DNA from: Acidobacteria bacterium RIFCSPLOWO2_02_FULL_67_21
Lineage (GTDB): Bacteria > Acidobacteriota > Vicinamibacteria > Vicinamibacterales > UBA2999
NCBI GenBank assembly: GCA_001767195.1
Contig: MEKU01000063.1
Coordinates: forward strand, 1-44,736
Direction of reading: 5' to 3'
Length of the DNA: 44,736 nucleotides
Shown here: piece after piece, positions 1 through 44,736 of the stretch
Layout of the letters: each line of letters opens with the position of its first letter
Position numbering within the stretch: position 1 is the stretch's first letter
Program-made: the position numbers and the translations under genes
Notes under the pieces: model-generated
Databases searched by the model: none
What the model saw: only the letters and a program-made list of their open reading frames with translations
Told to the model about the DNA's origin: nothing

Positions 1-399
1 AAGAAATGGGAGTCGAATGGGGCGACGTCCTACCACCTGGTCGTCCAGGTGAGGGCTCCCCGGGCGTCCGCCGTCGTGTACGACCTCCAGATCGCCGACG
101 GAGAGGTCGTCAAGCTTGCCCGCAACGGGCAGGCCGTGCGCCCCGAGGAAGCGCGCGCCTACGACTACTCGATGGCGGCCCTGTTCAAGCTGCTCCGGGA
201 AGACGCCCGCCTGACGACCGTCAAACAGACACCCGAAGAGGCCCACCCGGCCGATCTCAGGGTGCGCTTCGACGACGCGACAGGGCGGCTCGACGTCTAC
301 CGGCGGGTGGTCGGCACGACGCGCCGCCGCGTGCTCTACATCCAGGTCCTCGAGTACGAGCCTCGGGCAGGCGCCGAGCTGGAGCGGTCGGTCCGCTAG
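1..399 (+). CDS. DUF6174-like protein, 5' truncated by window edge
   Basis: Frame 1 is open from base 1 (KKWESNGATSYHLVVQVRAPRASAVVYDLQIADGEVV...), stop at 397-399; W-x-x-x-G-x-x-S-Y start pattern. Confidence 0.55.
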   Translation, partial: KKWESNGATSYHLVVQVRAPRASAVVYDLQIADGEVVKLARNGQAVRPEEARAYDYSMAALFKLLREDARLTTVKQTPEEAHPADLRVRFDDATGRLDVYRRVVGTTRRRVLYIQVLEYEPRAGAELERSVR

Positions 400-474
400 G
401 CCCGGTCCTCTCCGGGGCTTCCGCGCGATCTACAGCCTCTGCGCGTTCGATGGCGCTACAGCTATTTTCATTTG

Positions 475-544
475 GTCGTAGAGGCCGGGCTTCAGCCCGG
501 CCTCGGCGGATCTCGCACCCCACCGCGCAGGCCCGCCGCTACGA
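475..544. repeat. REP-like nested inverted repeat
   Basis: Perfect hairpin AGGCCGGGCT-TC-AGCCCGGCCT (482-503) inside outer TCGTAG (476-481) / CTACGA (539-544); noncoding gap between convergent genes. Confidence 0.6.
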
Positions 545-574
545 TGAAACGAAGACAGCGCTGGAGGTCAGAAG

Positions 575-1216
575 TCAGAGGCCGTAGCGGTAGGCGAGCG
601 CCACGGCTTCGAGACGGCTGTGAACGTCGAGTTTGCCGAAGATGCTGTGGATGTGATTCTGAACGGTGGCGCGGCTGATGCGCAGGCGGTCCGTAATGGT
701 TTCGGTCGCCGCGCCTTCTTTCATCAGCCTCAGGATCTGGAGCTCCCGAGCCGTGAGCCGTTCCGATGACGGCCGTTCAAGCCGCGCCGGCGCCGCCACG
801 GCCTTCTCTCGCAGGATGCTCTCAATCTCGTGGGACGACGACACGTCGCGGAACAGGAGGATCCATGCGGCGGGGGCGTCTGCCGCCTCCCCGAGCACCA
901 CGCTGCTGACGTCCAGCCAGACGGGATCGCCGGCACGTCGTCTGGTCATCAGCGCGAAGTGGTGGACCGGTTCGCACCGCCTGGCATGGGTCCGGACCGT
1001 GCAGTGCTCGCAGCAGCGCAGGTTGCCCGCTGAATCCCGTCCCTCCATGACCTCGTGGCACTGTCTGCCTACGACTTGGTCGACCCGATGGCCGAGGATT
1101 CTTTCGGCAGCCGCATTCCACCCGACAATCACACCGTTGCGGTCGACTGCCGACGCGCCATCGGCGGTTCCGGCGAGCAGCGCGTCAAGACCTACGGCGC
1201 GGTCGGTGGGGCTCAT
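575..1216 (-). CDS. PAS domain LuxR-type response regulator (MSPTDRAVGLDALL...)
   Basis: N-terminal PAS (GWNAAAERILGH), C-terminal HTH_LuxR (LTARELQILRLMKEGAATETITDRLRISRATVQNHIHSIFGKLDVHSRLEAVA); ATGA overlap with upstream gene. Confidence 0.8.
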   Translation of the reverse strand: MSPTDRAVGLDALLAGTADGASAVDRNGVIVGWNAAAERILGHRVDQVVGRQCHEVMEGRDSAGNLRCCEHCTVRTHARRCEPVHHFALMTRRRAGDPVWLDVSSVVLGEAADAPAAWILLFRDVSSSHEIESILREKAVAAPARLERPSSERLTARELQILRLMKEGAATETITDRLRISRATVQNHIHSIFGKLDVHSRLEAVALAYRYGL

Positions 1217-1656
1217 GATTCCTGACTCCGGCCTCCCAGCCACTGACGCACGATCTCCCCGACCCACGATACGGACCGCCTCGTAGTCGGCAAGGACGGC
1301 GGGACCACGCCTTCGGGCTGCGGAGCGGCAGGACCGGCTGCCGCGCGTCTCCGGCCTGCGGCCTTCCGGAAGTGCGACGTCTCGGCCGTGAGCGTCGGCT
1401 GGGTGTCGGAGCCGGCATGGAGTGCCATGGCCCGCTCGAACAGGGCTTCTTCGGTCAGGTCAAGACGCGGGTCGAGGACGCAGCAATCCATCGGACACAC
1501 CCTGGCACACTGCGGTTTGTTGAAGAAGCCGACGCACTCGGTGCAGGAGTCCCGGTCGATCACGTATATCGCCTCGCCTCTGCGAATGCCATGGTTCGGG
1601 CACGCGCGCACGCAGGCGTCGCAAAGGATGCAGCCGTCGGTTATCAGGAACGGCAT
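1213..1656 (-). CDS. 4Fe-4S ferredoxin (YfhL-like) with long C-terminal tail
   Basis: CILCDACVRACP and CTECVGFFNKPQCARVCP clusters; AAGGAG RBS upstream of ATG at 1656. Confidence 0.8.
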   Translation of the reverse strand: MPFLITDGCILCDACVRACPNHGIRRGEAIYVIDRDSCTECVGFFNKPQCARVCPMDCCVLDPRLDLTEEALFERAMALHAGSDTQPTLTAETSHFRKAAGRRRAAAGPAAPQPEGVVPPSLPTTRRSVSWVGEIVRQWLGGRSQES

Positions 1657-1762
1657 GGACTCATCTCCTTCGTATGGGCTATCACCTAGACTCATCCGAC
1701 TATGTGATCCACACGGTAGATGGCTCTGAGCAGCTCCGTCAATGAGCTGGACCCCCCAAAAA

Positions 1763-1782
1763 AATGATGCGTTTGCATCATT
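1763..1782. promoter_or_regulatory. Palindromic operator candidate AATGATGC-GTTT-GCATCATT
   Basis: Perfect 8-bp arms in divergent intergenic region between ferredoxin and putative nod. Confidence 0.5.
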
Positions 1783-1906
1783 GACGTTTGTGATTGACAC
1801 CCGTAAGGTTTGCCGACGCGGGCAAGCGCCTAGGAGTAGTAGTAGTAGTGCTCTAGGTGCCGTCTTCTAGGGTTGCGTGTTCGTCCTCAGCGTGGACTAG
1901 TGGGAA

Positions 1907-4339
1907 ATGGAGGCGAAAATGGCTGCGGTCAACAACGGGCGTTCGGACGAAAGAAAGAGGACCTTCGCACAGGTGCTGCTGGACAAGAAGAGCTGGTGGG
2001 CGCATTTCGCGATCGTCTCCGCGATAAGCGTCGTCGGACTGGTCTTCCTGGGCACTTGGACCTACACGGGCGCGCCGCCGGTGGCCAGCTTCGTGTCCCC
2101 CAGCGGGGACACGGTGATCCCGGAGAGCGTGATCGTGCGGGGGAAAGAGGTGTTCCATCTCAAGGGGCTCATGTCGTGGGGATCGTTCTGGGGCGACGGA
2201 GCGGACCGCGGTCCGGACTTCACGGCCGAAGCGTTGCACCGGACGGTCGTTTCGATGCGGGCGTTCTATGACAACGAGTTGAAGGCCGGCCAGGGCACGG
2301 TCACCCGGGCCGAACTGGATGGGATCGGGCCGCGAGTCCAGCGGGAGCTCCGCGAGAACGGCTGGAACGAGGGCGCCAACCATATCGTCATCAACGACGC
2401 CCAGATCTACGCGTACGAGCAGCTCGTCGATCACTACACGCGGATGTTCACCGACCCCGCCTATCCGGAAAGATTCTCGGCATTCGTGACCGACTTCATC
2501 ACGGACCGGGACGACCTCCGGGCGTTGGCGGCGTATTTCTTCTGGGGAGGGTGGGCGTCAGCGGCGAATCGGCCGGGCGAAACCTACAGCTACACGCATA
2601 ACTGGCCCTACGATCCGGAGGCCGGCAACCTCCCGACGATGCCGACGCTGCTCTGGAGCTTCCTGTCGATTCTCGCGCTGTTCGCCGGGACCATGCTGGT
2701 CCTCTACGTCTACGGCCAGATGAAGGAGCTGCCGGGCGATCCGTTCAACGGAGCGAGCGGCGGCACGCTGACCACGATCGAGCTGGAGAAAGGGTACGAC
2801 TTCGTTCGTCCCACCCAGCGGTCCACGTACAAGTTCTTTGCCTTTGCGATCATTCTGTTCCTCGTTCAGGTGCTCGCGGGCATTCTGAGCGCCGAGGATT
2901 TCGTCGGGGGCGGGCCGGCCCGCGGAATAGTGAGCGTGCTGGGGATCCCGCTGACCTTCAGCATCACGAAAGCCTGGCACTCGATCGTGCAGATCTACTG
3001 GTTCTTCATGTGCTGGGTCGGCTACACGATCTTCTTCCTGCCCAGGCTGTCGCGGGTCCCGAGGGGGCAGCAGTTGCTGATCAATCTGCTCTTCACGCTG
3101 TGCGTGATCGTGGGGGCGGGCGCGCTGTTCGGGATCTATTTCGGACAGATGGGCTACATGAGCGACGGGATCAGCTACTGGTTCGGGAATCAGGGCTGGG
3201 AGTTCCTCGAACTCGGTCGATTCTGGCACGTGCTCATGCTGGTCTCGTTCGTCCTCTGGATCGCGATCATCTTCCGCGGCGTCAGGCCATGGATCACGAG
3301 GCAGAACCTCTGGTCCGTTCCCGCCTGGCTGTTCTACGGCAGCGGCATCATGGTCCTGTTCCTGTTCTTCGGACTCGGCGCGACCTCGACCGGGAATTTC
3401 GCCATCGACGACTACTGGCGCTGGATGACCGTGCACATGTGGGTCGAGGTCACCTTCGAGGTGTTCACGACCTGCATTGTCGGGTACATGCTCGTGCAGA
3501 TGGGCCTGATCAACCGGGCGGTGGCCGAGCGCGTCATCTTCCTGGCCGTGATGATGTTCCTGGTCACCGCGACGGTGGGGATCTCCCACAACTTCTACTG
3601 GATCGGGAAGCCGACGGGGATCATCGCGCTCGGCAGCGTCTTCTCCACGCTGCAGGTGCTGCCGCTCCTCCTGATTACCCTGGATGCGTGGCGGATGCGC
3701 AACGAGAAGGTCCGGGCCGGTGAACACCTGGCGGAAGGGCGGCAGAAGTTCGTGATGGAAGGTGTCTGGCTGTTCATCCTCGCCGTCAACTTCTGGAACA
3801 TCGTCGGCGCGGGGGTGCTCGGCTCGCTCATCAACCTGCCGATCATCAACTACTTCGAGCATTCGACGTACCTGACGGGCAATCATGCGCACGCCGCCAT
3901 GTTCGGCGTAAAGGGCAACGTGGCGCTGGGGGGCATGCTCTTCTGCTGCCAGCACCTGTTCCCGCGAGCCGCCTGGAACGAGAAGCTGATTCGAAGGAGC
4001 TTCTGGTCGCTGCAGTTCGGACTGGCCCTGATGATGGCGCTCGACCTGTTCCCGGTCGGGATATATCAGCTCATGGCGGTCTTCACGCACGGGTACTGGT
4101 ACGCCAGGACCAACGACTTCGTGACAGGGGACGTGTGGGTCACCTTGACGTGGTTCCGCGCGGTCGGCGGGACCTTGTTCCTGTTCGGTGGCGTGCTGCC
4201 ACTCGTCTGGTTCATTCTGTCGAGGGGACGCCAGCTGGTCCGGGAAGTCGAACTCGACGAAGGCGAATGGACGATCTACGATAAGGAATGGGCGTCCCAC
4301 GAAGAGGAACTGGCTCGTGTTTCCAAGGGAGTGAAGTAG
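1907..4339 (+). CDS. nod: Quinol NO reductase-like protein; putative nitric oxide dismutase (Nod)
   Basis: qNOR architecture (GSFWGDGADRGPDFTAEALHR, RPGETYSYTHNWP, HMWVEVTFE); FeB region SHNFYWIGKP and GSVFSTLQVLPL carry His-to-Asn and Glu-to-Gln changes relative to qNOR HHYY / FSALE. Confidence 0.75.
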   Translation: MEAKMAAVNNGRSDERKRTFAQVLLDKKSWWAHFAIVSAISVVGLVFLGTWTYTGAPPVASFVSPSGDTVIPESVIVRGKEVFHLKGLMSWGSFWGDGADRGPDFTAEALHRTVVSMRAFYDNELKAGQGTVTRAELDGIGPRVQRELRENGWNEGANHIVINDAQIYAYEQLVDHYTRMFTDPAYPERFSAFVTDFITDRDDLRALAAYFFWGGWASAANRPGETYSYTHNWPYDPEAGNLPTMPTLLWSFLSILALFAGTMLVLYVYGQMKELPGDPFNGASGGTLTTIELEKGYDFVRPTQRSTYKFFAFAIILFLVQVLAGILSAEDFVGGGPARGIVSVLGIPLTFSITKAWHSIVQIYWFFMCWVGYTIFFLPRLSRVPRGQQLLINLLFTLCVIVGAGALFGIYFGQMGYMSDGISYWFGNQGWEFLELGRFWHVLMLVSFVLWIAIIFRGVRPWITRQNLWSVPAWLFYGSGIMVLFLFFGLGATSTGNFAIDDYWRWMTVHMWVEVTFEVFTTCIVGYMLVQMGLINRAVAERVIFLAVMMFLVTATVGISHNFYWIGKPTGIIALGSVFSTLQVLPLLLITLDAWRMRNEKVRAGEHLAEGRQKFVMEGVWLFILAVNFWNIVGAGVLGSLINLPIINYFEHSTYLTGNHAHAAMFGVKGNVALGGMLFCCQHLFPRAAWNEKLIRRSFWSLQFGLALMMALDLFPVGIYQLMAVFTHGYWYARTNDFVTGDVWVTLTWFRAVGGTLFLFGGVLPLVWFILSRGRQLVREVELDEGEWTIYDKEWASHEEELARVSKGVK

Positions 4340-4377
4340 GAAGGAAGCTCTCACCCCATCCTGACGCCTCCCGGTAC

Positions 4378-4398
4378 GCCCCCGGCGTGCCGGGGGGC
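4378..4398 (+). terminator. GC-rich hairpin after nod
   Basis: GCCCCCGGC-GT-GCCGGGGGGC, 39 nt after stop codon; no T tract. Confidence 0.4.
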
Positions 4399-4578
4399 GG
4401 CTTCCCGCCTCCCTGATGTCCCGACCTGTAGGGAGTGCCCTGATGCATCTGTTCCAGTCGATTGAGTCACACGCTCCATTTACGCCGTCAATCGCACTAT
4501 GCGAGTCTAAGGGGGGCGGTGTAGCCCCTGTGATGGCAGTCGCCCGCGTGCGCTTCGCACGTCCATAGGGGGTGTCGC

Positions 4579-6483
4579 ATGAGTTCGAACCGGAAGATCA
4601 TCCTGCTCCTCGTCGCGGTCGTGCTGGCGCCTGTGCTGGTGTTCCAGATCATGCGAGGCTCCATCAGCCAGGGTCCGGAGATGCACTTCACCCGGTTCAT
4701 GCAGGAAGTGGAGCAGGGCCAGGTGCGCGAGGTGACCATCGCCGATTCGTACGTCACCGGTCGTCTCGTGAACGGCGAGCGCTTCCGGACGTATATCCCC
4801 ATGGCGTATCCCGAGCTGATGACCACGCTCCGGAGACAGAACGTGGTCGTCCGTGGCGAGTCGGGACGGCCGAGTGCGTGGGTGACCGCCCTGGTCGGGA
4901 TGCTGCCGTTCCTGCTGATCATCGGCGTATGGATCTACTTCATGCGCCAGATGCAGGGCGGCGGCAGCCGTGCCATGTCGTTCGGCAAGAGCCGCGCGCG
5001 CCTGCTGATGCCCACGCAGAAGAAGGTGATGTTCAAGGACGCGGCCGGCGTCGAGGAGGCGAAGGAGGAGCTCAAGGAGATCATCGAATTCCTGCGTGAG
5101 CCGCAGAAGTTTCAGAAGCTGGGCGGCAAGATTCCCAAAGGGGTGCTCCTGGTGGGGCCGCCCGGCACCGGCAAGACGCTGCTGGCGCGGGCGGTCGCCG
5201 GCGAGGCCAACGTCCCGTTCTTCTCGATCAGCGGTTCGGATTTCGTGGAGATGTTCGTGGGCGTCGGGGCGTCGCGCGTCCGGGACCTGTTCGAGCAGGC
5301 CAAGAAGAACCGCCCGTGCATCGTCTTCATGGACGAGATCGACGCGGTCGGGCGTCATCGCGGCGCGGGCCTCGGCGGCGGGCACGACGAGCGGGAGCAG
5401 ACGCTGAATCAGCTCCTGGTGGAGATGGACGGCTTCGAGGGGCACGACGGCGTCATCCTGATGGCGGCGACCAACCGTCCCGACGTGCTGGACCCGGCGT
5501 TGCTGCGTCCTGGGCGGTTCGATCGCCGGGTCGTCGTGCCGCGTCCGGACGTCCGTGGGCGCGAGGACATCCTCGCGATTCACGTGCAGAAGGTCCCGCT
5601 GGCCGAGGACCTCGACATCGGCATCGTCGCCCGCGGCACCCCGGGCTTCTCAGGAGCCGATCTGGCGAACCTCGTCAACGAAGCGGCGCTCAATGCCGCG
5701 CGCCTGAACCAGAAGGCCGTCGGCAAGGACGACTTCGACGCCGCCCGGGACAAGGTGCTGATGGGGGCGGAGCGCAAGTCGATGATCATCAGCGAGGATC
5801 AGAAGCGCGTGACGGCGTACCACGAAGCGGGGCACGCGCTGGTGGCGGCCGTGCTCCCGGGCGCCGATCCGCTGCACAAGGTCACCATCATCCCGCGCGG
5901 GCTCGCCCTCGGCGTCACCCAGCAGATGCCGATGGACGACCGGCACACCTACGCGCGGGTGTATCTGGAAGGGCAGCTCGCCATCCTGATGGGCGGACGG
6001 CTCGCCGAAGAGTTGTTCCTGGACACCATGACGAGCGGCGCCGGCAACGACATCGAACAGGCGACCGAACTGGCACGCCGGATGGTGTGCAAGCTCGGCA
6101 TGTCGCGGCTCGGGCCGTTGACGTTCGGCAGCCAGGAGGAGTTGATTTTTCTGGGGCGCGAGATCAGCCAGCACCGCGACTACAGCGAAGCCACGGCCCA
6201 GGCCATCGACCAGGAGGTTCAGCGGTTGGTCGGCCAGGGGTACGAGCGGGCCAAGCAGATGCTCACGGACCACCGCCCGGCGCTCGTCCGCATCGCCGAC
6301 GCGCTCCTCAAGCTCGAGACGCTCGATGGAGCTGACATCAAGCGGCTGATCGAAGGCCAGCCGCTGGAGGCCCGCCGTCCACGCAGCGCCGGGCCGCCGC
6401 CGGCACCGTCGGCCGCCCCGCAGTCGGCTGACAACGTCGTCGTGCCGGCAGCGCCGCTGCACGAAAAGCCGGCACCCGCATAG
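4579..6483 (+). CDS. ftsH: ATP-dependent zinc metalloprotease FtsH
   Basis: Walker [37 protein letters not shown] zinc site, N-terminal TM. Confidence 0.95.
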
Positions 6484-6490
6484 GCCAGCG

Positions 6491-6682
6491 ATGATGGAGT
6501 GGTTCCAGCCGCTCTGGAGGGAAGTGAAGGGTCTGCTCGTGCCGTTCGGCCTGGCCATCGTCATCGGGCTCTACGGGTTGACGGCTCCCCATCCGCCGTT
6601 CGCGATTGCGGGCGCGTGGGCGCTCATCGTGACGGTGGCCGTGGCGGTGATCCGAAGTCTTGCTCAGAAGGGAAGCGACTGA
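6491..6682 (+). CDS. Small membrane protein
   Basis: 63 aa, two hydrophobic stretches, immediately downstream of ftsH. Confidence 0.5.
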   Translation: MMEWFQPLWREVKGLLVPFGLAIVIGLYGLTAPHPPFAIAGAWALIVTVAVAVIRSLAQKGSD

Positions 6683-6694
6683 CAGGGGGCGCTG

Positions 6695-6916
6695 ATGAAG
6701 GTCGACATGTGGGCTTTGGTCGTGGTGATCGTGGGTGTGGCCGTCTACATCTCGGTTCCTGTCGCCTTGGCGGTGATCTACGTCTCGCGCGCCCGCGCGA
6801 CGCTGCGTCACGGAATTCCACGGACCAGCGGTTCATCCTGGGTGGGCTTTGCTTCGGTCGGGATGGCGCCTTCCAGTGGACGGAAGCCGTCGGAGGACGA
6901 CAACGCGCTCGGATGA
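6695..6916 (+). CDS. Small one-TM protein
   Basis: 73 aa, N-terminal hydrophobic helix, same strand and tight spacing. Confidence 0.35.
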   Translation: MKVDMWALVVVIVGVAVYISVPVALAVIYVSRARATLRHGIPRTSGSSWVGFASVGMAPSSGRKPSEDDNALG

Positions 6917-7112
6917 GAGTGGGTGTGCCGCGATCGCCCGCCACGTGCTTCTGGGCCGAGCACCCATCCTGGGAGGTATGGGTCGAGCCCCTCTCGTGGC
7001 CGCAGGGGTCGGGCCGGTGGTGCTGTCTACGGCGCAGTCCTCAGAGCAACGTGACGGAAGCCGACTGCAGGGACTGTCCGTACTGGACGCCCCGCGGTGA
7101 GGCTCCGACAAA

Positions 7113-7994
7113 ATGAGGAGAGACGTATTGGGCTCGGCATATGCCCATCCCGAAGTTCTCGTCGAGACCGACTGGGTCGCCGCCCATCTCGACGACCCGG
7201 GCGTCCGCCTGGTCGAAGTGGACGTTGACACGGCGCAGTACGACAAGGGCCACGTCCCGCGCGCGATCGGCTTCAACTGGGAGCGTCAACTCAACGATCA
7301 GGTCTGTCGCGACATCATCAGCCAGCGCGATCTCGAGGCCCTGCTGTCGGCACACGGCGTCGGAAATCAGCACACGCTCGTGTGCTACGGCGACAACAAC
7401 AACTGGTTCGCGGCCTTCGCCTTCTGGATCATGAAAGTCTACGGGCATGCCGATGTGCGTCTCATGAACGGCGGGCGGAAGAAGTGGGTCTTCGTGGAAG
7501 GCCGTGCGCTGACGACCGACAGAGTGACCAATCCCCCGACGAGCTACGTGGCGAAGCCAGCCGACCAGTCGCTGCGCGCCTACCGCGACCAGGTGCTCGA
7601 GGCGTGCACCGACGCGAGGCACGTGATCGTCGACGTCCGCTCCCCGGAAGAGTTTACTGGTGAGATCCTGGCGCCGCCCGGTCTCGTCGAGACAGCCCAG
7701 CGGGGCGGTCACATTCCTGGCGCCAGGAACATCCCGTGGGAAGAAGCGGTGCAGGAGGACGGAACGTTCAAGCTGGCCGACGACCTCCGGCGGGCGTACG
7801 CGGGCAAAGGGATCACCCGTGGTCGAAAAGTCGTCACCTACTGCCGGATTGGCGAGCGGAGCGCGCACACCTGGTTCGTGCTGAAGTACTTGCTCGGCTT
7901 CCCACACGTGTCCAACTACGACGGTTCCTGGACGGAATGGGGCTCGGTCGTTAGGGCGCCCATCGATAGAGGCATGGAGTCCCGGCCAGAGTAA
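7113..7994 (+). CDS. Sulfurtransferase (two rhodanese domains)
   Basis: Rhodanese motifs; active-site loop CRIGERSAHTWFVL. Confidence 0.85.
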   Translation: MRRDVLGSAYAHPEVLVETDWVAAHLDDPGVRLVEVDVDTAQYDKGHVPRAIGFNWERQLNDQVCRDIISQRDLEALLSAHGVGNQHTLVCYGDNNNWFAAFAFWIMKVYGHADVRLMNGGRKKWVFVEGRALTTDRVTNPPTSYVAKPADQSLRAYRDQVLEACTDARHVIVDVRSPEEFTGEILAPPGLVETAQRGGHIPGARNIPWEEAVQEDGTFKLADDLRRAYAGKGITRGRKVVTYCRIGERSAHTWFVLKYLLGFPHVSNYDGSWTEWGSVVRAPIDRGMESRPE

Positions 7995-8032
7995 AACCAC
8001 CCACGCGTACTAATTCATTTGCCTCGCAAAAT

Positions 8033-8048
8033 GTAGACGTCCGTATAC
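8033..8048. promoter_or_regulatory. Fourth, weaker copy of the GTMKACGBCCNTATAC site (site E)
   Basis: GTAGACGTCCGTATAC, 13/16 identical to the site-C reverse complement; in a convergent intergenic gap with no detected sigma54 element. Confidence 0.3.
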
Positions 8049-8157
8049 ACGTCCACTAGGTAGCGCGCACCGTCGCTCGGGTGCGCCGGTTCATACGCTC
8101 GCTTCGTCCTGATCATCTTGCCAACGCACACACTGAGCCGCCCGCCGTGGGCGTACG

Positions 8158-8628
8158 TCAATCCTCGCTCATCTGTTCGGCGAGGTACTGCCCATAGCCG
8201 ACCTCCTCCACGAGACGAAGCTGCGCCTCGAACCAGTTGACGTGCGCCTCCTCGTCCTCGAGTAGCCGCGTGAACAAAGCCCGCGAGGCATCGTCGCCGG
8301 CCTCGCGTGCGACCCTGATGGCGCTGTTGTAGCTGGCGACGGCCCCGGTCTCCAGCGCGAGGTCGTTTTGGAATTGAGCGCGAACCTCTTGGCCAACCGT
8401 GATCTCGACCGGCCGCATCGAAGGCGTCCCATCGAGGAACAGGATGCGCTCAATCAGTGCCTTGGCGTGCTTCATCTCATCGATGGCCTGCTTCCTGCCG
8501 CGTGCGCTCAGACGGCGATACCCCCAGTGCTCGCACATGCCGCTGTGGATCATGTACTGGTTGATCGCGGTGAGTTCTCCGCTGAGGGCGTCATTGAGCT
8601 GCGCTACCACGTCCTTGTTGCCCTTCAT
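8158..8628 (-). CDS. bfr: Bacterioferritin
   Basis: MKGNKDVVAQLNDALSGELTAINQYMIHSGMCEHWGY... ferritin-like four-helix motifs (EMKHAKALIERILFLDGTP, EEAHVNWFE); AGGAGG RBS. Confidence 0.9.
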   Translation of the reverse strand: MKGNKDVVAQLNDALSGELTAINQYMIHSGMCEHWGYRRLSARGRKQAIDEMKHAKALIERILFLDGTPSMRPVEITVGQEVRAQFQNDLALETGAVASYNSAIRVAREAGDDASRALFTRLLEDEEAHVNWFEAQLRLVEEVGYGQYLAEQMSED

Positions 8629-8715
8629 GTTCAGCCTCCTGGGCCCCGCCCGAGACTCTCGAGGCCCGTTCCCGTGTGCATGGGCGGACGATACACGGAG
8701 CCATGGCGCCCGCCG

Positions 8716-8731
8716 TATGACCGTGATCATA
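8716..8731. promoter_or_regulatory. Crp/Fnr-type site TATGAC-CGTG-ATCATA upstream of bfr
   Basis: 11 of 12 half-site bases match the perfect TATGAC-N4-GTCATA palindromes at 42877 and 43610; 88 bp upstream of bfr start. Confidence 0.5.
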
Positions 8732-8855
8732 AGCCGGTCGCGGGCCGTTGGCAGGGTTTCACGCCTTTATCACGGCTGCGCCACTGGACTGACACAACCG
8801 TGCCGCCCAACGCGTGATACTGTCCGCCGCACGGAGCAGCAGGAGGGAAGGATGT

Positions 8856-9530
8856 ATGACGGGGCGATGCATTGAGCGCCGGGGACTCCTAAAGCTAATC
8901 CTCGTGGTACTGACCGCAATCGCCGTGTCCGGCGCTGGCCCGCCGGCGCTCGTGGGCCCGCGGCAGGATCTGGACCGGCGCGTGCGGGCGTTCCTGGACG
9001 CGAACAGCGGGCGGTGGAGGGATTTGAACGTCCCGGTCGTGGACGGCCAGACGCTCCACGACATCATCATCAAGAACCGCTACACGCGGGCGCTCGAGAT
9101 TGGCACCTCAACCGGCCACTCGGGCGTCTGGATCGCATGGGCACTCGCCAAGACGGGCGGCACGCTCGTCACGATTGAGATCGACGAACGGCGGCACCGG
9201 CAGGCCGTGGCGAATTTCGAGGCGGCGGGGCTCTCGTCGTTCGTGGATGCCCGCCTGGGCGATGCGCACGTGCTTGTGCCGGCGCTTGCGGGGCCGTTCG
9301 ACTTCGTGTTCAGCGACGCCGACAAGGATTGGTACAGGAATTACCTGACGGCGGTGCTGCCGAAACTCGAGGTGGGCGGCTGCTATGTGACTCACAACGT
9401 GCCGGCCAGAGGCGTCCAGAGAGGCGGCCGTGACGAGTACGTCGACTACCTGCTCGGCCTGCCCAACCTTGAAACCACGATTGACACCAGAGGCGCCGGG
9501 ATGAGCATCAGCTACAAGCGCTCACGTTGA
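8856..9530 (+). CDS. O-methyltransferase-like SAM-dependent enzyme with N-terminal hydrophobic signal
   Basis: ALEIGTSTGHSGVWIAWAL, DFVFSDADKDWYRNYL; hydrophobic N-terminus GLLKLILVVLTAIAVSGA. Confidence 0.75.
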   Translation: MTGRCIERRGLLKLILVVLTAIAVSGAGPPALVGPRQDLDRRVRAFLDANSGRWRDLNVPVVDGQTLHDIIIKNRYTRALEIGTSTGHSGVWIAWALAKTGGTLVTIEIDERRHRQAVANFEAAGLSSFVDARLGDAHVLVPALAGPFDFVFSDADKDWYRNYLTAVLPKLEVGGCYVTHNVPARGVQRGGRDEYVDYLLGLPNLETTIDTRGAGMSISYKRSR

Positions 9531-10391
9531 CATTCGACGTAGTCCTTCGTCCACACCGTCGCCGGCTATGGCGAGGACGGTGTCGGATACGCGCACGGTC
9601 GGGGATGAGACGGTCTTGAACGTGGCGTAGAGCGGCAGCGCGGTGAAGACGGCGCCGCCGATGATGTTTCCGATGGTGGCCGGGAGCTGGTTCCAGAACA
9701 GCCACACGGGGACGGAGACCGGCGCCCCCAGCATCATGCCGGCCGGAATCGCGAACATGTTGACGATGGCGTGCTCGTAGCCGAGCGCGAAGAACGTCAT
9801 GATCGGCAGCCACATGGCGACGATCTTGCCGATCGTGGAGCGGGACACCATCGACAGCATCGTCCCGATCGTCACCATCCAGTTGCACAGGACGCCGCTG
9901 ACAATGACGACGGCCCAGCCCGGAGCGCCGATCTTCATGTACTCCAGGGTCTTGTTCTGCGCGACCAGCTGCGCCTGTTCCGCCAGGCGTCCGCCGTCGG
10001 CCGTCCCGAACTTGGTGAGCACCAGCGCAAACAGCAGGGCGTAGAAGAGGGCGCCCGCGAGGTTGCCGAGATAGACCCATCCCCAGTTGCGCAGCAGTTC
10101 GCTCATTCGCACCCGGCCGGCGGCCAGGCTCAGCGGGAGCAGGCAGAAGTTGCCGGTGGCCATCTCGAACCCGAGCAGCACCAGCATCACGAAGCCGACG
10201 GGGAAGACAATCGCCCCTGCGACCGGAGGCAGCCCCTGCGTCATGACGAGCCAAGCCAGCGAGGTGGCGTAACTGAGGAGCGCTCCGCACAGGAAGCTTC
10301 GCAGCAGCAGGTCCCGTACGGGCAGGCCGGCCTTCTTCTCCCCGAGCTGAATGGCTTCCTCTACCAGTTCTGCAGGTTTCACGTAGTCCAT
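9522..10391 (-). CDS. Formate/nitrite transporter family (FocA/NirC-like)
   Basis: FNT family features: GFEMATGNFCLLPL, NWGWVYLGNLAGALFYALLFALVL, GVLCNWMVTIGTMLS. Confidence 0.8.
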   Translation of the reverse strand: MDYVKPAELVEEAIQLGEKKAGLPVRDLLLRSFLCGALLSYATSLAWLVMTQGLPPVAGAIVFPVGFVMLVLLGFEMATGNFCLLPLSLAAGRVRMSELLRNWGWVYLGNLAGALFYALLFALVLTKFGTADGGRLAEQAQLVAQNKTLEYMKIGAPGWAVVIVSGVLCNWMVTIGTMLSMVSRSTIGKIVAMWLPIMTFFALGYEHAIVNMFAIPAGMMLGAPVSVPVWLFWNQLPATIGNIIGGAVFTALPLYATFKTVSSPTVRVSDTVLAIAGDGVDEGLRRMST

Positions 10392-10395
10392 GTGC

Positions 10396-11169
10396 TCACC
10401 CTCGGCGCGGGCCGCGCCGAAACAGCCCGAACGTCACCGCCATGGCGACGAGGGTCGGCACTCCCAGAATCAGCAGTCCCCAGTCCATATACAGACGTCC
10501 GGATACCGGGTCGAACGAGAAGCAACGCCATGCGGTCTGATTCGGCACGGTGTAGAAGGGGATGAACTCGCCCCGCAGCTCCCGTGCCATGATTCGGAAT
10601 CGCTCGACGAAACCGGAGCCACCGAGCAGCGCCCGGGCCACCCGGCCCTCGTGGACCGCCGCCAGAAGCGCACCGTGGTCGTACTGTCCGGTGGCCGGGT
10701 CCAGGCGGTACCAGAAGTCGAGGGCCCCCGTTACGCGCGCGAGCGCCTCCGGCTCGGCGACGGCGAAGAGCCAGTCCGGGTCCCCGGCGAGCCCGAGCGC
10801 GTCGGCCTGGCTTCGCATGTCCGCAGCGGTGTCCTCCTCATCGAAGCTCAAGGCCAGAATGCGATAGTCGCGGCCCGATCCGCCGTCGTCGCGGACGGCA
10901 TCGCGAACCCATCCCAGGAACGGGGAGCAGATGCCGTGGCAGTTCCGATAGAAGAACGTCACCAGGAGGGGCTTGTCCTGCCACAGCGAGGACATGCTGA
11001 CAGTCCGGCCGTCGGCGAGCTGGAGCGGAACGTCGGGCACGCTGCGATTGAGCAGCCGGCTCTCGGTTGGGCTCACCGCACCAGGGGGCTCCGCGCCGAC
11101 GCCGGCAGGGGCGACAAGGACGGCCAGCAGGCAGGCCGCGCTCACCGGGACCGATTTACTGATCCACAC
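10396..11169 (-). CDS. SCO1/SenC-family copper chaperone
   Basis: Thioredoxin fold with FFYRNCHGICSPFLGW (CxxxC), C-terminal TM; follows CuA-containing operon. Confidence 0.85.
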   Translation of the reverse strand: MWISKSVPVSAACLLAVLVAPAGVGAEPPGAVSPTESRLLNRSVPDVPLQLADGRTVSMSSLWQDKPLLVTFFYRNCHGICSPFLGWVRDAVRDDGGSGRDYRILALSFDEEDTAADMRSQADALGLAGDPDWLFAVAEPEALARVTGALDFWYRLDPATGQYDHGALLAAVHEGRVARALLGGSGFVERFRIMARELRGEFIPFYTVPNQTAWRCFSFDPVSGRLYMDWGLLILGVPTLVAMAVTFGLFRRGPRRG

Positions 11170-12754
11170 GGCTCACAGCCGATGTGCCGATCGCCGCGTT
11201 CGGCGTGCTCGGCCGTAAAGATCCAGCCACCGCGGACTTCCCGACCCACGCCTCCGCGCCTCCGGTCGCCCCTTTTCGCCAGCTTCCCACCACTTCGATG
11301 AGGCAGAGGACGGTGGTGAGCAGGAAGACCGACGCAAACACGGCGGCCCAGAGGGCGTAGGTGGCGCCGTGGGCGAGCTCGATCGGATACACCGAGTACC
11401 GTCGCGGAACCGAGTAGGCGCCGCCCACATAGAACATCGCGAGGAAGCCGCAGGCGCTGGCCACCAGCAGGGTGACGAGCACGGTGTGGTAGCCGGTGCG
11501 CTCCGCGCGGCCCTGCGCCTGCAGCCGGCCGCAGTGATAGAAGTGGCCAACAATTATCCCGAAGCCCGCGAGCATGTAGGTATGGAAGTGCGCGGGCACC
11601 CAGAGCGTGTTGTGGAGCCTGACGTTGGCCACGATGGTCGAGTCGATCACCGCGCCGATGCCGCCGATGGCCCATCCCATCAGCCCCAGGAAAAACAGCA
11701 CCGACGCGAGCGTCCACCGCATCGGCGCGTGATAGACGAGCAGCAGCGCGCCGAAGATGGTGACGACGGCCGCGGGGAGCGAGGCGGCATATGAGGCAAT
11801 CTGGCCGATGTACTGGACCGTCGCGGGCTGCACGAAGTCCATGTACAGGTGATGGAAGTAGGCCAGCAGCACGATGAGCAGCACCGAGTTCCACGAGATG
11901 GCGACGATCTTGTTCGCCTTCCAGGGCCGGCCCGCGTAGTCGGGCAGCGCGTCGTACACGACCGCGATCGCCAGGTACATCGCCAGGTTCACCAGCGTGT
12001 GGCCGAACAGGAACGTCAGGTTCTTCATCAGGAGCGCGTCGCTCGGCCTGCCCGTCAGCAGCTCGAGATAGAACAGCACCAGCACGACCACGGCCGCGAC
12101 GAGCGCCACCACGTTGACGATCATGCTGACGGTGACGATGATGACGGCCGGCGGCACCGCCGGCTCGGTCTCGCCGCGGAGATAGTGCCAGCCGAGCGCG
12201 TGGGACAGCGAGTACTTCACCGCCACCGCCCGCAGGATGTCGAGGCTCCAGACGAGCCAGGTGACGCCGAGCACCGTCAGCGCCAGCAGGAACGTCACGG
12301 CCGACCAGGCCGGCCATTCGCCCTGCAGGGGCAGCGGATAGAGGAAGTACCACCCCGCTGCAAACCTGCCCATGAAGACGCTCACCAGGAGCAGCACGAC
12401 CCCCACCACCGTCCCGGCCAGCGCGAACACCGCGACGGCGCTCGACGCCAGCACGTGCTTGCGCAGGGCCTCGCAGGCGCAGGCCATCGACGCGACGAAC
12501 CAGAGGCCCGCCATACCTATGCCGTGCAGCGTCATCATCGGATAGAACCAGGACTCCAGGCCGGCCAGCGCGCCGCCCTGGACCAGGCGCATGTAGACGC
12601 CCAGCAGCGCGAGGATCACGAAAAGCGCGGCGGTAGTCAGCATCCAGGCGTAGATGGTCGACTGCGTCTCCGGCACGGCGAGATCGCGTGACGGGGCTGC
12701 GGCGTCGGCTGCGCCAATCGTGCCGGGGTAGGTGGTGGCGGGCGTCGTGTGCAC
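11156..12754 (-). CDS. Heme-copper oxidase superfamily catalytic subunit, B-family-like, lacking the HPxVY Tyr; candidate CuA-type NO reductase (sNOR/bNOR-like)
   Basis: LFGHTLVNLAMYLAIAVVYDALP in place of GHPxVY; YFHHLYMDF and HNTLWVPAHFHTYMLAGFG conserved. Confidence 0.7.
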   Translation of the reverse strand: MHTTPATTYPGTIGAADAAAPSRDLAVPETQSTIYAWMLTTAALFVILALLGVYMRLVQGGALAGLESWFYPMMTLHGIGMAGLWFVASMACACEALRKHVLASSAVAVFALAGTVVGVVLLLVSVFMGRFAAGWYFLYPLPLQGEWPAWSAVTFLLALTVLGVTWLVWSLDILRAVAVKYSLSHALGWHYLRGETEPAVPPAVIIVTVSMIVNVVALVAAVVVLVLFYLELLTGRPSDALLMKNLTFLFGHTLVNLAMYLAIAVVYDALPDYAGRPWKANKIVAISWNSVLLIVLLAYFHHLYMDFVQPATVQYIGQIASYAASLPAAVVTIFGALLLVYHAPMRWTLASVLFFLGLMGWAIGGIGAVIDSTIVANVRLHNTLWVPAHFHTYMLAGFGIIVGHFYHCGRLQAQGRAERTGYHTVLVTLLVASACGFLAMFYVGGAYSVPRRYSVYPIELAHGATYALWAAVFASVFLLTTVLCLIEVVGSWRKGATGGAEAWVGKSAVAGSLRPSTPNAAIGTSAVSRVDQ

Positions 12755-12775
12755 TGTTGTCTGCTCCAGCCTGCC

Positions 12776-13870
12776 CTAGCGGGCGATGAGCGGAGCCTGC
12801 GTGCTGTGGCTTGCCACGGGCTCCTCGTCGTCAACGGTGAAGTGAGCCTCCATGAGGTGGTGGCCTCCCGCGCAGTACTCCAAGCAGAGCACCAGGAACG
12901 GCCCGGTGCGTTCCATCCGCACGAGCAGCCGGTTCACGTAGCCCGGCATGGCCTGCGTCTGCGCCAGCAGCTGGCGTTCCGGACCGTAGATGCCGAAGCC
13001 GTGCGTCACGTCGAGGCTCGTCACCCGGAACTCGACCAGCTCGCCCCCGAAGAGCTCCAGCGACGTGATTCGCCGGCTCCGCGAAATGTCCTCGACGGTC
13101 ACGATCGGCTCTTCGGAGAATACGAATTCGTACTGTCGTGCCGCCACGTAGATGATCCGGTCGGCCTTCGTGCCCTCCTTCGCGTAGGGCGCCTGCGGCA
13201 GCGTGGCGATGGCGACGCTCGCGACCAGGATGAGACCGATCGTGAACAGTACGCGGCGGAGCTGGAAGGCCTTCGAGACATCGACATCGGTCTGTTCGTA
13301 CGTGCTCAATCCGACGATGCCGAACACGACCACGATGACCAGCGTGATCCCCAGGAAGATGTAGAGGATCATCGACTGCGCGAAGAGCATCTCGGGCGCG
13401 GGCTGTACCTCACGAGCTGCAGGTGGGGCGGCGGCGCCGGCCGCCGCAGGCGGCGCGGCGAGATACTGGATGATGTCCTCGGCGTCATCGGACGACAGCC
13501 CGAGGTTCGGCATCGGCATGCCGTTGTATTTCTTCAGCAGCTCCGTGGCGAGCGGGTCACCCTCGGCCAGCACTTGATCGGGTACGGTGATGAAACGTGC
13601 GAGCCATTCGCGGGAGCGCCGGTCGACGACACCAGCCAGGTCGGGCCCGATATGATCGCCGCCGCCGTTGGTGTGGCAGACGACGCACTTCTCGTCGAAG
13701 AGGGCCCGCCCCTCCTCGACTTCCCGGTTCGCCTCCTGGGCCCACGCCGGCCCCGCCCACATCAGCAGGGCGACCAGTAGTAAAAATTTCAGCCCGCGCG
13801 ATAAAATCTCCCGCAGCCCCGTACCGCCCGGGCGGCCTGTATAGCAGTAATTCGGGTGTGTATATCGCAC
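12776..13870 (-). CDS. Cytochrome c-CuA fusion subunit II of the above enzyme; start codon uncertain
   Basis: N-terminal KCVVCHTNGGG (CxxCH), TM, CuA motif CLEYCAGGHHLM; listed start is GTG at 13870. Confidence 0.75.
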   Translation of the reverse strand: MRYTHPNYCYTGRPGGTGLREILSRGLKFLLLVALLMWAGPAWAQEANREVEEGRALFDEKCVVCHTNGGGDHIGPDLAGVVDRRSREWLARFITVPDQVLAEGDPLATELLKKYNGMPMPNLGLSSDDAEDIIQYLAAPPAAAGAAAPPAAREVQPAPEMLFAQSMILYIFLGITLVIVVVFGIVGLSTYEQTDVDVSKAFQLRRVLFTIGLILVASVAIATLPQAPYAKEGTKADRIIYVAARQYEFVFSEEPIVTVEDISRSRRITSLELFGGELVEFRVTSLDVTHGFGIYGPERQLLAQTQAMPGYVNRLLVRMERTGPFLVLCLEYCAGGHHLMEAHFTVDDEEPVASHSTQAPLIAR

Positions 13871-13883
13871 GACGCGCCCTAGA

Positions 13884-13898
13884 GCAAGGCGCGAGCCA
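13884..13898 (-). promoter_or_regulatory. Predicted sigma54 promoter C (TGGCTCG-CGCC-TTGC)
   Basis: GG-N10-GC spacing, TTGC -12 box; identical scheme to promoters at 17236 and 34506. Confidence 0.75.
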
Positions 13899-13954
13899 GA
13901 TCTGAATCCTCCTGAATGCGCGCGACGCGCGTTCCGGATGCAGACCGGATTTTG

Positions 13955-14848
13955 TCAGGTTGTATAGTGGCGGTTGCGTACCTGTATATAGGCGTCTACA
14001 GGGACCGACGAGGCGTCGCGCTCCCCCTCGGCTTCGCCGCAGGTTTCGACCTCGTCTTCGGCCTCGATCTCCAGCCGTTTGAGGATTCGGTGGAGGGCGG
14101 CGCGGGTCATGTTGGCCTTGCGCGCCGCGGCGCTGATGTTGCCCTCCGTTTCGTCTATGAGATGTTCGACGTAGCGTCGCTGGAACCGCTCGATGGCGCA
14201 CCGCTTCGCTTCTTCGTACGGCAACGACTCCACGCCGGCGGCTTCGGGGCGCTCCGCATGCCCGTGGGTCTGGTGATGGCCTCCATGGAGCTCGTTGAGG
14301 ACCCGGAGCAACAACGGCCGGCGCTCGGATATGGGCACGGCCGACGCCTGCCACTTCGCCCGCAGGGCCTCGGCTGCGGCAAGCCACGACCCCGCCACTT
14401 CTTCGTCGGGAAGCACTGCGTCGATCGCTTCGCGCAGGAGCGCGGCCAGCGCGGGCGCACGTCCGCTGGTCGAGATCGCCACGGCGATGTCGGCGCGACG
14501 GATGACGGCGCCGAGAAATGCAGTGGCCGCCAGCGGGTCGTCTGCCGCGTTGACGAAGATCCGGCGCGCGTCGGCGGCCGCTTCCACCTGGCGATTGACG
14601 TCAGGGGTCGCCGCCGTCACCACGAACCAGACGTTGTCGAGGTCGTCGGGCCGAAAGGGCCGCCGCCGGATTTCCACTCCGGGCAGGCAGATATCTTCTC
14701 GAACCTCCGGGGCGACGACGGTCATCGAAGCGCCTGTCCTCAGCAACGACTCCAGCTTGGTGGCCGCCACCCGCCCGCCACCGACGAGCAGCGCCTTGCG
14801 GCCGTACAGCTTCAGAAAGACGGGGAGAAGCGGCTCCATACGTGCCAC
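13955..14848 (-). CDS. Precorrin-2 dehydrogenase / siroheme synthase N-domain fused to C-terminal Fis-type HTH
   Basis: NAD site ALLVGGGRVAATKLESLL, IFVNAADDP, AISTSGRAPALA; then [50 protein letters not shown] Fis HTH. Confidence 0.85.
   Translation of the reverse strand: MARMEPLLPVFLKLYGRKALLVGGGRVAATKLESLLRTGASMTVVAPEVREDICLPGVEIRRRPFRPDDLDNVWFVVTAATPDVNRQVEAAADARRIFVNAADDPLAATAFLGAVIRRADIAVAISTSGRAPALAALLREAIDAVLPDEEVAGSWLAAAEALRAKWQASAVPISERRPLLLRVLNELHGGHHQTHGHAERPEAAGVESLPYEEAKRCAIERFQRRYVEHLIDETEGNISAAARKANMTRAALHRILKRLEIEAEDEVETCGEAEGERDASSVPVDAYIQVRNRHYTT
13984..13999. promoter_or_regulatory. Enhancer-like palindrome C (GTATATAGGCGTCTAC)
   Basis: Shares GGCGGTT-N(7-8)-palindrome architecture with sites at 17325 and 34604; overlaps the 3' end of the siroheme-Fis gene. 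Confidence 0.65.
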
Positions 14849-14853
14849 ATCGC

Positions 14854-16359
14854 TCAGAATCGGAACGTCAACTCGAGGTAGCCGAAGTCCGCATCGGCGC
14901 CTCTCGCGTAAATGGCGTCGGTGACCGACCTGCCTGCCGCCCGGCCGTAGTAGACCGTCAGGGACGTATAGCCGTTGACGCGATAGTCTCCGCTCACGTC
15001 GTAAAGCGTCGCCAGCCCCGTGCGGGCGCTTGACGGCCGGCCGGAAAAGCCGAACGTCGAGGACTGGAACGCGCCACCGCCCGCGTACCAGAGGTCGTCA
15101 GGGCTCGCCAAGCGAATGGCGTGGACATCGCTTCGAAGGGTGAGGCTTCGTGAGGGTCTGAAGATCGCTTCACCGAAGGCGTCGCCCGTGTTCATCATGT
15201 TGAAGAACGGAAACCGGGCATAGATGCGCGGTGTGGGCAGCACCTGAAAGAACGTTCCGTGCCGTCCGTCGCTCGGATTGCCGTCACCCGACCCGTAATT
15301 GTAGCCGCCGCGAAACCACGGCTCGATCGCCTCGAGCGCCTGCGGCTGCCAGCCGGCCTCGACGGCGAAGGTGCCGGCTCGCTGGTCCAGTACGCCCCAG
15401 GCGCCGATCTGAACCGCGCCCCATGCCAGCAGATCGACGGCGCCCGCCGCGGTCGGCACGGTTCGAAGGTAGTGTCCGCCGAACGTGCCGAGGTCCACTG
15501 GCTCGGTATCGGCGGCTCTCGCGGCCGCCGGTCGGTTGTCCGTCTTCAGGACGCCGTCGCGACGATCGAAATACCCGAGACCGAACACCCGCCATTCCCC
15601 GGCGCTCGTTCCCGTACCCGTCTGTCCCGTCAGCGCTCCGTAGAGCACATTGATGTCGAGGCCGCTCCACCCGTCGACGACAAACACGCCGCGCGTGGGC
15701 CGGCCGGCGAAGGCCGTGACGTTCAACGTCCTGCCGGCGAGCGCCCACTGAGCCCCGTCGAAACTGCGGCCGACGTGCGAGAAGGCAAAATTGCCGAGCA
15801 GGCGATGGGCGATCCGATCGCGCTTGACGGCGGCCAGCGTGGCGTTTCGGGGCATGACCTCCGTGCCGTCGATGAACTCCATCCGGCCGGCTTTGAATGA
15901 GTGGCCGGCGATGCCTCCGAGACCGGTGAAGCGCACCGAGGCCTGTTTGACGAAGAGCTCCGCGACGTTGGTCCTCCCGTTGTTGGCCGCGAAGTACGTG
16001 GCGCCGAGGCCCAGCTGTCCTTGCGAGCCCGGCGCAATCGCGTCGTCGGGGAGGCCCAGCAGGATCGGAACCGCGAACTCGATCTGCCAGTCGAACCGCG
16101 CCTTCTTCTGCGAGAGCCCGAAGCGTGCAATCGACCCGGGGTACACGTACCTGTCATCGGCGCTGGCCTCAAACCAGTTCCAGGCTTCGGCCCGGGTGCG
16201 CAGCGACCCCGCAACGACGACATCCCCCATCGTGAGCGGCGGAGTGGCCTGGGGCTGAGCCGGAGGCTGAGGGGGGGCTTGAGCAGGGGTCTGAGCCAGC
16301 CCTTCCGCTGGGCCAAGAAGAAGAGAAAGAAGGAGAGCTGCAACGATCATGACGGGCAT
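14854..16359 (-). CDS. Outer-membrane channel, alginate-export (AlgE)-like family
   Basis: Signal peptide, beta-rich sequence ending in aromatic F (YLELTFRF), RTRAEAWNWFEA start of barrel; operon with SUMT. Confidence 0.6.
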   Translation of the reverse strand: MPVMIVAALLLSLLLGPAEGLAQTPAQAPPQPPAQPQATPPLTMGDVVVAGSLRTRAEAWNWFEASADDRYVYPGSIARFGLSQKKARFDWQIEFAVPILLGLPDDAIAPGSQGQLGLGATYFAANNGRTNVAELFVKQASVRFTGLGGIAGHSFKAGRMEFIDGTEVMPRNATLAAVKRDRIAHRLLGNFAFSHVGRSFDGAQWALAGRTLNVTAFAGRPTRGVFVVDGWSGLDINVLYGALTGQTGTGTSAGEWRVFGLGYFDRRDGVLKTDNRPAAARAADTEPVDLGTFGGHYLRTVPTAAGAVDLLAWGAVQIGAWGVLDQRAGTFAVEAGWQPQALEAIEPWFRGGYNYGSGDGNPSDGRHGTFFQVLPTPRIYARFPFFNMMNTGDAFGEAIFRPSRSLTLRSDVHAIRLASPDDLWYAGGGAFQSSTFGFSGRPSSARTGLATLYDVSGDYRVNGYTSLTVYYGRAAGRSVTDAIYARGADADFGYLELTFRF

Positions 16360-17216
16360 GATTCCTCCCGGGCTCCACCGGCCGTAAAGGCCAGCATGTG
16401 CATCACCGGAGCATCTTCGTGGCGGCTCCGGAGCAAAGCGCCCTCGTACGCCGCCAGCTTGTCGCGCAGGCTAACCACCCGCCCGACCACCGCCAGGGTC
16501 GGGGAATCGAGCGCGGCGGATCGGGCGTCCGCGGCAGCGCGTGCCACGGTCGTCACGACGACCCGCTGGCGTGCTGTCGCCCCGGCGTTGACGAAGGCGA
16601 CTGGCAGGTCGGCAGGGTAGCCGCGCTCGAGGAGCTGAGGGCTCCACGTTCCGACCGTCTGCAGGGCCATGAGGAGCACGAGCGTCGTGCGCGGATGGTA
16701 GGGGGGGATCGACAGCTCGGGCTCGTCTTCCTGCCGATGCGCCGACAGGATGCAGACCGCGTCGGCGACGCCACGGTGCGTGACGGGAATGCCAGCCAGC
16801 GCGGGCGCCGCTACGGCGCTCGACACGCCGGGCACGATCTCGAAAGGGATGCCGAGCTGCGACAGACGGAGCGCCTCTTCGCCCGTGCGCCCGAGCACCG
16901 TGGGGTCGCCCCCCTTGAGGCGCACGACGCGCCTGCCGTCGCGGGCGAACCGGACCAGCAGTTCCGTGATCGCCTCCTGGGGCATGTGGTGGTCCCCGCA
17001 GCGCTTGCCGACGAACACCAGCTCCGCGTCGAGGTCTTCGAGGAGACGCGCGTCCACGAGGCTGTCGTACAGCACGACGTCAGCTTCGCAGAGGATGCGC
17101 CACCCCCGCAGCGTGATGAGATCGGGATCCCCAGGGCCGGCCCCTACGAACACCACGCGTCCCGTCGCGCCGTGCACGCGCTGTCGCTTCGGACGTTCGT
17201 ATGCGACGACAGTCAT
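16347..17216 (-). CDS. cobA: Uroporphyrinogen-III C-methyltransferase (SUMT)
   Basis: VFVGAGPGDPDLITLRGWRIL, VVRLKGGDPTVLGRTGEEA, IPVTHRGVADAV. Confidence 0.9.
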   Translation of the reverse strand: MTVVAYERPKRQRVHGATGRVVFVGAGPGDPDLITLRGWRILCEADVVLYDSLVDARLLEDLDAELVFVGKRCGDHHMPQEAITELLVRFARDGRRVVRLKGGDPTVLGRTGEEALRLSQLGIPFEIVPGVSSAVAAPALAGIPVTHRGVADAVCILSAHRQEDEPELSIPPYHPRTTLVLLMALQTVGTWSPQLLERGYPADLPVAFVNAGATARQRVVVTTVARAAADARSAALDSPTLAVVGRVVSLRDKLAAYEGALLRSRHEDAPVMHMLAFTAGGAREESCPS

Positions 17217-17235
17217 GGCATTGCCCGGCAACTCA

Positions 17236-17250
17236 GCAAGGGACGAGCCA
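17236..17250 (-). promoter_or_regulatory. Predicted sigma54 promoter B (TGGCTCG-TCCC-TTGC)
   Basis: Reverse complement of GCAAGGGACGAGCCA; upstream of SUMT operon. Confidence 0.75.
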
Positions 17251-17324
17251 GGCCCGGACCGAGCAGAACCCGGCCAATTGCGTGATTTCCTGTGACGCAA
17301 GCTGACTATTGGCGGTTCGCGCGT

Positions 17325-17340
17325 GTATAGGGCCGTAGAC
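17325..17340. promoter_or_regulatory. Enhancer-like palindrome B (GTATAGGGCCGTAGAC)
   Basis: Between divergent SUMT and napD; preceded by GGCGGTT at 17311-17317. Confidence 0.65.
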
Positions 17341-17493
17341 AGGGATTTGAGTGAGTGATTGCACCAGCGAGTCTACAGAGCTGTATCTCGAAGTGCGCGA
17401 CTCGCAGGATGCTGCTCGCGCCAGATCCGCTGAAAGCGTGGAAGGCTAGTGGCATCCAACGTGCGTGGGCGTTTCACCGTTCCCGTTGCCGAG

Positions 17494-17757
17494 ATGAACA
17501 TTGCGAGCCTGCTGATCTACGTCGAGCCACAGTGGACGACGCATGCGCGCGTGCAACTGGAACAGCTGCCCGGTGTTGAAGTTCACGCCGCCACCGCCGA
17601 GGGCCGCCTGGTCGTAACCGTGGAAAAAGGCGACGACCTGGAAATGAGCCGGGCGATCGAGCAGCTTGGCGCGGTCCGGGGGGTGCGTGCAACGACACTG
17701 GTCTACCACCATTCTGAACCACTCGAGGATGAATCACCTGCAGAGGGAGAGCGCTAG
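17494..17757 (+). CDS. napD: NapD chaperone
   Basis: [44 protein letters not shown]; directly upstream of napA; ORF could start at 17449. Confidence 0.85.
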
Positions 17758-17759
17758 CC

Positions 17760-20306
17760 ATGAGCACAACGCGACGCGGTTTCATCAGGTTGAGCGCCGT
17801 GGCGGCGGCCGCCGCGGCAGCCGACATCACGATCCCGGGTCTCGATGAGGCGCTGGCGCAGACCGCGCCGGACACGAGCATCCGCTGGGACAAGGGCGCG
17901 TGCCGTTTCTGCGGCACCGGCTGCGGCGTGCTGGTCGGTGTCAGGAATGGGCGCGTGGTCGCCACCCAGGGCGACCCCGATGCGCCGGTGAACCGCGGGC
18001 TGCTCTGCGTCAAGGGATATTTTCTCGCCAAGATCATGTACGGCGCCGACCGGCTCACGCGCCCGCTCCTGCGCATGAAGAACGGGACGTTCGACAAGAG
18101 CGGCGAGTTCACGCCGGTCTCCTGGAAGCAGGCCTTCGACATCATGGAGGAAAAGTGCAAGGCCGCGCTGAAGGCCAAAGGCCCGACTGCGGTCGGCATG
18201 TTCGCGTCCGGGCAATGGACCATTTTTGAAGGCGTGGCCGCGACCAAGTTCATGAAGGCGGGGCTGCGCTCCAACAACATCGATCCCAACGCACGGCACT
18301 GCATGGCGTCGGCCGTCGCCGGTTTCATGCGTACCTTTGGCGCCGACGAGCCGATGGGCTGTTACGACGATACGGAACAAGCCGACGCATTCGTGGTGTG
18401 GGGCTCGAACATGGCCGAGATGCATCCGATCCTCTGGTCGCGCGTGACCGGACGGCGGCTCACCGCCAAGCACGTCAAGATCGTGGTGCTCTCTACGTTC
18501 AACCACCGCACCAGCGAAGCGGCGGATGTCGAGATCATCTTCAAGCCGCAGACCGATCTCGCGATTCTCAATTACCTCTGCAACTACATCATTCAGAACG
18601 GCGCGGTCAATGAAGCGTTCGTCAAGCAGCACGTCACCTTCATGAAAGGCGTGACCGACATCGGGTACGGGCTGCGTCCGACTCATCGGCTGGAGCAGGC
18701 GGCCAGCAGTAACGGCTATCCCGGGACCGACGGCAAGCCCAAGGGCGATCCCAACGCGGCGAGCCCGATCACGTACGAGGAGTTCAAACAGCACGTCTCC
18801 GAATACACGGTGGACAAGGTCGCAGAGCTCTCCGGCGTGCCGAAAGAAAAGCTCGAGGCGCTCGCCAAGCTCTACGTCGACCCGAAAACCAAGATCGTCT
18901 CGTTCTGGACGATGGGCTTCAACCAGCACACGCGCGGGACGTGGGCGAACAACCTGATCTACGACGTGCACCTGCTCCTCGGGAAAATCTCCGAGCCGGG
19001 CAACGGACCGTTCTCGATCACCGGCCAGCCCTCGGCCTGCGGCACGGCGCGCGAAGTGGGCACGTTCGCCCACCGGCTGCCCGCTGACCTGGTGGTGGCG
19101 AACCCGCAGCACCGCGCAACCGCCGAGCAGATCTGGAAGCTGCCCGCGGGCACCATCCCCGGCCAGATCGGCCTCCATGCCGTGGCGATGGACCGGGCGC
19201 TCAAGGACCGCAATCTGAATTTCTTCTGGGTCTTGTGCACCAACCAGATGCAAGCCGGGGCCAACCTCTCCCAGGAACGCTATCCCGGCTTCCGCGATCC
19301 GGCGAACTTCGTGGTGGTCACCGACGCATATCCGACGGTTTCCGCGCACGCCGCCGATCTCGTCCTGCCGGCTGCGATGTGGATGGAAAAGGAAGGCGCC
19401 TACGGCAACGCCGAGCGGCGCACCCAGTTCTGGCGCCAGCAGGTCAACGCGCCGGGCGAAGCGAAATCCGACCTGTGGCAGATCATCGAGTTCTCCAAGC
19501 GTTTCAAGACAGAGGAAGTGTGGCCGGCGGAGCTTCTCGCCAAGATGCCCCAGTATGGCGGCAAGACGCTGTTCGACGTGCTCTATGCCAACGGCGAGGT
19601 CAACCAGTTCCCGCTGACTGAAATGGCGAAGGTGAATGGACACGCGATCAAGGGCTACATGAATGATGAATCGAAGGCCCTCGGCTTTTACGTGCAGAAA
19701 GGCCTGTTCGAGGAGTACGCCAGATTCGGTCGCGGCCACGCCCATGACCTCGCGCCCTTCGACCAGTTACACAAGGCGCGTGGCCTGCGGTGGCCGGTGG
19801 TCGACGGCAAGGAAACGCTGTGGCGCTACCGCGAGGGCTACGACCCCTACGTGAAGCAGGGTGAAGGCGTGAAGTTCTACGGCAGGCCGGACGGCAAGGC
19901 GGTCATCTTCGCTCTGCCTTATCAACCGCCGCCCGAACCGCCTGACAACGAATACAACCTGTGGCTGGCCACCGGCCGTGTGCTGGAGCACTGGCACTCC
20001 GGTTCGATGACGCGCCGCGTCCCCGAGCTGTACAGGGCGGTGCCGGATGCGTTGGTATACATGAACCCGCAGGACGCTGAGACCCGCGGCCTGAAGCAGG
20101 GCGACGTGGTGAAGGTGATCTCCCGGCGCGGCGAGATCCAGACCCGGGTCGATACGCGCGGCCGCAACAAGCCGCCGGTCGGCTTGGTGTTCGTCCCCTG
20201 GTTCGACGAGTCGCGGCTCATCAACAAGGTCACGCTTGACGCCACCTGCCCGATCTCGAAGCAGACCGACTACAAGAAATGCGCGGTGAAGATCGTCAAA
20301 GCGTGA
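17760..20306 (+). CDS. napA: Periplasmic nitrate reductase catalytic subunit
   Basis: Tat-like [22 protein letters not shown] Fe4S4, molybdopterin oxidoreductase motifs. Confidence 0.95.
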
Positions 20307-20311
20307 GGAGT

Positions 20312-21067
20312 ATGGTAGGTAACGGCAAGACCAGGGCGGCGACGCGGCGGCAATTTTTGCTTGACGCCGCGAGGAACGCGGGCGGCGTGACGCTGGTCGG
20401 CGTAGGGCTCGCGTTCCACGCCGGGCAGGCCAGGGCGTTGCCGCCGGAGGCCATCCGGCCGCCGGGCGCGCGCGCCGAGCCAGGGTTTCTCGCCGCCTGC
20501 CTGCGATGCGGGATGTGCGTGCGCGACTGCCCTTATCAGATCCTCAATCTCGCCAAGCTCGGACAGACTATCGCGACCGGTACGCCGTATTTCGTCGCGC
20601 GCACCGGACCGTGCGAGATGTGCGTGGACATTCCGTGCGTGAAAGCGTGTCCGAGCGGTGCGCTCGACCCTGATCTCACCGACATCAACCGGGCGCGCAT
20701 GGGCCTCGCGGTGCTGGCCGATCACGAAACCTGCCTCAACTTCCTCGGCTTGCGCTGCGAGGTCTGCTACCGGGCATGTCCGCTCAGCGACAAGGCGATC
20801 ACGCTCGAGCAGCAGCAGAACCCGCGCAGCAGCGCGTACGCCACGTTCATTCCGACCGTGCACTCCGACCAGTGCACCGGCTGCGGCAAATGCGAACACG
20901 CGTGCGTGCTGGAGACGGCGGCGATCCGGGTGCTGCCGCGCCATCTGACGAAAGGCGAGCTTGGCGAGCACTACCGCCTCGGCTGGGAAGAGCAGAAGAG
21001 GGCGGGCAAACCGCTCATCGAGGGCGTCACGGGCCTGCCCGACCGCATGCCGGAGGCCACGCGATGA
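20312..21067 (+). CDS. napG: Ferredoxin-type protein NapG
   Basis: Tat-like RRQFL, four CxxCxxCxxxC clusters. Confidence 0.9.
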
Positions 21068-21978
21068 AACGGGGCGTCGGCAGCGACGCGATCCGCGTCA
21101 AGGGCTGGCTTGCGGCGCACCGGTGGCTGCTCGCCCGCCGCGCCACGCAGCTCACGGTGCTCGCCCTGTTCCTCGCCGGCCCCTGGCTCGGCTACTGGAT
21201 TGTGAAAGGCAACCTCAATTTCAGCCTGACGCTCGGCGTGCTGCCGCTTGCCGATCCGTACGTGCTGTTGCAATCGCTGGTGGCGGGGCACAGGCCCGAG
21301 CGAAAGGCGCTCGTCGGCGCGGCAGTCATTCTGTTCGCCTATTTTGTGGCCGGCGGCCGCACCTACTGCGCGTGGGTGTGCCCGGTCAACGCCGTGACCG
21401 ATGCGGCGCATTGGCTGCGCGCACGGCTTGGCGTGCCCGGCGGCGTCATCATCCCGCGCTCAACACGCTACTGGATCCTCGCCATGACGCTGGCGCTCGC
21501 CTGGATCACCGGCTCCATTGCCTGGGAACTGGTGAACCCGATCTCGATCCTGCACCGGGGCATCATTTTCGGCATCGGCGTCGGCTGGGCCGTCATCGTC
21601 GCGGTGTTTCTTCTCGATCTGTTCGTCGCCGAACGCGCCTGGTGTGGCCGCTTGTGCCCGGTCGGGGCCTTCTACAGCGCGGTAGCCACATTCAGCCCGC
21701 TGCGCATCGTCGCGGTGCGGCGCGAACAGTGCAACGATTGCGCCGATTGCTACACGGTGTGCCCAGAGCCGCTGGTAATCAGGCCCGCGCTCAAGGGCGC
21801 GGACGATGGCATCGGCCCGGTTATCCTGTCGCCTCATTGCACCAACTGCGGCCGGTGCATCGACGTCTGCTCGAGGCACGTCTTTGCTTTCGGGTCGCGC
21901 TTTTCCAATCACCGCCAACCGCTGGCCGACGCCGCACAGCACGTGGCAGCCCGTAAGGTAACCGCTGTCGAACTGTGA
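21064..21978 (+). CDS. napH: Quinol dehydrogenase ferredoxin subunit NapH
   Basis: Multi-TM, CxxxCP motifs, C-terminal [12 protein letters not shown] / [15 protein letters not shown] overlap with napG. Confidence 0.9.
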
Positions 21979-21998
21979 TGACGCAAAAGGAGTCATTT

Positions 21999-22466
21999 AT
22001 GAACAAGTCCACCACGATTCTCCTGGCAACAGTGGCGCTGGCGCTGTGGCAGCCCGCGTCGGCACAGCAAGCCGCGCCGAACGTGCAAACGCTGCGTGGG
22101 GCCGACGTCGATGACGCAGACAGGGCACCTGAAGAGAAGTCCTACGTCGGCAAGCGCCCGGGCAGCCAGAAGCCGATCGCGCGCACCTTCAGCGGGCAGC
22201 CGCCGCTCATCCCACATAGCGTCGAGGGCATCCCGGCGATCACGCTGGAGCGTAACACGTGCCTTTTCTGCCATGGAGCGCAAACCTACAAGAGCGCCAA
22301 GGCGCCGAAAGCGGGCGACAGCCACTTCAAGGACCGTGACGGCAACAGCCTTGCGGAGGTGTCCCCGGCCCGCCATACATGCACGGCGTGCCACGTGCCG
22401 CAGGCCGACGCCAAGCCCCTGGTGCGAAATACCTTCAGGGGCGCGGTTGAAGCGAAGAAGAACTGA
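21999..22466 (+). CDS. napB: Diheme cytochrome c NapB
   Basis: Signal peptide; CLFCHG and CTACHV; LIPHSVEGIPAITLERNTCLFCH. Confidence 0.9.
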   Translation: MNKSTTILLATVALALWQPASAQQAAPNVQTLRGADVDDADRAPEEKSYVGKRPGSQKPIARTFSGQPPLIPHSVEGIPAITLERNTCLFCHGAQTYKSAKAPKAGDSHFKDRDGNSLAEVSPARHTCTACHVPQADAKPLVRNTFRGAVEAKKN

Positions 22467-22879
22467 TGATGCGGTGTCTGTTTCCGGATACGCCGCGCGA
22501 CTTCCCCTTCAGGCGGACCGTCCGAACGGCGCTCAGGACGCTCCACATGTTCGCAACCGGTGTTCTCGTCGGAGGCCACATCTTCGGGCAACCAAAGGAG
22601 CAGCTTTTCGGCTGGCTGGTGGGCAGCGTTGCGTCGGGCCTCGTCCTTCTGGCGACGGATCTCCACGCGACCTTCGCCTTCCTCTTTCAGGTGCGCGGCC
22701 TGCTGGTTCTCCTGAAAGTCGCCCTCACAGCGATGGTGCTCGTCTTCTGGGAAGCCCGCGTGCCCCTGCTGATCGCGGCGCTGACCCTGGGCGCCGCAGG
22801 GAGCCACATGCCCGGTTCAGTGCGCCACCGGCTCATTCTGGGCCGAAGCACGCTCGTTGCCGACGCGCGGAGCGGATGA
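22466..22879 (+). CDS. Small multi-TM protein following napB
   Basis: 137 aa, 3-4 hydrophobic segments, 1-nt overlap with napB. Confidence 0.6.
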   Translation: MMRCLFPDTPRDFPFRRTVRTALRTLHMFATGVLVGGHIFGQPKEQLFGWLVGSVASGLVLLATDLHATFAFLFQVRGLLVLLKVALTAMVLVFWEARVPLLIAALTLGAAGSHMPGSVRHRLILGRSTLVADARSG

Positions 22880-23105
22880 CGCGCTCACACACCTGCGCTC
22901 CAGCCTCCGCGCGCCTGACACTGCGATAGAGCCAGATCGCGATTCCGATGATCATGCCGAGCGGAAGCGCCATGAGCATGATGGTCATACTGACGTACGC
23001 AGTTGAATTCTCATTGACCCCCACCAGCGCGCAGGCCGGGCAGGCAAGCGCCACCCGTGGTGCCAGAACCAGGATCACCGTAGCCACAACAACGCGCATC
23101 GCCAC
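22833..23105 (-). CDS. Small membrane protein, distal gene of oxidase operon
   Basis: 90 aa, signal/TM plus second TM, contains CPAC; convergent overlap with preceding ORF. Confidence 0.5.
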   Translation of the reverse strand: MAMRVVVATVILVLAPRVALACPACALVGVNENSTAYVSMTIMLMALPLGMIIGIAIWLYRSVRRAEAGAQVCERVIRSARRQRACFGPE

Positions 23106-23108
23106 TCC

Positions 23109-23711
23109 CTAGAAGTACACGCGACCGTAAATAACGGGCCACACGCCGACAACGAAATACCAGAACGTCTGCGCACCCAGGAGGAAGCCCGGCGACAGCG
23201 TCCCCTGCCGGAGGCGCCACCAGGCCACGCCGAGGCCGATGAGCGCGCCGACGGCATGGAGCCCATGGGCGCCGACGATCACATAGAAGAATGACCCCAA
23301 CGTGCTCGATCGAATCGTCAGGCCCTGGCTGAGCAGGCCGATCCACTCGCGGCCCTGAAGCACGACGAAGATCGCTCCCAGCATCCATGCCAGCAGGACG
23401 GTCTGGGCGGCGGAAGCCGGGTTCCGCCGATACTGGCGGTTCGCCCAGACGAGGAGCAGGCCGCTGGCCACGAGCGCGGCGGTGTTGAACGCGGTCGCCG
23501 CCGCGGGGAGAACGGGCTCGCTCGGCAGCCGCCACGTCCCCGGCTTGGCACCCGCTTGCGTGATGGTGAACGCGCTGATCAGCCCGGCAAAGAACATCAC
23601 CTCGGCGCCCACGAAGAGCAGCATCCCGAGAACGCTGTTCGGCACGACCTCGCGCCGGCGCGCCGGCAGAGCGGGGAGAGCAGGGAGCGTGGCTTCCATC
23701 CGGATGTGCAC
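23109..23711 (-). CDS. Cytochrome c oxidase subunit III-like
   Basis: MLLFVGAEVMFFAGLISAF and GAHGLHAVGALIGLGVAWW. Confidence 0.8.
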   Translation of the reverse strand: MHIRMEATLPALPALPARRREVVPNSVLGMLLFVGAEVMFFAGLISAFTITQAGAKPGTWRLPSEPVLPAAATAFNTAALVASGLLLVWANRQYRRNPASAAQTVLLAWMLGAIFVVLQGREWIGLLSQGLTIRSSTLGSFFYVIVGAHGLHAVGALIGLGVAWWRLRQGTLSPGFLLGAQTFWYFVVGVWPVIYGRVYF

Positions 23712-23712
23712 C

Positions 23713-24060
23713 CTACCGGTGGCCGCCCGCGACGGCGCCCCCGCCGCTCCGTACCGCCTCCTTGGCAGCCGTGTTCTCCCAGCGGAGGCCGTCGTGCTTC
23801 ATGACGTCGGGCGCGATCCCGGCAAACATCACCACGATGAAGCCGATCATGGCGAGCAGCACATACGCGACCCACCTCTTCTCGATATCCAGGTGCATGA
23901 AGTGCTTGGCGACAAGGAACGCCTTGACGATCGCCACCCCGAAGGCGGTGATCACTGTCAGCATCCGAATGCCGATCAGCGGCCCCAGAATGCTGACGAC
24001 GAGCAACGCACACAGCATGGCCCAGATTTTCACGTAGTTCCGCTGCACGTGTTCGGTCAT
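23713..24060 (-). CDS. Cytochrome c oxidase subunit IV-like
   Basis: 115 aa, KAFLVAKHFMHLDIEKRW motif. Confidence 0.8.
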   Translation of the reverse strand: MTEHVQRNYVKIWAMLCALLVVSILGPLIGIRMLTVITAFGVAIVKAFLVAKHFMHLDIEKRWVAYVLLAMIGFIVVMFAGIAPDVMKHDGLRWENTAAKEAVRSGGGAVAGGHR

Positions 24061-24065
24061 GGCGC

Positions 24066-24638
24066 TCACTTCGCGATGTAGAGCAGGGGAAAGAGGAAGA
24101 TCCACACGATATCGACGAAATGCCAGTAGATGCCGATGTTCTCGACCCTGTGCAGTTCGATGTTCTTTGCGGCAGTCGCCGCCACGAACAGCAAGATCAC
24201 CATGCCGGCGAGCACGTGCAGCGCGTGCAGGCCGGCCGCCGTGTAATAGAAAGACCAGAACAGGTTCGACCCGATCGTAAATCCGCTCGTGATCTCGGCA
24301 GTCCACTCGAAGGCCTTGACGATGAGGAACGTGGCGCCGCCGGCCGCAGTGAGCAGGAGCAGCCTGGCGGCGCTCTTGCCGTCGCCGCGCTCGGCGGCCT
24401 GATGCGCGAGGACTGCGGAAAGGCTGGACGAGAGCAGCACGAACGTATTGAACCCGCCGGCCCAGACGTTGGTGTGAATCGCCTGGCCCTCCCATTCGGG
24501 ATGACCGATCCGGTGCATGATGTAGGCGCCGAGCAGGCCGCCGAAGATGACGATCTCCGAGGCAAGGACCCACCAGACCGCCAGACGGCCCGTCGGGATC
24601 CCGGTCATGCTCCGTGCCGCGGCGAGGGTTCTCGTCAC
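24066..24638 (-). CDS. ctaE: Cytochrome c oxidase subunit III
   Basis: WWVLASEIVIFGGLLGAYI, GLHALHVLAGMVILL, FVDIVWIFLFPLLYI. Confidence 0.85.
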   Translation of the reverse strand: MTRTLAAARSMTGIPTGRLAVWWVLASEIVIFGGLLGAYIMHRIGHPEWEGQAIHTNVWAGGFNTFVLLSSSLSAVLAHQAAERGDGKSAARLLLLTAAGGATFLIVKAFEWTAEITSGFTIGSNLFWSFYYTAAGLHALHVLAGMVILLFVAATAAKNIELHRVENIGIYWHFVDIVWIFLFPLLYIAK

Positions 24639-24650
24639 GTCCTGCTCCGG

Positions 24651-26387
24651 TCAGGCGGGCTGCTGCAGGGGCCGGCGGGCGCCGGGCGCATCGGGGTCTG
24701 CCGGCTCGTCGGGCTCGTGCTGGGGCCAGTAGTCTTCGTCACGGTTTGGCACGCTGTATTCGTACGGACCCCGGTAGACGACCGGCATCGTCACGAAGTT
24801 CCCGTGCGGCGGCGGCGACGGGGCGAGCCATTCCAGCGTGTTTGCCTTCCATGGGTTCGCTTCGGCAACTGTTCCCCGGAAGAGGCTGTAGACGAAGTTG
24901 ACGACGAACACCACTTGAAAGGCCAGCGTCACCAGCAGCGCCCGCGTTGCCAGAATGCGCAAGCTCTGCATCTCCGGCGTTGCCAGCTCCGCAAACATCG
25001 AGTAGTCGAAGATGCGCCGGTGGTCGCCGGCCGTTCCCGTGATGAACAGCGGGATGAAGCAGATGTTGAAGGCGATGATGGTGCCCCAGAAGTGCACCTT
25101 CCCCCACGTTTCGTTCATCATGCGTCCGAACATCTTCGGGAACCAGAAGGTGATGCCCGCAAACGCCGCCAGGAACGCGATGGGGAAGAAGGTGTAGTGG
25201 AAGTGCGCGACGACGAAGTACGTGTCGTGGAAGTAGATGTCCGACCCCGCCGAACCGAGGAAGATTCCCGTCACGCCGCCGATCAGGAACTCGGCCACGA
25301 AGGCCAGCGCCCACAACATGGGCGTGGAGAACCGGATGGAGCCCCCGTACAGCGTGGCAATGTAGGCGAAGAACATCTCGGCGACTGGAATCGAGATGAT
25401 CAGCGTCGTCACGCTGAAGAGGCTCGCCATCCGCGGATCGATGCCGGCGACGAACTGGTGATGCGCCCAGACGAAGAAGCTGATGATGCCCGTGGCGACC
25501 GCCGAATAGACGATCGTCCGGTAGGCGAACAGTTTCTTCCGCGCGAACACCACCATCACTTCGGCGACAATGCCCATCGCCGGCAGCAGCAGGACGTAGA
25601 CTTCGGGATGGCCGAAGAACCAGAAGAGGTGCTGCCAGAGCACCGGATCCCCTCCGCGGGCCGGATCGTAGAACCCGGTGCCGACGACCTGGTCGAAGAG
25701 CAGCATGACGGCGCCGGCAACGAGCGGGCCGACCGAGCCCATGAAAAGGACGGCGGCAATCATGATCGTCCAGACGATGATTGGAATGTCGAACATCTTC
25801 ATGCCGGGCGCCCGCGAGTTCATCGTTGTGGTGATGAAATTGATGCCTCCGAGGAGAAACGCGACAAACTCCAGCGCCACCGCCAGGAGCCACAGCGTGG
25901 ATCCGAAGGGCGTCATGCTGTAGGCGCTGTTCGCCGAGAGCGGGGGGTATGCGGTCCAGGCACCGCCGAACGCTCCCCCCGGCACGAAGAACGAGGCGAC
26001 GAGCACAACCGAGCTGAGGAAGAAGATCTGGTACGAGAGGCGGTTGACCCTTGGGAACACCATGTCGTCACAGCCGAGCATCAGCGGAATCAAGTAGTTG
26101 CCGAACCCGGCGAGCAACACCGGCATCGCCACCCAGAAGATCATGATGGTTCCGTGCATCGTGACGAGGTAGTTGTAGTCGGCGGCCGCGACCCGGCCGA
26201 ACAGCGGCACGCTAGCCCCCGGAAACGCCGCCTGCATGCGGAAGACGTACGCGGCGAACGCGCCGATGAGCGCCATCGCCATTCCCGTCAACATGTATTG
26301 GAGCCCGATGGTCTTGTGGTCGGTGGACCACAGGTACGTCCTGACGAACCCTGGGGCACGGGTCGCGTCGGGCGCGTGGCCGGTCAT
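24651..26387 (-). CDS. ctaD: Cytochrome c oxidase subunit I (A-family)
   Basis: TDHKTIGLQYM, WFFGHPEVYVLLLPAMG, HDTYFVVAHFHYT. Confidence 0.93.
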   Translation of the reverse strand: MTGHAPDATRAPGFVRTYLWSTDHKTIGLQYMLTGMAMALIGAFAAYVFRMQAAFPGASVPLFGRVAAADYNYLVTMHGTIMIFWVAMPVLLAGFGNYLIPLMLGCDDMVFPRVNRLSYQIFFLSSVVLVASFFVPGGAFGGAWTAYPPLSANSAYSMTPFGSTLWLLAVALEFVAFLLGGINFITTTMNSRAPGMKMFDIPIIVWTIMIAAVLFMGSVGPLVAGAVMLLFDQVVGTGFYDPARGGDPVLWQHLFWFFGHPEVYVLLLPAMGIVAEVMVVFARKKLFAYRTIVYSAVATGIISFFVWAHHQFVAGIDPRMASLFSVTTLIISIPVAEMFFAYIATLYGGSIRFSTPMLWALAFVAEFLIGGVTGIFLGSAGSDIYFHDTYFVVAHFHYTFFPIAFLAAFAGITFWFPKMFGRMMNETWGKVHFWGTIIAFNICFIPLFITGTAGDHRRIFDYSMFAELATPEMQSLRILATRALLVTLAFQVVFVVNFVYSLFRGTVAEANPWKANTLEWLAPSPPPHGNFVTMPVVYRGPYEYSVPNRDEDYWPQHEPDEPADPDAPGARRPLQQPA

Positions 26388-27139
26388 CGCGTGCCTCCTG
26401 CGGTACCCACGTGGTCGTGCGCGGCGACATCGGCAACCGGAGTCGAGCCGGTGATCCTGTTGGCCGTGGCCGCAGTTGTCCTGAACTCCGTCATCCACGC
26501 GGCGTATTGCGCCGCCGAGCCGATGTGGATGCGTCCTGCCATCAGCCCATGCCCAACCCCGCACATCTCAACGCACTGAACGTCAAAGGTCCCTTCCCGC
26601 GTCGGCCTGAACCAGCCGTGGATCACGCGTCCTGGAATCGCATCCTGTTTCAAGCGGAACGCCGGCACCGAAAAGCTGTGCACGACGTCGCGCGCGTGCA
26701 ACTCGAAGGTGTAGACCCGGTCGCGCTGAACGTACATGTCGTCAACGGTGCGGATGTCGTCAGGTGTGTCGAGCTTGCCGTCGGGGCCGGCGTGCACGAA
26801 CGTCCACGACCACTGCTGGGCGATGATCCGAATCTGCTCCTCGCCAGGGGGCGCCGCGACTTTCACCTCGTTCCAGACGCGGAGCGCCGCCACGATGATG
26901 ATGATGTCGAAGACGACCACCGCATAGTGCGGGTACGACACCCATTTCTTCTGAGACCTATCCTCGCCAGATACATACTGGCCCCGGATCCCATCGCGCG
27001 CGCGGTATTTCCAAATGAATCCGAACAAGACGACTTCCGCGAGGATCAGCCAGACACCGACGATGACCGCAATGAGCAGCACCAGGCCGTCGATCGTTGA
27101 CGCGAACGTGGAGGCTTGTGGCAGCAACCACGAGATCAT
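26384..27139 (-). CDS. ctaC: Cytochrome c oxidase subunit II
   Basis: CuA motif CVEMCGVGHGLM, WSWTF, overlap with ctaD. Confidence 0.9.
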   Translation of the reverse strand: MISWLLPQASTFASTIDGLVLLIAVIVGVWLILAEVVLFGFIWKYRARDGIRGQYVSGEDRSQKKWVSYPHYAVVVFDIIIIVAALRVWNEVKVAAPPGEEQIRIIAQQWSWTFVHAGPDGKLDTPDDIRTVDDMYVQRDRVYTFELHARDVVHSFSVPAFRLKQDAIPGRVIHGWFRPTREGTFDVQCVEMCGVGHGLMAGRIHIGSAAQYAAWMTEFRTTAATANRITGSTPVADVAAHDHVGTAGGTR

Positions 27140-27151
27140 GTCCGGGCCTCC

Positions 27152-27256
27152 TCAAGAAATGATGTAGAGCACCGCCACCGCAAAGGCGACGACTCCGGCG
27201 ATGGTCATCGCGAAGATCCTCTTCGCGATCGCGTCCGACTCAAAAGTGGGCGTCAT
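27152..27256 (-). CDS. 34-aa single-TM protein
   Basis: MTPTFESDAIAKRIFAMTIAGVVAFAVAVLYIIS; between cytochrome c and ctaC on same strand. Confidence 0.4.
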   Translation of the reverse strand: MTPTFESDAIAKRIFAMTIAGVVAFAVAVLYIIS

Positions 27257-27275
27257 GTGGCGTTCTCGTGTGCTG

Positions 27276-27935
27276 TTACCCCGGAAGGCGTTGTATGTAG
27301 GCGGCGAGGTTGTCGATCCTCTCGGGCGCGACCGCCTTGTTGACCATCTCCCGCATGGCGGCTCCCACGTCGTCGCCCTCGGCTCCACCCCGGATGCCCG
27401 ACCGGTACTTCCTGATCTGGCTCGCCACGTACCAGTCGTTCAGACGGGCGATTCGCGGTGCCATGATCGACTCGTTGCCTTCACCCTTCTCGCCGTGACA
27501 GACCGCGCAGGCTGCGAAGTCGGCCCCCCCGGCGGCAGGGTCCGGCTCGGGGAGCGTCGGGATGACCTCGACATCCGGCATCGCCGCCACGTACGCCACG
27601 ACGGCGTCGACCTCTGCGTCGGACATCATCTGGCGGGCCATGGCCCGCATCCGCAGCCCCTTCTCATCGTCGGGGTGCTTGCCCCGCGTGCCGTCCTTGA
27701 AGCGCTGCAGCTGTCGCGTCAGATACCAGGCCGGCAGCCCGGCCAGTTTCGGAGCACTCAGCTCGACCTTGCCCTCACCGCCCGTCCCGTGACAGTGCTC
27801 GCAAGCGGCGTAGAGCTGCTCGCCGGTCGGACTGGTGTGTGCTTCGCCGCGGGCGCACCCAGCCGCCAGCAGGCCGCACGCCAAGGTGACGGCGGTCAGG
27901 GCCACGCCGACATAACCCCGTGGCATTTGGTTCAT
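27276..27935 (-). CDS. Diheme c-type cytochrome (c4-like), lipoprotein-like N-terminus
   Basis: CEHCHG and CAVCHG motifs; LLAAGC lipobox-like. Confidence 0.85.
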   Translation of the reverse strand: MNQMPRGYVGVALTAVTLACGLLAAGCARGEAHTSPTGEQLYAACEHCHGTGGEGKVELSAPKLAGLPAWYLTRQLQRFKDGTRGKHPDDEKGLRMRAMARQMMSDAEVDAVVAYVAAMPDVEVIPTLPEPDPAAGGADFAACAVCHGEKGEGNESIMAPRIARLNDWYVASQIRKYRSGIRGGAEGDDVGAAMREMVNKAVAPERIDNLAAYIQRLPG

Positions 27936-28300
27936 CGGGCTGTCTCCTTCGATCGCGTCGTGCTGAAACGGACTAAACGGTTGAACCCGCGCTGGAGCAC
28001 GGGCTCGTCGTGGCCCATAGTCGGGTCGAGGGTAGGGTTCCCCATCTTGCCTGGGTTATCGTGTGGAGAAATTTTTCAGCTTGAAGGATCCTCGACACTC
28101 GTCGAGCAAACAGAATGCCGGGTTGTCGGCGAGCGCGGCGGTTTCGTTTTCGGGCCAGAACGGTCTATTTGGCTCAGGAAACTGGTGCGTTCAACCCAGT
28201 AATTGCGGAGAATTTCACAAGGGCCGTGAAAATTTGCACCGCTGCGGTCGCGAAAAAAATCGCGAGCCGTTTTCAACGGCTGACGACGCGTGATTCCGCC

Positions 28301-28526
28301 TCACGCCATGAGCACCACTTGGCCTTGTACCGACCAGCGCTCCAAGTCGGGCAGGAAATAGCGAAGGCGGCACTTCTTGAGTTCGCGCCCGGTCTCCAGC
28401 ACCGCCTAGTCGGTGGTGCCGACGACAGACGCCAGTCGAGTCACAAGGTCCCGGCAGCTCGTGGCATCAGGACCATGGACCATGCTGTAGAGGGCGCACG
28501 GAAAGCCCGGAAGGCGCTCGCGCGCG
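28301..28526 (-). pseudogene. Truncated duplicate of nirDL 3' end
   Basis: 226 bp aligning without indels to 28968-29193 (14 mismatches counted, about 94% identity); Tyr codon TAC changed to TAG (28406-28408). Confidence 0.85.
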
Positions 28527-28635
28527 CAGCCGCGATGACGTTGACCGCGTGGGACAACGGTCCGCCGAAGAAATGTGCGCGGGGTGACGAAGATCTTTGA
28601 GGAAATCGTTCGAGGCGGACTTGTGCGTCAGGTTG

Positions 28636-28779
28636 TCAGGGCAGTATCACGAGCGCAGCCCAGAGGCTAACCGCGCCGACCACCACGAAGAAGGCCAGAG
28701 CTAAAGGGCCTGGCTGCAGTTCCTGTGCGGCGTCATGCGCCGTTGGGTGTGCACACGGCGTCTCGTGCGACAACGCCAT
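28636..28779 (-). CDS. Possible 47-aa single-TM protein between the duplicated segments
   Basis: ATG at 28779; C-terminal GPLALAFFVVVGAVSLWAALVILP; weak RBS. Confidence 0.3.
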   Translation of the reverse strand: MALSHETPCAHPTAHDAAQELQPGPLALAFFVVVGAVSLWAALVILP

Positions 28780-28967
28780 CCGCGATGCCGATCGCGTTCG
28801 CCACGCCAGAAGCCGACCGTTGCCGCTTCGTCGCGGCGTCTCGTGCACCCCTGGAGCATCGTCGTCTCGGCTCGAGAGCGAAGTGCGATCGCACGCCGCT
28901 ACCTTCTCGCGCCGATCCGCCGACAGGACGCGGATCCCATCAGCGAGCCCACGATGCGTGGTTCCCG

Positions 28968-29990
28968 TCACGCCACGAGAGCGGTTTGGCCTTGTACCCA
29001 CCAGCGCTCCAGGTCGGGCAGGAAATAGCGAAGGCGGCACTTCTTGAGCTCGCGCTCGGTCTCCAGCACCGCGTAGTCGGCGGTACCGACGACAGACGCC
29101 AGTCGAGTCACAAGGTCCCGGCAGCTCGTGGCATCAGGACCATGGACCATGCTGTAGAGGGCGTACGGAAAGCCCGGAAGGCGCTCGCGCGCGTAGCAAT
29201 GGCTCACCTGCGGTGTCCGCGCCAGTCGGCGCCCGGCCTCATCCAGTTCCTCGCCGCACACGTTCCACACGACCATGGCGTTGCCGCGCACGCCGATACT
29301 CCGCTGGCGGAAGGTCGCCACGTACCGCCGGACCGCGCCGCCGAGGTGCTGGCGGGCGAACTCCAGAAGCTCCTCCTCGCCGCATTCGGCGAGGTCGGCC
29401 AGCGAGGCAAACGGCCGTTCGATCAGCGGAAGGGGAGTCTGCAACGCGCGGAAGAGCCGCTCGTGGCGGGCCGACAGATCGAGCGGCGGCAGATCGGGCA
29501 GATCCTGCGCGGTCGTCGAGTTCTCGCCGGACAGCAGGTCGAAGTTGACGCCCACCTTGTATGTACCCGTCCGTCGAGCCGCAAAGAAGCGTGCTTCGGC
29601 GCGGCTCTCGAGTCGTGCGAGGGTCTCTTTGAGCCCCATCGTCCGCGGAACGGCGATCGTGAACCAGAGGTTGTACGCATGCCTGCGCAGGTAGTTGTGG
29701 GTGACGGTCGGGTGGGCGTTGACGACGGCAATCACGCGGGGAAGCTCCTGCTCGGGCACGGCTGCCGCGCATAGGGCGGTTTCGTACCCGAGCAGGCTCC
29801 CTTCGAGCACGGCCGAGATCTCCCGGAGCTTGCCTTCGCTGCTCCACGTACGGAGCTGTACCAGCACGTCGCTCGACTGGAGTTCGAGACGCCGCCCCAG
29901 TTCGGCGAAGGGGCGAACGCAGAGAGGAACACCTTCCTGGATCGCTCTCGCCAGCGCATTCTCTTCTCGAGGCGACAGCTTCACTGACAT
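28968..29990 (-). CDS. nirDL: Siroheme decarboxylase, fused NirD-NirL (AhbA/AhbB family, two Lrp-like units)
   Basis: Two copies of the HTH/AsnC-like unit; HAYNLWFTIAVP and KKCRLRYFLPDLERWW; in nirS-J-F operon. Confidence 0.85.
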   Translation of the reverse strand: MSVKLSPREENALARAIQEGVPLCVRPFAELGRRLELQSSDVLVQLRTWSSEGKLREISAVLEGSLLGYETALCAAAVPEQELPRVIAVVNAHPTVTHNYLRRHAYNLWFTIAVPRTMGLKETLARLESRAEARFFAARRTGTYKVGVNFDLLSGENSTTAQDLPDLPPLDLSARHERLFRALQTPLPLIERPFASLADLAECGEEELLEFARQHLGGAVRRYVATFRQRSIGVRGNAMVVWNVCGEELDEAGRRLARTPQVSHCYARERLPGFPYALYSMVHGPDATSCRDLVTRLASVVGTADYAVLETERELKKCRLRYFLPDLERWWVQGQTALVA

Positions 29991-29995
29991 CTCGA

Positions 29996-31207
29996 TCACA
30001 GTCCTGCCGTGAAGGCCCGCCACAGGCCGAAGATGCCGGACGGAGAACGCAACGTTTCGCTGTCCTCGATGGCGTAGGTACGCGCGTTCACGAGGAAGAG
30101 CTTGTCTTCCGCGTTGGCGGTGATGAGGGCGTGGCTCCCGCGCGGCATGAACTCGATGTGATAGATCCGCGCGCCGACGCGGAACGTGTGGACGACCTCG
30201 AGCGATTCGACATCCACCACCTGTACGAATGCATCGTCCGCCTCCCCCGAGAACGTCACCCACACATGGCGCTCGCCCGGCGCCCGCACGGCGTAGACGG
30301 GGTGGCCTCGCAGCTCGATCGAGCGCTTGAACTTCCAGGTGTAGCGGTCGAGCACGGCGAGGCGCTTCTCGCCGACCAGCGGGACGAAGACCGAGCCCTG
30401 CGCCACCGCCCACGACGCGAGGTGCGGGAGCTTCTTCGGCGCGGCCCGGTCGTACGCGCGGCCGGGCTCGCGCAGCGACACGACCCGCGGCAACGGCTCC
30501 GGGGCTTCCAGGTCGAGCACCGTGACGTCCGCCGAGTCGAGGTGCCCGACGACGTAGTAGCGGCCGTCGGGGGTGATCATGGCGTCGTACGGCTCCCCGG
30601 CCGGCGTGGCGATGCGGCGCTCCAGGACGGGCTCCTCGCCCGAGGCATCAACGATCCAGACCTCGGCGCCTTCGATGAGCGCGCAGACGAAACGGTTCCC
30701 CGGCGCGTCGACGACGCCGGTGACGCGCGAGAGGAGCCGCCGGCCGTTGCGTTCGAACTCGCCGGGAATGCGGCGCACGACGCCCAGCGTGCGAGCATCC
30801 AGGATCGTGACGCCGCCCGGCACATATTCGGCCGTCGCCACGAAACGCCCATCCTGGCTGATGGCCATATCGATGGAACTGTTCGATGTCTGCACCTCGC
30901 CCGCACGCTCGAGCGACTGCAAATCGATGCGCGTGAGCTTGCCGCTGCGGGTGGCGATGTAGCCGTAATCGAGCCAGCGGGAGAAGGTCATCAGCGCGTG
31001 CTGCAGGTTTCCGAGGCCCTCGATGCGCCCCACCACGCGACGCTCCGCGAGGTCGTAGACGGCGAGGCTGGCGGAGTTCCGCTCGACCACGAAGACGCGC
31101 GAGCCGATGCCGCTTGCCCCGCTCGCCGGGTCCGCCGCGATTCTCGTGCCTGCAAGGCCGGCAATACACGTCACGAGCAACGTCACTCCCGCTCGTCTCA
31201 TACTCAT
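29996..31207 (-). CDS. nirF: Heme d1 biosynthesis protein NirF
   Basis: Beta-propeller with VFVVERNSASLAVYDL, YIATRSGKLTRIDL; signal sequence; next to nirJ. Confidence 0.85.
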   Translation of the reverse strand: MSMRRAGVTLLVTCIAGLAGTRIAADPASGASGIGSRVFVVERNSASLAVYDLAERRVVGRIEGLGNLQHALMTFSRWLDYGYIATRSGKLTRIDLQSLERAGEVQTSNSSIDMAISQDGRFVATAEYVPGGVTILDARTLGVVRRIPGEFERNGRRLLSRVTGVVDAPGNRFVCALIEGAEVWIVDASGEEPVLERRIATPAGEPYDAMITPDGRYYVVGHLDSADVTVLDLEAPEPLPRVVSLREPGRAYDRAAPKKLPHLASWAVAQGSVFVPLVGEKRLAVLDRYTWKFKRSIELRGHPVYAVRAPGERHVWVTFSGEADDAFVQVVDVESLEVVHTFRVGARIYHIEFMPRGSHALITANAEDKLFLVNARTYAIEDSETLRSPSGIFGLWRAFTAGL

Positions 31208-32421
31208 ACAACGGCCTCCCGTGCGTCGGCCGTCGCCGCGTTGACCTTGGAGCTCTCGGGCGACACGCCGACTTCGCAGTCGGTCATCACACAGGCCGGG
31301 TCGGGCGCCCAGAGTGCTCCGTACCGGGCCAGGGCACGCTCCCGATGCGATCCACGGCAGACGGCCTTGTAGGCACACGCCCCGCACCGCCCCTGCAGCA
31401 GTTCCTCGCGGTTGCGGAGCGCCTGGAGGAGAGGATGCGCGAGGATTTCGGCAAACGTGTGCCGTCGGATATCTCCGACGACCTGCGTGGTGAAGAACTG
31501 GTCGGGATGCACCCGGCCTCGATGATCGATGGCGAGGATGCGCTCGCCCGCCGAGTTGCCGCCGCGACGTCGAAGGACGGCCTCCACGTGTGTGGCGGCT
31601 CCGTTGCCATGTCGCGCCTCTATCCAGCGGAGAAAACAGGGTCCGTCCGAGTCGTTGCCACCGGTGACCACGCGAAGAGCCGCGCCACGCCGCACCAGCC
31701 GTTCGGCTGTTTCGAACAGCTGGCCGAGCACTGCCCGGCTTTCGGCGGGGGACAGGTCTTCAGCGGCGAGTGTGAATCCGCGGCCGGAGTACAGGAGGTG
31801 CGACAGATAGAACCGATCGACGCCGTTCATGACGGCCCATTCGACGAGCGGTTCAACTTGAGCGGCGTTCAGGCGTGTCACCGTCATCCGAACGCCCACC
31901 CACATACCGGCCGCCTTGGCGTACGCCACGCCGAGTGCCGCACGCTCGAACCCCCCCTGCATGCCGCGGTAGGAGTCGTTGAACGGCGCCAGGCCGTCCA
32001 GACTGACGCCGACGTATGAGACGCCGGCGGTGGCGAGGGCCCCGGCCATGCGCGCGTCGAGCGGGACGCCGCTCGTCGACAGCATCGGATGGAGGCCGAC
32101 CGCGTGCGCGTGCGCGGCCAGCTCGAGGAGATCGTCACGAAGGAGCGGCTCGCCGCCGCTCAAGATCAGGACGCGGACACCCGCTTCTGCAAGGCTGTCG
32201 ACGAGTCGTCTCGCCTCGGTCGTCGTCAGGTCATGGGGTGAAGGCGCGGAGGTGGCGGCCGCGTAGCAGTGCGGGCAGCGAAGGTTGCAGTGATGGCAGA
32301 CATTCCACACGACGACGGGAGGCGCCACACGCGCCCCGTAGCGGGCAGGGGCATGAGCCGCGACGGTATCAGCCGCGACTCGCCCCAGCGCAACGTTGAC
32401 GAGCTCGGTGACCTCGAGCAT
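31204..32421 (-). CDS. nirJ: Heme d1 biosynthesis radical SAM protein NirJ
   Basis: CNLRCPHCYA, GGEPLLRDDLLELAAHA, C-terminal SPASM-like CGACAYKAVCRGSHRERALA. Confidence 0.88.
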   Translation of the reverse strand: MLEVTELVNVALGRVAADTVAAHAPARYGARVAPPVVVWNVCHHCNLRCPHCYAAATSAPSPHDLTTTEARRLVDSLAEAGVRVLILSGGEPLLRDDLLELAAHAHAVGLHPMLSTSGVPLDARMAGALATAGVSYVGVSLDGLAPFNDSYRGMQGGFERAALGVAYAKAAGMWVGVRMTVTRLNAAQVEPLVEWAVMNGVDRFYLSHLLYSGRGFTLAAEDLSPAESRAVLGQLFETAERLVRRGAALRVVTGGNDSDGPCFLRWIEARHGNGAATHVEAVLRRRGGNSAGERILAIDHRGRVHPDQFFTTQVVGDIRRHTFAEILAHPLLQALRNREELLQGRCGACAYKAVCRGSHRERALARYGALWAPDPACVMTDCEVGVSPESSKVNAATADAREAVV

Positions 32422-32430
32422 GGCGCACCG

Positions 32431-34458
32431 TCAGTAGACGTCGCCCGCCGTGTTGAAGACGTTGAACTTGCCCGTGGGCGTGACGAGCCAGTCGCCCTCG
32501 ATCCGGGTCTTCTCCTTGAGCGTCTTGTCGTCGTAGACGATGAGCTCGCCCTCTCTGTCCCAGACGGACACCCACACCTCGGTGCCGGCCTTGTTGTACT
32601 CGAAGTGGACCGCGCGCCCGCGTGCGGAGGCGGTGAAGCACCGATCGATCTTCCCCTCCTTCTTCGAATAGATGCAGATCTGGCGTGTGCCGTTCGGTTC
32701 GTTCGAGAGCGGCGAGTCGAGCCACACCCACGGCGACTTCGGATGCGTCTTGATGAAGAGGCCTCCCGGCTCCCCGAGCGCCACCTCACGCACGACCTTC
32801 CAGGCATGCTGCGGCTTCCTGGCGGGGTCGGCGCCGTAGATGACGAGCTTCCCCTCGCCCATGTGCGTGGTGCCGTTCACCCAGCCGTACTCGGGATCCT
32901 CCCAGTTGGCGCCTCGCCCCGGATGCGGCCGCACGCCGGTCTTGAACTTCGTGACCAGCGTGCCGTTCTTCACATCGATGACGGCCATCTGATCGCGCAT
33001 GTTTGCGGCGACCATGAAGTACTGTTTCGTGCGATCCCAGCCGCCGTCGTGCAGGAAGCGCTCCGCGGCGATCTTCTTGGTGACAGGGAAGCCGGGTTTC
33101 GAGTAGTCGACGATCGCCACGTGCCCGGACTCCTTCAGGCTGACCACCCACTGCGGCCCGTGGTGAGAGGGCACGATGGCGGCCACGCGGACCTCTTTCA
33201 GCGCCTCGCCCGTATCGTAGGCCGGCGTCGTGATGTCCACGACCGTCTTGGGCTCGAGCGTCTGCCCGTCGAAGACGACGTACTGCGGCGGCCAGTAACA
33301 GCCTTCGATGAGCAGCTTGTCCTCGTACCCCTTGTACTTCGAGGCTTCGATGCTCCGCGCGTCGACGCATCCTTTCACCTGAGCCACGAGCGTGGGCGTC
33401 TCGGGCCAGAGGTCGATCATCGACACGCGGCCGTCGCGGCCGACGGCATAGAAGTAGCGGCCGGTCGACGAGGAGCGCAGGATGTGCACGGCAAACCCCG
33501 TCTCGATGACGCCCGCGAGCTCCTTGGTATCGCCGTCGACGATGGCGACTTTGCCGGCGTCGCGCAGGATGACGCCGAAGTAGTTGTCCCACTGACGCTT
33601 CGTGACCGGCGTCTTGGGCCGGCTCGCAGGGGGTACGAGCAGCTTCCAGCTTTCGCGGATCTCCTCGAACGACACCGCAGGCGGGTCGGGCGCCGGCATC
33701 AGGAGGTAGGCCGACATGAGCCGCACGTGCTCGGGTGTCAGAATCCCCTCGTTCCCGAGCGCCGGCATCCCCCCAGGCGTGCCGTTGGTGAGGATGTTCT
33801 GGACGGCCTTCGCGCCCAGTTCGGCGGTATGCGCCGGCTCGATGTTGGGTCCCGTCGCGCCCTTTCGGAGCAGCCCGTGGCAGCCGGCACAGCGGTCGAA
33901 GTAGAGGTTCTTGGCCTGCTCGAACGCGGCTCCGGTCAACACCGGAGCGGGCGCCTCAGACGGGGCCGCCACGCTCGGCGATTGCGTGCTCCGGGCATCG
34001 ATCAGGGCGAGCACCGGCTGTACGGTCGCTGCGCCGGGGGCCTTCTTCGCGCTTTCGATCTCGATATAGGCAAGGACCTGCTGCGCTTCCTGATCGGACA
34101 AGCGGAGAGATTTCATCCGGGACTGGCCCCGCGCTGCGACAAGCTTGCGAGCCTCGGGGTCGGTCTCCACCATCGTCTCCGAATCCTTCAGCCATCGAAC
34201 GAGCCATGCGTGCTCCCGGCGTCTGTGCACGTTGCCGAGATCCGGACCGAGGAGTGACCCGTCGCCGATGGTGTGGCAACCGACACACTTCTTCTGAAAA
34301 ATGCTGCCGCCTGTTGCGATGTCTTCCGTGCTGGAACCGGCCGCAGCCGACCCGTCGACGGCGCCAAAGGCCGCGAGACCAAGCAACGCCGCCAGCAAGG
34401 TGGCGAAGCGCACGACGCGTCGCACACCGCAGCGCACCGACACTGTATCCGTCGTCAT
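32431..34458 (-). CDS. nirS: Cytochrome cd1 nitrite reductase with an additional N-terminal cytochrome c domain
   Basis: Two CxxCH motifs (CVGCH, CAGCH) then d1 propeller (DLWPETPTLVAQVKGCVDARSIEASKYKGYEDKLLIEGCYWPPQYVVFDG); ATG at 34458 with GGAGG RBS. Confidence 0.92.
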   Translation of the reverse strand: MTTDTVSVRCGVRRVVRFATLLAALLGLAAFGAVDGSAAAGSSTEDIATGGSIFQKKCVGCHTIGDGSLLGPDLGNVHRRREHAWLVRWLKDSETMVETDPEARKLVAARGQSRMKSLRLSDQEAQQVLAYIEIESAKKAPGAATVQPVLALIDARSTQSPSVAAPSEAPAPVLTGAAFEQAKNLYFDRCAGCHGLLRKGATGPNIEPAHTAELGAKAVQNILTNGTPGGMPALGNEGILTPEHVRLMSAYLLMPAPDPPAVSFEEIRESWKLLVPPASRPKTPVTKRQWDNYFGVILRDAGKVAIVDGDTKELAGVIETGFAVHILRSSSTGRYFYAVGRDGRVSMIDLWPETPTLVAQVKGCVDARSIEASKYKGYEDKLLIEGCYWPPQYVVFDGQTLEPKTVVDITTPAYDTGEALKEVRVAAIVPSHHGPQWVVSLKESGHVAIVDYSKPGFPVTKKIAAERFLHDGGWDRTKQYFMVAANMRDQMAVIDVKNGTLVTKFKTGVRPHPGRGANWEDPEYGWVNGTTHMGEGKLVIYGADPARKPQHAWKVVREVALGEPGGLFIKTHPKSPWVWLDSPLSNEPNGTRQICIYSKKEGKIDRCFTASARGRAVHFEYNKAGTEVWVSVWDREGELIVYDDKTLKEKTRIEGDWLVTPTGKFNVFNTAGDVY

Positions 34459-34505
34459 ACCGATCCTCCGTTGCATACACGGCCAGTCCATACGCGGGCA
34501 CGCGA

Positions 34506-34520
34506 GCAAGCTGCGAGCCA
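34506..34520 (-). promoter_or_regulatory. Predicted sigma54 promoter A for nirS (TGGCTCG-CAGC-TTGC)
   Basis: Reverse complement of GCAAGCTGCGAGCCA; GG-N10-GC spacing; 48 bp upstream of nirS ATG. Confidence 0.8.
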
Positions 34521-34603
34521 GGCGGCGAGCACACGAGGATCGTCGTTTTTCAGGGGATCCGCGCCGCCTGGCGCGCTGGCCTGGCTAGCGGCGGTTCACA
34601 GAT

Positions 34604-34619
34604 GTATAGGGCCCTATAC
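34604..34619. promoter_or_regulatory. Enhancer-like perfect palindrome A (GTATAGGGCCCTATAC)
   Basis: Perfect 16-bp palindrome between response-regulator stop and nirS promoter; preceded by GGCGGTT at 34590-34596. Confidence 0.7.
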
Positions 34620-34629
34620 GAAGGCAGCT

Positions 34630-36087
34630 TTACTTGGGGAACAACGGGTCGCTCGGTCTTTCGGATCCGATCGGCGCCTCTTCCTGACCCTCTTCGGGAT
34701 CGGCGTCGGCGTCGATTTCGCCTTCGGCCGCGAGCCCGAGCCGCTTGAGGATCCGGTGGAGCGCGGCGCGCGTCATGTCGGCTTTGCGTGCTGCGGCGCT
34801 GATGTTGCCCTCGGCCTCGTGCATGAGGTGCTCGACGAAGCGCCGCTGGAAGCGTTCGATGGCCGACCGCTTCGCCTCTTCGTAGGGCACCGACTCCGCG
34901 TCCTCGGGCTGCCAGTCGAGGTCGTCGTCCTCGAGCGCAATATCGGCGGGACTGACCTCGTCGCCACGCGCCATGAGCGCCGCGCGCTCGACGACGTTCT
35001 GGAGCTCCCGGACGTTGCCGGGCCAGTCGTGTGAGATGAGGAGCCGGAGAGCCCCTGGCGACAGCCGCTTGGCGACCTTCTCCGGCGACGTCAGGCGATC
35101 GAGGAACAACTTTGCGAGCAGCGGGATGTCTTCGATCCGCTGGCGCAGCGCCGGGACGGCGATGCGCATGACCGACAGGCGATAGTAGAGGTCGCGCCGC
35201 AGCCTGTTCTCGCGGAGGAGGCGACGGGCTTCCTCGTTGGTCGTGGCAATCACCCGGACGTCCACCTGGATGGGGGTCGACGAGCCGAGCGGCAGGACCT
35301 CTCGCTCCTGCAGCGCGCGGAGGAGCTTGCCCTGCAATCCGAGCGGCATCGACGCGACCTCGTCGATGAGCAGCGTTCCGCCGTCGGCCTCGAGAAAGAG
35401 TCCCTTGCGGTCGCGGTCGGCGCCGGTGTACGCGCCCTTCTTGCAGCCAAAGAGCTCCACTTCGGCAAGCGTTTCGGGCACCGCCGCCGCGTTGAACGCG
35501 ACGAAGGGGCGGCTCGCCCGCGGGCTCTCGACGTGGATCGCCCGCGCCACGAGCTCCTTGCCCGTACCGCTCTCGCCGAAGATGAGGACCGTGGCGCTCG
35601 TCGGCGCCACGCGGCGAATGGCTTCGATGACCGGCTGCATGTGGCGGTCGCGGCTGTAGATGCCGCGAAAGTCGTAGGTGCCGCGGAGTTCCGCCCGCAG
35701 CCGTGCGATCTCCTTCTGGTCCTGGATCTCGTGGAGCGCCCGCCTCGTGACCACGAGCAGCTCGTCGTTGTTGAACGGCTTGGTGAGATAGTGAAACGCG
35801 CCGCGCTTCATCGCGTCGACGGCCGAGTCGATCGTCCCGTAGCCCGTGAAGAGGATGACCTGTGCCTGAGGCCACCGCTCGCGCACGCAGTCGAGCAGCG
35901 ACAGGCCATCGCGTCCCGGCATGCGGATGTCGGAGAGCACGATATCCGCGGGGTCCCGCTCGAGCAGCTCGAGCGCCTCTTCGGCCGAGTGAGCGACGGC
36001 AATCTCGGCCGGGAGCTTGCCCAGGACCAGGGCGACGCCGCGCGCCAGGTCGCGCTTGTCATCGACGACGAGGATACGTGCGCTCAT
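34630..36087 (-). CDS. NtrC-family sigma54-dependent response regulator
   Basis: Receiver ([22 protein letters not shown]), AAA+ ([14 protein letters not shown] loop, DLYYRL), Fis HTH. Confidence 0.95.
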
Positions 36088-37703
36088 GACGGCGATGCCT
36101 CCACAGCATCCGCGCTGGCTTCGACCGCGTCGAACGCGGGGAGCACGACGGTGAACGTACTCCCTCGCACCTCGGAGCTCTCGACCGCGAGCACGCCGCC
36201 GTGGGCAGCGAGGATATCGCGCGCAACGGTGAGGCCGAGGCCCGTTCCCTCGGATTTCGTCGTGTGAAACGCGGTGAAGATCCGCTCTTGCTCCTCGGGT
36301 GGGATGCCGACGCCCGTGTCCACCACGTCGATGCGCAGCCGGCCCTCCTCCGTTCGGCCCAGGCGGAACGTCAGCGTTCCGCCATCAGGCATCGCCTCGA
36401 TCGCGTTCAATCCCAGGTTCACGAGCACCTGCCGGAGCTGGTCCGGGTCGCCGTACACGCGTGCGCCCGACCCGGTGACGTCTTCGCGATGGAGCGTGAC
36501 CCGACAGTCTTCCGCCTGGGGCATAAGCGTCCGTTCCGCATCGGCGACGATTTCCGCGAGCGAGACCTCCCGCCGTTCGGGCGGCCGTTGTCGCGCGTAC
36601 TCCAGGAGATCCCACACGATCTTCTTGCACAGGTTCGCGTTCCTGAGGACCGTGCCGAGATGGTCGTGCAGCGGGTGCTGCGGGCGCACCTCGTCAAGCG
36701 CATGTTGCGCGAACAGCGCAATGGCCCCCAGCGGGTTGTTGAGCTCATGGGCGAGGGCTGCGGCCAGCTTGCCGACGACGGCCATCCGTTCCTCTTGCAC
36801 CACCTGGGCCCGGGCGGCGGCGAGGCGTTCGCGGTCGGCGTGGAGCACGCGCACGAGACTCGCCACGATCAGACCGCATACGACGACCATGACGGCCACC
36901 GCCGTCCCGGTGGCCGCCTGCAGCATCCAGTCGGCCGGCGGTGCGACGCAGCCACCTCCGCCGTCCAGCACGCACCCGGGCGGGAGCCATCCACTGACTT
37001 CGGTGATGCCGAGGACGAGGACGAACAGCGCGATGCCCACCGCTGCGCGCCGCGGCCAGGGCGGGTCGAGCACGACCGCGGCGATCGCCGCATGGAAGAC
37101 GAAGAAGCCGGCAAACGGGTTCGAAAGTCCTCCGGCGTGGTGGACCAGCCAGGCGAGGATGCCCACGTCCACGGCGACCTGGCCGACCAGGGCGTTCTGC
37201 GTCCCTATGCGCCGTGTGCCGTACACGCTCAGGACCGTGTTGAACACAAAGAGCAGCGCGACGCCGGCCCAGAGGTACGGAGCCGCTCCAGACTCCACGC
37301 GGGGGCCATACGACGTCGCAAACGCCACGACGGCCACCGAGACCAGTACGGCCACCCATCGGAGCCCCAGGAGCCACCCCGCAAGCGCTTCCCGGAGCAA
37401 CGCGGCCGCGCTCTCCGGGCGTGCCGGCGTCTCGAGACCGGAATCCAGCGACGGGAGTACCCGTCCAAAGAGGTACAAACCGGCCGCCACGCCGCCGACG
37501 AGTGCGGCGGTGAGATCGCGGCCGAGGTACGCGAGGCGGCTGGTCTCGAGCGGGAACTCCCGGAGCCACAGGCCCTCGATCACCCCGTACGCGGCGAAGA
37601 TGACCGCCGCCGACCCGATCCAGACGAGCAGGGCCACGGCGAGACGGCCCGCAAGGAGCGGGGCCGTATTGATCGGTTCGCCGGCCGGCTCCTGCGCGTT
37701 CAC
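36084..37703 (-). CDS. Membrane sensor histidine kinase
   Basis: Multi-TM N-terminus, HisKA ([13 protein letters not shown]), HATPase ([41 protein letters not shown]); GTG start, overlap with RR. Confidence 0.9.
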
Positions 37704-37713
37704 CCGTGGCCCG

Positions 37714-38142
37714 TCACTTGGCGTCCTCGAGATAGCGCATATGGCAGGTCTCGCAAGTCTCATACAGATCGTTGCCTGCCTGTTCGAGTGCATCGCCCCG
37801 CTTCGCCTCGGTGATCTTCGAGAGGGCTGTCGCCTGTGCCACCAAGGTGCGCGAGAACGCCGTCCACGCGGCTGTGTCCCGGGCGAGCGCCGGGGTCATC
37901 AGGAGGCGGCCCGAGGCAGCAAGCGTTTCGGCCGCCTTTCCAAGGGCCGCCCACTGTTCGTCGTTTCGAGGCGATTCCGATGCCGCCCTGAAGATCGCCT
38001 CCGATGCAGGTACAGTCATCGTCGTCATGACTTCCTTGACCGTGCGCGGTGGCTGTGCGGGCTCCTGGGCGGCCGCGCTCGCCATGGTCCACGCAAGCAC
38101 GGCGGCCGCCGCGGTCCCGACGATGGCACAGGATTGATGCAT
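37714..38142 (-). CDS. Monoheme cytochrome c (c'/c556-like), cotranscribed with HK-RR
   Basis: Signal peptide and C-terminal heme motif YETCETCHMRYL. Confidence 0.75.
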   Translation of the reverse strand: MHQSCAIVGTAAAAVLAWTMASAAAQEPAQPPRTVKEVMTTMTVPASEAIFRAASESPRNDEQWAALGKAAETLAASGRLLMTPALARDTAAWTAFSRTLVAQATALSKITEAKRGDALEQAGNDLYETCETCHMRYLEDAK

Positions 38143-38233
38143 GGCCGGCGAGTACGCAGATTGCAGGCCAGGCCGGCGCCCTCGACGTTCCGCTCAAACC
38201 TCTCGCTCCGGGCACGTGGTCGCGGAGGCGCGG

Positions 38234-38269
38234 CGGAATAGTCCGCAGGCCTGACGGAATAGTTCGCAG
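38234..38269. repeat. Tandem operator-like direct repeats CGGAATAGTYCGCAG
   Basis: 15-mers at 38234-38248 and 38255-38269, 21 bp apart; first is within palindrome GCGGA-ATAG-TCCGC; upstream of the cytochrome-HK-RR operon. Confidence 0.6.
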
Positions 38270-38294
38270 ATAGCACGTCTGTGGGAGATCAACG

Positions 38295-38642
38295 ATGACA
38301 GACACCGAAATCTACTGGGATGGGCAGTCCGGGAAAGACTATGTCTACTGGATTCACCCCATCGGGACGTCCTTCAACGACGAGCCGGGGAATTTCATCT
38401 ACACGAAAGAGGACGAACCGGGATCGTGGGTCGCGATCTACATCGGTCATACTGCAAGCCTTCAAAACCGGCTGGCCGACCCCGAGACGGAAGCGTCCGC
38501 GATACGGAACGGCGCCACGCATGTGCACGTGCACACGACGCGCAGCGGCGAGGCGAGACGGGCGGCCGAGCAGGCTGACCTCGTCGCCAGGTGGGATCCC
38601 GTCTGCAACGCGTTACTGGTGCAGAATCACCCGGACAGGTAG
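38295..38642 (+). CDS. Small GIY-YIG-like domain protein
   Basis: GNFIYTKEDEPGSWVAIYIGHTASLQNRL. Confidence 0.6.
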   Translation: MTDTEIYWDGQSGKDYVYWIHPIGTSFNDEPGNFIYTKEDEPGSWVAIYIGHTASLQNRLADPETEASAIRNGATHVHVHTTRSGEARRAAEQADLVARWDPVCNALLVQNHPDR

Positions 38643-38731
38643 TACCAGGCAAGGATGCCGGCGAGGGCCAGAATCATGACGAGCCCCTCCGCGCAGGCCA
38701 CCGCGATGATCAGCTTTCGTCCCCCGTCCAT
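38627..38731 (-). CDS. 34-aa single-TM protein
   Basis: MDGGRKLIIAVACAEGLVMILALAGILAWYYLSG, ATG at 38731; overlaps the convergent ORF end. Confidence 0.35.
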   Translation of the reverse strand: MDGGRKLIIAVACAEGLVMILALAGILAWYYLSG

Positions 38732-38736
38732 GGCCG

Positions 38737-39600
38737 TCAGCGGCGCTGTCGACCTTTGCCTTCTCCAATGGGGTTGACGGCGTGGATCGGGGGGTCCGCC
38801 AACGCGGATTCGATATGCGTGTCAGGATCGAGACGCGCGATCCGGTTCACGAAGGCGACCGCCTCCAGGCGCGTATGCACTTTGAGCTTGCTGAAGATGT
38901 TCTGGATGTGATTTCTGACAGTGGCCTTGCTGATACAGAGCTGGTCGGCAATGGCAGCCGTGCTCGCGCCCGTGCGCATGATCGTGATGACCTGCAGCTC
39001 CCGCTGGCTCAGCTCGCTGATCGGCATCACCACGTCCTGACTCGTGGTCAGCTTGAGCTTCGTCTGCGCCAGCTGCTGGCGGACCAGCAGTTCGATTTGA
39101 TGCGCGGCCGTGACATCCCGGAAGAGGTGCACGATCGTCGGCGGCCGGTCGTGACCGATGGGAACGGCGACACAGCTCACGTCGATCCACAGGGGTTGCC
39201 CGGTCTTCGTCCGCGTGGCCATGTCGAAGTGCTCGACCAGATCGCCTCCATGCAGCAGCGTCTTGATCGGGCAGGGCCACCCGCAGACCCGGTTGCCGTT
39301 GGTATCGCAGCCTCCAAACACGTCGCGGCAGTACTGGCCGACCACCTGCTCGGCGGGATAGCCCATGATGGCTTCGGCCGCGTGGTTCCAGAACAGAATC
39401 TCGCCCTGGGCTCCGCTCACCCAGACGCCATCGGCGGTGTTCGCAAACAGCCTGGAGACTTCTCCGAGCGGCTCGTCGGCTTGCGGACTTCCGGCGTCTG
39501 GCGACGCTGCGTCCCCGGACGCCGGCAGCGACGCCGACGTCTTGTCGCCTCTCCGCCGGGATTGCGCCACACGATCCGGTCGGCTGAGTTGGGGTGTCAT
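38737..39600 (-). CDS. PAS domain LuxR-type regulator (paralogue of 575-1216)
   Basis: PAS (LFWNHAAEAIMGYPAEQVVGQYC) and HTH_LuxR (LSQRELQVITIMRTGASTAAIADQLCISKATVRNHIQNIFSKLKVHTRLEAVA). Confidence 0.85.
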   Translation of the reverse strand: MTPQLSRPDRVAQSRRRGDKTSASLPASGDAASPDAGSPQADEPLGEVSRLFANTADGVWVSGAQGEILFWNHAAEAIMGYPAEQVVGQYCRDVFGGCDTNGNRVCGWPCPIKTLLHGGDLVEHFDMATRTKTGQPLWIDVSCVAVPIGHDRPPTIVHLFRDVTAAHQIELLVRQQLAQTKLKLTTSQDVVMPISELSQRELQVITIMRTGASTAAIADQLCISKATVRNHIQNIFSKLKVHTRLEAVAFVNRIARLDPDTHIESALADPPIHAVNPIGEGKGRQRR

Positions 39601-39615
39601 CGGACCGCATCCTCC

Positions 39616-39885
39616 TCATCGCGCGCGATCGCTTCTAGTGAGCCCGAACAGGCGAACGGCGCTGTCCACGATATGCTGCTCTGGCTGCCCCGCCAGCACG
39701 CGTACGGGGTCTGCTGCGAGCGCTTCCACCACGCGTCCAACGACGGACTCGGCGATTTCACGCTGTTGGGCATCGAGCGGCGCGAGCTTCCGCCGTAACC
39801 TGAGGACCTCGGCGCGTCCGATGCGAGCGAAATCCTCCTGGAGCATGCGCGCGGCGGCCAATCCGCTCAACAGTTGACTGCTCAT
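39616..39885 (-). CDS. Free-standing glutamyl-tRNA reductase dimerisation-domain-like protein
   Basis: RAEVLRLRRKLAPLDAQQREIAESVVGRVVEALAADPVRVLAG...VDSAVRLFGL resembles the GluTR C-terminal domain; GGGGAGG RBS; no catalytic domain. Confidence 0.55.
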   Translation of the reverse strand: MSSQLLSGLAAARMLQEDFARIGRAEVLRLRRKLAPLDAQQREIAESVVGRVVEALAADPVRVLAGQPEQHIVDSAVRLFGLTRSDRAR

Positions 39886-39975
39886 GGGCCGTACCTCCCC
39901 GACACAGTGCGAGACTACGCTCCCCCGGTGGGGCTGTAAATCGAGCGTTCGTCTCAATTGACTGATGCACCTGCA

Positions 39976-40398
39976 CTACCCCGTGGGCGCGCATGGATGG
40001 GGAGAATTTCGCTGCACGTGCGAAGAAATCCGGACGCCTTGACCGGCGCGGGGCTTGGCCCACCGTGCGTGGTCGCCAAACGAGAGCCGCACGAATTCAC
40101 CGCCGGGCGCTTCGACTTCGAGCGCGTGCTGGATGCGGTCGGCCCGTGTGTCGAGGCCGAGCGCTCGCGGGGCGAAGACGGCCACCGTGGGGCCACCCTT
40201 CAAGCCGATACGGATGGTCGTTGCGCCTGTGGCGCCCTTCTCGGCCCTCACGAATGCCAGTGGATACCAGCCGGTGTGGTACGACAGCGTCGAGCCGTGC
40301 TGCACGCAGACCACGCCTGCCAGCGCTCCTTCATGGCTCCGGCTGAAGTGCTCCAGTACCGCACCCCAGCGCGCGCGTTGCACGTCATGAATGCCCAT
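39976..40398 (-). CDS. DUF5335-like protein
   Basis: MGIHDVQRARWGAVLEHFSRSHEGALAGVVCVQHGSTLSYHTGWYPLAFVRAE. Confidence 0.5.
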   Translation of the reverse strand: MGIHDVQRARWGAVLEHFSRSHEGALAGVVCVQHGSTLSYHTGWYPLAFVRAEKGATGATTIRIGLKGGPTVAVFAPRALGLDTRADRIQHALEVEAPGGEFVRLSFGDHARWAKPRAGQGVRISSHVQRNSPHPCAPTG

Positions 40399-41722
40399 CG
40401 GCTGTCGCGCTAATGCAAGCGGAGTGCCCGTCGCGCACCGCATGAAACGCGCCGGTGAGCACGGACACGTGGTCAAGCGTCGCGGCGGCGACGCCCGCGA
40501 ACAGGGCGGTGGCGCCCAGACGCACGAGCGGCGCCGATTCGAACCCGAAACCGGCGGCCAGTGCCATGACGCCGATCGTCCATCCTGCCAGTCCGAGCAC
40601 CTGCAGAGAACGGCTGCGCATCGCGTGGGGTGAGGGCGGCGGCACGCGGTAGCCGCTCGACGCGTACGCCCAACACCACGTCACCATCGGCAGGAGGCGG
40701 ATCTCCATCGCCGCCACCATCTGCGCCAGGAAGCCGACCAGGCCCAACACGCCGTACACCGATGCGGCGCGGAGCGTCTGGGCCGAGAGTGGCACCATCA
40801 GCAGGGTCAGCCCCAGCAGGACGGCCGCGAGCAGGGACGCGCCGGCCGCCGCGGCGTGCAGGACAGCGAAATCGACCCTGGGCGCTCCGGCGGGTCTGGG
40901 CGCCGGGTGGCGCAGCATCCAGACGACATGCCCGAGGAACACAGCGAGTCCTGCCACGATCATCGCGCCGAAGAGGCGCCCCGCGACGCTGCGGAGCAGC
41001 AGCGACGCGAAGAGGCCCAGCACACCGGCCTCGAGGAGGAGGGCACTCGCATACAACGACCGCCCCGACGGCATTCTCGAGGGCAGGACCATCGGGAGCA
41101 GCCGGTATCCGACGCCCACCACCATCATTGTCGCCCAGCCGATCGCCGCCAGATGGGCGTGCGCGATCACGTTGGAGAACAGGGGCCCTGGCAGCACATG
41201 TGCGACCCGGTCGACGGCGATCAGGACGCCCATCGATGCCGCCAGCCAGAAGTTGACGCATGCCAGGATGATGTGCAGCCGCACGGCGGCCGGGACGGCC
41301 GCGCGCCGGATCTCCGCGAGGATTCGCGATGTCATGTAGAGCGCACCGCATGTCACAGTTGCGGCCGCCCATGCCGTCCCGGCGTGCTCCCGGATCCACA
41401 GGCTCACCACCATGCCAGCGAGCCCGGCGGTGACGAGTGCATACGCCACGTAATCCATGCCGCGCGCCCGCATCTCCATGCGGAGGGCCAGCGGGCCCAC
41501 GATGTAGAAGGCGCCGAAGATGGAGCCGGTAATCCATCCCAGCGTGATGAGGTGTACGAGCGCGGCGGTCCACGAGTGGGCGAAGAATCCGACAACCGCG
41601 TCGGGCTGGTACGCCGCGAAGGCACAGGCGACGGCGAGCGCGACGTGCGCCGTCGCCAGATAGAGGAGCGGCGCGGCCTGCGAGGGCACCCTCGCCATCG
41701 GATCGCGCGTTGCTGCCGACAT
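40385..41722 (-). CDS. NnrS-like / heme-copper-oxidase-like polytopic membrane protein
   Basis: About 12 TM; LVHLITLGWITGSIFGAFYIVGP and NVIAHAHLAAIGWATMMVVGVGYRLLPM. Confidence 0.6.
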   Translation of the reverse strand: MSAATRDPMARVPSQAAPLLYLATAHVALAVACAFAAYQPDAVVGFFAHSWTAALVHLITLGWITGSIFGAFYIVGPLALRMEMRARGMDYVAYALVTAGLAGMVVSLWIREHAGTAWAAATVTCGALYMTSRILAEIRRAAVPAAVRLHIILACVNFWLAASMGVLIAVDRVAHVLPGPLFSNVIAHAHLAAIGWATMMVVGVGYRLLPMVLPSRMPSGRSLYASALLLEAGVLGLFASLLLRSVAGRLFGAMIVAGLAVFLGHVVWMLRHPAPRPAGAPRVDFAVLHAAAAGASLLAAVLLGLTLLMVPLSAQTLRAASVYGVLGLVGFLAQMVAAMEIRLLPMVTWCWAYASSGYRVPPPSPHAMRSRSLQVLGLAGWTIGVMALAAGFGFESAPLVRLGATALFAGVAAATLDHVSVLTGAFHAVRDGHSACISATADGHS

Positions 41723-41732
41723 CAAAGGCCCC

Positions 41733-42842
41733 CTATGCGGGAGCCACCAGCGGTTCGGGCGCCCGGGCCGGTTCGTACGCGCAGAGCGGGTCCGGCGCCA
41801 TGACGCTTCGGGTCGCCGCATAGGCCCGCGACCGGGAGCCGCCGCAGATCGCGCGGAAGGCGCAGCGGCCACACTTGCCGATCAGCGCATCCGGGGTTCG
41901 GAGGAGCAGGAACAGCTCGTGGTTCCGGTACACGTCGACGAGGCTTTCGGTCCGGACGTTCCCACACGGGACCGGCAGGAAGCCGCTCGGACAGATCGCG
42001 CCGACATGATCGATGAAGACGAATCCGTTGCCGTCGGTGACACCGCGGGGGGCCCTGAGTTGCCGGCTCCGCTCGACTGAGGGGCGCCGGAGTCCCTGTG
42101 CCTGACGCAGGCGGTCGCGCTGCCACACGACACGCTGATAGTGCGGCGCTTCGGTCGTCTTGATCCCGAAGGGCGACGTCTGCGACAGGTCGTACAGGTA
42201 GTCGAGCACCCGCTCACATTCCGTCGTCGTGACCTGCTCCAGGCTGACGCCCCGTCCGGTCTGGATGAGGAAGAACAGCGCCCAGAGCGTGACCGGCAGG
42301 CTGGAGACCAGCCGGGCCATCTCGACCAGGTGGGGCAGCGTCATGCGACTGATCGTCGAGTTGATCTGCAGCGGCAGGCCGAGCGCGATCGTCGTCTCGA
42401 CAATGCGCATCGTCCAGGCGTACGACCCGCGGACGCGCCGAAACGCGTCGTGCGTCTCCGGCGTCGGGCCGTCCAGGCTGATCGCCACGCGGGAGAGCCC
42501 GGCGTCCTTCAACTCCGCCAGCCGCGCCGGCGTGGCCGCGGCCGTGCCGCTCGGCGTCAGCGCCACCGTCAACCCTACCCCGGCCGCATGGCGGACGAGC
42601 TCGGCCAGATCGGGCCGACGGATCGGATCGCCGCCGGTGAGCACGAAGATCGGCGGTGTCGTGGCGAACGCGCGAACCTGGTCAATCAGCCGCTTGCTCT
42701 CGTCAGTCGTGAGCTCGCGGCGGTCGCGATACGGAATGGCGTCGGCCCGGCAGTGCACGCACGACAGGGCGCACGCCCGTGTCACTTCCCAGATGACGAC
42801 GAACGGCGCCCGGGCGAAATCCGCCACCGCGCCTGGGCCCAT
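41733..42842 (-). CDS. Radical SAM/SPASM protein, AhbD/NirJ-like
   Basis: WEVTRACALSCVHCRA, TGGDPIRRPDLAELV, SPASM CGRCAFRAICGGSRSRAYA. Confidence 0.8.
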   Translation of the reverse strand: MGPGAVADFARAPFVVIWEVTRACALSCVHCRADAIPYRDRRELTTDESKRLIDQVRAFATTPPIFVLTGGDPIRRPDLAELVRHAAGVGLTVALTPSGTAAATPARLAELKDAGLSRVAISLDGPTPETHDAFRRVRGSYAWTMRIVETTIALGLPLQINSTISRMTLPHLVEMARLVSSLPVTLWALFFLIQTGRGVSLEQVTTTECERVLDYLYDLSQTSPFGIKTTEAPHYQRVVWQRDRLRQAQGLRRPSVERSRQLRAPRGVTDGNGFVFIDHVGAICPSGFLPVPCGNVRTESLVDVYRNHELFLLLRTPDALIGKCGRCAFRAICGGSRSRAYAATRSVMAPDPLCAYEPARAPEPLVAPA

Positions 42843-42876
42843 GCCCGACAGGATCGCGTGACCCCGCCGCCGGGCC

Positions 42877-42892
42877 TATGACGGGTGTCATA
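42877..42892. promoter_or_regulatory. Crp/Fnr-type palindrome TATGAC-GGGT-GTCATA
   Basis: Perfect 6-bp arms 35 bp upstream of the radical SAM start. Confidence 0.65.
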
Positions 42893-42900
42893 CGCCGGCG

Positions 42901-43590
42901 TCAGGAGAGGGCGACCGCCTCCAGTGCGGCGCGGTCCGCAAGCAGAAATCCGTCCCGATCGGTGCGGACGAGGCCCTCCTTGCCCCAGCGGCTCATGATC
43001 CGGATCGCGGTCTCGATCGTCGTGCCGATCATGTCGGCGAGCTCCTGGCGCGAGAGCGCGAGGGGGATGAAGGTCCCCTCCGGTGTGTGTTGTCCCATGG
43101 TGTCGGCGAGCTTCAGGAAGAATCGTGCAAGCCGTGCGTCGATCCGACCGGTGGACAGTTCGGTGAGTCGATTCGTCAACTCGACCAGGCGATGGGTGAG
43201 CCCGGTCAGGAGCCCCCGCACCATCGAGGGGTAGGTCTCCAGCAGCGAGAAGAACGCCTGGCGGGGGATCAGGAGGCAGGTCGCGTCTTCGAGGGCGACC
43301 GCGCTGGCGGGATACGGCCGCGACTCGTAGACGGCGACGGCGCCGACCGGGTCTCCGGGACCGAAGATCTCCAGGATGAGATCGCTGCCTCGCGCCGTGG
43401 TCTTGAACACCTTCACCCGGCCGGACATGACGGTGTACAGGGAGCCCGAGTCGTCTCCTTCATGAAAGAGGTACTCGCTCCGCTCGAACTCGCGCAGGCT
43501 CGCCACCGCCGCGAGCCGCTGCCGGTCCTCGCCCGACAGCCGGCGGAACATCGGCGTCCGACGCAGGATGTCATCCACGGAATCGGCCAT
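42901..43590 (-). CDS. Crp/Fnr-family transcriptional regulator
   Basis: cNMP-binding fold plus HTH LSRQELADMIGTTIETAIRIMSRWGKEGLV. Confidence 0.9.
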   Translation of the reverse strand: MADSVDDILRRTPMFRRLSGEDRQRLAAVASLREFERSEYLFHEGDDSGSLYTVMSGRVKVFKTTARGSDLILEIFGPGDPVGAVAVYESRPYPASAVALEDATCLLIPRQAFFSLLETYPSMVRGLLTGLTHRLVELTNRLTELSTGRIDARLARFFLKLADTMGQHTPEGTFIPLALSRQELADMIGTTIETAIRIMSRWGKEGLVRTDRDGFLLADRAALEAVALS

Positions 43591-43609
43591 GGGTCCCATT
43601 GTCGCCCAA

Positions 43610-43625
43610 TATGACGGCGGTCATA
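43610..43625. promoter_or_regulatory. Crp/Fnr-type palindrome TATGAC-GGCG-GTCATA
   Basis: Perfect arms, in divergent crp/RIC intergenic region. Confidence 0.7.
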
Positions 43626-43671
43626 GGTGTGGATTCGCCGCTCGCGTAGGCTGCGTTCCATGGGGGCAGGC

Positions 43672-44379
43672 ATGAGCGGATCGATTGAAGGGCAGGCCGT
43701 CGGACGGATCGTGGCTGCGGACTGGCGAGCCGCCGCCATCTTCGAGCAGTTCGGGATCGACTTCTGCTGCGGAGGCCGCCAATCCGTGGCGGATGCGTGC
43801 CGATCGGCCGGGATCGACACCGCGGAGGTCGTCCACGCGCTCGAGGAGCTGCCATCGGACGATGCGGAAGACGACGTGCTGCACTGGCCGATCGATCGCC
43901 TCATCGACCACATCGTGCTGACGCACCACGCCTACGTGCGATCGGCGCTGCCGCGCATCGCCGGCTATCTCCGCAAGGTGAGGGACGTCCACGGCGAGCG
44001 CCATCCGGAGCTGGCGCAGATCGCGACGGAGTTCGGCACGCTCGGCGGCGATCTGCTCGAACACCTGCTCAAGGAAGAGTACGTGCTGTTTCCGTACGTT
44101 CGGGAACTGGCCGGCGAGGGATCGCCGCTCCCGAGTCCGTTCGGCACCGTCGAGAACCCGATCCGGGTGATGGAACGGGAACACGAAGATGCCGGAGTGC
44201 ATCTCGGCAGAATCCGAAGGCTGACTGCCGCGTATACCGTCCCGGCGGACGCGTGCACGACGTACCGCGTCTGCTTCGAGGAGCTGGCACACTTCGAGCG
44301 GGACCTGCAGCGGCACATTCACCTGGAAGAGAACGTCCTGTTCCCGAAAGCGGTGGAGCTCGAAGGCGCACGAACCTGA
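43672..44379 (+). CDS. ytfE: Iron-sulfur cluster repair di-iron protein (RIC, YtfE/ScdA family)
   Basis: [10 protein letters not shown]-terminal motif plus hemerythrin-like [28 protein letters not shown]. Confidence 0.9.
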
Positions 44380-44684
44380 CGTTCGATCTGTTTCGTGACC
44401 TCTCGCCTGTCTCGCAGGCGCTGGTGGCCACGATAGGCACATACGTGCTGACGGCGATTGGGACCCTGCCCGTGTTGCTCGTCCGGTCGGTCCCACGCCG
44501 TCTGATGGACGCCATGATGGGATTTGCCGCCGGCGTCATGACTGCGGCGGCGGGCGCCATGTTGTACGTGGTGGTCGAGGAGCTCATTCCGGAGACGGTG
44601 CGCGCCGGCGCCGTAGACGTCGCGACGCTCGGCTTCATCTCCGGATTCACGGTCATGATGGTGCTCGACAACGCACTCGGATGA
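44376..44684 (+). pseudogene. Internally deleted ZIP-family metal transporter (N- and C-terminal ends joined in frame)
   Basis: [43 protein letters not shown] joined directly to [16 protein letters not shown]...[20 protein letters not shown]; HNxPEG helices missing; no ATG, start uncertain. Confidence 0.7.
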
Positions 44685-44736
44685 GGCAACGCATGCGGAT
44701 CTTCTACGCTCTGACGGCGGCGTTTCTGCTCCTCTC
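44681..44736 (+). CDS. Start of a CDS truncated by window end, signal-peptide-like
   Basis: ATG overlapping preceding [22 protein letters not shown]. Confidence 0.4.

Follow-up and report, generated by a model that had tools for sequence, protein, structure and literature searches.

Why does an enzyme of a tetrapyrrole pathway end in the DNA-binding domain of a transcriptional activator? The question is raised by a gene, here called FUS, in a 44,736-nucleotide stretch of acidobacterial DNA (the window; genome G000), which also encodes nirS, a NirJ-like radical SAM protein, a NirF/N-like propeller protein, a fused siroheme decarboxylase, nap genes and a qNOR. FUS consists of a precorrin-2 dehydrogenase (PC2DH) of the CysG-N/Met8p type, followed by a C-terminal Fis-type helix-turn-helix (HTH) domain (Pfam, NCBIfam). 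An original prediction held that the HTH closely matches that of the NtrC-type regulator and that the protein might act as a competitor or feedback sensor at the enhancers of this regulator. Feature coordinates are given in Table 1.

Table 1. Coordinates of the features discussed, as positions in the window.
Feature	Position	Strand	Remarks
FUS, PC2DH-HTH fusion gene	13955..14848	-	single open frame, 297 aa from GTG
Rossmann/NAD-binding part, residues 10-113	14510..14821	-	Pfam NAD_binding_7, E 6e-24
Sirohm_synth_M, residues 123-142	14423..14482	-	Pfam; missing from G026 ortholog
Fis-type HTH, residues 207-259	14072..14230	-	match to NtrC-type regulator HTH
UAS palindrome 1 of cyt c-CuA/COX1 operon	13983..14000	.	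inside FUS ORF
Second, weaker tandem palindrome, 22 bp away	13961..13978	.	inside FUS ORF
sigma54 -24/-12 promoter of cyt c-CuA/COX1 operon	13883..13899	-	CTGGCTCGCGCCTTGCT
UAS palindrome of SUMT-porin-fusion operon	17324..17341	.	second copy 17302-17319
sigma54 promoter of SUMT-porin-fusion operon	17235..17251	-	
UAS palindrome of nirS	34603..34620	.	directly after regulator gene; second copy 34581-34598
sigma54 promoter of nirS	34505..34521	-	
NtrC-type response regulator, HTH donor	34630..36087	-	receiver, sigma54-activator, HTH
Partner histidine kinase	36084..37793	-	
nirS, cytochrome cd1 nitrite reductase	32431..34509	-	start probably downstream of sigma54 promoter
Radical SAM protein, NirJ-like	31204..32421	-	
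Cytochrome d1-type propeller protein, NirF/NirN-like	29996..31387	-	
Siroheme decarboxylase, NirDL/GH fused	28968..30413	-	
Uroporphyrinogen-III C-methyltransferase (SUMT/NirE role)	16347..17300	-	first gene of FUS operon
Outer-membrane protein (Alginate_exp)	14854..16359	-	second gene of FUS operon
Cytochrome c-CuA subunit II	12776..13870	-	first gene of third sigma54 operon
Heme-copper subunit I	11156..12754	-	GHTLVN where oxidases have GHPEVY

Domain architecture of the fusion protein

The fusion is real: the gene is one reading frame and recurs in two further assemblies, G011 and G026. Its likelier start is the ATG at residue 4 (14839) and not the GTG, because ME(P/S) is also the start in these two genomes. 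The NAD-binding and active-site motifs are kept, as had been claimed. Pfam NAD_binding_7 and NCBIfam cysG_Nterm (TIGR01470; 118 bits, cut-off 62.3) both match over cut-off, the Rossmann part contains GGGRVAATK and the catalytic Asp in NAADDP, and in an alignment of residues 8-178 with Salmonella CysG siroheme synthase (PDB 1pjq, E 1e-22) the equivalents of D104 and P133 are both retained; in CysG, D104 is catalytic and P133 is the tetrapyrrole-platform proline (PMC7018833). The protein thereby resembles the N-terminal module of CysG and the bifunctional precorrin-2 dehydrogenase-ferrochelatase Met8p, down to the GGG Rossmann motif. Unlike CysG, it has no attached SUMT module, SUMT being encoded separately in the operon, and carries the C-terminal HTH; the position of the phosphorylatable S128 of CysG is occupied by Thr. 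The dimerization and helical domains, which build the active-site cavity, are present in G000 and G011 and absent in G026.

Pfam HTH_8 matches residues 219-258 with 23-26 bits against a curated cut-off of 22, and the recognition helix is intact. Over 53 residues, the domain differs at 7 positions from the HTH of the regulator (ESLPYEE...ILKRL), so that the earlier hand count of 46/53 identities stands on recounting; the neighbouring regulator is supported as the source. The regulator itself is of NtrC type, with receiver, sigma54-activator and HTH parts. Unlike this family, FUS has neither a receiver nor an AAA+ domain: also in line with the original prediction, Pfam gives no Sigma54_activat match, which places the protein outside the sigma54 enhancer-binding activators. 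A Fis-like HTH without AAA+ is likewise found in RegA/PrrA (weak PDB match to 1umq, E 0.0017), which, unlike FUS, carry a receiver rather than an enzyme. A structure prediction built from five sequences reached a pLDDT of 43 overall and of 70-80 for the helix-turn-helix, the HTH helices being its sole usable part. Literature searches in open-access papers found no described precorrin-2 dehydrogenase-HTH fusion, in agreement with the earlier statement that no example was known.

Operons, enhancers and promoters

The 4.19-Mb genome contains just three copies of a near-perfect sigma54 -24/-12 element, CTGGCTCGNNCCTTGCT (at most one mismatch), one per operon, preceding nirS, the SUMT-porin-fusion operon and the cyt c-CuA/COX1 operon. 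A palindromic UAS lies about 74-85 bp upstream of each promoter, with UAS-to--24 spacings of 85 bp at cox2, 83-84 bp at nirS and 73-74 bp at SUMT, and each UAS is accompanied by a weaker second palindrome 22 bp further on. The enhancers originally placed at 13984, 17325 and 34604 are all real and shared by three operons, each with a sigma54 promoter downstream; only their starts had to be shifted by one base, to 13983, 17324 and 34603. At a tolerance of three mismatches, the consensus 18-bp palindrome is found genome-wide only at nirS (34603) and SUMT (17324), the copy at 13983 being more degenerate. The arrangement recurs at nirS, SUMT or cox2 promoters of G011, G026, G009 and G039, not all of which carry the fusion. 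Given this shared architecture and the presence of rpoN in the genome, the adjacent NtrC-type regulator is the likely activator of the three operons. Tandem palindromes upstream of a sigma54 promoter are a known pattern from NorR (PMC1274295); the regulatory logic is thus familiar, the operon set and the relative of the binder being new. As the listed ORF starts of SUMT (17300, TTG) and nirS (34509) overlap their sigma54 promoters, the real start codon of SUMT must lie further downstream, as probably does that of nirS.

Further palindromes were observed outside this set. An orphan UAS-like palindrome, TGTAGACGTCCGTATACA, lies at 8032-8049 between convergent genes and has no sigma54 promoter. 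A second cyt c-CuA/COX1 operon, comparably placed in G026, has similar palindromes and a sigma54-like element in front of it (L048, 9481-9740); the orphan copy may thus be a relic. In G039 (L052, 10985-11002), the histidine kinase-regulator operon has a UAS palindrome in front of it as well, which suggests autoregulation, although no obvious sigma54 promoter is seen there.

Since subunit I of the third operon has Asn in the motif GHTLVN, as listed for sNOR and CuA-NOR at the active-site Tyr position (PMC8756737, residue table), the cyt c-CuA/COX1 operon (11156-13870, minus strand) is a candidate NO reductase of the sNOR/CuA-NOR type and may reduce NO. The qNOR at 1907-4339 is encoded in addition to this candidate of the nir sigma54 regulon. 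Elsewhere in the genome, a second, CysG-like enzyme (dehydrogenase plus SUMT) is encoded beside sulfite reductase. General siroheme supply thus has its own CysG, and the fused copy is the nir-linked one.

Other genes of the cluster deserve mention in their own right. The siroheme decarboxylase (28968-30413, minus strand) is a single chain of 481 aa in which AsnC-like and NirDL-type HTH stretches each occur twice, and represents a NirDL-GH fusion. The Alginate_exp outer-membrane protein sits between SUMT and the dehydrogenase in the operon for d1-heme precursors, and also precedes the dehydrogenase in G011, G026, G009 and L042. Two PAS-LuxR regulators and one Crp/Fnr regulator are encoded at 575-1267, 38737-39600 and 42901-43599, all on the minus strand.

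Distribution among relatives

The named relatives are Acidobacteria MAGs, of which two bear a groundwater label. G011 encodes a full-length fusion with 79% identity in the same gene order as G000 (SUMT-porin-fusion-cyt c/CuA-COX1), and G026 (JACPCS010000077) a shortened fused version. Three orthologs in related nir clusters, those of G009 (JACPPO010000108), G088 (JAHFUI010000137) and G039, end near residue 190-207 and lack the HTH. The original prediction had named absence in relatives and a frameshift or assembly error as arguments against the fusion; the former thus holds for these three orthologs and fails for G011 and G026, while the latter is ruled out by the recurrence of the fusion in other genomes, with three assemblies agreeing. 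No further full-length fusion was found at E<=1e-62 among 162 genomes of the order and a sample of 396 of the phylum, a threshold that would have missed fusions of less similar enzymes, and a plasmid search returned no place covering 80% of the query.

In a tree of the PC2DH Rossmann part, fused and unfused orthologs are separated with 97% support, which is consistent with a single gain of the HTH; a tree of the HTH itself (159 nt) did not resolve the branching. Because the three orthologs from related nir clusters lack the domain, the sequences mark the fusion as a lineage-specific, derived gain that is not part of d1-heme supply in general.

A nucleotide alignment shows that the G026 copy has lost about 75 codons in one in-frame deletion, by which the Sirohm_synth_M and helical regions are gone and Rossmann and HTH parts are kept. 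In CysG, the Rossmann and helical domains of a domain-swapped dimer together form the tetrapyrrole cavity (PMC7018833). Having lost cavity-building domains, the G026 version should not be a precorrin-2 dehydrogenase; another PC2DH copy is encoded in this genome. Its Rossmann part shows no acceleration, with a branch of 0.072 against 0.068 and 0.087. As a contig break falls in the gene, with a 97-bp exact overlap between C81 and C42, a strain mixture is possible; given this assembly branch, the domain loss is suggestive only, and the deletion may have arisen recently or represent a strain variant.

Origin of the HTH

Regulator-nirS and fusion-cox2 share the order HTH, short tail, UAS, sigma54 promoter. 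From the HTH end to the -24 element, the three fusions span 172-182 bp and three regulators 168-240 bp. Regulator and fusion remain similar for about 30 nt beyond the HTH, with z about 6-7 in the full-length fusions and a weak 2.5 in G026. In the 50 bp upstream of the -24 element, no homology between the two loci is recognisable. The stop codon TAG of the G011 regulator falls inside a UAS half-site (GTATAG); the equivalent frame of the G000 fusion reads GTAGAC, has no stop and runs on, so that the cox2 UAS is coding sequence for the C terminus of FUS. With the third enhancer located inside the 3' end of the gene, the HTH would have arrived together with a copied nirS promoter. The simplest history that we infer is that the 3' end of the regulator gene and the nirS promoter were copied in front of the cox2 operon and joined in frame to the dehydrogenase gene before it, an event that would also have brought the oxidase operon under the regulator.

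The same observations fit an account in which the HTH is a by-product of this promoter copying on an ordinary dehydrogenase and at most aids dimerization. Gene order, extended similarity and HTH-to--24 distances all speak for it, as does the cox2 UAS-to--24 spacing, which fits nirS and not SUMT. Moreover, among the genomes examined the fusion was found only where the cyt c-CuA/COX1 operon follows; in the stretches examined, none of the unfused orthologs has this operon behind it. The missing homology upstream of the -24 element is a point against it. The account explains the origin of the domain but not its maintenance.

Selection on the HTH

In the comparisons of the three fusions, pN/pS in the 53-codon HTH was 0.22, 0.17 and 0.20 (bootstrap ranges 0.07-0.45), and in the flanks 0.91, 0.94 and 0.94 (permutation p 0.0014, 0.0008 and 0.0006), where the flanks comprise linker plus tail for the full-length pair and the tail alone for comparisons with G026. 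As synonymous sites in the HTH have diverged, the constraint acts on the protein and not on overlapping DNA. The 13-residue recognition segment is the same as that of the regulator in G000 and G011, and differs in G026 by the conservative exchanges M-to-L and L-to-I. The HTH is therefore probably functional, as judged from its sequence evolution. A neutral passenger is disfavoured by this contrast between HTH and drifting linker and tail, and a purely dimerizing domain would have no need of a recognition helix; we thus regard the by-product account as unlikely for the present-day protein. Between G000 and G011, the Rossmann and central parts show pN/pS of 0.20 and 0.12. From this constraint and the retained catalytic Asp and Pro, dehydrogenase activity probably persists in these two genomes, and regulation may be secondary. 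With the DNA-binding tail kept by selection, the enzyme may have come to restrain its own pathway as well.

Proposed mechanism

For the reading of FUS as an enzyme-derived DNA-binding competitor at the enhancers of the regulator, damping the sigma54 nir regulon, we see about an even chance. An ancestral stand-alone, nir-linked precorrin-2 dehydrogenase would have taken up, in frame, the Fis HTH from the neighbouring NtrC-type activator. A FUS dimer is predicted to occupy the tandem palindromes before nirS, its own SUMT-porin-fusion operon and the cyt c-CuA/COX1 operon. Lacking AAA+ and receiver, it cannot open sigma54 promoters, so that activation by FUS is unlikely and it should compete with the phosphorylated activator, damping a regulon that includes its own gene. 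This negative feedback, which would reach nirS, the synthesis of d1-heme precursors and the third operon, might be adjusted by the NAD/tetrapyrrole state of the enzyme part. The recurrence of the fusion, the constrained HTH with its conserved recognition segment and the enhancer-promoter arrangement count in favour. So do the housekeeping CysG beside sulfite reductase, as it leaves FUS free for another role, and the G026 copy, which retains Rossmann and HTH although domains that form the tetrapyrrole site are gone. That the enzyme parts are strongly constrained too, that just three genomes carry the fusion, and that PAS-LuxR and Crp/Fnr regulators are encoded nearby, counts against.

A bolder form, in which the pathway enzyme has become a feedback repressor of the sigma54 regulon through the DNA-binding domain of its activator, its NAD/tetrapyrrole state gates enhancer occupancy, and the G026 version, with catalysis lost, is a pure Rossmann-HTH redox/NAD sensor, is put forward tentatively and seems rather doubtful to us.

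The damping could also come about off the DNA, if FUS and the regulator paired through the Fis dimerization helix into inactive heterodimers instead of competing as homodimers. The Fis domain takes part in the dimerization of NtrC-type proteins, and the shared HTH includes the long first helix; yet this very segment is the least conserved one (HLIDETEG, HLMFEADG and HLMEKTGG in the fusions vs HLMHEAEG in the regulator), and we hold such pairing to be quite improbable. A positive or architectural role, with FUS on the weaker tandem palindrome recruiting the activator or tethering the enzyme at its own operon, would make use of the unequal quality of the tandem sites at each promoter, but such sites are also present in G009 and G039, which lack the fusion; this role appears very unlikely. 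That FUS is decaying, is a lineage-specific oddity with no present function, or results from an assembly error, as the few genomes and the G026 deletion with its nearby contig break might suggest, deserves hardly any credence, for three assemblies agree and both domains of the full-length pair evolve at low pN/pS.

The competitor reading sets FUS beside known systems. Trigger enzymes are proteins that are both enzyme and transcription factor, e.g. PutA, NadR and BirA. Like them, FUS joins an enzyme to a predicted DNA-binding domain whose target would be its own pathway; unlike them, it took its HTH from the activator of that pathway. This capture and the operator embedded in the fusion gene are its distinctive features. 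Rex-type proteins are NAD(H)-sensing repressors, with which the shortened G026 version shares the combination of a Rossmann NAD fold and an HTH; unlike Rex, it is of unrelated origin and has the opposite domain order and a different HTH class.

The natural variants with and without HTH, together with three predicted operators, make the proposal sharply testable. If true, it offers a readable case of the birth of a feedback loop, in which one local duplication hands a biosynthetic enzyme the DNA address of its activator and adds an operon to that activator, and by which d1-heme supply, nitrite reduction and NO reduction could stay in step in denitrifying Acidobacteria.
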